From: Mya arenaria
Taxonomy: Eukaryota; Mollusca; Bivalvia; Myida; Myidae
Assembly: GCF_026914265.1 (NCBI RefSeq)
Contig: NC_069124.1
Span: forward strand, 6,908,213-6,972,212
DNA length: 64,000 bases
Direction: 5' to 3'
The position numbers and the translations under genes were made by a program. The notes under the pieces are model-generated. The model saw nothing but the letters and a program-made list of their open reading frames with translations. It was not told the origin of the DNA and did no database searches. This document shows, one piece after another, positions 1-64,000 of the stretch (position 1 is the first letter of the stretch; each line of letters begins with the position of its first letter).

Positions 1-1
1 T

Positions 2-587
2 CAAACAAACCTTGCACCCATTCAAAGCTCTTCCTCTGCTGTGATTAATGTTGACACAAAATCTTCTTTCGCAAATGCCATATCGGAACTGAATTCGAAA
101 AACTTTTCTCAGCAAATAGCTCAAACAGCTGCGAATGCCAGTAACTCGGCATCTGCTGAGCCTTCTTTAGTTGTTCCGGTTCCGCCACCCCCACCTCCTA
201 TGCCCGGAGCGGGCGTTCCTTCTCCTCCACCACCACCACCACCACCACCAGGAGCTGGGATCCCACCACCACCACCGCCGCCGCCTTTTCCGGGAGGCGC
301 CCCTGCTCCACCTCCACCTCCGCCTCCCCCAGGACTCCCGGGGTTCCCACAACCTCCTCCACCACCACCGCTGCCACCGGGAAGTGGTATACCGCCACCG
401 CCGCCACCACCACCAGGAACCGGAGGTGCTATTCCTTCTCCACCGCTCCCACCAGGTGGCCTTCAAAGGGCGTCAACGTTTCCATTAAGATCTCAACCTG
501 AATATTTGCCACATATAAGCACGCCTACACCAAAACATAAGATGAAAACATTCAACTGGTCGAAAATTCCTCCGAATTCCGTTACAG
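2..587 (+). CDS. INF2: INF2 exon 1 in window: FH1 proline-rich region and FH2 start
   Basis: The frame is open from base 2, with no upstream stop and no credible start codon, so this is an internal or 5'-truncated exon. Runs of 6-9 prolines broken by Gly/Ala are typical profilin-binding FH1 sequence. The exon ends at an ACAG/GTTTGT donor after the first base of a codon. Confidence 0.88.
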
Positions 588-3500
588 GTTTGTTGCTTAA
601 TTACATTTATAGCTGCATATAATTAATGAAACTTGAAATACAAGTCTATTCGTGTTGTATTTCAAACGATGATGTCCTTTAACCTCCGTTTTATCTCCAG
701 GAGTACAGCGCCCACAATATTCCATAGGAAAGCCATGCGATGCATGTAGGATATGACATTAAAATATCAAAGTTTAAAACATTCCAATCTAGCCGAGGTA
801 TCTTTCGCGAAACTTTTGTTTTTGTTTATATTGATTAAGCTATTACGTGAGCTACACAACAAGAGCACCCTCAACTTCTGTATTTGGTTATTGTAACTTG
901 TATTTACCCCACACCACAATGATACCACATGTCCGACGATCCCGTCTTTCATGTGATACCAACGTATTGTATACATTTATCATATACTTATCCACTTTCA
1001 CATACCTCATATCCATTGCAAATAGCGATCGGCTGAATTGAGGGTACATGCACTATGGATTCACTGACTGGTCAAATTCGGTATTCCCAATATTGATATA
1101 TATTTTTGTAGTTCTTGTTCGTTTGTCTTAAGCTTCGTCTTTCAATCGTTGTGTTATCAAACAATTAAGAAAAGTGAATGGCTTCTAGGACCGTCAATGT
1201 TATGTAAATGTACTTTTTTACTGTATCGCCCCTCCAGTTGAAGGTAACGTGTGGAAGGAAGTGATCTCTATGGACGACCAGATTCCCGTCAACTACGACA
1301 CAATCGAGCAGCTCTTCTGTCTCAAAACCATCGAGCACGAGGCTAAAGGACCCGTCAAACAGCATGTGCCCTCAAAGGTTAGTTTTCTATGACAATTTAC
1401 TGTTTTCTCTACCCCCCTCCCTTTAATAGTTAGGGTTTGGCATGTATGTTTTTGTCAACTCCCGTTTGATAGTGGCCCACTTACTATTTTCCTTCTTTGT
1501 ATTGCTTGTTCTTTCATCAAATACCAGTACATTAAACACATTTCCTTACGTTTGGTGAATTCGTTTTAGTTTGATGGCCTTTTCACCATGTCTCGTTCAC
1601 GGTAATAATACTTGGGCATGCGATATTCTAGACTGCAAACCTTCTTTAGATCTAAGTGTCTGATGATGCATTCAATGTTCTCGTCTGCAGTTGTTTTTTA
1701 TGCCCCCGAAGGTGGGCATATTAAAATTGCACCGTCCGTCGTCCGTCCGGCTCTGTAACTTTCCCTTGTATGGACAGATTTTAAAATAACTTGCCACATG
1801 TGTTCCACATACCAAGACGACGTGTGGCGTGCAAGACTCGTGTCCCTACCTCAAAGGTCAAGGTCACACTTAGTGTTTATTCACAATGGAGTGCTGCATA
1901 TAAGGACATAGAGTATAGGTTGTCGTGTCCGGGCTGTAACTTTATCTTGTATGGACAGATTTTAAAATAACTTGCCACATGTACCACATGACAAGACGAC
2001 GTGTCGCGTGCAAGACCCGTGTCCCTACCTCAAAGGTCAAGGTCACACTTAGTGTTAATTCACAATGGAGTGCTGCATATAAGGACATAGAGTATAGGTT
2101 GTCGTGTCCGGGCTGTAACTTTCCCTTGTATGGACAGATTTTAAAATTACTTGCCACATGTGTTCCACATACCAAGACGACGTGTCGCGTGCAAGACCCG
2201 TGTCCCTACCTCAAAGGTCAAGGTCACATTTAGGGTTTATTCACAATGGAGTGCTGCATATAAGGACATAAGAGTATAGGTTGTCGTGTCCGGGCTGTAA
2301 CTTTCTCTTGTAGGGACAGATTTTAAAATAACTTGCCACATGTGTTCCACATACCAAGACGACGTGTCGCCTGCAAGACCCGTGTCCCTACCTCAAAGGT
2401 CAAGGTCACACTTAGTGTTTATTCACAATGGAGTGCTGCATATAAGGACATAGAGTATAGGTTGTCGTGTCCGGGCTGTAACTTTCCCTTGTATGGTCAG
2501 ATTTTAAAATAACTTGTCAAATGTGTTACACATACCCAGACGACGTGTTGCGTGCAAAACCCGAGTCCCTACCTCAAAGGTCAAGGTCACACTTAGTGTT
2601 TATTCACAATGGAGTGCTGCATATAAGGACATAGAGTATAGGTTGTCGTGTCCGGGCTGTAACTTTCTCTTGTATGGAAAGATTTTAAAATAACTTGCCA
2701 CATGTGTTCCACATACCAATACGACGTGTCGCGTGCAAGACCCGTGTCCCTACCTCAAAGGTCAAGGTCACACTTAGTGTTTATTCACAATGGAGTGCTG
2801 CATATAAGGACAGAGAGTATAGGTTGTCGTGTCCGGGCTGTAACTTTCTCTTGTATGGACAGATTTTAAAATAACTTGCCAAATGTGTTCCCCATACCAA
2901 GACGACGTGTCGCGTGCAAGTCCCGTGTCCCTGCCTCAAAGGTCAAGGTCACACATAGTGTTTATTCACAATGGAGTGCTGCATATAAGGACATAGAGTA
3001 TAGGTTGTCATGTCCGAGCTGTAACTTTCCCTTGTATGGACTGATTTGAAAATAACTTGCCACATGTGTTCCACATACCAAGACGACGTGTCACGTGCAA
3101 GACCCGTGTCCCTGCCTCAAAGGTCAAGGTCACACTTAGTGTTTATTCACAATGGAGTGCTGCATATAAGGACATAGAGTATAGGTTGTCGTGTCCGGGC
3201 TGTAACTTTCTCTTGTATGGACAGATTTTAAAATAACTTGCCACATGTGTTCCACATACCAAGACGACGTGTGGCGTGCAAGTCCCGTGTCCCTGCCTAA
3301 AAGGTCAAGGTCACACATAGTGTTTATTCACAATGGAGTGCTGCATATAAGGACATAGAGTATAGGTTGTCGTGTCCGGGCTGTAACTTTCTGTTGTATG
3401 GACAGATTTTAAAATAACTTGCCACATGTGTTCCACATACAAAGACGTCGTGTGGCGTGCAAGTCCCGTGTCCCTGCCTCAAAGGTCAAGGTCATACATA

Positions 3501-6500
3501 GTGTTTATTCACAATGGAGTGCTGCATATAAGGACATAGAGTATAGGTTGTCATGTCCGAGCTGTAACTTTCCCTTGTATGGACAGATTTTAAAATAATT
3601 TGCCACATGTGTTCCACATACCAAGACGACATGTCGCGTGCAAGACCCGTGTCCCTACCTCAAAGTTCAAGGTCACACTTAGTGGTTATTCACAATGGAG
3701 TGCTACATATAAGGACATAGAGTATAGGTTGTCGTGTCCGGGCTGTAACTTTCTCTTGTATGGACAGATTTTAAAATAACTTGCCACATGTGCTCCACAT
3801 ACCAAGACGACGTGTCACGTGCAAGACCCGTGTCCCTGCCTCAAAGGTCAAGGTCACACGTAGTGTTTATTCACAATGGAATGCTGCATATAAGGACATA
3901 GAGTATAGGTTGTCGTGTCCAGACTGTTACTTTCCCTTGTATGGACTGATTTGAAAATAACTTGCCACATGTGTTCGGCATACCAAGACGACGTGTCGCG
4001 TGCAAGACCCATGTCCCTACCTCAAAGGTCAAGGTCACACTTAGTTTTTTTCCCAATGGATTGCTGCATATAAGGACATAGAGTATAGGTTGTCGTGTCA
4101 GGGCTGTTACTTTCCCTTGTATGGACAGATTTTAAAATCACTTGCCACATGTGTTCCACATACGAAGATGACGTGTCGTGCGCAAGACCCATGTCCCTAC
4201 CTCTAAGGTGAAAGATACACTAAGTGTTTATTCACAAGGAATTCTGAATATAAGGACATAACAGTGTAGGTTGTCAAGTATGGGTGGTATTTTTTTATGT
4301 TCAGAGGCAATTTAAAATAACTTGCCGTATGTATTTGACACGTAAAGGCAAGATCAACTTTTCATGTACTGACCTTGTTCGTAGGTCAATGTCACATTCG
4401 GGGGCATTCGTCACATACTGTGACAGCTCTTGTTTGTCATATGGTGTATCGAATACCCTGATAAAATTCTTCAGAATTATTTGTTTTAGTTTAGTTTTCT
4501 ACGTATTTCCTTTGGCCTGATTGTGGCGAAAGCTTATAGCTTATAGAATCACGCTCAATTTCGTTTGCTCGTAGAAACCATTACTAAATTTTGAGAACCC
4601 ACAAGGGTTCTCCCATGGTGGGAATCAATACATACACCACTAGACCACTCTCATCCTTTGAATTCTTTTTAATAATATAAATTGCTTTGGGTTTATTTTT
4701 GGCTGGTCCAATGTCAATGTATATTTATATCCTTTATGTTCTCGTCGGTCGCTTTCTCTTTTATGCTCAGTGATTATAGCAAGTAATCTAAACTGTCGAG
4801 TTTTTTTTTCAGCGTTGACATTTCTTGGTTAATTTAAAGTTTGTTTTTTTCTTCACATGTTTTAAATGAATTGATAGTGCTAAATTTAATACGTATACCA
4901 GACGTATAGTTGTTTAAAACATTTACATCAACCATGACATAACGACTCGATTCTTGCCTTTTACTCTGCCGCCACTAAGTAAACGAAGTTTCAACTCGAA
5001 TATTGATATCCATTGCCTTTATCCCCTGAGAGGGTGACCATAGATCGCTTTACTTTGAAGTCCTACTTGTTTGTCAAACAAACCATGATTGAAGTAGTTG
5101 TTTTATCAGAGAACTGCTTACTGCATGTGATGGTTCATTCGATATAGATTTAAATTTAAATTGAAACTACTCAGCATTTTAGCGGTTCTGCTTTAATTTT
5201 TATGCTCCATGTGCCCGGGAATGTGATACAACCCGATTACAATAAATCTTGGTTTGGAAATACCGTCGAAATGGCTTTCAGCCTCTTTGAAAACACCTGC
5301 TCCTTTAATATTGGAGTGATATTACGACACATAGAGTTTGTAAAAAAAAAACAAATTAATTCTATATTTGATTTTCTCTCTGAAAACATCTCTACTCAGT
5401 TTTCATTAGAGATATTTATGTTTAAGGTCACAGTTGAATTATTTTGACACTGATTACAAGCATTTCGATTTTATTGGGCATGCTAAGTCGAATATAAAAA
5501 AAAATGTGTTTATAAAAATGTCAGAAAAAGTGTTTCCTAATTGACGTTGTTTTACATATACATCCAATGTGTATATGCTGATATTTACAGGTTTTGTACC
5601 TATCCATCCTTGATAAATACCCCCACTTTTTATATATGTAGTGTGTTGTTTGTGGAGTTTTGTGCTGCTGTTCCATGTTTCTGTGTTTTTTTTTTGTGTT
5701 CTATGTCTTTGGCGTTGATCCTGTGCCATTAAACTGGATTCGTGTTAAACTTTTGACTACTTGCTTTTGTAGTTGTTTTTTAGCTCCACTGGCCGAAGGC
5801 CATGGAGCTTATGTCGTCACAGATTGTCCGTCGTGAGTGCGTGCGTGCGTGCGTGCGTGCGTAAACTTTTACTTTAAACGACATCTCCTCTGAAACTGAT
5901 AAGCGGATTTTGACAAAACTTCACAGGAATGTTCCTTTGGTGGTCCTTTACCAAAATTGCTCAAATGGTTCCGGTCCATTGCACAATATGGCCGCCAGAG
6001 CTAAAAATAGCAAAATCTTTAAACGACATCTCCTCTGAAACGGTTCGGCAGATTTTGATGAAACTTGACAGTAATGTTCCTTGGGTGGTCCTTTATTAAA
6101 ATTGTTCAAATGGTTCTGGTCCATTGCACAATATGGCCGCCACAGCTAAAAATAGCAAAATCTTTAAACGACATCTCCTCTGAAACGGATAGGCAGATTT
6201 TGATGAAACTTGACAGAATTGTTCCTTGGGTGGTCCTTAACCAAAATTGCTCAAATGGTTCCGGTCCGCTGCACAACATGGCTGCCAGGGCAAAAAAATA
6301 GAACAACCTTTAAAGAACATCTTCTCAGAAACCGATGATCAGATTTTGATGAAACTTAACAGAAATGTTCCTTGGATGGTCCTTTATCAAATTTGCTTCA
6401 ATGGTTTCGGTCCACTGCACAAGATGGCCCCCAGAGGTAAAAATAGAAAAACCTTTAAACGACTTCTCCTCAGAAACCGATGATCGTATTGCAATGAAAC

Positions 6501-9500
6501 TTGACAGAAATGTTACTTGGGTAGTCATTAACCAAAATTTGTTAAATGGTTCCAGTCCACTGCACACCATGGCTGCCAGAGCTAAAAAATAAAAAAAACT
6601 TTATACGACTTGTCGTCGAAACCGATGATCTTTTTTCGATAAAACTTGACAGAAATGTTTGTTTGGTGCTCCTTTACTCAAATTGCCCAAATCATTTCGG
6701 TCCACTGCACAACATGGCAGCCAGAGCTATTAAAGTATTTTTTTTTTTTAAATAACTTCTCCTCAAAAATTGATGATTGTATTTCTATGAAACTTGACGA
6801 AAATGTTCGTTAGGTGGTCTTTGCTTGAACCTTTTGGCCAGTGGAGCACAGGCACTGATGTGCCTCTTGTTTTTATATCTATAGATATTGTAGTGTACGT
6901 TCGTTCATTAATTCTCCTAATTCGCAGTGTTATACACGAAGTTATGATTGATATACTCCTATCATGCAGGTGATGTGTTTAAGATATATATACATAAATC
7001 CATCCTTCTGAGCAGGTTTTGTTACTGGACAACAAGAAGAGCATGAGCGTAAACATCTTCCTGAAACAGTTCAAGGAGGGCAACAAGGAGATCGTCGCCA
7101 TGATCCGCCAGGGGGACGTCACCAAGATCGGCAACGAGCGAATACGAGGTCTTCAGAAGATTTTGCCCGATACTGAAGACGTAAGATTTTTTTATTTACG
7201 GTGTAAGTAGTTCGGGTAAGAGAACACGATGGGATGGGACACCAGTATACACAAGGTCCTCGTATATTTGCTTGTTCGACGAGGACAGAACGGATACGAG
7301 GTGTTCAGTATAATGTTGTCCGATTTGTACAAGGTTAGTAATTTGGCATGTAAATAATTCTCTTAAATGCGTTTTCTATTTGATGATGCCAGGATTTGGC
7401 AACACGCATATACGAGTTAAAGCAATAGATTTAACGTTACCAATATCGCCAACGATATCGCCAGAGACGAGGTCTTAAAAACAGTATGTCCAATACCGTC
7501 GCTGTACCTACACTGTCATAGTATGATGTCCATGCAATAGTTCGGCGTTGTCACTTCGCCAACGAATGGGTATTACATATTACACATAGAATAAAACTAT
7601 TGTGCGGACGAAGTCCTTTCAGTATACGCTGAATGACGCCTAAAATAAAAGGAAACGAGCGTTTGTGGAGGTTCTTGTAACTCTGCTGAATATTAACGAC
7701 ATAAGCTCAATTGTCTAGTGTAATGAACGGCCTCAGACGAATTCGTAATCGCCTTCATTGTGACACTCATACCAAAAATGAACGTATACCGTTTCTCCGG
7801 TTGATGTAGATTATGTTTTACAGTTTATGCCAACAATTGTTCGATGGTGCATCTAAATCTTGTTCAGAGGTCGGTTCAATTATCATTATATCCATTTTAA
7901 GTCAAGTGCTTGCCAGACATAGCAACATTTTTTAAATGCGTCCGTATAACTGAAGTAGATTTCAGTAATATTTCAAAAATCATATTAAGTTAATATTGAA
8001 ACAACGAAAACTATTGAAAAACGTTAAATGGGCGATAACTTAACCTCAAGGTTTTTTTGTTAAACATTAAACTTTTTTTAGGATTGTAAAGAATGAAACA
8101 TTACAATATAAACAAACCATTAGAATATACTTACCTTTGTATAACTGTGTTACGAAACTCACTCGCTTCTTGAATTATTGGAAGAAATACAAGACAAAAT
8201 ATAACCTTTACATTTAATTATGATGAGGAAATACCAGACTGGAATGATGGTCAAATTTCACTCCTAGGAGAAATTATATAAAACCAATCTATACTGACAC
8301 AAAATGATGAGATGTCGTCTGGATTTAAATCAAAGCGCCTACAGCGCTGAAAGGCTTTCGGTGAGCTAAGTTTTGTGAGTATAGTCATGTAATTGTAAAA
8401 CAAATTTACCTAAACTAAAGATAGTTCATGCATGCTTATAAATTCCTTCGCAAATGCTGATACTCAATAAAATCAAAACCATGGAGTATCAGTCACTTGA
8501 AATACATATATTTAATATGTGGAATACCCAAATAATTAAGAAAGTATGGAACAATATTCAGCTGTATACGAAACCTTATCTGGAACGTTGGTTTAATAAA
8601 CAAATGTACTGAAATGAATTCAGGCAATTTTAGTAAAACCTACTTTACACTTGATCAAAACATGCCTTAGTCGTATTTGAATAAATTACCAGTGTGTGTC
8701 CGCTATACCAAATGTATCCAACAAAATGCATTGGAAAATGTTAATTAAGTTGATGTTTAAGGTATCTTTCGACAATGTCAGGATCCTCGCACAAAATCCT
8801 TCTGGGTCGATAACATACTATTTATTCCCTGTATGTATTTATGTATCTTATTAATGCCATCAACCTATGCCTATAGTGTACAAATAAACCGATTTATTTC
8901 AGTGGTTTAAAAATATGCATATGCAAAATGGCCAAGACTCTGGACTGAAATTACTGAGACAAACTGAAAAGACTTAACACACTTCCGTTCCATTCGGCAT
9001 TACATGACTATACGCACAAATCGTAGCAGACCAAAAGCCTGCCAACGCTTTAAGCGCTTTGATTTTATTTTAAAAGTGTATTGTATGCATTAAGTAATGG
9101 TTTAAGGTTGTTAATATGTACTTACACAAATAAATGGTTTGATGCGACACAGTCGTTGGTCACCACCGCTCTAACAGCGGTTGATTCGCTCGTGTGTGCA
9201 TTATTTCATAACATATTAAAAATGTGTATCAACGGTAGTGCATGAAATAGCTGTTGACCAGTGAGATACAAAACATCTGTGTTGACTTCTCACCAACTGT
9301 AGTGCAGGAAGCAGTGGTTGACCAGTGAGATACAATACATTTGTGTTGACTTCTCACCAACTGTAGTGCAGGAAGCAGTGGTTGACCAGTGAGATACAAT
9401 ACATCTGTGTTGACTTCTCACAAACTGTAGTGCAGGAAGCAGTGGTTGACCAGTGAGATATAATACATCTGTGTTGACTTCTCACCAACTGTAGTGCAGG

Positions 9501-12428
9501 AAGCAGTGGTTGACCAGTGTGATACAATACATCTGTGTTGTCTTTGTACCAATGTTGGTGCAGTGAACAGTGAATTGCCAATGAGCTACATAATATAATA
9601 TTTATACGCCATGCTTAATTTTGTGAGAGGCAAACACCTGTATGAATTCGACACCTTATATTTGAATTCACTTTCTGTTCATATACAAAGAATTGTTTTC
9701 AATATGTTTCAGATGAAGCCAATTTTAGACTACACCGGTGAAAAGGAAATGCTAGGCGGGGCGGAACAGTTTTATCTCGAACTTCATAACCTAGATGGTT
9801 ACAAACAGCGCATTGATGCTATGGTTTTGCGGCTTGATTTCGGAGCTTTTTTGGATAAAGTGAAGCCACTCATAAAGACGTACATTAAGACGTGTGATGC
9901 TTTGATGGAAAACGACTCATTGAAAGTCTTCCTGAGATTTGTTCTCCACACAGGAAACTTCATAAATGCGGTAATAGCTATTCAATGCATAAATTGAGGT
10001 TTAATTAACGTTTTACATTTACATTGCGAACTATCCATTTTATACGATAAGTGAAGGTGTCTCTATGGATTGTCGAGCTACATGAGATAACGATAATCAC
10101 TCTCCCGCAATGAAATGAGTGGTTGGTTCTTCCCCGCAATTAATCAGTATTTATGGAACGTCTAACCTGGCAATGGTATCTCGTATCAGGTTGTACGATT
10201 TATTTTTTGAACGTTCCGTTTCCTTGAAATGATAGGTTATGAACCTGTTCTATTATTAGACACATTACAAACCAAGATAAGGCATTTAAAGATAAGGCAA
10301 TTGGAGACGTCAACACTCACTCTGTCTGTTCTTGCACATACTAAGATAATATTTAAGATGATTTCCATATAAAGTTTGTATCACGCAAAACTCGAAATGC
10401 TCGGAAACGCTGATAACCGTGTTTTTTGGATGTTTTTTTTACATAAAACGTTATTGTCATATTCATTGCCTAGCAAATTGAGACTGAAACAAAATTGCTT
10501 TTAAAGTAATTGCTTTTTACGACGGTCTCTCAAGGCCGCGATTGTTCATGCCTAATGGACGGCTGCTGAAAACACTTATCTCCTAATTCATCGCCAGCCA
10601 CTCCTTTAACATTCCACGTCGTTCGCTCGATGTCATCTAAGTTGACTTTGTATTTACTATTATTTTATGCTTTATTGATAACATTTGGTTGGTTTTACTG
10701 GAATAGAATATCAATTCAAAAACAAAACGAAATGTGCACATTGATATCAATGTTGCATTAGATTTGGCCCAAACTTAAAGGACTCAGATACACATTGGAG
10801 GTACAATGTTTGAATGTTCTAAAATAGTCATAGCTTTGAATAGACATACATTTTGGTTTTCTAAAAACTATTTTCAAACAAACAAACAATCAAAATCATT
10901 TATCCTGAAACGTTTTTACGACGTCAAATCAGTGGCGATGGCCAAGTGGTGAGCGTAACTGACTCTAGATTAAAGGTACCCATGTTCATCAATGATAAGT
11001 GTTCTGGTTGTCAGCTAAACGGTTAACGACTTTCTAGCAGATTTGAATAACAATGCATATAATTATGATCGTCGCTTTGAAAGATTATAAGTATCTTCCA
11101 TGGCCCGTTTCCGCAAAACACTCTACGCTCGGGTCGGAATGAACCTATCTTACACTCTCGGCCATGGAAGATACTTATAATCTTTCAAACGAGGTTTACC
11201 GCAAAAACAACCTGCGCAAGGGTCGGGATGGACCTATCTTACACGAGCGGCTATGGTAGATGCTTTTCTCCCACCTCAGTTAAACAAAATTAAGTAAAAA
11301 TGTATTTTTTGCTGGTACTCTTTTGTGCTTAGTGAAAATAATTGCGTATGGATATGCGATAGTTCGTGGTTGTCATGGATATGCGCGCAGTGATTCAGAT
11401 TCTAAGGAGAGTGAAGCATTATTTCTTGAAAGGTGCCTGAAATCTGTTTTATTGTGACATTTAAAGCGAGTAATAATATAAGCGTTTTAAATATTGCCAC
11501 AAGACAAGGATTCTATGATGCTACAGTCTTCAACATGGGAGGTAATTACAATGTGGTGACCATTAAAAAGGAGTTCCATATGGGCATTTTATCTTCGCCC
11601 GTGGGCAAGATAAGAATTTCTAGCATGGTTAAATTATTGGATCTACTTATCTGAGGTGGGAGAAAATCAGATCTTAGGTTACAGTAAAATAAACCTGGGC
11701 GGTATTCATACAACTTGTTAAGTCATTCCTAACTTAAGTCACTTTCTTATGACAGGTCCTTGGTAGGTTAAAGTCAAATGAAAAGAAATGTATAATTGTT
11801 TTAACATTAAGTTTTCTTTCAAGAAGGTCAATGCAAATAATTTATTTTGGAAATTCTTTATTTTTTAATTTATATGACTAGAGAGATTATCAAATTAGGA
11901 AAGTGACTTAAGTTAGGAAATGACTTAAAAAGTTTTATGAATACCGCCCCGGAACGTCACGATTCTAAATTCATCCCGTTTTCCGTATGTTTCAGGGGAA
12001 GTATAGCGGGAACGCGGTGGGCTTCAAGATCAGTTCCCTGATCAAACTAGCGGATACACGGGCGAATAAACCCCGGGTCACGCTGCTCCATTATCTGGTG
12101 AACGAGGCGGAGAAGGAACACAGCAACGCCATCGCTTTTGTTGACGAGTTGTTTCCCGATCTCAGTTACATTAACAGGTTTATCTCTAGATACTTGAGTT
12201 CCAATAAAACGTTTATGTATTGTGTAACAATTTAAGTCCGTGCTCAAACCCATAAGCCACTATGTCACATATGCTTACTGAAATTCAAGAAACATTACAA
12301 TACCTTGTATTGCAGCTTTCAATTGATTAACTGTTCCTGACACACACACATGCGCACGCGCGAAAACGCACACGCACACACACGCGCACGTGCACACAAA
12401 CTAGCGCACATGCGCACGCGCGCAAACG

Positions 12429-12468
<40 letters not shown>

Positions 12469-14915
12469 AACATGCGCACACGCACACCAACCCTTCCACC
12501 CACACATGCTTTTAAACACCACAACTAAGTATTTTTAATTTCATGCCAATAATTCACCATACGTTTATATTTTCAAACCTAGTGTTTCGTTGCCCAAATA
12601 TTTTTTATGTACTTTTTCAAAGCAACCTCTAAAATGTCATGTTAAATAAACACTGTGTGACTCAAAATTGGAATGATTCTTTGTAAGAACCTTTTGTTGC
12701 CAAAGCAGCAAAACAGAATAAATAACGTTTCAATTTAATAACTGGAACCATTAAGCTTTATACAAAAGGTAATTTCAAAAGAATGATTGTACATGTACAT
12801 GGAGCGGGGTACATCATGTAAATGTTATTTTGTTAATTCTACTTTCATTTATATCATAAGTCATCATTTTCCGTAAGGTACCTAATCTCGAAAAAGGCAT
12901 TTTGTCAAAGATTTTAACACGAAACTTGATATACATACTAAACATGTCAATAAGATCATGAATTACACGCCCTATTGCTAAAATGCTAGAGCTAAGCCAC
13001 ATCCCCAGCTGAGAAAAACTTTACAGTCGTTGACACCCGGGTGACATGACTTTATTAAAGTTAAAACTATTTTCCAATCGAATTGATTTAGGTGGATATT
13101 TTTATGCAAAATTGTCCCATATTCCACGCGTATCCTCCATTGTATACTAATTTCTCATGATGTTAATATTAACCTTCTTCTTGTTTTCCCAGATACACAC
13201 TCGACAACCTAATGGCAGAGGTTGCCGAGATCACCGCAGACGTAACAAAACTTGACAAAATGATGGGAAATGCATCAGAGGACATACACAAGCAATTCAT
13301 GGAGTTCATCAAGGTAGGCATTGTTCAAGAAGATGGAAATAAATTAGGTTTGTCTCGGTTTAATTGCCTGAGAAAATCAATTGATGTGGAAAACACCATT
13401 GCATTGTATATGATAGAGCTAGACAAAATGTTTCAAAAACGCAAAGGGTCATTTGCAGTTATGAAATTGAAATGGGAATGAAATGAATGAAATTGCAGGA
13501 GAAAATATAACATTACTAATAAAATCTTCAGTATATATAATCATATTTGTTAGAAAATAAAGTTTCTGAATATAGCATTTGTTGTTATTTCTGTGTTATC
13601 AAAGTGTAATTTCTTGGTTTAGAACGTAAAGAAAGAGCTTGCCGAAATCAAAGAAAGCTTGGCAGAGATAACACAGCTTTCCAAAAACCTAGCAGGTCAT
13701 TTTTGCGAGAGTGAATCCAGCTTCAAACTCGAGGAATTTATCAGCATCATGACGGTGTTCTGTGAGAAAGTCCGCCAATGCCAGAAGGTTGGGACCTCTT
13801 TTATCATTAAACTTGATCGTGGAATGAACGTCAAAACGGTCAGAGTGACGTTGAAAATATAAGCAGGAAGAGCCCGTCCACTTTCATCTCGACTTATAAC
13901 TATTATTTTCGAATCCTCTATTATATTGATAAGTTATTGCTAACGGGACAAAGTTTACAACGTTCTTACTTTTTGGCAGCTAGTTGATAACAGTACATTA
14001 TGTAATTCCCGATCTTTTATTGACATCAAACAGTAAATGACTAAAAGGATGAGACAACGAGGCAGCTGTGCATCCACGGGTCTTTTGTTAACATTTTAGA
14101 CGGACCTTAATATAAGCTAAACGAAGGAAAGGGCAATGATAAAACTTGATCTTAAAAACCGTTTTTGTTACAGGAAAACGAACAGAAGCGGTTACAGGAA
14201 GAAAAGATGGAGAGGAGACGGAAGGCTCAGGCAGAAATAAAACACAAACCAAAAGGTAAGCCATTGTTTAGCAGTTTAAGCCGTAGTTTAAGTATGAAAG
14301 GTATGGAATTAAGAAATGAAATTAAGTGTTTGGAAGTCACAAGACGAAAATGAATCTGTATCACGAAAGTTAAGATGTTTGAATTTGGTGGAAAGTTCAT
14401 ATGTACATTTTCTTGTATCATATAAGGTAAAATACGAATATAAAAACACCATCAACTGTAAAAGCTTATGAAACATATTCTTTAGCGATATATAAATAAA
14501 ACGGCAAGATAATCGGAGAGTTTTTGCAAGGTATAAAATAGACAGACAAAAATGTATGTGTGAATTCCAATGACAAATAAGACGACGCAAATTAACACTG
14601 TGGTAAACATTGCAACAATTGAGTCACACATATGGAAAACATGGAGAAAAACACAAAAGTCATATGTTTAAATGAATCAAAGCGATAATTTAGTAGTACA
14701 TGTACTTTTAAGACAATTTTGGACGAATACTACTCCCTTTTTCGTTTTATTTAATTGATCTCTGTACTATTTACCCGATCAATTCCTTTCCAGAACCTAG
14801 AAAAATGCCCAGCCAAGAAGACGACGGATGTATCATTGACAAGTTGCTGTTGGAAATTAAAAAGGGTTACAGCCTGAGAAAGTCGCCAAAGAAAGTGAAC
14901 GAATCAAAATGCTAA
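2..14915 (+). CDS. INF2: Inverted formin 2-like protein (3' part; 9 exons, 606 aa in window)
   Basis: Formins nucleate and elongate actin filaments; INF2 also severs and depolymerises them. Nine exons (2-587, 1238-1377, 7016-7180, 9713-9970, 11996-12177, 13193-13313, 13623-13787, 14174-14255, 14794-14915) join in frame with GT-AG introns, 1,821 nt including the stop. The frame is open to the window edge, so the N-terminal DID part lies outside. A proline-rich FH1 (about 178-465) is followed by FH2, beginning [11 protein letters not shown] and containing [20 protein letters not shown] and [17 protein letters not shown]. The last exon carries [20 protein letters not shown], closely like the WH2/DAD motif of vertebrate INF2 (recalled as CVIDALLADIRKGFQLRK). 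That motif and the FH2 wording favour INF2 over FHDC1 or diaphanous. The protein stops 13 residues after the motif, so it lacks the long tail of the vertebrate protein. Confidence 0.9.
588..1237 (+). other. INF2 intron 1
   Basis: AT-rich intron sequence. I see no coding signal, repeat or RNA gene in it; the short ORFs here are chance. Confidence 0.6.
1238..1377 (+). CDS. INF2: INF2 exon 2: FH2 lasso/linker
   Basis: The acceptor is CCTCCAG/TTGAAGG and the donor TCAAAG/GTTAGT. It encodes [15 protein letters not shown]...[10 protein letters not shown], which matches the FH2 segment that ends in 'IE-LF' before the linker. Entry phase is 1 and exit phase 0. Confidence 0.85.
1690..4430. repeat. 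181-bp satellite array, about 15 units, inside INF2 intron 2
   Basis: The 'ctgtaactttc' landmark recurs at 1757, 1938, 2117, 2299, 2480, 2661, 2842, 3023, 3204, 3385, 3566, 3747, about 3928 and about 4108: a period of 181 bp with only 1-2 bp slips. Each unit contains 'ggttgtcgtgtccgggctg', 'ataccaagacgacgtgt', 'ctcaaaggtcaaggtcac' and 'ggagtgctgcatataagg'. The left edge carries a unique head (tgcccccgaaggtgggca, then gtccgtc repeats) of a kind common in bivalves. Central units are nearly identical; the last two decay. ORFs of 60-84 codons within it are by-products of the periodicity. Confidence 0.95.
5781..6870. mobile_element. Inverted-end repeat element with 7 internal ~146-bp tandem units
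   Basis: The left end 'gctccactggcc' (5783-5794) is the reverse complement of the right end 'ggccagtggagc' (6836-6847). A gtgc microsatellite (5834-5865) follows the left end. Seven units start near 5873, 6018, 6162, 6310, 6456, 6600 and 6750, each with '-aaacgacatctcctc-', '-gatgaaacttgacag-' and '-ggtccattgcacaatatgg-'. No transposase is present, so it is non-autonomous. A fragment of the same family lies at 41,195-41,262 on the other strand. Confidence 0.8.
7016..7180 (+). CDS. INF2: INF2 exon 3: FH2 core
   Basis: Fifty-five codons, phase 0 on both sides, bounded by GAGCAG/GTTTTG and GAAGAC/GTAAGA. It contains [18 protein letters not shown], the conserved '[11 protein letters not shown]' block of FH2 that carries the Ile position important for actin binding. 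Confidence 0.9.
7181..9240 (+). other. INF2 intron 3, unique part
   Basis: About 2 kb of AT-rich sequence with no long ORF, no recognisable repeat structure and no RNA gene that I can support. Confidence 0.5.
9243..9560. repeat. 64-bp tandem repeat, about 5 copies, INF2 intron 3
   Basis: 'gttgaccagtgagata' recurs at 9253, 9317, 9381, 9445 and 9509, exactly 64 bp apart. Units share 'caactgtagtgcaggaagca' and 'acatctgtgttgacttctca'. Copies differ by single bases, so the array is recent. A 75-codon minus-strand ORF across it is repeat periodicity, not a gene. Confidence 0.95.
9713..9970 (+). CDS. INF2: INF2 exon 4: FH2 core
   Basis: Eighty-six codons after TTTCAG, ending at AATGCG/GTAATA. It includes the FH2 block [20 protein letters not shown] and the [14 protein letters not shown] motif. 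The apparent ORF extends 34 codons upstream of the acceptor, but that part does not look like formin. Confidence 0.9.
9971..11072 (+). other. INF2 intron 4, left part
   Basis: No gene is visible. Around 10,932-10,980 the text 'gatggccaagtggtgagcg' resembles a tRNA A-box region and may be the head of an old tRNA-derived SINE, but the B-box side is not convincing. Confidence 0.35.
11073..11664. mobile_element. Foldback-type element with nested inverted repeats, INF2 intron 4
   Basis: A roughly 31-bp arm at 11,073-11,105 (gattataagtatcttccatg) is mirrored at 11,160-11,191, with a loop of about 54 bp. The loop text is repeated directly after it (about 11,108-11,168 versus 11,195-11,255: 'ggtcgg-atg-acctatctta'). 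A further inverted pair 'ttctcccacctcag' (11,266-11,279) and 'ctgaggtgggagaa' (11,651-11,664) brackets about 370 bp more. No transposase is seen. Confidence 0.7.
11694..11952. mobile_element. MITE, ~259 bp, long terminal inverted repeats
   Basis: The left end reads gggcggtattcata, then cttaagtcactttc. The right end is its reverse complement: gaaagtgacttaag ... tatgaataccgcccc. The arms match for about 50 bp with few differences. No coding sequence is present and no clear target duplication could be fixed, so the superfamily is left open. Confidence 0.85.
11996..12177 (+). CDS. INF2: INF2 exon 5: FH2 core
   Basis: Bounded by TTTCAG/GGGAAG and TAACAG/GTTTAT. It encodes [20 protein letters not shown] followed by [20 protein letters not shown], the most conserved FH2 signature (G-A-GFK-SSL-KL-D...K-LL-Y). 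Exit phase is 2. Confidence 0.92.
12341..12492. repeat. (CA)n/(CG)-mixed microsatellite, INF2 intron 5
   Basis: About 150 bp of alternating purine-pyrimidine sequence: cacaca runs with interspersed gcgcg. It could adopt left-handed DNA. ORFs read on both strands ([10 protein letters not shown] and similar) are artefacts of the dinucleotide repeat. Confidence 0.95.
13193..13313 (+). CDS. INF2: INF2 exon 6: FH2 helical region
   Basis: Starts after TTTTCCCAG and ends at ATCAAG/GTAGGC. It joins exon 5 as [19 protein letters not shown]. It is the amphipathic helical part of FH2 following the signature motif. Confidence 0.85.
13623..13787 (+). CDS. INF2: INF2 exon 7: FH2 post-helix region
   Basis: Fifty-five codons, phase 0 both sides (TTTAG/AACGTA to CAGAAG/GTTGGG). 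It encodes [20 protein letters not shown] and [20 protein letters not shown], matching the FH2 'L-YFCE...E-F-I---F' block. Confidence 0.85.
14174..14255 (+). CDS. INF2: INF2 exon 8: FH2 C-terminal basic helix
   Basis: TTACAG/GAAAAC to AAAAG/GTAAGC. It encodes [20 protein letters not shown], the charged helix that ends FH2 domains (E-N-R---E--AKAER...). Exit phase is 1. Confidence 0.85.
14794..14915 (+). CDS. INF2: INF2 last exon: WH2/DAD-like motif and stop
   Basis: Acceptor TTTCCAG/AACCTA. Forty codons and a TAA stop. [20 protein letters not shown] is a WH2/DAD-like motif (hydrophobic helix, then I-K-G-x-x-LR), which in INF2 binds actin monomers and takes part in autoinhibition. Confidence 0.88.
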
Positions 14916-15327
14916 AAAAAGTTTTTGCCATGACTTTGTTTTGTTTATATTGTTCTGAATATTATGTTTTTTATGAGATAATTGAACGTGTTGAAACGTT
15001 TTTCCTCTGTATAGAGAAATATAATCAAACAATGCTCCAATTGACTGTGACTTAGAAGAGAAAAAACATTTAATAATGCAATATATGAAGCTACTTGAAA
15101 TCTGCACAATGCTCGTATTGCATTATTGCTAATTGTGATATCATCTTGAGCTACTGGAACAACAACTGATATACATGTATGTTTTAAGTGATTGTATATT
15201 CTGTGATGAATCAAAATAGTATGTTAATCATTTTCTATAACGTTAGCCCTCGAACTGGCTTAATATAGATGTTGCAAGTAAACTTCACACCTAACATGTG
15301 TACATATCAGTGTGAACTCAGTGTGTA

Positions 15328-16162
15328 TACTGGTTGAGAAGCAGTTTCCGACGGAAAGCAGTTTCCGACAAATCGCTTTTTCGCGTACCTTCCTTAGATC
15401 TTCATAAAGAAGGTACTGCAATTCAACTATATGGTAACTAGGCAATCTAAAGTTGAAATTCTTACCGAGACACGTAAGAAACTTTTATAATTATGAAATG
15501 TTTAATGTTTATTTTTCATTTTGTACACAAACTTGCACGTGGGGGATATGCACGCGCAGCGTATTGCGCATGCGTGTGAACCTAATTTGCATATCTATGA
15601 ATAGCTACAAGGTTTTCCTTAATTAACTTATACAAACGATGATCATTGTGTACATATTTGTGAACACTGGTGTCATGCTTGTTTCGCATCCACATTCACT
15701 TAAATGTAAACAAACACAAGTTTCGATCAGAAATGAATAAAAAAATCATTGATATTCAGTCTCTGCCTGATTTTCGAGTATGAATTGAATGTCGTAAATT
15801 TTAAGGTTTAAATTTATCGTAAATGCTGAAAAATTAAATAACATTTCTCTTATTACAGTCTTATATTTACTTTATTAAATAAACGGATAATAAAAACACA
15901 CAACAGGCACCTTAAATATGCCCCGCATTCAAATTGTCGAAAACTGCTTCTCATCATAAGCTAATCAGAACAGTGTAAGTACCCTCTTTGCGCCCCTATT
16001 AGATACACTTTATGTGACGTCACACATGTAAGAAATATATCGGCAATAGCAGCTTGAGCTGTAGTTATATAAAATGTGAACGGTTTTAGTAAATATTTAA
16101 ACACGTTTAAATAATTCAATAAAAACGTTTAAAAACTGTCGGAAACTGCTTCTCAACCAGTA
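15328..16162. mobile_element. TA-flanked non-autonomous DNA transposon, 831 bp (Tc1/mariner-like ends)
   Basis: The left end (15,330-15,352), ctggttgagaagcagtttcc followed by gac, is mirrored perfectly at 16,138-16,160 and is flanked on both sides by TA (15,328-15,329 and 16,161-16,162), the Tc1/mariner target. A second partial copy of the end sits just inside on each side (15,353-15,369 and about 15,936-15,957). No transposase ORF remains. It lies in or just after the INF2 3' UTR and carries AATAAA motifs that could serve as polyadenylation signals. Confidence 0.85.
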
Positions 16163-16360
16163 ACATTCATGTACTATATATTGTGTGGGTTTTTTGGAAT
16201 GTATCATGTACTTTTATAACTGGCAATGTTTTGGTGTGTTTTCCATTATTGTTATCATAAAGATAAGTTTATAAGATGTTTAAAAGAAGGTTGTATCATA
16301 TGAACAATTACTATTTACATGAATTTGTTTGTTGATTGTGTTTTCTATGTTAAATATTTT

Positions 16361-16366
16361 AATAAA
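16361..16366 (+). terminator. Candidate polyadenylation signal downstream of INF2
   Basis: AATAAA about 1.45 kb after the INF2 stop, beyond the TA-flanked transposon. Other AATAAA motifs occur inside the transposon, so which one is used cannot be told from sequence. Confidence 0.3.
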
Positions 16367-16769
16367 CAAAAACTTAATCATTTGGCATGTATCAGTCTGG
16401 ATCGCTTGGCTTGAATAAATTAATGACGAGCTTTATGGTATGTCTTTAGCTCATGCTACCTACCAATGCAAGTTCCTCTCACCAAAGAATTTCGTGACAT
16501 ATAGTCCCATGGAATTGCAAAACCAGTGTGTGACAATAAAACATGGCACTATGAAGCTATAGAAGTAGTAAATCGGTACCACTTCCTAAGACTTTCACAA
16601 CAAATTCAAACTGTCCCAGGTGCCCCGAAAATTCTCAAGTATTTATTCTTGTTTATCTTAAATTGTGATTTATCTCCCCCCCCCACCCCCCATTAATGAT
16701 AAGTGTCCGAACGTAGATTGTGTACATTTAAATGGAAGTATTTTAATATTTTAAAGATGGGCATCTGGC

Positions 16770-17820
16770 TTATTTCCTCGTGTTCGGACTATCTATTGTA
16801 TGGACAGATTTTAAAATTACTTGTCACATGTTTTTTACATACCAAGACGACGTGTACGTGGGACGGCGTGCATGGCCCCTGTCCCTATCTCTAAGGTCAA
16901 GGACATATTTAGTGTTGTTTACTACTATTGAATGTTGCATATAAGGACATAGAATGTAGGTGGTCGTGTCCGGGCTGAAACTTTCTATTGTATCGACATA
17001 TTTTAAAATAACTTGTCACATGTGTTTGCCATACCAAGACGACGTGTCGCGTGCACGACATGTGTCCTTATCTCTGAGGTCAAAGCCTGACTAAGTGATT
17101 ACTATGTAATTCTGAATATAAGAACCAAGAGTTTTAAGTGTACGTGTCCAGGCTGTAACTTTCTCTTGCATCGACATATTTAAAAAAAAATTGCAACATG
17201 TGTTCGACATATCAAGACGACGTTTCGCATGAACGACTCTTGTCCTTAACCACTCTTGTTTACTTTAGAATGCTACATATAAGAACATAGAGTATAGGTG
17301 GTCGTGTCCGGGCTGTAACTTCCTCTTGTGTGGACGGATTTTAAAATAATTTGAAACATGCGTTCGACATATCAAGACAACTTGTCGCGTGCAAGACCCT
17401 TGTCTCTTCCTCTAAGGTAAAGGTAACACTTAGGGTGTGTTCACTATGGAATGCCGCAAATAAGGCATATCAAAACGATGTGTCACGTGCACGACCCGTG
17501 TTCCTAATCACAATTACTATGAAAAACTACATATAAGGACACAGACTAAAGGTGGTCATATCTGGGTTGTAACCTTTTCTTGTATGGGCAGACTTTACAA
17601 TAACTTGCCACATGTGTTTAACATACCAAGACGACGTGTAGCATGCAAGACAGGTTTCCCTACCTCTAAGGGCAACATCACACTTATTTTAATAAAAAAC
17701 AACATGCCATATGTGTTCAACATTCCAAGTTGACGCGTTACGTGCCCGACCTCTTTCACACGTGTCGACATATTCTTAAATAACTTGCCACATGCATTTA
17801 CCAAATACATGGAACGAGTG
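16770..17820. repeat. Diverged second array of the 181-bp satellite family
   Basis: Units repeat 'tggtcgtgtccgggctgtaa', 'tggacagattttaaaat', 'ataccaagacgacgtg' and 'tataaggacatagagtatag' in the same order as the array at 1,690-4,430. Units here are much more diverged and vary in length, with some truncated at the right end (17,600-17,800). Confidence 0.85.
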
Positions 17821-18787
17821 ATTGTGTCACGATGTGCTCATTTATGTTGGCAAAACTTATAACCATTAATCATTACTTAAGAACTAAAATTTTGCTTTCT
17901 ATCGGAAAATCTATGATTTATGTTTAAAGCATTTGGATCCAACTGATATTGAGTACTCTCTGTAAAAATGTAAATCTTAAAAATATCGACCAGACTGATA
18001 TATCAACGTAATTAATACTAGAACGTGCTTGTAATGGAGTAATTTCTTTTAGGTATTTCGAACCATGACGAGGTGTTACGTCGTTTATTAGATTGAGTGA
18101 AAATATTTTCGACAGACGGGGTTCAGGAAGCTCAAGATAAAGAAATTTAATACAACAAGCACCATGAACAGCTTATGTCGCGAACGATACTCCTTTCTGT
18201 AATGTTTAATATCTGTTTCAGGGGTGAAATATAAAAAAAGTATATAGCAATGTTTAATTTAAGTCTGATTATCTCTTTTAAACTAAATCGTATTTACATG
18301 AAGGTTCATTTAACATTTTTCTAATGCTGCATGAAAGAAAAGTCCGGGAAATAACCGCTTGCTTGATTTTAAAGAACATGAACACTATTACGAAGTCGTC
18401 AAAAGAAAATATATGTTATGATAAAAAAAAACACATCCACGACGGGGTAAAACCAGATTATAATATAGACTTCTTAATAATCATAACAAAATTTAAATTA
18501 ACATTTACAATTGACTCAATCACGGCGGGTTATGTTCCGTATCATGCGCCAGTGACAAACATCGGTCCATTTCTTTAATTGCATAAATGAAAAATGATTG
18601 ATAAGAGAAATTAAGTCCAAATATTAAAGTTAAAATCACTTGTCACACTTGTCAAAAACATATTCTGAAGGTTCGTCACGTACGGGATAGGTTAAGCTTT
18701 GCTTATTGACTTAATTGCTGTACATTGTATATGGTTCCAAAGCCTTTACTTGTCACCCAATACTGACAGGTTCTCAATATTTTATTT
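17821..18787. other. Intergenic sequence upstream of gene A
   Basis: AT-rich. I see no conserved coding block. An 84-codon plus ORF at 18,324-18,578 has no recognisable content and is treated as chance. Confidence 0.45.
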
Positions 18788-18793
18788 TATAAT
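18788..18793 (+). promoter_or_regulatory. TATA-like box upstream of gene A
   Basis: TATAAT about 90 bp before the ATG. The position agrees with clearer TATA boxes before paralogues C, B and D, although this copy is weaker. Confidence 0.35.
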
Positions 18794-18877
18794 TATTAAA
18801 CGATTTATTCGTACATAATTCGACCGACACAGCTATTTAAGTGAATATCAAATGCGTATATCAAAAAACAATTCAAC

Positions 18878-19412
18878 ATGTCGTTAGAAAGAGAGTTAGA
18901 ATACAGTTTGGGTAAAGAACACATTCCAAGGTACAACCACATAGCCAAGTGTGCTACATGGATTGATGAAAAATCAACATTCTTTTTGCGTAAACTGTAT
19001 ATTGGGGAAACGTCTGTGCCAATAGAATTTGGAGATGTCACGATGGTGTTCCAACCAAAATTTATTTTGAAGGAAATAGAGAGTTTATTTGGCCCTCTTC
19101 AAAAACGACCGGATGAACTATTAACTGAATATGATACTGCGCCGCAGGAAACAAACGAATTTCAGCCGAAAATAAGTGTTACGTATTCCCAAGACAAAAA
19201 CACCGGAGATGATGGGTATGTCGTAAAAGCCGAAAATGAAGACAACATGAGAGTCAGAGTAGTGAGTGAGAAAAAAATTCAAGAGGCATTGGGTTCAATC
19301 CTTGAAAAAATTGTGTTAAAGCAATTCGTGGTCAAATTCAGCAGAATAAAGCAAACGGTTAATGAGAAACAACTAGGGCAAGGACTTGCCGACAAGAACA
19401 GTTATTCGATAG
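18878..19412 (+). CDS. Paralogue A exon 1 (N-terminal domain)
   Basis: ATG to a TCGATAG/GTAAGA donor; 178 codons plus one base. The exon ends in KNSYSIG-type text, exactly as in paralogue B. Confidence 0.8.
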
Positions 19413-20879
19413 GTAAGATAGTTCTCATGGTGTTCAGATTTCAGTATTGCATAAAATTATCATCTTCATTTTAAAAAATGAGGTTTAGTTATACATGTTG
19501 AAGTAAGAAGGAATAGTTTAACCATCTAAAAAGCGAGTTATAAACAAATAATTGAGACACAACTGAAATAAAATATATAGCTTTGAAAAAAAAAAGAAAT
19601 TCAATACTAGTTATTTACTGATCATATTCTTGTATTTAGAGATGAATAAACTGAATGCATTCGAACGAGAGAGCCTAGTGGACACAATACGTGAGGGACA
19701 AGCGCTTTTAAGGAGGTTTGGCCACTACGAAGCACAAATCAACAGTAGTCCCTCATCGACGGATGAAAAAGTATTTCGGCTTTCCTTTTACAATATATTT
19801 GATATTAAACTGATATATTGATGTTCTATGAGCACTTGTGACAGGTGAATCTTAATATATTATTTCAATCACAATGAACATCAAGAAAAATTATAATGAC
19901 CTTATAGTTGTTGTGTATTGCTACGTTCCAGTAACATGACAAGTCTACTTTTCAGATTTTAGACGCAGTATTCGGCGTAGACGGGAATGTCAAGGGCTGT
20001 GGATTCAGGGACGGACAACTACAAATACATGTGCATAAACCTAGTATACCAAGCGAAAGGCAAAGAATAAAAAGTGAACTGACAAACGTTCTGCAGAATT
20101 TAAAAATCAACAGCGTGGTTGTTTTTGGCGATTACGACATCACCCCTTTTTCGGGATCCCAAGTTGGAGATAAAGCTGAGAACATTTTGGGTAAAACAGG
20201 AACGCTTGGTGGTTTTGCTCAAATAGAAGGTCATCTTCCTCAAAGTGAAAGCAAACTTTGTGCTCTCTTTGCGAGACATTTTGCAGATCCCGATGAAGAC
20301 AACGAAGAACCTCCAGTACAAATATTTCATCAAAGTGGTAACAAAACAAAGCTTGGAGTGGTTCATCGAGGAAATGAAAGAAGCAAATATGATATTTCTG
20401 CTGTAGCAGTTGTATCTGAGGTCGAAAACAACAAATTCAAAACTTCTGAGGGCCTATATTCACCCAGCCAACTATGCCTTTACGAACATGATCAACTGGC
20501 AAATCTTGAGGAACTACAAGTCTACATTTGGGCAAATGGAGAGGCGACTCCACGACGAGGAAAGATCGCAATTCCGTACTATCGCCTTAGTTCAATCGAT
20601 GGTCATTACGTGTTGATTGAGAACATTTGTGAGTGGGATAGAGAAACCAACGCGCTTGTGAGAAAGAGACTGTGTGAATCTGGTCATAGCGGGGCTATTT
20701 TCTGTTCCGACGATCCGAACAGAAAATTTGTCACTGTTTATTCAATGCTTGAAGGTATGTGGAACTACAAAGAAGTGGAAAAAGATGCCTCTCACAAAGG
20801 CATTTACATGTCGTTTGCCGTCTGCAAAGGGTTGGAGGATTTGGGCAATAAACTTGGCGCCGATATCAAGCTTTGTTAG
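18878..20879 (+). CDS. Paralogue A: uncharacterised protein with trypsin-like (His-Asp-Ser) C-terminal fold, 529 aa
   Basis: Three exons (18878-19412, 19640-19770, 19956-20879) join in frame (phases 1 and 0), 530 codons including TAG. I do not recognise the family. The N-terminal part (residues 1-178) is charged, with IPRYNHIAKCATWIDEK and VPIEFGDVTM as conserved blocks. Exon 2 encodes a helix (TIREGQALLRRF). The C-terminal part (from about 223) reads like a chymotrypsin-fold peptidase: GTLGGF (as in 'GTLG-' first strands), CALFARHFADPDED (candidate His330), SKYDISAVAVV (candidate Asp368) and CESGHSGAIFC (candidate Ser467, replacing the usual GxSG). No signal peptide or membrane segment is visible, so it is probably intracellular. 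The triad is inference from motif order and spacing. The ATG is chosen because paralogues B-D align from nearby. Confidence 0.8.
19640..19770 (+). CDS. Paralogue A exon 2 (linker helix)
   Basis: TATTTAG/AGATGA to GAAAAA/GTATTT, 131 nt, the same length as the equivalent exon of B. Encodes EMNKLNAFERESLVDTIREG and on. Confidence 0.8.
19956..20879 (+). CDS. Paralogue A exon 3 (protease-fold domain)
   Basis: TTTTCAG/ATTTTA to TAG, 924 nt, identical in length to exon 3 of B. It contains all the candidate catalytic motifs. Confidence 0.82.
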   Translation: MLDAVFGVDGNVKGCGFRDGQLQIHVHKPSIPSERQRIKSELTNVLQNLKINSVVVFGDYDITPFSGSQVGDKAENILGKTGTLGGFAQIEGHLPQSESKLCALFARHFADPDEDNEEPPVQIFHQSGNKTKLGVVHRGNERSKYDISAVAVVSEVENNKFKTSEGLYSPSQLCLYEHDQLANLEELQVYIWANGEATPRRGKIAIPYYRLSSIDGHYVLIENICEWDRETNALVRKRLCESGHSGAIFCSDDPNRKFVTVYSMLEGMWNYKEVEKDASHKGIYMSFAVCKGLEDLGNKLGADIKLC

Positions 20880-21615
20880 TCGTTACCTATGAAGACAAGT
20901 GTAACTCCACCCCAACTTTCATGTTTTGTATAATCACATGTTTTGTCCATGTCAATATACATCTATGTATGTATGTATGTTTGGTGTGATGTATAATTTA
21001 TGGTTACTAATAGACATTCTGTACCTAGCACTCGATCTGCAAGGTTTAGATTTGTATTACTTGTTCACCAAGATTTAGACAAGCTATCGTGGCTTAAGTT
21101 CTTAAATGAACTTTCGTCTCTGCTATATAATACTGTCACGCAGTCTGGCTTATTAATCCACTGGATTAATGAATATACGATACACCAGATGTGTGTCCAT
21201 TTGTCAATACACCACTTACTTCTAATTAGCTCCCGACGGGATTTCGTATATTTATGTATTCGGTGAATTATAAGCCAGACTGCGTGTAACCGAGTTTTCG
21301 ATCCGTATATAGCGGTACTTCTACGGTCTCGTTATAGAGCTAGCTCTATATCGACGCGATAGGGTGTCCTCCTGCAGAGCAAGAGGTCGTGGTTTCGATC
21401 CCCAATATATGCACATAACAACTCATGCAGTCTGTTTCATTTATGCAGTCTATTACACTCATTTGAACCAAAAGGTGGGCCATATTTACTCACACTGCGA
21501 CAATGTTGGTGTATCACACACTCATTTGGGCTCTTTTGAAAATAGTAGTTGTATTCAGCTGAAGATGCGTGTGTTTGGAATGATGTGTTTATAGGTAGCA
21601 AAAAAATCTAATAAC
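20880..21615. other. Insertion-rich 3' flank of gene A
   Basis: Copy B's 3' flank (from about 30,700: 'gcggacagcat', then 'tttttgtgtcag') resumes matching A's flank only at about 21,628, so roughly 700 bp here is extra. It contains a tatg microsatellite (20,960-20,982), a short inverted-end element (21,137-21,286) and, near 21,370-21,405, text resembling a tRNA B box (ggtttcgatcc), possibly a SINE relic. Confidence 0.5.
21137..21286. mobile_element. Short inverted-repeat element, 150 bp
   Basis: Seventeen-base ends cacgcagtctggcttat (21,137-21,153) and its exact reverse complement (21,270-21,286). No coding content; probably a MITE, superfamily unknown. Confidence 0.65.
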
Positions 21616-21924
21616 AAAAGGTATCATGGCGGACAGCATATAATTGAAAAGAAATCACTTTGTGGAAAATACTTGATCGAATAAAGAAAGTGACGACGAG
21701 TTGAGTTGCTAGCCAGACCGAAGATAAACATTTTTGTGTCAGAAACTAAGATGTTTTGTTTAGTTTTGCGTCACTGAATCATTTAATTTGCATAAGCCCT
21801 TCTATTTTCCGACTTAATAATGAAAAAGTGAAGCAAAAATAATTAATGCCTTTCTGCGCGAAAGTCGCTTTAATAACTGCGCGAAAGTCGCTTTAATAAC
21901 AAGCGTTGTTTAATCACTGTAACC

Positions 21925-22075
21925 TTTAAGGACCCACCAGTCATTTAACGTTTATTCGTTTTCAGCAATGAAATACACGGTTACAATCTAGTAGTCAGTA
22001 ATTGATATTATTTAGTAAGTAGTTTGAGGTTTATCACTCAAAATGTATGTTTGTTATACATGTACATGTGAATGT
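21925..22075. repeat. Dispersed repeat, copy 1
   Basis: About 150 bp from 'ggacccaccagtcattt' through 'acacggttacaat' and 'gtttatcactcaaa' to 'tgtttgttatacatgt'. The same sequence lies in reverse orientation at about 26,637-26,795. Its ends do not show clear inverted repeats. Confidence 0.7.
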
Positions 22076-22437
22076 CTTGTTATAAATACGAGTGCCACTT
22101 TAAACAACGGTAGAACGGAGTTACTCATAAGAACAATAAAACAGTTGAACGTAAACAATTTGTATTCATAATGTGACCAAATCCGTTGTAAGTGTACAAA
22201 CAATGCGGTAAAGATGAAAACAAAAGAGTAGATCAAGTAGATGCAGCAGGTTCATCCTGGATTTGAAATCACAAACCATTCGAATTCAAAACCTTTAAAT
22301 ATTGAATAAAGCAAATTGTCTGAGATGGTTAATAAGTATGCATTAATTCACTGTGGTGTATCAATCAAATGTAATAAGGCATGTTACAATGGGTTTGCAC
22401 TTCCCAATTGTATGCAATTTGACCTTCAGGGCAAATC

Positions 22438-23935
22438 CTTGGTCGCGGTAGAATCCTTGATCGTATGCTACGCGTTAGAATCCTTGATCGTTGGTTACGT
22501 GGTAGAATCTTTGGTCGTTGGTTACGCGGTATAATACTTGGTCGTTGGTTACGCGGTAGAATCCTTGGTCGATGGTTACGCGGTAGAATCCTTGGTCGTT
22601 GGTTATGCGGTAGAATCCTCGGTCGTTGATTACGCGGTAGAATACTTGGCCGATGATTACGCGATAGAATCCTCGGTCGTTGATTACGCGGTAGAATACT
22701 TGGCCAATGATTACGCGATAGAATCCTTGGTCGATGGTTACGCGGTGGAATCCTTGGTTGATGGTTACGCGGTAGAATCCTTGGGAGATGGTTACGCGGT
22801 GGAATCCTTGGTCGTTGGTTACGCGGTAGAATCCTTGGTTGATGGTTACGTGGTGGAATCCTTGGTTGATGGTTACGCGGTAGATTCCTTGGGAGATGGT
22901 TACGTGATGGAATCCTTGGTTGATGGTTACGCGGTAGAATCCTTGGTTGATGGTTACGTGGTGGAATCCTTGGTCGTTGGTTACGCGGTAGAATCCTTGG
23001 TTGATGGTTACGTGGTGGAATCCTTGGTCGATGGTTACGCGGTAGAATCCTTGGTCGTTGGTTACGCGGTAGAATCCTTGGTCGTTGGTTACGCGGTAGA
23101 ATCCTTGGTCGCGGTAGAATCCTTGGTCGATGGTTACGCGGTAGTATCCTTGGTCAATGGTTACGCGGTAGAATCCTTGGCTGATGGTTACGCGATAAAA
23201 TCTTTGGTCGATGGTTACGCGGTAGAATCCTTGGTCGTTGGTTACGCGGTAGAATCCTTGGTCTATGGTAACGCGGTAAATCCTTGGTTAATGGTTACGC
23301 GATAGAATCCTTGGTCGTTGGTTACGCGGTAGAATACTTGGTCGATGGTTACGCGATAGAATCCTTGGGAGATGGTAATGCGGTAGAATCCTTGGTCGTT
23401 TGTTACGCAGTAGAATCCTCGGTCGTTGATTATGCGGTAGAATACTTGGCCGATGGTTACGCGATAGAATCCTTGGGAGATGGTTATGCGGTAGAATCCT
23501 TGGTCGTTGGTTACGCGGTAGAACCCCTGGTCGTTGGTTACGCGGTAGAATACTTGGTCGATGGTTACGCGATAGAATCCTTGGGAGATGGTTATGCGAT
23601 ATAATCCTTGGTCGTTGGTTACGCGATAGAATCCTTGGTCTATGGTAACGCGGTAGAATCATTGGTCGATGGTTACGCGATAGAATCCTTGGTCGTTGGT
23701 TACGCGGTAGAATACTTGGTCGATGGTTACGCGATAGATTCCTTGGGAGATGGTTATGCGGTAGAATCCTTGTTCGTTGGTTACGCGGTAGAATCCTTGG
23801 TCTATGGTTACGCGGTAGAATCCTTGGTTGATGGTTACGCGGTAGAATCCTTGGTCGTTGATTACGCGATAGAATCCTTGGTCGTTGGTTACGTTGTAGA
23901 ATCCTTGGTCGATGGATACGGGGTAGAACTGTAAT
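22438..23935. repeat. 27-bp minisatellite, about 55 units
   Basis: Units of the form 'gtagaatccttggtcgatgg' plus 'ttacgcg', with variants at fixed positions (gtt/gat, cctt/actt, gtc/ggaga, gcg/gtg). The 27-bp length is a multiple of 3, so long ORFs run through it: 255 codons on + reading VESLVDGYA repeats and 234 codons on - reading ILPRNHRPR repeats. No start context, flanking domain or splice context supports a gene, and stops and frame jumps between units break it into several ORFs. Treated as non-coding repeat. Confidence 0.93.
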
Positions 23936-24369
23936 TTTAGATCTCGTTGATTTCAACTCTCGCTCTCTAACTAGCACGTAAAAAAGAACCAATGGAGTCT
24001 CTGAAACCGAGATGCATTTTGTAAACTAGGGTCGACGGTTTTCTATGCATCTAAAATCCGTCATTAAATATCGGTCTAGGAAGTGTTTCTACTACGTACT
24101 TACGATGTGTGACGTTTATTTTAAAATTTTACTAACTTAAAATAGACCTGATTAATGATCAAAATTTAATACTGATCATTAAGATTTATTATTGAAGTGG
24201 GTCAAAACTTAATGTTACACCGGATAAGGTTGTTTCGTAATAGGAGCCTAATAACTGTCCATCGGTCTATGCGTGTAATGGCGTTATCGCAAATTGGTTC
24301 ATTTAGTCCATATTTGTTTTCAATAAATATATAAAGTAGTCAGAAACATAAAAGTGTTATTGTTTATTA

Positions 24370-24800
24370 ATCTTTTACTACTCAAAGTCTTATATATGTG
24401 TCTCCAATGATCATCTAGTGTCCCAAACTCATTGAAGCTGACACCTCCACAGGTATAAGGAAACTGGGCTTTATCAGAAGGAACATGACATATTGAGTCT
24501 AGAAGGTTTAGGTAGCTAGTTACAGTAGACCTTTTAGTGAGGTCGGGACTGAAAAGGCAGCCTCTAAAAAGACTTAAATGGTTCACTGGTACAGACATGG
24601 AGGCGTGCCACTCTCTTTGTTACAAGGAACTACATATCTAGAACTTCGTATGCTTAATAAGCTCTTCTGTAAATACAAAGGTCATATGGATATCAGCAGT
24701 GAAATGTTACAGAAGTAGGGCAAAAGTAGCCTCAAGTTCTACAAAGGTCGCATCTACTGTGATATATTTAAAAGTACTGCTAGAAACTGGAATTAGATAA
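24370..24800 (-). pseudogene. Decayed coding sequence, minus strand, copy 1 of 3
   Basis: Read on the minus strand, conceptual segments such as VDATFVELEA, ADIHMTFVFT, SPDLTKRSTVTSYLNLLDSI and CHVPSDKAQFPYTCGGVSFN line up with copies 2 and 3. I do not recognise the protein. Stops and frame changes separate the segments. It is followed to its right by copy 2 rather than by a protease-like gene. Confidence 0.6.
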
Positions 24801-25059
24801 AAGAATAAGACGAAACTCCTTTCATTCAACCAGCTTTAAAAAACACAAGCAAGTTGTAAATAAAACACAACACTTAAACATCCCCGAGTATTGCGCATAC
24901 ACATAAATATAGCAGCTGAGATCATCAAATGTACAAATGAAACAAATTGATATGTCAAAGCTATGAAGTGGCGGTACGCATTCTTTGTAAACACTTGAAC
25001 TGTGGTAAAAGATAATAAATACTGATTAACTGATAAATAAAAAGATAAAGGCAATTGAG

Positions 25060-25690
25060 TTCAAATCGTCCATGTTTTCCCTTCAGACTATCTATAAAAT
25101 ACATGGCCAGATACTTGCTGCTTTTGAACACATTAAATAATAAGGATAACCGTCTCAAATGGCCTCTAGTGGTCCAAGTTCATTGGTGGTGTCACCTTCA
25201 AGGGCAATATGAAACTGGACATCATCACAAGGAACCTAAACAATTGATACCATAAATAGTGAGTAGCTACTAACACTAGTCTAATGAAGTCAGGACTGGA
25301 ATATGAAGACTCACAAACGGCTTAGATAGAAACAGAGCCGTTCCGCACTCTGTGTGAAAGGGCCCTACAGATACAGAACCACAATAAGTCTTATATATTT
25401 TATATATAAATATGCTATGAGCTCCTGGTAGGAATCCGAAACAACAGTGCAGGAAATAGTTGCGGCTCACTATGCCCTTTCGTAAATACAAAGGTATTAT
25501 GAATATCAGCATTGAAGGCTACAGAAATAAATGCGACAGTTGGATGAGGACCAGCTTCTACAAATATCACATCAACTGTGAGGTATTCAAAACTACTCTT
25601 CTTCCCTAGAACGGTCAGAAACTGGAATGAGATTAAATAGTTCGCCGAATTTCCTTTTTTTTATTCAACAATTCAAAGAAACGCGAAAGA
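25060..25690 (-). pseudogene. Decayed coding sequence, minus strand, copy 2 of 3
   Basis: Minus-strand segments LTVDVIFVEAGPHPTVAFIS, EPQLFPALLFRIPTRSS and KPFVSLHIPVLTSLD align with copies 1 and 3, with several stops between. Its 5' end faces pseudogene C head to head across about 270 bp. Confidence 0.6.
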
Positions 25691-25866
25691 TTATGAAGGT
25701 TTTAAACAGTTTAACATTTTTTGACCTAGGACTTATTAGCAGTTCAGTATATTAGCTGTTATCATTGTTTATCTAAATTGCGGATAAAAGAAATTTCAGA
25801 TAAAAGCATGACATAACTTAATTGAAATGCGAAATTGATGATTACTGTTTAACTGATAGATAGCGA

Positions 25867-25874
25867 TATAAAAC
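25867..25874 (+). promoter_or_regulatory. TATA box upstream of pseudogene C
   Basis: TATAAAAC 92 bp before the ATG-equivalent of C, within a block shared with the B upstream region (ttaactgata ... tataaa). Suggests C was copied with its promoter. Confidence 0.45.
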
Positions 25875-25958
25875 CTATATTTAAACCTAAATCATATATG
25901 GTAAACTTGTATTTGTTGCAGGCAATCAATTATACATAAAGAACTTGCCTATTTCAAT

Positions 25959-27330
25959 ATGGCATTGCCGGATTTCTTTGTGAGCATGGAATACATCTCG
26001 ATGTACAAATACATTGCTCAATACTAAGTATACTACAGAGCTGGATGGAAAAGCTCCGTTCTTTTTACTCAATCTGTATCTTGAAGATACGTTTGTGCCA
26101 TTAGGTTTCGGAACTGTTATCATTCCATTACATCCCAAATCATTTCAAAAGCAAACGAGTTAACTCGTTTAGAATGATACACATATAATCATCATTTGTA
26201 TTGAACTATGTATTGTATTAAACCAAGATATGAATGTAAAAAGTAGAAGTGTTGAAATGAGTTGATAAAGTTTAAATATTTATTACAAAAATACGGTGTT
26301 CCAAAATTGTTCTCGTCATAACATTTCGAGGATTGGTTTGTTTAGAAATGAACAAACTGCGTCCTACTGACAGCGAGGACCTCTTAGACACCATGTGTGA
26401 AGGACAACCACTATTAACCAATAGTATGCCCTCCCCGAATAACGATAAAGTATTTAAGCTTTACTTTAACACTTATGCTACTCATAGTTGATACAATAAT
26501 AAAATAGAAATGTTGTCTAATAGTACCTGTAATATATTTAATATATTATGTAAGTTAGTTTTATTTCATCAGAATGAGTTTCAATAACCATCAGATAGAC
26601 GAAATTTTTTAAGTGACACTCTTATTCAAAATCAATACGTACACATGTATAACAAACATACTTTGAGTGATAAACCAATAACTTATTATCAAATAATGCA
26701 TTTATGGAAAATATTGATTACTGATAAAAATATTGTAACCGTGTACTTATTAGCTGAAAACGCAAAAAATATCAAATGATTGGTGGGTTCATAAGTGCGA
26801 TCTACTATCGTCTCGGGTAGAAATACCGTGTTTCCTGCACTTGTCCTTCAAAATGAACTCGGTATTCTTCATAAAAACCATTGTTTTTGACACTTATTCA
26901 TCCTTTTTGGTAAATTAAAACAATTGTATTAACTGTGGTAAATCATATTTGGGAGTAGGAGTGCTTCTTTAAGGGTTGTGGATTCAGGGATGGAAAACTA
27001 CAAATACATGTATATATGCCTAGTTTGCAACGCGAAAGGCAGCGAATAACAGCGAAATGACAAATGTTTTGCAGAATAAGACCGACAATTTTGTTATATT
27101 TGGCGATTACGAAAACGCCCATTTTTCAGGGTGAAAATTGGAGATTATTTAAAAAGTGAAAGCCCACTTTGCGAGATAGATTCCGAAGAGGACAACGGAA
27201 AAACTCCAGTATATGTATTTGATCGAAGTGGTAACAAAACAACGCTTGGATTGGCTCATCGAGGAAACGGAAGAAGCAAATATTACATATGTTGGTGTAG
27301 TTGTAGCAGAGGTCGAAAACAGACAATTTA
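25959..27330 (+). pseudogene. Paralogue C: broken copy of the protease-fold gene
   Basis: Exon 1 remnant 25,959-26,160 starts MALPDFFVSMEYISMYKYIA and meets a TAA at 26,025-26,027, then continues in another frame (agagctggatggaaaagctcc). The rest of exon 1 is deleted. Exon 2 remnant lies at about 26,345-26,455 (aaatgaacaaactg onward). Exon 3 remnant lies at about 26,975-27,330, covering GCGFRDG to the candidate catalytic His/Asp region with large deletions, and stops before the serine motif. A dispersed repeat sits in its second intron. Clearly dead. Confidence 0.85.
26637..26795. repeat. Dispersed repeat, copy 2 (inverted), in pseudogene C intron
   Basis: Reverse complement matches 21,925-22,075 over about 150 bp (acccaccaatcattt, ttttcagctaataa, acacggttacaat, gtttatcactcaaa, tttgttatacatg). 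Confidence 0.7.
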
Positions 27331-27894
27331 AATAAAATTTAAAGAGACTCGCCCATGTTTGGAAAAATGCATCTTTTTTGACGAAATAAGGTATGGCAAT
27401 TAATTACGATTGTGCAAACTGAGATACTGATGGCTCGAACCCTTCAACAAATGTTGATATATGCTCGAATATTGTCTTTTAAGTCAACAATTTTGAATAG
27501 CGCCAGCAACTCTTTCAACAAAAGGCTTAAAGGATAAATCATCCCTCAAGTTATGAAAGAGTCCTCGTGGGCGAGCATTTTGGTACAAAGAGTAAGATTT
27601 GGAATGTCTATTCACCGGAAAGTAACTTTTATTAATGTAATCAAACGCACGAATGAAGGAATCACAATGAGAGTTAACTTCCTTAAAATCATTATTGAAA
27701 TGACTGCAATCCGTTACAGATCAATACGCAGGTTTTAAAAATATTTTTTTATGCATGCGGATAGTTTCCAAGAAACAAATGCAACATAATATAGAACCCA
27801 AAACACAACAGAAAAGAAAAAAAGGATCAGCCACGATATCATGATCCTGGAAAAGTGACTGGTTACTGAGCTAAAACCCTAGAAAATGTAAGGT
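27331..27894. other. Sequence replacing the 3' part of pseudogene C
   Basis: Homology to exon 3 stops at about 27,330. A possible inverted pair 'gactcgccca' (27,347) and 'tgggcgag' (27,569) hints at an inserted element of about 230 bp. No gene is seen. Confidence 0.4.
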
Positions 27895-28425
27895 CATTAA
27901 TGTTTCCCCCTCAGACTTCCTATGAAATACATGGCCAGTTCCTTGCTGCTGCTGAACACATTTAATATCATTTCAAATGGCCTCTTATTTTCCAAGTTGA
28001 CGGTGTCACCTCCAAAAGCAATAGGAAACTGGACATCATCAGAATAGTTGTTTCCAGAAACTACGGGTAACTAGTAACACAAGGCTAATGAAGTCAGGAC
28101 TGGAATATGCAGCCTCACAAAAGGCTTAGATATGTGCTCTTGAACAGATACCGCTCTCTTGTGAAAGAGCCCTACTGATCTACAACCGCAGGCAATCTGA
28201 TTCATATTCTGGGAGCTCTGGGTAGGAGTTCGATACGATAGCGCAGGAAATAGTTGCGGCACACTGCTCTTCCGTATATACAAAAGTATATGGATATCAA
28301 CAGAGAATGCCATAGAAATGCAATATCAAGTCGAGGAGAAGCCTCAAGTTCTACAAAGATCGCATCAACTGTGAGGTTTACAAAACTTATTTCTTCCCAA
28401 CAAATGACATGAAAAAACATTTTAT
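27895..28425 (-). pseudogene. Decayed coding sequence, minus strand, copy 3 of 3
   Basis: The best preserved C-terminus of the three reads on the minus strand SDDVQFPIAFGGDTVNLENK followed by RPFEMILNVFSSSKELAMYF and ends IGSLRGKH-stop. Upstream segments LTVDAIFVELEASP and SSVPQLFPALSYRTPTQSS match copy 2. Stops and frame changes remain. It lies head to head with gene B across about 260 bp. Confidence 0.6.
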
Positions 28426-28591
28426 TTTTTTGGACTCCGGATCAATAAGCTTAAAATTAAATATAGCAGCTGATGTTATTTCTTTTTTAATTGTGATTAT
28501 ACTAGAATGACGTAGCATTTGAATACTTCGGTATCTAAATAGTTTTTTTGTAATTCACGTGAGGGCTACTACTCAACTGATAAAACAGCCA

Positions 28592-28599
28592 TATAAATA
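28592..28599 (+). promoter_or_regulatory. TATA box upstream of gene B
   Basis: TATAAATA 91 bp before the B ATG, at the same place as the TATA motifs of C and D. Confidence 0.5.
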
Positions 28600-28682
28600 C
28601 CAAGTGTATTGTCGAAATCAGATACAAAGTTGATTTATAGGCACATAGTTAAACATCAAGCATTTGTCCGGTATATTTCAAT

Positions 28683-29187
28683 ATGGCGTTGAACTCTTTC
28701 ATTTTGAGCATGGAATACATCCCGAGGTACAAATACATAGCTAAATATGCTACAGAGCTTGATGGAAAAGCTACCTTCTTTTTACGCAGACTGTATCCTA
28801 AAGATACGTTTGTACCATTAGAATTTGGAGATGTTACCATTTCATTACATTCGGAATGTCTTTCAAAAGGAAAAGAGTGCCTTAATGGTCATCTCCGAAA
28901 AATATCAAATGAAGTATTAAATGAAAATCGTTCTACATTGCTTGAGAGGAAATGTCAGCCACAGATAAGTGTTGGTGAGTATGTCGTTAAGGTAAAAAAC
29001 GAAGAAGACATGGAAGTCTCATTGAAAAATATGGAACAGCTTCAAGACGCGTTGGAATTACTCCTTGAAAAGTTTGTTTTTAAGCAATTCATGGTCAAAT
29101 TTAACAAGATATGTGTACTAAAGCCGAAGCTGAATGAGCAACAATTTGGCCAGGAAACTGATGACGACAACAACAGTTATTCGATAG
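28683..29187 (+). CDS. Paralogue B exon 1 (N-terminal domain)
   Basis: ATG to TCGATAG/GTAAAC; 168 codons plus one base. Ends in NNSYSIG like paralogue A. Confidence 0.8.
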
Positions 29188-30651
29188 GTAAACGACCTGG
29201 TATATATTCATTTAGACTAATACACATATAATCACTTTGTGTTTTGAAATAGGTAATCTGAAGTAAACCAAGATATAAATGTGAAAGTTAGAAGTATTGA
29301 AATAAGTTGATACAATTTAATTACTTATAACGAGAAATACGTTCATTCTTTTTAATAAGATTCCAATGATTTTTGTTCAGAAATAAACAATCTGAATGCG
29401 GTTGACAGAGAAAACCTCATGGATACCATACGTGAGGGCCAAGCGCTGTTAAGGAGGTTTGACAATGCCAGCATTCAGACCTGCAGTATGCACACCTCGA
29501 TGAACGATGAAGTATTTCGGCTCTACTTAAACATTTACACTACTAATATTTGATATAATAAAGCAATAAGAATGTTTGTTACAGTATCTGTAATACATTA
29601 TACATATATTTATATTATTCGAGTTAGTTTTCTTTATCATAATGAGCACCAGTATGGTTCAGAATGAACATATAGTATTTCAGTTTGTGTTACTAAGTTC
29701 CAGTTACATGGCAGGTCTACTTTTCAGATTATAGACGCTGTTTTTGGCGTAGACAAGAAGGTTAAAGGATGCGGCTTCAGAGACGGACAACTCCAAATAC
29801 ATGTACAGATGCCTAGTCTGAAATGCGAAAGACAACGAATAAAAAGCGAAATGTCAGATGTTCTAAAGACTTTCAAGATCGACCATATGGTGATATTTGG
29901 CGATTACGACATCACCCCTTTTTCGGGATCCAAAGTTGGAGATAAAGCTGAGAACATTTTGGGTAGAACAGGAACGCTTGGAGGTTTTGCTCGAATAGAA
30001 GGTCATCTTTCACTAAGTGAATGCCAACTTTGTGCTCTCTTTGCGAGACATTTTGCAGATCCCGATGAGGACAACGAAGAGCCTCCAGTATATATATTTG
30101 ATCAAAGTGGTAACAAAACTGCCATTGGAGTGGTTCATCGAGGAAACGGAAAAAACAAATATGATATTTCTGCTGTAGCAGTTGTATCTGAGGTCGGAAA
30201 CAACAAATTCAAAACTTCTGAGGGCCTATATTCACCCAGCCAACTATGCCTTTTCGAACATGATCAACTGGCAAAATTTGAGGAGCTACAAGTCTACATT
30301 TGGGCAAATGGAGAAGCGACTCCACGACGAGGAAAGATCACAATTCCGTACTATCGCTGTCGTGCAATGGACGGTCATTACGTCTTGATTGAGGACCTTT
30401 GTGTGTGGGACAGAGAAACCAACGCGCTTGTGAGAAAGAGACTGTGTGAATCTGGTCATAGCGGGGCTATATTCTGTTCCGACGATCCGAATGGAAAATC
30501 TATCAATGTGTATTCAATGCTTGTAGGTATGTGGAACTATAAAGAAGTGGATAATGATGCCTCACACAAAGGCGTGTACATGACGTTTGCCGTCTGCAAA
30601 GGATTGGAAGACTTGAGCGATAAACTTGGCGCCGATATCAAGCTTTGTTAG
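28683..30651 (+). CDS. Paralogue B: uncharacterised protein with trypsin-like (His-Asp-Ser) C-terminal fold, 519 aa
   Basis: Exons 28683-29187, 29381-29511 and 29728-30651 join in frame (phases 1 and 0), 520 codons with TAG. Same architecture as paralogue A: N-terminal domain (1-168; EYIPRYKYIAKYATELDGK, VPLEFGDVTI), a 44-residue exon-2 helix (TIREGQALLRRF), then the protease-like part with TGTLGGFARIEGH, CALFARHFADPDED (candidate His320), NKYDISAVAVV (candidate Asp358) and ESGHSGAIFCSDDP (candidate Ser457). Exon 3 is almost the same as in A even at DNA level, while exon 1 differs widely and is 30 nt shorter. No signal peptide or membrane helix. AATAAA lies only 16 nt after the stop. Function unknown; the protease fold is an inference. 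Confidence 0.82.
29381..29511 (+). CDS. Paralogue B exon 2 (linker helix)
   Basis: TTGTTCAG/AAATAA to GATGAA/GTATTT, 131 nt. Encodes EINNLNAVDRENLMDTIREG and on. A read-on past the donor meets an in-frame stop. Confidence 0.8.
29728..30651 (+). CDS. Paralogue B exon 3 (protease-fold domain)
   Basis: TTTTCAG/ATTATA to TAG, 924 nt, matching A base for base over long stretches. Confidence 0.84.
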   Translation: MIDAVFGVDKKVKGCGFRDGQLQIHVQMPSLKCERQRIKSEMSDVLKTFKIDHMVIFGDYDITPFSGSKVGDKAENILGRTGTLGGFARIEGHLSLSECQLCALFARHFADPDEDNEEPPVYIFDQSGNKTAIGVVHRGNGKNKYDISAVAVVSEVGNNKFKTSEGLYSPSQLCLFEHDQLAKFEELQVYIWANGEATPRRGKITIPYYRCRAMDGHYVLIEDLCVWDRETNALVRKRLCESGHSGAIFCSDDPNGKSINVYSMLVGMWNYKEVDNDASHKGVYMTFAVCKGLEDLSDKLGADIKLC

Positions 30652-30666
30652 TCTTTACATATTTGA

Positions 30667-30672
30667 AATAAA
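30667..30672 (+). terminator. Candidate polyadenylation signal of gene B
   Basis: AATAAA 16 nt downstream of the TAG, giving a very short 3' UTR if used. Confidence 0.4.
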
Positions 30673-30689
30673 CGAGCCAGATTTTATCC

Positions 30690-31613
30690 ATCCGAAAGTT
30701 ATGATTGCGGACAGCATGATACGACAAGAAAATAATAAAATTTTGCATAAAATATGTAAAAAGAAGTAAAGAAAGTAAGAAGGACGAACTGCTTTGCTAG
30801 CCGTACCGATGATATATGATATATACTGGTTACGTATCATTTTTGTGTCAGAGAGTAAGAAATAGTTGTTTTCGTTTTGTTTTACGAAACCGTTAAATCG
30901 GCATTAGCCCTGCTGCAGGCTTAATTGTCAAGTAAAGCAAAAAGTGACTTTCGGCGGTAATATCATTCTCCGAGCAAGCGATGCTGAACATTTCTACAAT
31001 TTTGCCGATATGTTGTATTCATATATCAAAACTAAATTATTTCTTTCTTAGTGTTGATGCAAATGTCTTTCTACTTGTAACTGATGTCTGAAAATGTGTC
31101 AATCTGTTACGATAAAATTTATCTTTAACACGATGTAAATAAATTAAAATCGATATATCTATTCTGTGATGTGATAAATAACAAATAAATATACCTATAA
31201 TATATCTTTTACTCTATCAATAGACACCATCAATGGGAAGAAAAGCGGAATCTTACAATGAACAATCATTTTCGAAAGATCTGTAGTGGCTCGCAACGTG
31301 TGATATAGGACTGACATTTTTTTTCATTCTACGTAAATATTTTAATAAGTTTGAAAGTAAACTATGTACTTAAAATTAAGGTTGGTCGGATGTTTACCAT
31401 CAATGTTTTAAAATATCACATATTACCTTTGTTGGGGTGTAAGATTCAAAACATATAATTTCCACACATGGGCCAACATTTAAACAAGTTTCATCGTTAA
31501 ATTATTGATTACATTTTAACACCACAATAAAAACCGCTTAAATGTTTAAGAAACACGAAATATGATGATGGCATTAGATACCTACTTCTAGTTTCAAAAG
31601 AATATGACGCTGA
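30690..31613. other. 3' flank of gene B
   Basis: The first part (about 30,700-30,960) matches the flank of gene A at about 21,628-21,890, showing that the duplicated block extends past the gene. The rest is AT-rich with nothing recognised. Confidence 0.5.
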
Positions 31614-32945
31614 CAATATAAGGGAACCTGGTCAAATATCCCCCAAGTCAAATAGCACCCACACTTTTGGTCAAATAGCCCCCACTGCGAAAAAATTGGT
31701 CAAAACGCCCCCAATTCGGTCAAAACGCCCCCATTTTGGTCAAATAGCTCCCACTTCTTTTTTAATTTGAAAATATATTAGAAGGTAAGTTTTAATATTT
31801 TTAAGATATTTGAATGTAAGTTGTAATATTTTTAAGATATTTGAATGTATATTTGAAGGTAAGTGGTAATATTTTTAAGATATGTGTATATATATCCGCC
31901 TGGTCTCAGAACAACGCTTGCAGCGTAACCAGAAGGCAGCGTACAGGTCCATGTAGGGACCTGTGTTCGCTGCATGGGACATGTACAGATCTGGCGATCT
32001 GACCGACACCGGCCTGCTAAAAAAGATTTCCTCTACATATGTGCACACCGTCCCAAACACAAATGAAACAGAAGATTAGTGACAGCTGCATAAGGACCTT
32101 TTTACTATGTATTAACATATAATAGGCATTCTCCATCTATGTTAATGTATATTGTGTGGTACAATGAGAATGCATAATACATTTTACCATACATTGTTAA
32201 TGTGTATTTAAAAGATGTGAATAATGTGAAAATTATTTCAATTTTTTTTTTTATATATATATTCTTGTTCCTCAATTTGGAAATTATAAATGGAAACCAG
32301 TTATATAAGAATGCTGACCAAAATTTTTTATATTCAAGTTCAAAAATTGATGTTTTAAGCATTTCGGTTTTAGCAATAAAATGTTAATTTTCGAACGGAA
32401 ATATGAAAATCTGCAATCTGATCTTTTGTCAGCAATCTTTTAGCACTGGTTTGCAGATATTTACGCAAAAATTTACTCTTTCCAAGACAAAAAAATAAAA
32501 AAAGTTTTCAAAACGGTAAATCTGTGAGAGTGCAGCTTTAAGTTTGATGCTTAATCAATATCAAAATAAAGAATAACACAAAACACAAAAAAAACTTATG
32601 ACTTAGAAAGTTTAACATTTAAAATGTAGATTTGATGTAATAATATATTATTTATAAGATATATTTTAAAACGTTTGTTATTCTTACTTGGTAAAATTTT
32701 CAGATTTATTAATATACAAATAATGTTAATTGCACTTAATTTTGTAAAATTAAAGTTTAAAAAGTGTTTTGGAATAACATAAATATGCAAACATACATAT
32801 AAAAAAATAATAAAAAGTGGGGGCGTTTTGGGGGACAATTTGACCAATTTTAAAATGTGAGTGGGGGCTATTTGACCAAAATGGGGGCTTTTTGACTTGG
32901 GGGCTATTTGACTTGGGGGCTATTTGACTAGGAAGCCAATATAAG
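31614..32945. mobile_element. Foldback element with 9-bp target duplication (Mutator-like), 1,314 bp
   Basis: CAATATAAG flanks both sides (31,614-31,622 and 32,937-32,945). Inside, the left end ggaacctggtcaaat is the near reverse complement of the right end atttgactaggaagc. Both ends carry arrays of '(g)gtcaaatagcccccac' and 'ggtcaaaacgcccccat' motifs, about 130 bp on each side. A 9-bp duplication with long inverted ends points to Mutator-like elements. There is no transposase. The interior has a short tandem repeat (31,775-31,885, ttttaagatatttgaatgta) and a GC-richer captured-looking block (31,895-32,060). Confidence 0.88.
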
Positions 32946-33229
32946 ACACACATTTATACTCTTAGCATCATTTCAACAATTGATTGTGTAAAAAGGCTAA
33001 ACAAAAAGAGATAAAACATAAACTATATGTGAAACTAAACTGCAGGATCCGAAGTATATTATCCGCGCAAGTTTTCACCACAAAAGTACACGTGCACATC
33101 AATACCGTAATAAAATTTGTCAACAATAAACATTGCGCGTCTTCCTGTACATAAGTGGTTAGTTCGAATGTGTTTTCATGAATTGCGTTATGCCTAAGGT
33201 AATTCAGAGACTATTCTCCTTTCACTTGT

Positions 33230-33880
33230 AAATTAACATGAAATCGACGGGACAGTCCGCCATTTGCGTCTACGAAATATACACATCTTTGTCTCAAAGA
33301 CGCAACTACTGAGTCTCTTAATTCTGCATTTTGGAGATTGTAACATCGCAGCACTTACTTCGTCTCCGCCAATACATGTTGGGCTCATACATGGGCTCTT
33401 TGAGGGCCATGGCAAAACTTTAACGTTGTTTTGCTCCACGAATAAATTCGTTAACATTGCCGTTTTCGGCGTCAGTATCATTGCTGCAGCACGAGTCAAC
33501 AATGTTGTTGCATGGACGGGACAACGGCAGTCGACATAATGTAGTGATGAACTGCCCTAGCTCCCGGTACGTAATCCAGAAATACTAAACGTGGTATTTC
33601 ATTATACCTACAGCCCATACAATAGTAGTTTGACAGCCAAACAAGTTCGTTGATTGACAAACGAATTTGCAAATCTTTTCTTGCGACGCCGATACACACA
33701 CTGACTTCGATCATTAAAGTCATGAAAAATTGTACTCTTTGGAGAAGGCAATTCGTTGCTAAAGTCATAATGGCCTTTTCCGGTGTTATGCAGCCAATTG
33801 TCTACGGTTACGGCGGTGCAATATTGTCAATGTGCACCACATTACGGACGTCTGACGAGCACTCTTACTTCACGTAGACG
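33230..33880 (-). mobile_element. Decayed Tc1/mariner-type transposase fragment
   Basis: Read on the minus strand, QNNVKVLPWPSKSPCMSP matches the Tc1-family motif 'NN(I/V)-VLPWPARSPDLSPIEH'. Just upstream, YIMSTAVVPSMQQH resembles 'YIDEILRPVVLPFLQQH', followed by a broken LFQQDNARPH equivalent. Frame changes and stops interrupt it in several places and the region after SP no longer reads IEH. No terminal inverted repeats were found. It lies just before fragment D. Confidence 0.7.
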
Positions 33881-33948
33881 TCGTCTAAATGTTCACGCAC
33901 TATATTGTATTACAAGTTTAAAATTCGTGTTTTTGTCTTTAATTATAC

Positions 33949-33956
33949 TATAAAAT
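33949..33956 (+). promoter_or_regulatory. TATA box upstream of fragment D
   Basis: TATAAAAT 85 bp before the ATG-equivalent, as in copies B and C. Confidence 0.4.
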
Positions 33957-34033
33957 ATAATAATAATTATAGTACAGTGTATATACAGGCAATACTTAAT
34001 TAGACAAGAAGTACTTGTCCGATTCATTTCAAT

Positions 34034-34253
34034 ATGGTATGGCACGATTTCATTGTGAGCATTGAATACATCTCGAGGTACAAATACATAGCCCAAAATA
34101 CTACAGAGCTTGATGGAAAAGATACCACCTTTTTACATAAACTGTATTCTGCAGAAAAACTTGTGCCATTTACATCCGGATTGTTACAATGTCCATTCCA
34201 CGTTCTAAAATTATTTCATAATCAGAGGAGGGTCTCGATGGCCCTTTCTTGAA
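34034..34253 (+). pseudogene. Paralogue D: first-exon fragment of the protease-fold gene
   Basis: Reads VSIEYISRYKYIAQNTTELD and FLHKLYSAEKLVPF, aligning with residues 8-50 of B. After the equivalent of EFGDVT the frame shifts and it ends at a stop at 34,250-34,252. DNA similarity to A continues to about 34,250 (ggccctttcttgaaac). No exon 2 or exon 3 follows. A gene remnant, though a short transcript cannot be excluded. Confidence 0.75.
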
Positions 34254-34855
34254 ACAGTGGTGGACTTTTCACCACTGTCAATAAATAGTTTCATACAAAT
34301 TGCTTAATGCGTGCGTCCAACTGCACCGACATAGTATCTCCGTCTATTCTTTAAAGCATGCCGTCATGATAAAACAAACACACCTACACTAAAGTTCGTG
34401 TCCAATTATAATGCTGTTTAGAAACATTGGATGCTAGAAGGATGAATGGAAACCTGATTTCGGGAGTTATTTCAGGAGCATCGTCCTGACGGATGAATGC
34501 CCTTAAAATGACAAACTTTTGTGACAGTGGGTTCAAAATAGTATGCCTTCAAATGGAAAAATCACGATAATTGCGGTAACATTTCGGAACGGATGCCAAT
34601 AATGATGTTTTGAAACAGGTTGATTTTTTTTAGATAATACTATATCATTTTAATGGTTTATAACATTCTTATTTCTTGTGCAATGCATATACTATTCAAA
34701 TTCTTCGAATTTTAAATGAAACTGCATATTGTTTGCTTTCAAAAATAGTACAAGAGAAATTGAACTTTTATTACACATCTTAACAACAGACATATAACAT
34801 TGTACGTAGATGTATTTATACTACGTACAAAGAAGGACGAAACGTCTTTAAATTA
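34254..34855. other. Intergenic between fragment D and the DHHC gene
   Basis: AT-rich, no coding or repeat structure recognised. Confidence 0.5.
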
Positions 34856-34861
34856 TTTATT
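34856..34861 (-). terminator. Candidate polyadenylation signal of the DHHC gene
   Basis: AATAAA on the minus strand, about 130 bp after the stop codon. Confidence 0.4.
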
Positions 34862-34989
34862 TTTTAAGTAATCAGGCTGGAAAAATTGCATTAGCAGTTA
34901 TATGACAAACAAACACAGCATCTCTTTGACAATAAAATAATTTCATATGAAGATAGTTTCAGATCTTATTAAATTCAACTTGCATCTTC

Positions 34990-35832
34990 TCACTTACTTT
35001 GGGAACCCCAAGACACTGGAAAGATGAAATTTAGTAACCAATATTTGCCGAAGACTGAATGTAAGTTGTAACGGGTTGTGTTAACATTCGATATTGCTCG
35101 CCGTTTCTTCAATTCGTGAAGCGTCATTCCATTAACCGCTAGAAACATCTGGACAAGAAATACCCGGGCACCTTCAACAGCGAAAAATACATCGATGTAA
35201 CAAAACAAGATAGCCAGACTGTTGAATCCGGAAATGCAGCCAAATATCCATCGTATAAATGTAACTGGTAGAAATAAGTCGAACCACGAAGCCGTTGTGG
35301 ACACGTACATCAAAAGATATAGGTATTTCGCGCATAAGTATCCGCATACAATACTGACAATTGTGGTGTAGAAAGCGCCAACTATGAAGTACTTCTGATT
35401 CTTCAGTCCAATGCAGTTTCCAGTCAGATAGCAATGGTGGTCTCGTTTAAGAATACAAACGTTGCATATCTTGCAATGATGGGTCCGAAATGGCTTGTTT
35501 ATCCTGCAGATCTCACAGTATCGTCTTGGGTACATTTTCGCTGTATCATATTCGGGCAATAGTTGTCCTCTTAAATGTTGCCCATTTTCTGTTTCGCCAC
35601 AGAAGTCTCTTTGCAGCCAGGTACTTTCAAAAACGTGTAAATATAAATCGTAGGTCGAAGAATACGTCATTGCCATTATCCAGTTTATTACAACTTGGAA
35701 AACTGTGAAGACGACGAAACCTTGAAATAATATCCGAGTCGGAAGATCGGAGTAGAGAACAGGTGTTATTTGATTCACACACATATACAGTTGGGCAGAA
35801 AGCAGAAGTGCAACCACTGATCGCCCTGTAAC
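34990..35832 (-). CDS. DHHC palmitoyltransferase, last exon (280 aa; ZDHHC22/24-like)
   Basis: DHHC enzymes attach palmitate to cytosolic cysteines at Golgi, ER or plasma membranes. The cysteine-rich domain reads YCEICRINKPFRTHHCKICN then VCILKRDHHCYLTGNCIG, with the active Cys at residue 134 of this exon. Hydrophobic segments lie before it (ILFQGFVVFTVFQVVINWIM) and after it (FIVGAFYTTIVSIVCGYL; FIRWIFGCISGFNSLAILFC). MTLHELKK occupies the TTxE position. The HHCYLTGNCIG wording resembles ZDHHC22 and ZDHHC24, but I cannot choose between them. The exon starts after TGATTTCAG; the open frame has no ATG before a GTG, so at least one upstream exon is missing and was not identified in 35,833-38,000. 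Confidence 0.88.
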   Translation of the reverse strand, partial: VTGRSVVALLLSAQLYMCVNQITPVLYSDLPTRILFQGFVVFTVFQVVINWIMAMTYSSTYDLYLHVFESTWLQRDFCGETENGQHLRGQLLPEYDTAKMYPRRYCEICRINKPFRTHHCKICNVCILKRDHHCYLTGNCIGLKNQKYFIVGAFYTTIVSIVCGYLCAKYLYLLMYVSTTASWFDLFLPVTFIRWIFGCISGFNSLAILFCYIDVFFAVEGARVFLVQMFLAVNGMTLHELKKRRAISNVNTTRYNLHSVFGKYWLLNFIFPVSWGSQSK

Positions 35833-37480
35833 CTGAAATCAGATTGAATGAAGTGACATTGACATAAACTTGATAAAGTAATTACTAGAAAAGACAAGCA
35901 TGTGCCTTAGAGTGAACTATACGTTTTAACAAAATGTCAACATAGGTTATAACATTTGTTAAGAACATCATTTACATTATGATACAGTGAGACAGACCGC
36001 ATATTCCACAGCTATGCTAGGAACCAATAAATACTTTCATGTTATGCAAATTAACCGAAATTGTTGAAACTGTACGTACTACCAGCCATAACAGACACCC
36101 ATTCCTTCTCCTCCTATCCTTGTTCATTCGCCATAACGACGAATTCACGAATGGAAGCTCCACACGTTCACTTGTTACTCCCATATCACTTTCAAGTTTA
36201 TATATACAAGTTTTTGCGTGCGGATCGGTCGTTAATAATTTATTGTTGGTATCCTCTCTCAACCAGACACATTTGCATTTTGTTCTTTCTTATTCTTCAT
36301 TCCTAGATTCCTGTATTGGATGAACTTTTTGAATTTCAAGATACGTATTTGCGAACACAAATAGAAACAATGTTTCTATAATATTCCGTTCTATGTCAGA
36401 TATGGACTCGGTTGAGATGCTGAGAAATAAACAACTAACAATTGGAATTTCCGCAGAATACCCAATGCAGATACCCGACAAATCAATATAGTTAGCCAAT
36501 TAAGAGCAATTCGCTCCATCATTTACATTGCATCTGGGGAGTTATCTAAAGTGATACATCTATAAATGCCCCATGGTTCAGTAATTTGTCGTTTGTACGT
36601 TGTCCCATGTCAATGTGTTTGGTTTGTTTTGGTTTCTTTCCATCGTTCTTCCATTCAATCAGCCAACAATATTAGAAAATTGTGGAGGAAACTATACACC
36701 ACTATTACAACCGGTCGATCCCCATTATCATTCGAAATATGGTCTTTTTAACAAGGTAGCAATTCCTGAGAACTTTGGGCATTGGTTACTCTTCAACTTG
36801 TACAAAGTAGTGTTTGGCATAAACATTCGTGTCAAATGTCTTCAGTACCTGTGGCAATGTGGTGACCACAATATGCATTTCAATGCAACTTGTCGAGGTT
36901 GTTTGATGATCAGAAAAAGTTAAGGTAAAACATTGGAAAATGCAACCATCATATCCTATTTATATATTATCTAATTTACATAGATATGACTCAAGTAGTC
37001 CAACCCCAAAGAACGTTGATTGCGGATGCCTAGTGACCCCATAGTATTTGGGTCTCGATGGAAATGGTTTTGTGTTATGGAAAAAGAAAATGTAAAACAA
37101 ATATCGAAACTATGTTGTCAGAGGCCTACAAAGATAGCCAAATATGACATTTAAGATCCAATTTCAGTACAAATAAAGAGCAATTATTTCCATGAAACAC
37201 ATAACATATTTGACGTTACATATAAGTTGTCAGCAAGCAAGTACCTTTCAAATTGTTCCAACATTATAGGGTATGACCATACATCAACATTTAACATTAC
37301 GGTTAATGGAGCTTTTGGGTAGCTTATGTTTTGGTCGGATTTCTTACAGGCAAAAGTTATGCACGGCTTTTTAACTTGTCATGCAATATGTATTTTTCGT
37401 CAAAAGTTCTCAAATTGCAATGATTAGTGTTGAAGCTTAACACTTACTTGTGTCAAGTATAGCCATTGAAATTTGATGAC
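35833..37480. other. Upstream of the DHHC exon; no gene identified
   Basis: It should hold the missing 5' exon(s) of the DHHC gene. A minus ORF at 36,290-36,499 (ending ETLFLFVFANTYLE...) and a plus ORF at 36,600-36,923 are open, but neither has a phase-matched donor or recognisable content, so neither is called. Confidence 0.4.
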
Positions 37481-37490
37481 CACGACCCCT

Positions 37491-37515
37491 CCCCCCCCCC
37501 CCCCCCCCCCCCCCC
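37491..37515. repeat. Poly-C run of 25
   Basis: Twenty-five uninterrupted C bases after 'cgacccct'. The minus strand could form stacked G-quadruplexes. Length is prone to slippage and sequencing error. Confidence 0.9.
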
Positions 37516-37554
37516 GTAACCTGTTAGGTACATATAACATGTTTTGTTGTTTTC

Positions 37555-37680
37555 TGCATGTTAATTAACATAACGCGGCCTGTCACTCAAACTAGCCGGA
37601 CGATACCCGACTGACCAATCAGCGTCCAAATTAGGCGGGGCTTATCAGTTGCCCGTTGCTATCCGCCATGATATCCGACA
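37555..37680. promoter_or_regulatory. GC/CpG-rich block with CCAAT and GC boxes
   Basis: Within AT-rich DNA a block holds 'ctgaccaatcagcg' (CCAAT box), 'taggcggggctta' (GC box) and 'atccgccatgat' (YY1-like). It contains several CpGs (cggacg, acgcgg). On the minus strand an ATGGCGG in fair context follows it, about 1.8 kb before the DHHC exon. A TATA-less promoter is possible; unproven. Confidence 0.3.
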
Positions 37681-38425
37681 ATCCGCACTTACCAACGGTA
37701 GTGTAATTAATCTGTTTTCTATATATTAAACACAAACCAGTTTTTTTTATAACTGAGAGATAGTAAAGACAAAGAAATTTATAATACTGACATTTTCCCT
37801 TATTGCTGCTCAAATTGTGCATATTTAATGTGACCGTACATATGAAAATATACTTATCTTTTTCGTTAGTCATAAAGCAAGAAATATCATTATGATTATT
37901 AGTGTATAATATTGACGACATCTCGCGATTTATTGTGATTTTGATTTTTTTCTCCTACTTGTGCGCAGAGTTTTAAATCCGAAGCATATACATGTGTATA
38001 TACATTTTTATGTATTGCTACTGAATAAGGAGTGGCTGGCCATGACAAGTTCAACCAAATGGGAGACGTGAATAGTAAACCACAGTGAGTGAAAAGGACA
38101 TTTATTCAATGTCAAAATTAAATAATAAATACGAGATTGACATCCTCGTAACATATTATTCACGACTAGCATATTGGGCGTCCAAACAACCGCCATAAGT
38201 GTAACAACACGACGCCCAAAGAGAGGAACTTGGCATGGCGATGCGTTGTAGATCCTGTTAATGATGGTTTGCTTATGACAATGGGAACCTAATCGTTGTG
38301 AATTCAATTCTATCATTTACGAAAACAAAAGTTTTCCAATATAACGTGAAAAACAACAGCAACTTAACTTAGTAGAAATAAAACGCCAACAAAACAATAA
38401 TTTGACAACGTACTTGTTACAAAGG

Positions 38426-39054
38426 CTACGGCATGGGCGCGTTAGATAACGTAACAACACCATACATACATGTACAAGTTACAAGCATAAACACGGGCAA
38501 AGGAGCGCATTGTGGGTAATACAGTTGGTGAAAGGCCATGTAATGCTTCCAAGCATTTCTATAGCTATTCATCATGGAGGGTGCCAGAGACGTATTTAGA
38601 AGGGTACACACACTGTAGTTCAGAAAATTGTAGTCAGGTGTTTTGGCACCGGAGTTGAGTCTATGTCCATGTGGGGCGCTAACTGACGGAACTTGTCGAC
38701 CTGAAGGCGAGAAAGTAGACCAGGTAAAACATTTTGTTTGCCTGGAATGTGCTCCGACTTCACCAAAATATTGTACTTCATACACGCTAGTACCATGCGA
38801 CGGACCAAAACCATAATATTCGAAACTTTAGACGTTTGTCTATTAATTATATGTGCGACAGAAATGTTGTCAGTGTGTAACACAATGCAACGATTTTGTA
38901 ACTGTTGACCCCATAGCTCCAAAGCCAAAACAATAGGAAAAAATTCTTTTAACGTTATACCCGCAGGTTGAATTTGGTCTGACCATGTTCCAAAAAACCA
39001 ATGACTTTTAAATGTCGCCCCAAAACCTAATGAACCAGATGCATCAGTATGCAA
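38426..39054 (-). mobile_element. Fossil DIRS-type (tyrosine recombinase) retroelement fragment
   Basis: Two recognisable parts lie on the minus strand: an RNase H-type domain (about 38,620-39,054; HTDASGSLGFG, LHTDNISVAHIIN and HIPGKQN motifs) and the N-terminal part of a tyrosine recombinase (about 38,426-38,620; LLNTSLAPSMMNSYRNAWK). This order is typical of DIRS-like elements in molluscs. Reverse transcriptase, capsid part and ends are missing; it is broken in at least one place between the parts and truncated on both sides. It looks moderately old. Confidence 0.75.
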
Positions 39055-39059
39055 GTGTA

Positions 39060-41194
39060 GTGAATCAGCCTATTTAAGTTTGTTTAGGCAAACTGCTTGG
39101 ACAAACTGTTAGTGAAAAAGATAATTCAGTTAATTTGAGTAACATTTTTTTTTATATTAAATTTAGATAAAAGATCAAATATCATATAGCTAAAGGTCAC
39201 AAAACGTATATACGTATAGTTAAAACAAAATCATCTTCGTAAATGACTCAAATCAATGTATAAACCTGTGCATTTATAATGATTATATGATCACTTCCAA
39301 CTCCTACATGTATGTTCCTTGTAAGAACAGTTTCGCATTTCATTTAATACGGATATTAATTCATTGAGAGAAATATTAAGGTAGTTATATCAATAATAAT
39401 AATTCACTAAACTTGTATAAAAGATGATTTTTGATGGAGAAAGGAAGAAAACCAGCAAAATCCATTTGATCTAAACAAAAGTCATTTTTTGTTCACTTTC
39501 GTAAAGGAAATTAATACATGTTTGGTTTCCCTATATTTGAGGTTTACAATAGAGACTGCCTTTTTACTGAAACAAAATTCCGATGTTTTTTTAGAAATTA
39601 ATAATTTCAAGTTTAGACATTAAATTATTTCTACCTGAATCAAGCATTGAATTTAATTAATTATAATAATTAACTAATTTAATGTTATACTAGCTTTTAA
39701 TGCTATGTTATACCATGTTCCATGCTTTTTTATCTGATTGTCAAGTATAAATTCTGTATAATTATCGCCTGCTTCTGTGTTCATTTCGGAGGGCCCTTAC
39801 TGAAGGGTCACGTGACACTGTAGGCGTAGCCTTATCGTAATCGGCGTGGTGTTAATTATATGTTATGGCACGGACATATAAGCCACTGGTCCTTGATTTT
39901 TGATTATACATCACAACTATGTGATATATTTCTGAGTATGTTCATATCTTATATAACGTCGTACACAACTTTATCCTCAGTATAATAAAATTCTGGTAAT
40001 ATAATTGTTTGACAGCGAACCATAACTATAATTCAATGAAAGAAGTGCACGTGACAGGTGCAGGTGGGCTTAGATAGATTTTTCGAAACCGAGGAGTTAG
40101 ATTTTAGGGTTATAAAGGTAAGGTTAGAATTCATTGAAGATCAAGAACATGTAACATAAGCTCTGTAGGACCTTTAGGCGACAAAACGCATGTGCAGTTT
40201 TTAAAATCTGTAATGTACATTTGATTAAGAACTATTTACCAGTCCTGGGTTATAACCAGTAATACCATCGACAAAGCTCCGAGCAAAGATCGAAGAGAGA
40301 GCCCTCTGATTCAGAGTGCGATACGCTGACCACTCGGCGATCGCCACAGATAGCCAGTTTCAACTGTTGACGAAGGGTAAATGATTTCCCCTGGAATGAA
40401 CTCCATTAAAAAATAAACATATACGGATTGTATTTTTATTGGAAAAATGAGCGTGATAAAGTCAAACACTTTGGGAAATTAAATATATGACAAATGAAAG
40501 GTAACGTTACAAAAGTACATATTTGACCCAATTCCTTAATAGTCAACTGTATAAAGCGTAATATCTGGTTAATATTACTAGAACAGTTAATCAAGCAATA
40601 AGTTACATGCATGACCGTTTGATTGTTTCTGTATGCATGGCCTTTTATTATTGCAGGGAACATATGACCAAAAGGAGCTGTTGTAGGTCAGCGCACTCGA
40701 CTATACGCCGCTTTGTCTAAGAGATAAATGCAATAATCCATAAACAAGAAACGCCGCAATGCGACTAAAACAGGTGTTCAATAATTGACAGAATAACTTC
40801 AGCCTTCGTTGTGAGATTCAACTGTTCTTTTTTTCAATTTTAGTAACAGGCACAAAAAGCAAATCCATCGAAGTCCTCCATAAACTCGTCCTTCACCGAG
40901 TTCGGTCGCAAAAGTCATTGACGATTTATCAAGTAGACGTGACAATAGATCCATAGAATAACTATAGGCCCGCGAAAAAACTACTACAGTAATACACAGC
41001 TCTCTGTACAAAGTTGTCTGCATTAGAAAATACTTGGGCTGCAGAATTTCAAAGGCCATAATCCAGTCATGCATGGGTTGATCTGGCTGGTTGAAGAAAG
41101 TAACCGAGCTCGGATGGATATCTAACTGCTGTATAAGTTTGATTGAGATACAATAGAAACTGAAGACAGTATGACGTTCTTAAGCAATCAGTTT
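39060..41194. other. Intergenic; no gene
   Basis: AT-rich. At 40,270-40,350 the minus strand reads 'gcgatcgccgagtggtcagc', like a tRNA A box, followed by a degenerate B-box-like stretch: probably a tRNA-derived SINE relic. Nothing else recognised. Confidence 0.4.
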
Positions 41195-41262
41195 ACGGAC
41201 GTACGCATGGACGACGGACACCAAGCCATGGCAAAGGCTCTGTCCAGTAGAGCTAAACTTAA
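41195..41262 (-). repeat. End fragment of the 'gctccactggcc' element family
   Basis: On the minus strand it reads tagctctactggaca, then gtccgtcgtccatgcgtacg, then taaac, the same order as the left end of the element at 5,781. Confidence 0.55.
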
Positions 41263-41635
41263 TTATATTTAACCTTGACCTTTTGAACTCTAGTTGATGT
41301 AAATCTGGTATTGTGTACAGAGTTGACTTTTGAGAGACATGTAATATATACGGTTAAGACTAAACGCTTGGCAAAAATGGACTTTAATCAATGCTTTAAC
41401 TAATAAATTACTTATGGAGATAGTCAATTGTTTAAGCATAAAAATATCTTAAATAGTTAAGTCCCCAATAACATGCTTCTACTAAAGAATCCTTGGGGGA
41501 AAGCAAACACAAGTTGTCTTTAATTATTTATTTTCTGAAAAATTCCAAAATACTGTATATAAGTCAACTAGGCTAACAGTGTACATACAGTTCACTTCCA
41601 AAGCATACCAGGTCAAGAGCTGCCGAAAGAAGGGT

Positions 41636-41835
41636 TGTGTTACCTAGTAATAACTTCTTAACACTTAGAAGCTAGAGTGTTACCTGGCAACAGCTTCTTA
41701 ATACTCAGAAGCTAGTGTTACCTGGCAACAGCTTCTTAATACTCAGAAGCTAGCGTTACCTAGCAACAGCTTTTTAACAATAAAAAGCTAGAGTGTTACC
41801 TAGCAACAGCTTCTAAACACTTAAAAAAGCTAGCT
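41636..41835. repeat. 38-40-bp tandem repeat with hairpin units, about 5 copies
   Basis: 'gttacct' recurs at about 41,639, 41,679, 41,717, 41,755 and 41,795. Each unit carries a palindrome (agcttcttaa...ttagaagct). Confidence 0.9.
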
Positions 41836-43950
41836 TCGTTGTACCACTTCTTTGAACATGACTCTTGTTTTTATTTCATATCTACTGGTCCTAAATCAAA
41901 TATCATTTAACGGAATGTCTATAACACTCAGTATGTGAATGAAAATTAGATACATATAAAATTACTACGAAAACAAATTCTAATATCTGGCAGTATAGAA
42001 CCAAGTACATGTGCGAGGAAGAAAGAGAAACCGCTATTAGAAGGTAAAAACATGAAAGTTATTAGCCACTATCAAAAGATTAAGTTTAATTTCTTTCTAA
42101 TTACCTTTTTATCAGAAAAAGTGAGGACAGTAAAATTCAGAGTCTGTTCTAAGAAGCGTTGACAATTATCATTATTAAAACAGAAATAAAGCCATTAGTT
42201 ACATGTAAATAGGAACCATACATACAAACATATACATAAGATCAGTTAGTATAGTTTATCTACACAGTTGTAAAATAAATAATAAATAAACCCCAAATAA
42301 AAACTACAATTCTGGACGGATATCTGTATTATAAGTATTATTGGTATTGTAATACTAGTGCACATATATACTATCACATAAACAACACTGACAAATGGAA
42401 TGGCAAATTGATACTCTTAATATGAATTTGTGATATCGAAAGATCTTGATGTCAATTACACAAAGTAATTGCTTCAAAAGTAGCAACTTCAAACACATAC
42501 AGCGAGGGCTCGGCACAAGACTGCTGTTATGCTTTCTAATTCAATTTTGAGATACAACTGTCTTGCACTAAGTCTGCAGCATTTAAGTTTGTACATGTGA
42601 TAGGTAATAATGTCCTTTCATCTTCAATGCATATTCAATTTACAGTAACCAACTTATAGAAATGTAAATCTATGTTTAACAATTTGAAACTTCATTACTA
42701 AGGCACTAAATTTCATCCTTGAATAAAATAATTATGTTAATATATAAGGACAGGTAGGACAGGTATTGATGAATATATATACACGTCAATTCTCCTCTAT
42801 CAAATGTCAAATCAATTTTTTTTGTCTCATTCACTTTGTATTTTTATCATTCACATTTCAATAGCTAGACAAAATGAGGGCATCATGAATATGAGATAGT
42901 GAAAATGGTTATGGTAATAAATAAAAGCATCGCTACATGAACTATCCAAGCATATGGAGGATACAGCTTTTGGTATATACAGAATATGGTGTAAATAAAT
43001 GTCAGCTGGTATATATTTACATATCACAGTCTCTCCTTCAAATTCTAGAGTGGTATATTGAAAAATGAGAATATTTGCAAGTACATATATCTCAGAAAAG
43101 AGAAATCAATCAATTGATTAGAAGTTGGAGGATTTCATCTTCCCATTGGACGAATTTTGAGTGGATCGGTAAGAAGGATTTCTTATACAGTGAGAAAGAC
43201 GTAGAAAAGTTTATATCATATATGGAAACAGTTTCAGGTTTCATAAAAGGTGGCAGTCTTTGTGATCCCTGCAGGAAACAAATTAAAGACAGAGATGGTG
43301 GACATATATAATACTCATTTTCATACTAGCTCCATTGGTAAAACTAGATATTTCGTTAGCAACTTTATACGTTATCACAGACAAGAACGAAAAAAAATAA
43401 ATACAACCAGCACAATTCTGTTGTAACATAACATACATTATATAAGTTTGTCAAAGAAAAGAAGAAAATTCATGGCAGAATCTTAACAAACATGCAAAAC
43501 AAGAAAAATAACCAACCACATCCACAACATGTGCTAACAATTCAAATAATGCTTTTTTGATACGAAGGGCTCGCACATAAGGAAAACTGCAAAAAGTTTT
43601 TCCAGTTTGATGAAAATGACAACTTATATGTCAAATATATAAGCGTTAGAAAATTGATGTGATTCGATGTTATTTGTAACACACATGCTAATTATTACTT
43701 TTAATGTTATGAAAGATTTTGTTACGTAATAACATGTAACTCGAAAGAAATGCTACAAGTTGCAATGTAGGAATAAAAAGAAATCAATCCAAAATAACCA
43801 TTTTTCTTATTATAAACATCGTAAATACAAGCTTTCAGTTCTTGGTATTGAATATACATAAAATTTATACATTTTTAATAATCAAAGTTGATACATGACA
43901 ATGGTTGGCTAAGCAATATCGCTGGCTGAAGTAGTTAAGTTGCTGTCCTA
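41836..43950 (-). other. Probable CEP135 3' UTR and downstream sequence
   Basis: AT-rich with no conserved coding content. A 78-codon plus ORF at 43,075-43,311 is antisense to the presumed 3' UTR and is not called. Confidence 0.35.
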
Positions 43951-44074
43951 TCAAAGCAGATCTGAGTTGTAAGATTTGGCAGTGGTGTCATCTTCAAGTG
44001 AAAGGCCGCTACGTTCTGGTGAGCGGCGACGGGAAGAACTCAGGTAGGAAGTGTCCGGGCTACGGCTCCTGTAC
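43951..44074 (-). CDS. CEP135: CEP135 last exon: RS-rich tail and stop
   Basis: ATCAGCAG/GTACAG to TGA. Encodes YRSRSPDTSYLSSSRRRSPE, then RSGLSLEDDTTAKSYNSDLL. Rich in SR/SP sites, suggesting phosphorylation. Confidence 0.9.
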
Positions 44075-47000
44075 CTGCTGATGTTCAAAATAATAACAAA
44101 TTGTGAAAATTGCAAAATAAAATGACTGAAAAGAGGCCAAATTTCTACATCAACATTTTCGTTACATTTCAATATTTGAAAAGTTAAATAATTCAATCAT
44201 AGAAATATAGAAAATATCAATAATTCATTGATTCAATCAATTAATATACACATGTATTACTGACCCTTACACCATTATCTTATTGTTGATTGAAAATATA
44301 TCATTTACTGGGTACACTTTTTTAAATTCTCCATACATCCATTTTGAAAATTAGCCTTAACTTGTTATTGTTATTGGTTGGGTCAACTAACAGAAGCTGT
44401 AGACAAATTATAATTTCAAACACTGGTAATCTATACACAAAAATAATTTGAAGAACACCTTGTGCATCAGTTAATAAGGTATTGGTAACCATTAGTTGTG
44501 CTGCATATTTTCAGCATACACCATGTACGTCTAATCTGTGTATATGTGAAAACTATGTGCACTCACTATATACAATCTTGTCTTTTGTTTGTCAATCTAC
44601 TTATCTATATGCTTCAATATTTCTAATCTATCATGCTTATTAAATACAGACCTCAGTTCCAATGTTCGCCATCTTGAATGCATTAGGGATGGAAGTGTTG
44701 TTGTTTGAATAATGAATCACTGTGCAACACAACTAGGTGCACTATCTCATGTGCAGTTAATACAGGAAACATGCATGTTAAATCAGAATGTCACAATTCC
44801 ACAAAATAACAAAAAAATAAAACAGCATAAAAATCTGCAATTGATGAAAAAAAAATGTATATGAGTGAAAGTTTAAAAATTCAATTCAATATTGAGGTGA
44901 AGGATGCAGGATTACTAAAATATTTTTTTTATAAAACAGTTCCATAGTACGTTCTTTTTCAAAATTGGAAAAAACAACACCTTTTAAAATTTAAAAAACT
45001 AAATGAACTTGCATTTAAACATGAGAAAATTGAAAGTTCAATCAATTTTAATTAATGTGATCACAAATAAGATATCAGACAGCCGACACTAGAACTGTTA
45101 GCCTCGTTACAAAGTTATTTCAACAAATGTGCAAGCTCTCCTAACTGAAGCACATACTTATTTATATAAACTTTCACTCATACCTTTGTCAAAGAAAATT
45201 TTCAAACACACACAGAAGAAGATTTTTACTGCATGTAAAAGTTGTGTGTGTACCTGGTAGGACTGCGTGACCTTGACCTTGCGGGACTTGTGGACCTGTA
45301 GCGAGTGCTGCTCGAGTAATCCAGTGTCGGTAGTGGGGGCACCAGACCATGACGTCTCAGCTCCTGAACCGCTCTCTCTCTGAAAGACCAGCAGTACACA
45401 ATAGTCAAACTTCATTTAGGGTGGGAACCACTATCAGCTAGTTTAATTTATAATTATGGAAGTGGATGGAAATTGGCCTTTTTATACCTTAACCATATTG
45501 AAATACAGAATCAGACCACACAGAAATACACAATCATTGAAATGAGACTTTTAGGTAAAAAAGCCCGCATTCTAACAAGCCCTACTTACAAAACCAAAAG
45601 TTGTGCAAAGCAATAGACATTTTATCAGTGCAGAACTTCCGGGCTTGTGTTAATATCAACTAATGAATACAAAATGGGAATAAATCATGATGGAAACGTC
45701 TCCTATATACATGGGAAATTATCAACAAATACACATATTATGTCTTACAGTCAACATATGACAAAGTTAGCACATACAAAATAAGAAATTTAGAAAAACT
45801 GTTATATCTTAAATGCTATGCTTAATGAGAGCAGATTAAAAATAAAATAAATCCTACAAAAGTAAAGACATTATTTAATCGAATAATACAGCTTGGAAAA
45901 GTCAAATACATGCAAAAATACTTCCAAAGGCTGAAGTACCATTATAACTTGAAAATTTTATTACACTGTTGTTATTCCAATAGCATATGAAACAAACACA
46001 AGATGCAGTTAGGAAAGTTATGCACCCAAATGCTTTTGCAAACACATTGGCAACATATAATGAACATACATATTGACACATACATGAGTTAGTAAGCATA
46101 CTGAAACAGTTCCCATTCAATTTTTAATATATGATATACAAAAATATAAATAAATAAAAATGAAATAAATACATCATTACTTTTAATGCAATACTCAACA
46201 TTTACCCCCATAACCATTCAACATGCAAAATTGAAGCACAGATATAAAGCATGTTTCCCCCAACCACAGTATATACAATACAGCTTGTCATGCAGTTTTT
46301 ACTTAATATGTATACTTCTTCTTACTTGTGTCACATAATCACAGCTCTTATAGCTGTCATAATTGTTATACAGGTTATTGAATCGCTCTCTTTCCCTAAA
46401 ATAACATAGCAGAGGGATTGGTTACCGAAGTTTATGGCAATGAAATATAACCTATATTTCCAGTTAATGAATTCACTCATCTGCCTTTGATAATTACCAT
46501 CAATGCTGTTATGAATTGCAGCTCAACAACTTCATACATGACATTATAATTTTGTTACCCACCTGCCAAAACATCATGTTAATGATATATTTTCTAAGTC
46601 AGTCAAAATTAAGGGAGGAAAAGCGAGATGGTATTGAGCCACGTACATACTGACATTGGTATTTTCTGAAATTAGCCACATGATATTTTCTAAAATCTTA
46701 ATGAATAAGGAAGTTTGACACTAGTTCTGCCGACTCCACCCTGCTTAATTACTGGTAATCTCTACCAATCCCATAACAGATGGAAAAGCATCAACAATTG
46801 ACACCATAGATAACCACAGTTACCCCTTCTAACAGGTGTCAAAGATAAATGAAAAAAAATAATAAGAAATGGAAAAAGTTATTCTCTACATTTCCACTCA
46901 CTGAATTCCCCCATCATTGAAGGACATGATAGTAAGACTGCGAGCGCCAGACGAAGTTCGGAGACTATAACATGATGTTATGGACATGATATACAAATGA

Positions 47001-50000
47001 GTGACCATTTGTGAATGACAAACTCATAATTAACATAATATATACAATGTAAGATTATTTATTAAGTGAGCACTCAATCTTAGTCTCAATATTTATATTA
47101 GCAGAAATGCTTAAGATTTAAGTCTGCTCTACAAAAACATAAAATGAGCATGGCAAAACCTACAAACACTGCAATATCAATAAATAACCTTACAACTGAA
47201 AATTCAATGTTATGTAGGAAAAAACAATATGTGAGTGTTATTACTTGGGAACTCGGCAACTCAACACTGTGACGAATTTTGTCATATGAAGACATTTGAA
47301 TATAATACTAAGTAATTTCATGAGACAAACTGAAAATAATAATTGTGAACACAAACCTTACATTAAATACCTAAATATCAAAATTTATACAAGGAAAAAT
47401 GATCTCATACAGTAATTAATATATATCCCCGATAATGCAGTTGCCAACATAATCAAATATCCATCCCAATTTCAATCCTACCTTTCTAAACTTATCACTA
47501 GTGAGCTGTTGTTAAGCAAAAATAAATCCACATTGTATGTTAAACTGCCCTCGATTCAAATCAAATGTCTTCGATAACAATATTGGTCACATTTATATAA
47601 AATCTATCCCAGAGGTCACTCCTACCTTTCAAACTTCTCGCTGGTGAGTTGTCTCCTAAGTCGCTCCACATCTCCCTCCAGTTCCACATTTCTGGTGCGC
47701 AGGGACGCGATCTCACGGCTCTGACTCTGACTGCAAACGCGAAGAAAACATGACATTACTGCAGGATGACTGATATACTTCACTTGATCAACTCCACAGA
47801 ACTGAACAGGAAATGGAGCTCACAAACTTACCATATTTAACCACCTTTCTTGCTTCCAATAATTGACCGTCTTCCTATCAGCACCTGTATATCAGTGCCT
47901 TGATCCTGTTTCCCTTTAAAATCACCTTATTTCGAGTCGGAGCCTGCCGCTGTATCTTGGCAATATTTTATTTGATAAGAGTCACTACATAAATCAGTAC
48001 CCTATCTTGACCTTTGATACCTTCCTTAATAATACTCCTGTAAACCATGCTACTCACATCTTGCTCTCATTGAGTGAGAGTCTATCCTTGAGCATCTGTA
48101 TCTCAGCTCCATGCTCCTGGTTCTGCAGTTGTGAAGTGAACTCCTTCTCCCTGTTATTCTGTAGCAGAGATTCCAGGTTCTTGTTTGTGTGGCGCTCCGA
48201 TGACAGCTGGCTCTTGTACAGCTCCGCTTCTTGGGCGATATCATCGAACTGGCCTTGCAGCTGGAAAAGTTCAATACAAAAATACAGTGAGGTTTAGTTG
48301 TTTCTTCCATACATGTACAAATATGTAGAAGGATGGGTGACAGCTTGAGACTTTAGATATATAGCACAAACACTAAAGAAAATTTGTAAAGATTTATCTC
48401 CAAAATTCATGCACATTTTGTATACACAATATGTAGTGAATTTTCCCTATACTAAGGCTTCATGCTAAATAAAAAGGTACCATACAAAGACTTTTGTAGT
48501 TAACAACATTGGTCCAACATCTTATAAGTAATTAAGAATGGCCAAAAGATCAAACAGGAATTAAAACAAGTTCCTAACCGATTCCTTATCAATGGTGAGA
48601 GCAGTGAGCTGCCTCTGTAGAGATTCCTTAGTTCCCTCCAGACGTGAGCACAGTTCCCGTACGGCAGTCAAATCGGAGAGAAGTGTGTTCTTATCATCAT
48701 CTGTCTGGCGCAGGTTATCTTCCAGGTTTGCTAAACAGCGAGTCAGGTTCGATACTTGGAGCTCGTAGGCCTGCTCGGCATTCAGATGCTGCAACAAGAT
48801 TCAACCTTTTAGAAACCTAAATTAACATGTTTTTGTAACCTGAGCTTAAATAGTAAAATCAGTGTTTAAATCATGAACTCTTACTCTTTGTCACTAAAAG
48901 CCAGAAAAATACCAAAAATATTTCCTATAAATTCAATGAGAGTACACATCCTATTCAAATGAGGTCATAGATTTACTCTCTGAGAGGCCAGTCCCTAATA
49001 GCCATCTAATTTTATGCCTATGATCCCTTTTTCACACTGAATATTTGTTTGACTTGTCAGATTGGTTTACACTGATCTAAGACACTGAAGCAAATCTGTT
49101 GTTTTTGTTTTCCACATATTATTTCTGATTCCATTCAATTCCCCTACCTCCTGAATCTCTCGCTCCTGGTTATCGACCTTGTCTCTCAGTCTGCGGAGCT
49201 CAGAGTCCTTGGTCATGATCTCAAGTCTCATGTTAGATCCATCACTCTCCAGCTGGTGGGTTGCAGTCTGGTATTGTTCTGCCTCCGAGGACAGGGCTCG
49301 GTATTGGTCTAGGAGGTCTGAGCGCTCCTTCTCCTGAAAAATAAAGCAAAAAAACAATTATAACCTGGTAAAAGTGGTTTAACAATGAAGGGTGTAAAAG
49401 AGTGATAGACTGGGTTTGCTTGTCTCAATGATAGTGAACAGTACAGGTCTTAAAGATCTGAGCACTCCTTATCCTGGTAAGGATAGAAGTAAAGCAGGAG
49501 ATCATTTAACATGGAAATAACATTGACCATTTGCTACATCCAGTGGTAAACATAGTCTTTACATCACACTTTCCTGCATCTTTCATTTCTGAGAGTAATG
49601 GGATCTTAAATACTTCTTTATAACAAATAAAAACCTTCCTTGTATTCCTTAACCACATATATCTAAAGCACACTACGCACCTTGCTAGCGAGAGTATCCT
49701 CAAACCGTCTCACTTCAAGGATGTATTCCTGAACCTGCTGTTTGAGACCTTCCTTGTCCTCCAAGGCCTCTTGGAGTTCCTGGTTCAGTTTCTGAGTAAG
49801 AAATAAAATATAAATACAAAATTCTTCTATGAAGCGGATATATTTAACACTAGAGATATACCAGTTACCTTTTTCCCCCTTGAACCAGTTTATTTTTTTG
49901 AGTTTACCTTTTTTTAAGTTTCGAATGGTTGCATTTTCTTCAAACTACATAACATATTGTAAATACACTGCCATTTAGAAAAACAAAGTCAATTAAGATT

Positions 50001-53000
50001 CTCTCATTTTTCTTAGGCAATCTCCTTTTCTGTCAGAATTCTTGTTTATTGCTTTGGCATTATCTTAAATACATACCTGGTTCTCACGAGTCATAACTGA
50101 CAGGTCATCTTGAAGTCTCCTGTTTTCTCGCAGAGCAATCTCCTTCCCACGAGAGTTTTCATTGAGATCATCAGATGTGCTGTCCAGCTGGCGACGTAGC
50201 GACTTCAGCTCACGATCCTTCATGTTGATGTTGTCATTGGCATGGCTGAAGATATTATGGTCAATTTAACTAAAATCAATTTGGCTTTCAATTATCAAAT
50301 AGAAACGTCTTTGAAGGCAGAATCTTACTGGTGCTGTTAGGAAAAGGAAATGGCAAATACCTAAAACAAACAACCTTGTATTTCTGCTAAAAAAATCACA
50401 AAGTTACATTTTTACAAGTTAAAAAAACATTTCTGGCTTTATAAATGCAAACTTGATTTTTTTCATGATACTTAGCACTCTTTAAATAATCATAAAATAC
50501 CTACCCAAGCTGGGCGTCCAACTCACTGATGCGAACCTTCAAGTCACTGATGAGTTTCTCCTGGAAAATAAAATAGTCTTATAATGACTTTGTGAAGGTC
50601 TTAGTATTTGACCGCTGTAAACCTTTGATAAAAGCAATATGAACTAAATTAGGATGTTCACTGAAAAATTAAAATCTGCACCAAAAGAGAGCACATTTTT
50701 TACTGTACATGATGTCCCTTAAATAGAGTAAATGTAAAGAAAAACTTAATCTTCCTGTTTATTACGCAGAAAATAGATTTTCAATAATAATTTTGATGAT
50801 GGTCTTATACAAAACCATTCATAAATGCCCAATACCCACCTTAAGCAAGACCTCCTCATTCAGGTTCGCGACCTTCTCGGTCTTTTCATCCACGCTTATC
50901 TGGAGGTTATCCTTCTCTCGATCCAGCTGGCTAACGGTTCCGCGAAGCCCAGAATTCTCATCTCCCGAGCGAGCAATAACACGCTGGAGTTCCCCAATTC
51001 TCTCTTCCAGTCGGGCACATCGTTCCTCCTGGGCATTAAGTTCACTCTCGCGACGGGCAAGACGCTTTTGGGTCTCCTCTAGGCCACGATCTGTCTCCTC
51101 AGCCAACATCCTAGAGAAAAATTGAGAAATATTTATTGATACATTAAGATAATGCCCTGTTACCAAGATCTCCTTTTAAAAACAGATTCTCAATAAAAAA
51201 TATATTTTAAAACTGCCTTTACTGCGCTGATTTAAAGTCAATGTGTTATGTATATAGGTTTCCTAACATAAATATCTAAAAAAACAAAACATATACAGTT
51301 TTAGTTCTTTTTTACAACATTAAGTTTCATTATGTTGAGGTCCTTGTTAAAAAAGCTTAGAGATTCTATCTAATGCTGTAAGGGTGTCCTAGTTGTTACA
51401 GCAACTCACTCCCTACTTACTTCATCTGAGTGGCCTTAGACTTGTTGGTCGATGAATCATCCTGGGCCTCGGACAATCTACCGGCCATGTCCTTAATCTG
51501 AGCTTCCAGACTGCGAACATCCTCCTTGAGGGTGGTGACGCGCATAATCAGCTCACCCCGTTCACTCTCGGCCTGCTGGAGGGCGGATTCCAGGTCTTCC
51601 CCACGCTGTTCTAGCTTGGCTTTTTCAGATAGGGATACCTCTGTGGCAATCTAGAATGAAGGAACTCTGATATTGAGAAAGTAGAATTATTGTTAAAAGT
51701 AACAGGCAAAGGCCTGATTTGTTCTTGCTTTTTGCATGAAAATAGGTTCAACATTTTCAAAACATAAACTCATCAATCTGAACAAAAACAACAATAACTG
51801 AAATTAAATGGTTAGCAATAATTGAATGGAAAATTCTTGTGTCTTTGAATATTCCTAATGCTGCAGTCTACTCACAGATAATACTACTAAACATAATTAT
51901 AAATTGCTGGCTAAGAATACAAATTTTACAAACCTTAAGTCTCTCCCTGAGGCTGTCCCTTTCAGTGGTCATCCTGCGAAGTTCCGACACAGCATCATCC
52001 CGCTCGTTCTCCACACGTCTCAGAACTGCCTGAGCTGCCAGAGAGGTTTTCGGAGACTTGGGTGAGCGAACCAGCTCTCGTCGAACTTTGTGAAGCTCAT
52101 CCTTGGCCTGGGGAAGCATAAGGAATCATTAATAGATGGTAAAGTTTCAAAATATATCCAGTTTAATTGTTTGGTAAGCGTGTCTGTGTTGGATTCAAAT
52201 AAGCACAAAATGTTTCTTCTAGTTGTTTTTCTCTGAAACACTGACCAGACTGTTCAGCACTTGATTCAAGTTAAGTTAAAAGGATTCAAGATATCTTTGT
52301 TTACTTTTAAAGGTGAAATATTTATGGAGCGCTCTTGTTTAAATAAAACAAGAACTGCTATTTTAAAGAGTTTTCTTAAGTATTGTTATAAATATTGCAA
52401 ATCACGTGTGTTTTCATGAAATTTCCAGAGCAGTAAAGGTTTAAAGTGAACAACGATGACTTAAACAAAGTTCTGAACAATCGGTCCAACGTTGTTTTCT
52501 ATAGAACTTAGAAACAAACATTTGCTTATTAAAGTTAACATATATAATCTGCAATGTTAAAAAATTCAACATTTAACGTGTTTTTGAAGTACAGACACTT
52601 ACCTCCTCATACATCTGGTTCAGTTTGTCTCTCTCTCCAGTAAGAACCTTCACATTGGCCTGGATCTGTAACATACACATCCAACATTAGCAAAACTTCC
52701 CTAAATATAAAACAAGAGTATTGAGGCTTCCATTTAATCAAGGGCATAACTTATGCAGTATATAAATTTTGCATAATGACATTGTGAAAGTGCACTTATT
52801 TCCATAATCATAATAATTTTGAAGACATTTTTTTAGTTACGGCCAACAAAAGTTTGTTTTTGCACAATGACAATTCAGCCACTATGCAGACACCATCCTC
52901 CATGCTTTTTGCTAAACACACAGTGGTAACATATCATTGTATTATAATTTTTTTTTATAAAACAGAGTAAGAGCACAAACTTGATGAATATTCATGTTAG

Positions 53001-56000
53001 CAAATGCAGGCAAATACCTCTGCCATGTGACGTTCAAACTTGTCTAGGAGCTGTCTCATTTCATCCCTCTCCTTGGTCAGCTTCACAATCTCTGCCTCCT
53101 CCGACAGACCCTGTAACATATAACAACAATGAAGGAAATACATACATACAGGGGTGGTCAGGGGCTGAACAAAGAGCTTTTATGATGATTTAAAACAGTT
53201 TAAGCTGAGGCACATGTAATACTTTCAATAAAAGGTTCATTCTGTAAGCTTGTTAAGTTCATATCTTTATTACATATAGCATCCTTAAGCGTTCTTTGTA
53301 AAATCATGAGGAAATGGTTACATGGTCATCTGCTTAAGATCTTAAAGAATGAATCTTTTCAGTTTCATCAAAGACCAACAAGTTCAGCGCTGCTAGCAGC
53401 TTTAAAAGCAATCACTTAATTAATTTAACTTGGAGTGTAAACAACTTCTTTCGATTTTAACTTTATTGTTCATGCATAGACAAACAAGCAGTTTAACAGT
53501 TTTTCTTTTTTATCTTTTAACCCATTTGAAACATTGGCCAATCTAAGCATGTCTTTTTTATTAATTGCTAATTAGTTTCTAAGTATTTCATTACACTACA
53601 TGTAACAATAAACCACGTCATGCAGCGTCTACTTTATTACAACAATTCTAATAGGGCTATTTTTGTAACTCAGAGAAGTCACAGAATTAAACAGTGTCTT
53701 ATTACAGAACAAAACAGTGTCTTATTACAGAACAAAACAGTGTCTTATTACAGAACAAAACAGTGTCTTATTACAGAACAAAACAGTGTCTTATTACAGA
53801 ACAAAACAGTGTCTTATTGCAAATCAAAACAGTGTCTTATTACAGAACAAAACAGTGTCTTATTGCAAATCAAAACAGTGTCTTATTACAAATCAAAACA
53901 GTTCTTGAATGTTTATAACTTTTAATGATGTTGTCTTTCTCTCTGTACTCGGAAATTTGAACACCAAAAAAAGTTCAATGTGAATGTAAGTTTACATATT
54001 AATTAGCAAGAGAAAAAATCTGGTCATATTAGATTAGTGGATCAGCAAAATGTTAGCTGTATGAAAAACACATGAAGACATCACCACAACATACATGTTT
54101 CTACACAAGTTGATAGAGAGAAAACCTGCAGTCCCATAAACAAGCTAACATTTAACAAATAAAAGAGCTACATGACATTACATTACATCACAGACATTCA
54201 AATACTAAATCATATGAGAAACAAAATTGTGAAGCATTTGAAATAAGCTCGGCAGTGATTTAAAGCAGGTATACTCACTGTTCTCTTAGATTTTCTTTTT
54301 TCGTTTGTGTCCTATCAGATAATTTATAGTCGCAGTTAATCTGTCAGCGTCATTTTTCCTCAGGGAATACGTATGTACAAATCCTTTAGTGAACTCTTGA
54401 TTGACGTTTTGGTCTCGATTTTTTCCCCAAAAAACTAACATATAAACACTTGTTTAATTTAAAGACTTTGCATGGCACTTCCTGTATACTTTTAATTTAC
54501 GTACTACCTTTGCCATCAAAGTCTGAAAATGTTACAAGAACTTCTTTGTTAGTATTTTGAAAAATGCCTTTAGATTAAGGGTTTACTAATGGACTTGTAG
54601 AATACTATTTAACAATATTAAAGTTAAAAACTGTATATTTGCTTTAAAAAATATTGAAAGTTCGGAGTTTATTTTTTTAGTGCTGATTCTTCATGAACAA
54701 GTGAAAACTTATATGTCGATAGTAAGATAGGTGAGAGTGCCACAGAGTAAAAAAAGGACAACAATCATTAAAACCAGAGTCTTGCTATACATATTTGTAT
54801 TGTCTCTTGCAACATGTGTACCAAGTTTCCATGACTACCTTGAATGTTTTTTTTAGTAATGACCAAGTTAAAATAAAAACGATGCCAAAGCCATGACAAA
54901 CCTCAACTTTGTGTCTTTGAAAAATGGACAAGCTTACAAGCTAAAATGCTCTGTAGCCTAAAAGCCATCAGTCAAACAAATATCACTTCAATTTGTCTGA
55001 GTGCTTTCAATATTATTTTTTTTAAAAAGGACCATGCCAGTTTGGTTCAATGCAATACTGCTATAACTTCTTAAATTAATTACAACTATAGTGTAATGAA
55101 CCCTCATATAGTGCCCTGTCACCTCTGTGCAGGAAACAAACATGTAAGGGACAAAACCCACACAGGTGTGTGTGTGTGTGGGAGGGGACAATGATGCCTT
55201 GCTGTGTTCGGAAACTTACTGGGTAATACCACTCAAAAGGGCTGAACAGTTGCTAGTGAAGAAAGGAAACGCAATATTTTTTTTAACTGTGTACAATAAT
55301 TGCATGTACATAGAGGTCAAATGAAAGTACTCGTAAGATATTCATATGAACAACTCAAGGCATGTCAGGACAGCGTAACAAATGCATCTGACTGTGACAT
55401 TATTGGATAAATTTGGCTTCCAAGAATGCCAGCTATGTAAATTTGTATTGATGTAATAAACTAATGTAATGTGGTTCCTTTTTTTTAATTTGTATCTTTA
55501 CTTGAAAGAAACAATCAAAGATGTCTAGATTTCAAGAAATCAGCCAATCTATATGAAACTAAAGATTAATTCACACAAGTGTTAATAAACTATTCCACCA
55601 CAAAATCAGGCTTTAACTCAATTACGCTTGCAGTAAATATTAAGGATTTTGCCATTTTCTCACATTTCTTTAAGATGAGGGAATCTCAAAAGTTAGGAAA
55701 GTTAAGTTATTTGGGTGTCAACTTCTTCATAAGGGTCTTATATTACTTACACTCTTTTTCTTGACATCATTTAGCTAGGAAAGATGGGGATGAAAGATTA
55801 AAAAAAGATGATGAATGAATGAATGAATGAATGAGTTTTGAGAATCTTTAATAAAATGTATTGAAAAAGACAAAAAACTATCCCAAGACAATAAAATGAA
55901 ATAGTGAGACTTAACTTGAAAAGGGGAAGAATTCTATATAAAATTCAATAAGCAAATTTGCAATTAGTCGCGCAATTTTTATGAAAAGCTCTACAGTTAA

Positions 56001-59000
56001 AGCCAAAAACCAAACAAAATTCAAAACTTTGTTATTAACTTTTAAACACCATTTTAAACCAAAAGGCAAAATTGTACCAATGTATCATTTACTACATGAA
56101 AAATGGTTACTATCAAAACTAATATTGGTGGGTAACCTACCTTTGTTGGCGTAGCACGGGCAGATGAAGCACGTTTGGCAATTTTCAGGGCCTCATATTC
56201 AGTGCGGTAATAATCTCTCTCTTCCTCCATAACTCGCATGATGGCCTCATACTGGGCAGCAGCCTGAAGATTTTATACTCTTTTATCAAACAAGTTACCT
56301 TTAATTACTGTGCAGTACAGTCCAAATTGACGAAAAAGATTAAGATCCACAAGACATATTATCTACCTTTGTCTAAGGAAAGGCACAACAATTACAATAA
56401 TTATTGTTTGAATTTAAAACATTCTTTTTATTTCTACCCTTCTTGACATTTAGTATGCATGTATATTTTATGAAACCATATCTATCTCTGTACAACCATT
56501 TAAGAAAAATCTAAACAATATACAAATATTTAAACTTTGCAAAATTTTCTCCACATGTGCTACTTAAAAGTTTGCCTTTGATTATTATTTTTTCATATAA
56601 TCATGAAATTCCCTTGCCTTTCCTATTTGAAAACCCTACCTTTTTGTCAGCCTTAGCGGAGGCATTCATCTCGCGTGCTGGACTTGCAGACCGCGATGAA
56701 GGTCTAGATGGGGTACGAGATCTCGGGAGTCGAGATGGAATCTCCCCGCGTAGCATCTTCTGGAATGCCTCAGCCTGGTCGCGGTAGTAGTTGCGCTCCT
56801 CTTCTACGCTGCGGACAAAGGCGTCGAGCTTGCTCGGGATCTTGCCCTTCTTTGAAGTACCAGTTGGGACGTTCTTCCTCTTCAGTCGCTCAATTTCCAG
56901 GACCAGTTCTTTCTCTGTAATATTTAAATTAATTTTCCTTATAGAGGTTGTCGAACACAAAATCTTATGATTATTAGACAAAGGCTTGTGTAATATGTAT
57001 AATCATATTGAATGACAATAACTGTCCATTTTGGAAGCACCATTCTGTCATCATGGAGACAAACATGTGCACCTTTCTGCCCTCAAAGAGTTCACTACTG
57101 AAGACTGTCAAATATTTCTGTAGTTTTGATTAAAACAAATAATATCATTATAAATACTTACAAAATTTACATATTTGCCAGTTGACACCAAATTTTACTT
57201 CATTTTAACCCAATTCCTAACACTCTTGGTCCAATTTAAAATGTTGAAGTTCTTCGCAGCCCAAATCAATGTGCCCTTTCCTCCCTTACCACCCTGTCCC
57301 TCATCTTCAGCACCCTATCTTTTTTAAAACCTGGCTAAAGCCCTTTCTAGTAAATATCCTTAAACTAACAAATCATCATGTACCATCAGTCTACACAAGA
57401 TTTTCAAATATACCAGTATATAATAAATTGAAATCAAGTGAAAACAATATGTTTAGTCTTCTTTAACTATTTTTTTTACCCTGAATTTTGTAGTCTATGC
57501 TTCGACAACACTAACACAGACATAAAATCACTCTTTGACATACACTTGGACAAATACGAAGAATATCAAACAAATTCAACCTTAAATCATACAACTCTGA
57601 CCATATTAATAGATTAAGAAGTATTAACAACTGAAATCCTATCAAAGGTTTTAAATTGCACACCATTTGCCATGAGTTTGTTGACCCTGTGACTGAGTCG
57701 TTTCTTGTCCTCGGCCACACGATCGTGAAGTTCTTCCAGTCTCATCAAGTCTCCGGACTTCGTTGTCAGCGAGGAGCGAGCCTCTGCTAAGTCCTTTGAA
57801 AACCGCTCATTTTCCTGAAATAATAATATTTCCATGAAATCACGTCCTGACTCTTTGAAAAATATTCGTTTCTTACAAGTATATAACTATTATAACATGT
57901 TCAATTCTTTTACAATGATGGTATGTACATATAAGTTGAATGGATAAGATAAAAGATAATGATCCCTTAACTTTAAGAACTAACTCAATGCGTAGAGATC
58001 TTCAATACCATGTTTCAGAGGCCAACCAATAAGCTGAAAATATTTTTACTTTTATCTAACTCTTTGCACCCAGAAAAATTTAAGTCTCGAGCTGTTTAGA
58101 CCATATACGCTAAAAAATTATTATAATCAAACCAGATGATCTGAACAATACGACAAAAAAAATTTGATCATTAGCTTGGTCAAAATTCACAAATATTTGT
58201 CACCGAACTAACTAATGCAATGATTCATTAAGATCCATCAGTTTATCCTATAAACTACATTCTACGTACAGCCCTGAGTTGTGCGATTGTAAGATCCAGG
58301 TCTTCCAGCTCATGTCGGGATTTTTCCAACTCATCCTTCGCTTCGATCATTTCCTTGTCTGCTGTTTTCAAGACAATATTTCTATCTGTCTCAATCCGTT
58401 TAGCATGTCTGTCTACGTTCTGTAGATCGAGTTCAAGGTCACTAATGCGGGCTTGAGCCTTGCTAAGGTCGGTCTCAATTTCACTTCTGTCGGTAACTGC
58501 GTCACGGAACTTTCGCTCCATCTCGCGGTTCTTCTGTTGCAAGAAGTCAATCTGGAATACGAAATATACTTAAAATGGTTATACTTTATTTCTAATCTAT
58601 ATATCTCCTACTGAGCTTCCTTTAAACTGCAATATCTTCAAAATAGATCTGATAACACAAAAATGATGCTTGTGATTGGTCAAAAGATGTTTTACAGTGG
58701 TAAAATGTATATGAAGTCCATGAAACAAGTGATGTCATCGATGAAGCAGCTGTTATGTTGCAAACAATGAGTGTAAATACTAAATACTAACAATCTGTTC
58801 ATACAATGATTAAACAGTTATTCCATAAATGATGGCCTTGACATTGTCACTTAATGAACTTAATCACAATCTTTTGTAGGATTTCTCCAACTTCTTTGAC
58901 ACTATGTCTGGCCTTATGGGCCATATCATGTAAGGATCATCTTAAATCTTTAGGTAATAATTTAAGTTTAACAATGACATAATTGTCATCTGTTTGAGTG

Positions 59001-59164
59001 TGGTTGGGTGAATGCTGATATTAAAATGCTCTTACCTGTATATTGAGGTGTGAGATCATTCTCTCGTTGGCCCTGTTCCGGGCCTCCAGGGCCACAACAT
59101 CCGAGGGTCGTCCGCCGTCCAACATTCTGTTTAGTCGTTCTATCTCCTCATCACGACCTTCAAC
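43951..59164 (-). CDS. CEP135: CEP135 centriolar coiled-coil protein (19 exons, 1,026 C-terminal aa)
   Basis: CEP135/Bld10 links the cartwheel to centriolar microtubules and is needed for centriole assembly. Nineteen exons on the minus strand join with consistent phases to 3,081 nt ending in TGA: 59164-59036, 58551-58270, 57814-57664, 56914-56640, 56263-56141, 53110-53018, 52665-52603, 52107-51934, 51650-51421, 51110-50840, 50560-50505, 50245-50077, 49791-49681, 49333-49148, 48788-48579, 48260-48058, 47730-47626, 45379-45254, 44074-43951. The whole is heptad-rich coiled coil. Diagnostic stretches, matched to the human protein from memory, are GGRPSDVVALEARNRANERM, VDEKTEKVANL, ALRENRRLQDDLSVMTRENQ, SSERHTNKNLESLLQNNR and FERERAVQELRRHGL. 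The end is an RS-rich tail longer than in human. The N-terminal quarter lies beyond the right edge. TSGA10 shares part of this domain but lacks this C-terminus. Confidence 0.95.
45254..45379 (-). CDS. CEP135: CEP135 exon (18th)
   Basis: TTTCAG/AGAGAG to ACCAG/GTACAC, 126 nt, phase 2 to 2. ERAVQELRRHGLVPPLPTLD matches human 'ERAIQEMRRHGLATPPLSST', then an SR-rich segment. A second frame is also open across it (RESGSGAETSWSG...). Confidence 0.92.
46326..46395 (-). CDS. CEP135: Candidate CEP135 frame-switching exon, 70 nt
   Basis: Minus strand TTTTAG/GGAAAG ... ACACAA/GTAAGA. It enters in the frame of the 17th exon (ERERFNNLYNNYDSYKSCDY) but its 70 nt length shifts the next exon to its other open frame. 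It would end at an early stop in the last exon. Confidence 0.35.
46902..46964 (-). CDS. CEP135: Candidate CEP135 cassette exon, 63 nt
   Basis: Minus strand GTTATAG/ (63 nt) /GTGAGT, phase 2 to 2, between the 17th and 18th exons. It would add LRTSSGARSLTIMSFNDGGI. The phase matches its neighbours exactly, so inclusion keeps the normal C-terminus. Confidence 0.45.
47626..47730 (-). CDS. CEP135: CEP135 exon (17th)
   Basis: TTTGCAG/TCAGAG to GAAAG/GTAGGA, 105 nt, phase 2 to 2. Encodes QSQSREIASLRTRNVELEGD and VERLRRQLTSEKFER. Confidence 0.92.
48058..48260 (-). CDS. CEP135: CEP135 exon (16th)
   Basis: TTTCCAG/CTGCAA to AAGAT/GTGAGT, exit phase 2. LSSERHTNKNLESLLQNNRE is nearly the human text. 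Confidence 0.94.
48579..48788 (-). CDS. CEP135: CEP135 exon (15th)
   Basis: GTTGCAG/CATCTG to GAATCG/GTTAGG, 70 codons. LRQTDDDKNTLLSDLTAVRE matches human 'LRHQEDEKATVLNDLSSLRE'. Confidence 0.93.
49148..49333 (-). CDS. CEP135: CEP135 exon (14th)
   Basis: TTTTCAG/GAGAAG to CAGGAG/GTAGGG, 62 codons. Encodes EKERSDLLDQYRALSSEAEQ and LRRLRDKVDNQEREIQE. Confidence 0.93.
49681..49791 (-). CDS. CEP135: CEP135 exon (13th)
   Basis: TACTCAG/AAACTG to AGCAAG/GTGCGT, 37 codons. Encodes LQEALEDKEGLKQQVQEYIL and EVRRFEDTLASK. Confidence 0.92.
50077..50245 (-). CDS. CEP135: CEP135 exon (12th)
   Basis: TCTTCAG/CCATGC to AACCAG/GTATGT. MKDRELKSLRRQLDSTSDDL and EIALRENRRLQDDLSVMTRE match human CEP135 closely. 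Confidence 0.93.
50505..50560 (-). CDS. CEP135: CEP135 exon (11th)
   Basis: TTTCCAG/GAGAAA to CTTGG/GTAGGT, 56 nt. Encodes EKLISDLKVRISELDAQL; exit phase 2. Confidence 0.88.
50840..51110 (-). CDS. CEP135: CEP135 exon (10th)
   Basis: TCTCTAG/GATGTT to CTTAAG/GTGGGT. LDREKDNLQISVDEKTEKVA matches human 'IDKEKDFLQETVDEKTEKIA'. An opposite-strand ORF over it is a shadow. Confidence 0.93.
51421..51650 (-). CDS. CEP135: CEP135 exon (9th)
   Basis: ATTCTAG/ATTGCC to ATGAA/GTAAGT, exit phase 2. Encodes IATEVSLSEKAKLEQRGEDL and ESERGELIMRVTTLKEDVRS. Confidence 0.9.
51934..52107 (-). CDS. CEP135: CEP135 exon (8th)
   Basis: CCCCAG/GCCAAG to CTTAAG/GTTTGT, 58 codons. Encodes AKDELHKVRRELVRSPKS and SELRRMTTERDSLRERLK. 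Confidence 0.92.
52603..52665 (-). CDS. CEP135: CEP135 exon (7th)
   Basis: GTTACAG/ATCCAG to GAGGAG/GTAAGT, 21 codons. IQANVKVLTGERDKLNQMYE matches human 'IQSNVKLLTAERDKLSVLYN'. Too short to stand out as an ORF. Confidence 0.92.
53018..53110 (-). CDS. CEP135: CEP135 exon (6th)
   Basis: GTTACAG/GGTCTG to GCAGAG/GTATTT, 31 codons. EIVKLTKERDEMRQLLDKFE matches human 'EIHQITRERDELQRMLERFE'. Confidence 0.92.
53691..53903. repeat. 23-bp tandem repeat, about 9 copies, CEP135 intron
   Basis: Near-perfect units 'acagtgtcttattacagaac' plus 'aaa', with a variant 'attgcaaatc'. The repeat is open in all three forward frames (QCLITEQNSV...) because the unit is not a multiple of 3 and lacks stops. Not a gene. 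Confidence 0.95.
54279..54311 (-). CDS. CEP135: Candidate CEP135 microexon, 33 nt
   Basis: Minus strand CTGATAG/ (33 nt) /GTGAGT encodes DTNEKRKSKRT, phase 0 both sides, in the same intron as the 24-nt candidate and similarly basic. Confidence 0.3.
55751..55774 (-). CDS. CEP135: Candidate CEP135 microexon, 24 nt
   Basis: Minus strand TTTCCTAG/ (24 nt) /GTAAGT encodes LNDVKKKS, phase 0 both sides, in the intron between the 5th and 6th exons. The donor is consensus. Skipping or including it keeps the frame. Inferred from splice signals only. Confidence 0.35.
56141..56263 (-). CDS. CEP135: CEP135 exon (5th)
   Basis: TCTTCAG/GCTGCT to ACAAAG/GTAGGT, 41 codons. YEAIMRVMEEERDYYRTEYE is a second copy of the EEER-YY motif of the previous exon. 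Confidence 0.9.
56640..56914 (-). CDS. CEP135: CEP135 exon (4th)
   Basis: ATTACAG/AGAAAG to AAAAAG/GTAGGG. Encodes EKELVLEIERLKRKN, SKLDAFVRSVEEERNYYRDQ, then an Arg/Ser/Pro-rich linker. Matches human 'RLDTFLKGIEEERDYYKKEL'. Confidence 0.92.
57664..57814 (-). CDS. CEP135: CEP135 exon (3rd)
   Basis: TTTCAG/GAAAAT to GCAAATG/GTGTGC, exit phase 1. Encodes ENERFSKDLAEARSSLTTKS and LHDRVAEDKKRLSHRVNKLM. Confidence 0.9.
58270..58551 (-). CDS. CEP135: CEP135 exon (2nd)
   Basis: ATTCCAG/ATTGAC to AGGGCT/GTACGT, 94 codons. Starts IDFLQQKNREMERKF; continues TADKEMIEAKDELEKSRHEL. Confidence 0.92.
59036..59164 (-). CDS. CEP135: CEP135 exon (1st in window)
   Basis: CTTCAG/GTTGAA to ATACAG/GTAAGA, 43 codons. 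Encodes EGRDEEIERLNRMLDGGRPS, then DVVALEARNRANERMISHLN, the CEP135/TSGA10 conserved block. Confidence 0.92.
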
Positions 59165-62100
59165 CTGAAGTGATAAAATTGTATCTATATCATATCATTA
59201 TTGAGGGATTGGAATCATCACAGCTGTTTGCTGCTAAACATAACAGGTCCTTGGTTTGATCCTAAACTAAGGGGTTGAGTTTGCTCCGACTCAAGGTTTG
59301 TTTTGATTCTCCTCTGAGGGTTTGGGATGACCCTAACAGAGGGTTTGGTTCAATTCTTCACCCTAGAGCTTGGTTCTATCCTCACGAAGGGTCGAGGATG
59401 GGTTAGGGTTGGGTTCAGTCCTCACCCAAGGCTAACTCTCTTCAAGACTCTCATTATAGTATTTGTAACAATCTAAGACATAGGTCATAAGGGTTTGTTA
59501 TAATGGAGTCAAAATTAACAATAAATAATTTTCCAATTGCATCACCTGCTTTTAGTTAATTTTACTGCAAGAAAGTTATCTTGCATGCTTATTCTGGCTT
59601 TATAATCATTATTACCTAAATGACTTTGGAATCTTTGAAAAACATGCACAAAGCTCTTGCTGTACATCTGTAGAATTCGAAAGTACTGCTCATTCCATGT
59701 GTGGGGTTGTGTGTGTGTCACTGATATAAAACTTCCATGAACATGCTTGAAAAAATGACAAAACAATAAAGTACTATACTTCACATCATTGTAAACAAAT
59801 GTTTACATGAGTAAGCCAGGGAAGTGTACATATCTGTTGTGGGTCTTCATTTTGTCCTGGTGACAAAGCTGATTAGGGCAATAAACCAACAGGAGAGTCA
59901 ATAAACGACGATTTTGACTCACACCATGAGAAAGACGGTAAGGCTCAACAAACAGAACGAAGGATGGGGCAGTTTTGGTAGACATGAGTTGTGTGTTTTT
60001 CAGTGGGTTACGGCTCATTATTTGCAAATAGGATTTGAATAATGCAAGCATATAATATAACTTCTACAGGGTACTTAAGTAGACTTTGTTATCAAACTCC
60101 AGAAGTGCTCTCTTGTTATGTTTATCCTTATTCAATTATCTTAAATAAATGTTTTGCTGACATTTATTGACAAATATTTCTTTTAATGGTATTGATCTAT
60201 AATTCAATTAATTAATGTCACATCATAAAGGTATTAAAAATATGTATGTGGAAGAATGTGATTGTCAGTTTTAAATATCATTAGAACTTCATTTACAGGG
60301 TAATCAAACACAAGAGAGACCAGGAAAAAAATAAGGAGCAATTTGATTTCCATTTTGCAAGGCCAGACTTGTTCAAAGTCGACGGTGGTGTTATAGCCAA
60401 AACCAAACAAAATTTACATCTGAAAAGATCCCGCAGTCTTTAAACACACGCAAACTCAAATACCAAAGATAACTTGGCCCATTTGGAAAATTGAAAAGAT
60501 AAGTACTTAAAGGCATATGATGATTACAAATGGATAAACTTTTGGTTTCTGATAACGGTATTTCAATAGCAGTTTTTAAAATCTTTGTATGCAGTGGTAA
60601 AAATGTCTGATATTGCCCATTTAGTGTGTTTGTAAGACGATTAAGGGGAAAGTTGACATAGACTTGACTTTCATTTAAGTATACTTATAACTTAATAATT
60701 AAGCATTGAAAATTCTACTCTATTACTTCAGTAAAATTTATTAGCAAAACAATTTCATGATCAAATATTAATTAAATACATTGTATATATCAGTCTTTTT
60801 TCATTTTGTTTTATTTAAGCTAAGCCCACCCCACCCGCTTTAAGAATCCACAGTGGCTGAATGATGGAAATTAAATGTTACTATTGAAAATAAATGTATT
60901 GTGACCATGCCAAAGTCATTGTTCTTCATACCATACAAAACAATTATTGATTATGCAATATACAAATGTGTACCTTATACTGGTACATACCTGATAACAT
61001 TTAATTCCCAAGATTCAACCCTATACCATGTATCTCCTAATTAACACAACCAAAGTTCCAAAGGTTCGAAAGGTCACTACACGAAGTCTTAATTCTTATG
61101 TGTGTATTAAGCTTGTCATAAAAGGTTGTAATTACAAATCCAATAATTAAAGACATTTGATATGTCAATATACATGTCCCTACAGACGCCTATATATATT
61201 GTCTTTTATAAGGATCAAATCACAATTCAACGATTGGGCAACAATAAAGGGATATCATTTTGAGATAAAGTCGTTCAAGGTACATTGTAGTAGGAATGTC
61301 ACCGCCACATTAAGGCTAATATTTTATAGTCTCAGCAATATTTAAAATTAAGTACATGTTCATTAAAACAAAAGTAATTGTATCAAATTTCTGTTGACAA
61401 TCTTGGTCATGATATCAATTATAGCATGCCTTTGTATGAAATATGACATGACTTGTGGAGTGAGATACTCACAGTGTTATATACATTGTAAACTTGCATA
61501 AAGAAAACAGAAGAATTTCATTTAATTGAGACTTAATACTGGTAGTAATGCTTATGTCTCCTTCGATGGGAACACCAGACAGATTTTGTTTTAATTGTTT
61601 AGAAAAAATCCAACAAAGAAGATGGCTCAAGTTCCTCTCAGCCTTTAACTTATTTTACTCCCCAATTGGAATAACCATACTATTAGGCTCATAGTCGAGT
61701 CATAAGTCGGGAAGATCAGGGGTCCAAACTAGTACAATAGCACGCAAGCCCTGCAATAAAATGCTTTCCAGGCTTGCTCAAATTCTGGGTTTTATACAGC
61801 AGGGCTTGTTAAAAAAATGTTATGCCAAGCTTTAGTATATCAATTCGGGCTGGTTAATCCGAAAGCCTAATTTTGATGACTGGAAGACAAGGAGAATGAT
61901 TAAACATGAGCATGATAAACTCATCATGGGCCATCAATATTGATCCCATGCTCATGAGTGACAATTTGCAATAAAGAACTCAATCATGATTAACAATGAG
62001 GGAAAACAATAGTTTTACAACTTACTGTGTTAATATACTAGTTGGATTGTAAATATTTAATGTTCAAAGAGGCTGGAATGTCAATAAAGCAGTTAAACAA

Positions 62101-64000
62101 TTAATAAAAGACTATGAAGTATGGTTAACAACAAGTGACAATGCCAGCAGTTGAGAAAAAGTTCCTATCACCAAACACATGGCATTGTATGAGGGACACA
62201 TCAGTAGCAAGGTCAATGCATTAATCATTCTAGGACAGAACAGAAATCATTGTTTATTAAGTCTAAGTAGTGTACATATATATATATATAAAACACTTGT
62301 CACAGGTCTGAACATATATTATCATTCAAAGTATGAGCTGTCCATTTTACACCAGTAACAAAAGTGGTGTTGGTCACGGGTGATGGTGCTTAGTTTGGGG
62401 TCAGCTTGTTTATCCTGGCCTTTGGGTTGGAGCCATAATAGCAAGCAATGACCTGTCTGGCATATTCAAGATAATTGGAATCATCGGATTGTAAAGTAGA
62501 CATCATACTTATGAGATCTATTGCATAAAATTGACAAGCATAAAAGATTTAACTTTAATAAAACATCAGAAGAAAAAAAACAGTCAGTGACTTTGAATAC
62601 AAACCCACTACAATGGCTAATTTATATTTGTATGCATATTTAAATTAACACTAAATTAAAAAGGTTCAAAAGCCTCGTAAATGATGTTTGACATATGGAT
62701 CAGTGGTTGCTGAAAGTGCAATTTTCAAAATCAACTAGGCAAAAGCTAGACATTGTTGTTCACAAAAGCTTCAAATTTGTTACAAACAATTCACCAAAAT
62801 GTGTCAATCTTTTGACTGATTTTATTACTGGCCTATGGATCAATACATTGGTTAATAAAAGCTTCTGATTTTTTTTATTAAACTAATAAAATACAAAAGC
62901 CACTTCAATACCACAATATATATAAACTCTGTCAATGCCATAAATAAAGCAATTGATTTCACTTTCTATGGCTTACCAGCTCAAAATCAGGATATAAGCC
63001 AGAAATACCACTGGCCAGTGCCCCTTAATATGATCTTATAATAAGGAGTTATTAAGAACTTACATGATATTATGCGAACCATTATTGGAATTATGTCTGA
63101 TATTTGTTGATCAAACACGCCCTAATTCTTTATTCAATGTCAATATTTCCACGATAGATTTGCATGGACATGCAAACTTGCAATAGCGTAGTTCAAATAA
63201 CATTAAACCTGAGTCATGTTACAAAGATATTCAAATTTTACTCTGCAGAAATGAAAATGTTCAATACCTCAACAATGAAAACAAATTTAATTGTTTAATG
63301 TGTTTTAAACCATAACCAATTAATTGAAAATTGATTTGCTTTCATGAAAGTTCAATCAATAATGAGCAGTTGATACAAATAACTTCAATAAGAGTCAATC
63401 ACTTTGTTTCATGTACTTTATTGAAGCATTTTACAAGTCAGCTTTAATTTCATTTCAAGTTTGTCAGATAAGCATTTTATTGTTCACATTCTTAACATGT
63501 AACCATGGAAATTTGTGTAAACAATATGGAGGACAAAAGTGTTAAACATGTGCAGATAGCAATAAACTCTTTCAATTGCAAAGAAATTGGTTTAAAACAT
63601 AGAAAAATTCTTACCAAACTCAAAAAATAATCCTAGTGTCCTACACAAGTTTCAAAGTTCCAAAGCGAGACCACTTTTACCAGTCACCCGTACGTTAAGT
63701 CAGTGACGTACAACCAGCTTTATTACATAGCCAATATCCTGCTGAAGATCTATCTATAGTAATATAAGAGCTGAATGGATTCCACTATACCAAGTTTGAG
63801 CATGTCACTAAGATCCCGGGATTTTCTCTGAGGTTCAATAAAGGGCGATTAAAATGCAGGTATAGATTTATCAAGCCTGTAGTGTATCACACGGTTGGTT
63901 TTAAATATACAAACACTGAACTGGTAATCTAAATTGGCTAGCATTAAGGTGAAATATTGGTTTAGCAATGATTTTTATTAGGTTTAAGGCAAGTTTTGTC
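59165..64000 (-). other. CEP135 upstream intron, to window edge
   Basis: About 4.8 kb without any block matching the CEP135 N-terminus on the minus strand and without another gene. A degenerate 'gggtttggttc'-type repeat occurs at 59,265-59,440 and an (at)n run at 62,275-62,290. Confidence 0.55.

Follow-up and report, generated by a model that had tools for sequence, protein, structure and literature searches.

A genome-wide family of probable NAL1/S64-like serine proteases with an unrecognised N-terminal domain in Mya arenaria

Two intact genes (copies A and B) in a 64,000-nucleotide stretch of the Mya arenaria genome (the window; contig NC_069124.1, positions 6,908,213 to 6,972,212) belong to a large family that probably consists of intracellular serine proteases of the NAL1/Ssy5 type, with a trypsin/chymotrypsin fold and an N-terminal domain that would regulate or aim the protease. 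The products are predicted to be soluble endopeptidases of the PA clan, nearest in type to plant NARROW LEAF 1 (NAL1) and yeast Ssy5 (family S64).

Results

Gene copies in the window and the genome

The window contains four copies, all on the forward strand; as the sequence-only reading had described, A and B are intact predicted three-exon genes, C is a broken remnant and D is an exon-1 fragment (Table 1). The shared three-exon plan of A and B was also confirmed, with second exons of 131 nt and third exons of 924 nt in both genes; all introns are GT-AG, and the product of copy A has 529 amino acids. The final recognisable piece of copy C stops ahead of the Ser block, and no Ser block was found in this copy.

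Table 1. Features of copies A to D (positions in the window)
Feature	Position	Strand	Remark
Copy A exon 1	18878..19412	+	Unrecognised N-terminal domain; similar exons in family; A, B without Pfam match
Copy A exon 2	19640..19770	+	Short linker, D-T-I-R-E-G-Q-A-L-L-R-R type motif
Copy A exon 3	19956..20879	+	Small beta-beta-alpha-beta region followed by a NAL1/S64-like serine protease domain (predicted)
Copy A candidate catalytic His330 (exon-3 residue 108)	20277..20279	+	Invariant, 45/45 covering distinct rows
Copy A candidate catalytic Asp368 (exon-3 residue 146)	20391..20393	+	Invariant, 43/43 covering rows
Copy A candidate catalytic Ser467 (exon-3 residue 245, in GHSGA)	20688..20690	+	Invariant, 42/42 covering rows
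Copy C pseudogene remnant: exons 1, 2 and first half of exon 3	25950..27332	+	Stops, deletions; last piece ends near 27332
Copy B exon 1	28683..29187	+	Gene model
Copy B exon 2	29381..29511	+	Gene model
Copy B exon 3, protease (predicted)	29728..30651	+	82% identity to A
Copy D exon-1 fragment	~33986..34230	+	Similarity to exon 1

The family had been regarded as local, which was not borne out, as related sequence forms 102 merged stretches, including fragments and near-identical pairs, on 14 of the 18 contigs of the 1.2-Gb genome. Many of the copies are divergent and clustered, and pseudogenes are among them. Several occur as identical or near-identical pairs, which may be assembly duplicates. 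A codon-pattern search of the genome for the Ser block returned four places; the pattern as written left out the sites of A and B themselves.

An invariant His-Asp-Ser triad and purifying selection on exon 3

Exon 3 of copy A contains 10 His, 18 Asp and 23 Ser residues, and in 52 distinct family rows, 12 of them partial, exactly one of each is invariant when gaps are set aside. These are His330, Asp368 and Ser467, the candidate triad of the sequence-only reading, and the translated gene model has the expected residue at all three positions. Every row that spans the three positions (40/40) reads H, D, S, the order found in the PA clan, the rows being related paralogs of one genome fitted to one profile and not independent of each other. 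Since exon 3 is 82% identical between A and B, and every covering family row retains the blocks around the three residues, the observation goes beyond chance. We propose that the protease lies in the C-terminal part of exon 3 and that these residues form its catalytic triad. A and B carry GHSG, with His in place of the Asp that usually precedes the Ser (GDSG); the classical zymogen salt bridge needs that Asp and is unavailable with GHSG.

Exon 3 is under purifying selection, with dN/dS values of 0.21–0.53 (median 0.31) among 12 sequences, for the 36 of 66 pairs retained by the dS filter. Between A and B, dN/dS is 0.53 in the protease part alone versus 0.42 in exon 1, so the protease is not lower in this pair; the contrast is confounded because the exon-3 tract of A and B has probably been shaped by gene conversion. 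The L019/L023 pair gives 0.51 for the first exon against 0.28 for the third, while in L034/L047 dN is 0.52 in both exons alike, with dS saturated. A less conserved exon 1 is favoured by long-range identities only, and short-range pairs are not uniformly faster in exon 1.

Sequence links to known proteases

Neither A nor B matches Pfam at E values up to 10, and A alone matches nothing in the PDB. The link to known proteases is provided by more distant members of the family. In single-sequence searches of the genome, A finds the L034 locus (E 2.0e-17) and L034 finds the L036 locus (E 3.7e-8); L036 in turn matches Peptidase_S64 (PF08192) with an E value of 3.7e-7 and 29.4 bits against a Pfam cut-off of 23.6. 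L038 also exceeds this cut-off, and the S64 profile run on the whole genome gives three matches, two above the cut-off and all three (3/3) overlapping places listed for L034. Homology to a known PA-clan member is thus reached via linked family members and not from A or B alone.

A profile of ten family members (A4) searched against the PDB returned NAL1 as the first nine of 12 hits (best E 7.6e-6), with DegS as the tenth (E 0.56). With a 13-member profile from which L036 to L038 had been removed, NAL1 still accounted for nine of 12 hits, including the top two, at E values of 0.087 to 1.2. In the NAL1 alignments shown for both profiles the His and Ser blocks are in register. A profile search of the exon-3 protein had been suggested as a check on the trypsin-like reading, and NAL1 is the top solved-structure match of two family profiles. 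Together with the triad invariance and the chain from A through L034 and L036 to S64, these hits support that reading. The sequence-only reading could not name the family: this stands for A and B in isolation, as they match no library, while the nearest known proteins, NAL1 and Ssy5/S64, can now be named.

Weaker matches were treated with caution. L036 also matches Nal1_C and Trypsin_2, both below cut-off. Nal1_C (PF25819) gives no match in A or B and four in the genome, none over the cut-off (L034, 21.2 bits versus 26.1). Trypsin_2 (PF13365) similarly gives none in A or B and three in the genome, none over the cut-off (L034 19.9 and L036 19.3 bits versus 27.6). These sub-cut-off matches are not given weight on their own because a match taken as chance, that of L030 to VPS13_M (21.1 bits versus a cut-off of 50), reached an E value of 1e-4; two other matches of L030 and that of L013 to RAG2_PHD (E 0.17) were likewise dismissed. 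Six proteins searched against NCBIfam gave a single match (A, E 0.19; B none), also taken as chance, and five proteins gave no match in PADLOC. No relative was confirmed in prokaryotic or viral contigs, each scanned with one or two short peptide patterns, which is a weak indication of absence, and three plasmid matches to L036 (E 3 to 7) were attributed to chance. A literature search covering titles and abstract openings, with subscription journals mostly outside its coverage, found no report of the family among the entries listed.

The N-terminal domain and predicted location

The exon-1 domain is common to the family members examined. It had been called new, which holds in that it matches nothing known in our searches, although it is shared across the family and is not peculiar to A and B. 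An exon-1 profile had no hits in the PDB, four of seven exon-1 domains had no Pfam match and none had a confident one, the matches of L034, L056 and L023 (E 0.02 to 0.13) being taken as chance. A Death-fold reading was considered and found no support. The AlphaFold2 model of exon 1 (A and B aligned) has a pLDDT of 45.9, with no more than a hint of helices and strands. Most likely, exon 1 codes for a domain of its own and exon 2 for a short, conserved linker.

Neither a signal peptide nor a membrane helix was seen in A or B, and the peak hydrophobicity (19-residue mean) is 1.04 in A and 0.75 in B, with no hydrophobic segment, which is consistent with the intracellular location proposed earlier.

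Discussion

Comparison with known proteases

Few proteases of the trypsin type are known to be intracellular, namely NAL1 in plants, Ssy5 in yeast, and HtrA and FAM111 in animals. Bacterial HtrA proteases are periplasmic or membrane-anchored. The TLG...RHV and GDSGS blocks of NAL1, a plant trypsin-like serine protease, align with the family profiles, and four of ten members scanned match Nal1_C at E values up to 0.1, although the three whose scores were inspected fall below the cut-off, as does every match in the genome. Unlike NAL1, the genes described here have an unrecognised N-terminal domain and a three-exon plan and form an expanded family. The HtrA proteases (DegP, DegQ and DegS) are of the Trypsin_2 type, and HHalign places A4 against the E. 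coli set in its His and Asp regions (P 0.0015, probability 16.7%). This probability is low, and that of the profile nearest to A (A1) is only 2.5%; moreover, no PDZ domain was found in A or B, neither of which has a Pfam match.

Ssy5, the protease of the yeast SPS sensor, has a prodomain and the triad H465, D545 and S640 (PMC12958826). It shares with the family the His-Asp-Ser order and an N-terminal part ahead of the protease, and L036 and L038 pass the S64 cut-off, whereas A and B do not match and L036 matches only profile positions 585–659 of 692. FAM111A/B of vertebrates are described in PMC9798293 as intracellular trypsin-like proteases with extra N-terminal domains, the triad His385, Asp439 and Ser541, and roles in DNA replication and antiviral defence. 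The family would resemble them in its intracellular action and its N-terminal extension; however, no FAM111 chain is among the PDB hits of the family profiles at E values up to 10. FAM111 proteins are characterised by two ubiquitin-like domains ahead of the protease; the exon-1 domains described here have no confident Pfam match.

Alternative explanations

An unrelated fold, in which the GTLGGF, ARHF, YDIS and GHSGA blocks merely look protease-like, is very improbable. It would account for the failure of A and B to match Pfam and of A to match the PDB, with NCBIfam yielding a chance match for A only, for the six PDB hits of profile A1, all to ATP synthase b chains (E 0.012 to 0.19), none to a protease and all taken as chance, and for the pLDDT of 35.4 of the AlphaFold2 model of exon 3 from a two-row alignment of A and B. 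Against it are the sequence chain that reaches Peptidase_S64, the two profiles topped by NAL1, in whose displayed alignments the His and Ser blocks correspond, and the invariance of precisely the named His, Asp and Ser. The fold could alternatively have been kept as a peptide-binding or scaffold module in a pseudoenzyme. There is a precedent in bacterial conflict systems, where the trypsin domains at one effector position are reported to be nearly all catalytically inactive (PMC7159879), and the GHSG of A and B also departs from the usual motif. We nevertheless regard a pseudoenzyme as improbable, since the covering rows contain no triad substitution, contrary to expectation for a pseudoenzyme, and exon 3 is under purifying selection.

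The role of the family is a separate matter. The same protease might serve development or housekeeping, its copy number resulting from drift and assembly duplication instead of conflict with pathogens; this opposes only a defence role, is otherwise compatible with the NAL1/Ssy5-type protease, and has a chance somewhat short of even. Precedents are the action of maize NAL1a in flowering (PMC12915138) and of Ssy5 in amino-acid sensing (PMC12958826). The identical or near-identical copy pairs, if assembly duplicates, and the short-range pairs in which exon 1 is not faster than exon 3 also fit this role, whereas many divergent clustered copies accompanied by pseudogenes are more usual in defence families.

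Proposed mechanism and implications

For the NAL1/Ssy5-type protease that we favour, the N-terminal domain may sense a partner or restrain the protease, as the Ssy5 prodomain does; this parallel implies no relation between that prodomain and exon 1. Once released, the protease might cut one or a few intracellular proteins. A role in defence or stress would be in keeping with the tandem copies, the pseudogenes, the probable conversion tract and the weaker conservation of exon 1 at long range. A bolder and rather unlikely extension sees in the family a lineage-specific repertoire for intracellular defence or surveillance, comprising dozens of proteases with divergent N-terminal recognition domains of an undescribed kind, in which NAL1/Ssy5-type proteolysis would be released on meeting a pathogen or a signal of damage.

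About a hundred NAL1/S64-like stretches, sharing one unrecognised N-terminal domain in the members examined, would mean a large system of regulated proteolysis, one that standard libraries miss, Pfam having no match for A or B. If the defence repertoire exists, it would be the animal analogue, in its logic, of NLR- or FAM111-type systems, built on another branch of proteases.

Gene structures of the four copies

A and B are intact as predicted three-exon genes with GT-AG introns and equal lengths of exon 2 (131 nt) and exon 3 (924 nt), as the sequence-only reading had them. The predicted product of A is 529 amino acids long, and the candidate catalytic His, Asp and Ser are residues 330, 368 and 467, respectively. 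Copy C, described earlier as dead, has parts of all three exons left, interrupted by stops and deletions, and its final recognisable part ends near 27332, 5' of the Ser block; copy D is indeed a fragment, of exon 1 alone.

Gene models of A and B and other features of the window
Feature	Position	Strand	Basis or remark
Tandem array	1745-4275		181-base unit, 14 copies
Array-related copies	16788-17819		related to the 181-base array; directly 5' of A
A exon 1	18878-19412	+	predicted gene model
A exon 2	19640-19770	+	predicted gene model
A exon 3	19956-20879	+	predicted gene model
Minisatellite	22444-23928		lies between A and C; ~55 repeats of a 27-base unit; each strand has long open frames
B exon 1	28683-29187	+	predicted gene model
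B exon 2	29381-29511	+	predicted gene model
B exon 3	29728-30651	+	predicted gene model
DHHC palmitoyltransferase exon	34993-35838	-	PF01529, E 3.7e-29; adjoins fragment D

A genome-wide family

The family had been taken for a local one and is instead spread through the genome. Single-sequence searches of the 1.216-Gb assembly gave at least 68 matches to A exon 3 and at least 114 to a distant paralog, L034. Retaining 52 of the former (E≤0.00184) and 102 of the latter (E≤2.4e-4) and merging neighbours left 102 family stretches on 14 of 18 contigs, a figure that includes fragments and pseudogenes and is not a gene count. Some pairs of loci (L016/L017 and L021/L022) encode identical proteins in opposite orientation.

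Conservation of the candidate catalytic residues

Sixteen of the 30 loci found with A were aligned, omitting near-duplicates, fragments and stop-bearing copies; the invariant columns include exon-3 residues H108, D146 and S245 (the candidate triad) and T83-L84-G85-G86. In a wider set of 77 matched open reading frames, of which 52 are distinct, every row that covers a triad position has the expected residue there (His in 45 rows, Asp in 43 and Ser in 42), and all 40 rows that cover the three together read HDS, the other 12 being partial. The rows are mutually related, so that the 52 are not independent tests. Only 12 exon-3 columns are wholly invariant, and among the 10 His, 18 Asp and 23 Ser of A exon 3 the triad residues are the sole invariant ones. 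Of the 42 rows that cover the Ser, 21 have Asp immediately before it, 16 have His, 4 Gln and 1 Asn; A and B thus carry a variant, GHSG, in a family where the textbook GDSG also occurs. The last residue of exon 3 (307, positions 20874-20876) is an invariant Cys in 33 of 33 covering rows and lies immediately 5' of the stop codon in many members, L058 being an exception.

Homology to known proteases

A found L034 (E 2.0e-17) and L034 found a further locus, L036 (E 3.7e-8), in single-sequence genome searches. A profile of members nearest A (A1) also reached L036 (E 8.5e-17 among 384 ORFs), whose His, Asp and Ser align with the triad positions. L036 exceeds the Pfam cut-off of Peptidase_S64, the family of yeast Ssy5; its matches to Nal1_C and Trypsin_2 stay under the respective thresholds. 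Across the genome the S64 profile gave three matches, two over cut-off, all overlapping places found with L034; two of the three Trypsin_2 matches (E 0.3 and 0.5, under cut-off) also fell on such places (L034 search E 0.004 and 0.001, respectively). In control searches of 14 named genomes, Trypsin_2 matched 13, S64 none and Nal1_C none. Ten members scanned at E≤0.1 matched Nal1_C (4), Trypsin_2 (4) and Peptidase_S64 (3) and no other family.

Against PDB sequences, a profile of 10 members including L036 to L038 (A4) gave plant NARROW LEAF 1 (NAL1) as its first nine matches (E 7.6e-6 to 7.7e-5), followed by DegS (0.56). A 13-member profile without L036 to L038 (A8) gave NAL1 as 9 of 12 matches (E 0.087 to 1.2). 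The TLG...RHV and GDSG blocks were aligned in the two alignments examined for each profile. A alone matched nothing in PDB, A1 found ATP synthase b chains only (E 0.012 to 0.19), and hhalign against HtrA proteins of E. coli gave probabilities short of significance (2.5% for A1, 16.7% for A4). The link to NAL1 and S64 is therefore transitive: each step is strong, but A by itself does not reveal it. Profile search supports the proposed protease assignment, which we consider likely. The nearest known proteins of a family that could not be named before are NAL1 and S64; A and B themselves do not reach the curated thresholds of Peptidase_S64, Nal1_C or Trypsin_2 and are not classed in those families.

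Locus L035 (contig C6, 62.63 Mb) carries GTLGGF, SCAHVL and QQGDSGAL blocks in two minus-strand open frames (1342-1947 and 2323-3261). It matches Nal1_C at E 0.41, is absent from the L034 match list, and is perhaps an additional distant relative.

AlphaFold2 was given the window sequences alone, hence a two-row alignment of A and B, and returned pLDDT 35.4 for exon 3 and 45.9 for exon 1; the first 60 residues of exon 3 (pLDDT 57-73) formed a beta-beta-alpha-beta piece.

The N-terminal domain

Among 17 loci with upstream open frames, inspection by eye found an exon-2-like frame (motif type D-T-L-H-E-A-x-A-L-Y-x-R-S) at 15 and one resembling exon 1 at 13; the upstream stretches examined at L036 and L037 had neither. 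Exon-1 domains (n=8) share 15-40% identity with the first member aligned, compared with 26-42% for exon 3 (n=13, same first member). Pfam gave no confident match for the exon-1 domains of A, B and seven others, and a PDB sequence search gave none. The N-terminal domain is thus unrecognised, yet it is a feature of the family rather than peculiar to A and B. No segment of A or B is suited to a signal peptide or membrane helix.

Selection, probable gene conversion and near-identical second copies

Exon 3 is under purifying selection, with dN/dS of 0.21 to 0.53 (median 0.31) in the 36 pairs, out of 66 among 12 sequences, whose dS was defined and within 0.03-1.5. For the pair A/B, exon 1 has a dS of 0.77, exon 2 of 1.26 and the opening part of exon 3 of 0.63, whereas the protease part of exon 3 (20100-20880 versus 29870-30651) has one of 0.15. 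In 100-base steps, DNA identity runs at 82-98% across the protease part and falls to 42% past the stop codon. The simplest explanation, and a probable one, is that gene conversion acted on the protease part. Short-range comparisons give a mixed picture of how fast exon 1 evolves. The dN/dS of exon 1 and the protease part is 0.42 and 0.53 for A/B; that of exon 1 and exon 3 is 0.51 and 0.28 for L019/L023, and dN is equal in the two exons for L034/L047.

Segments 17377-22376, 24524-29083, 29084-32148 and 32555-35692 have second copies elsewhere on contig C3 (99.8-100% identity), one part at ~8.616-8.628 Mb and the rest, inverted, at ~8.009-8.016 Mb. The split falls exactly between 29083 and 29084, within B exon 1, and the second A has a one-base frameshift in exon 3 relative to A in the window. 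These copies reflect either a recent duplication with inversion or an assembly duplicate.

Possible mechanism and role

By sequence the family belongs to the same clan as NAL1 and Ssy5 and would act alike. PMC12958826 describes Ssy5 as cleaving itself, remaining bound to its prodomain until the latter is destroyed, and then cutting transcription factors; PMC12915138 reports that maize NAL1a degrades a TOPLESS-like corepressor. By analogy, we infer that the exon-1 domain may restrain or aim the protease, whose release would lead to cleavage of specific intracellular targets. Roles of FAM111A in DNA replication and antiviral defence are noted in PMC9798293, and PMC8195603 reports that other proteins of immunity type (TRADD-N) have undergone lineage-specific expansions in bivalves. 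The copy number, clusters and pseudogenes of the family are consistent with defence as a candidate role.
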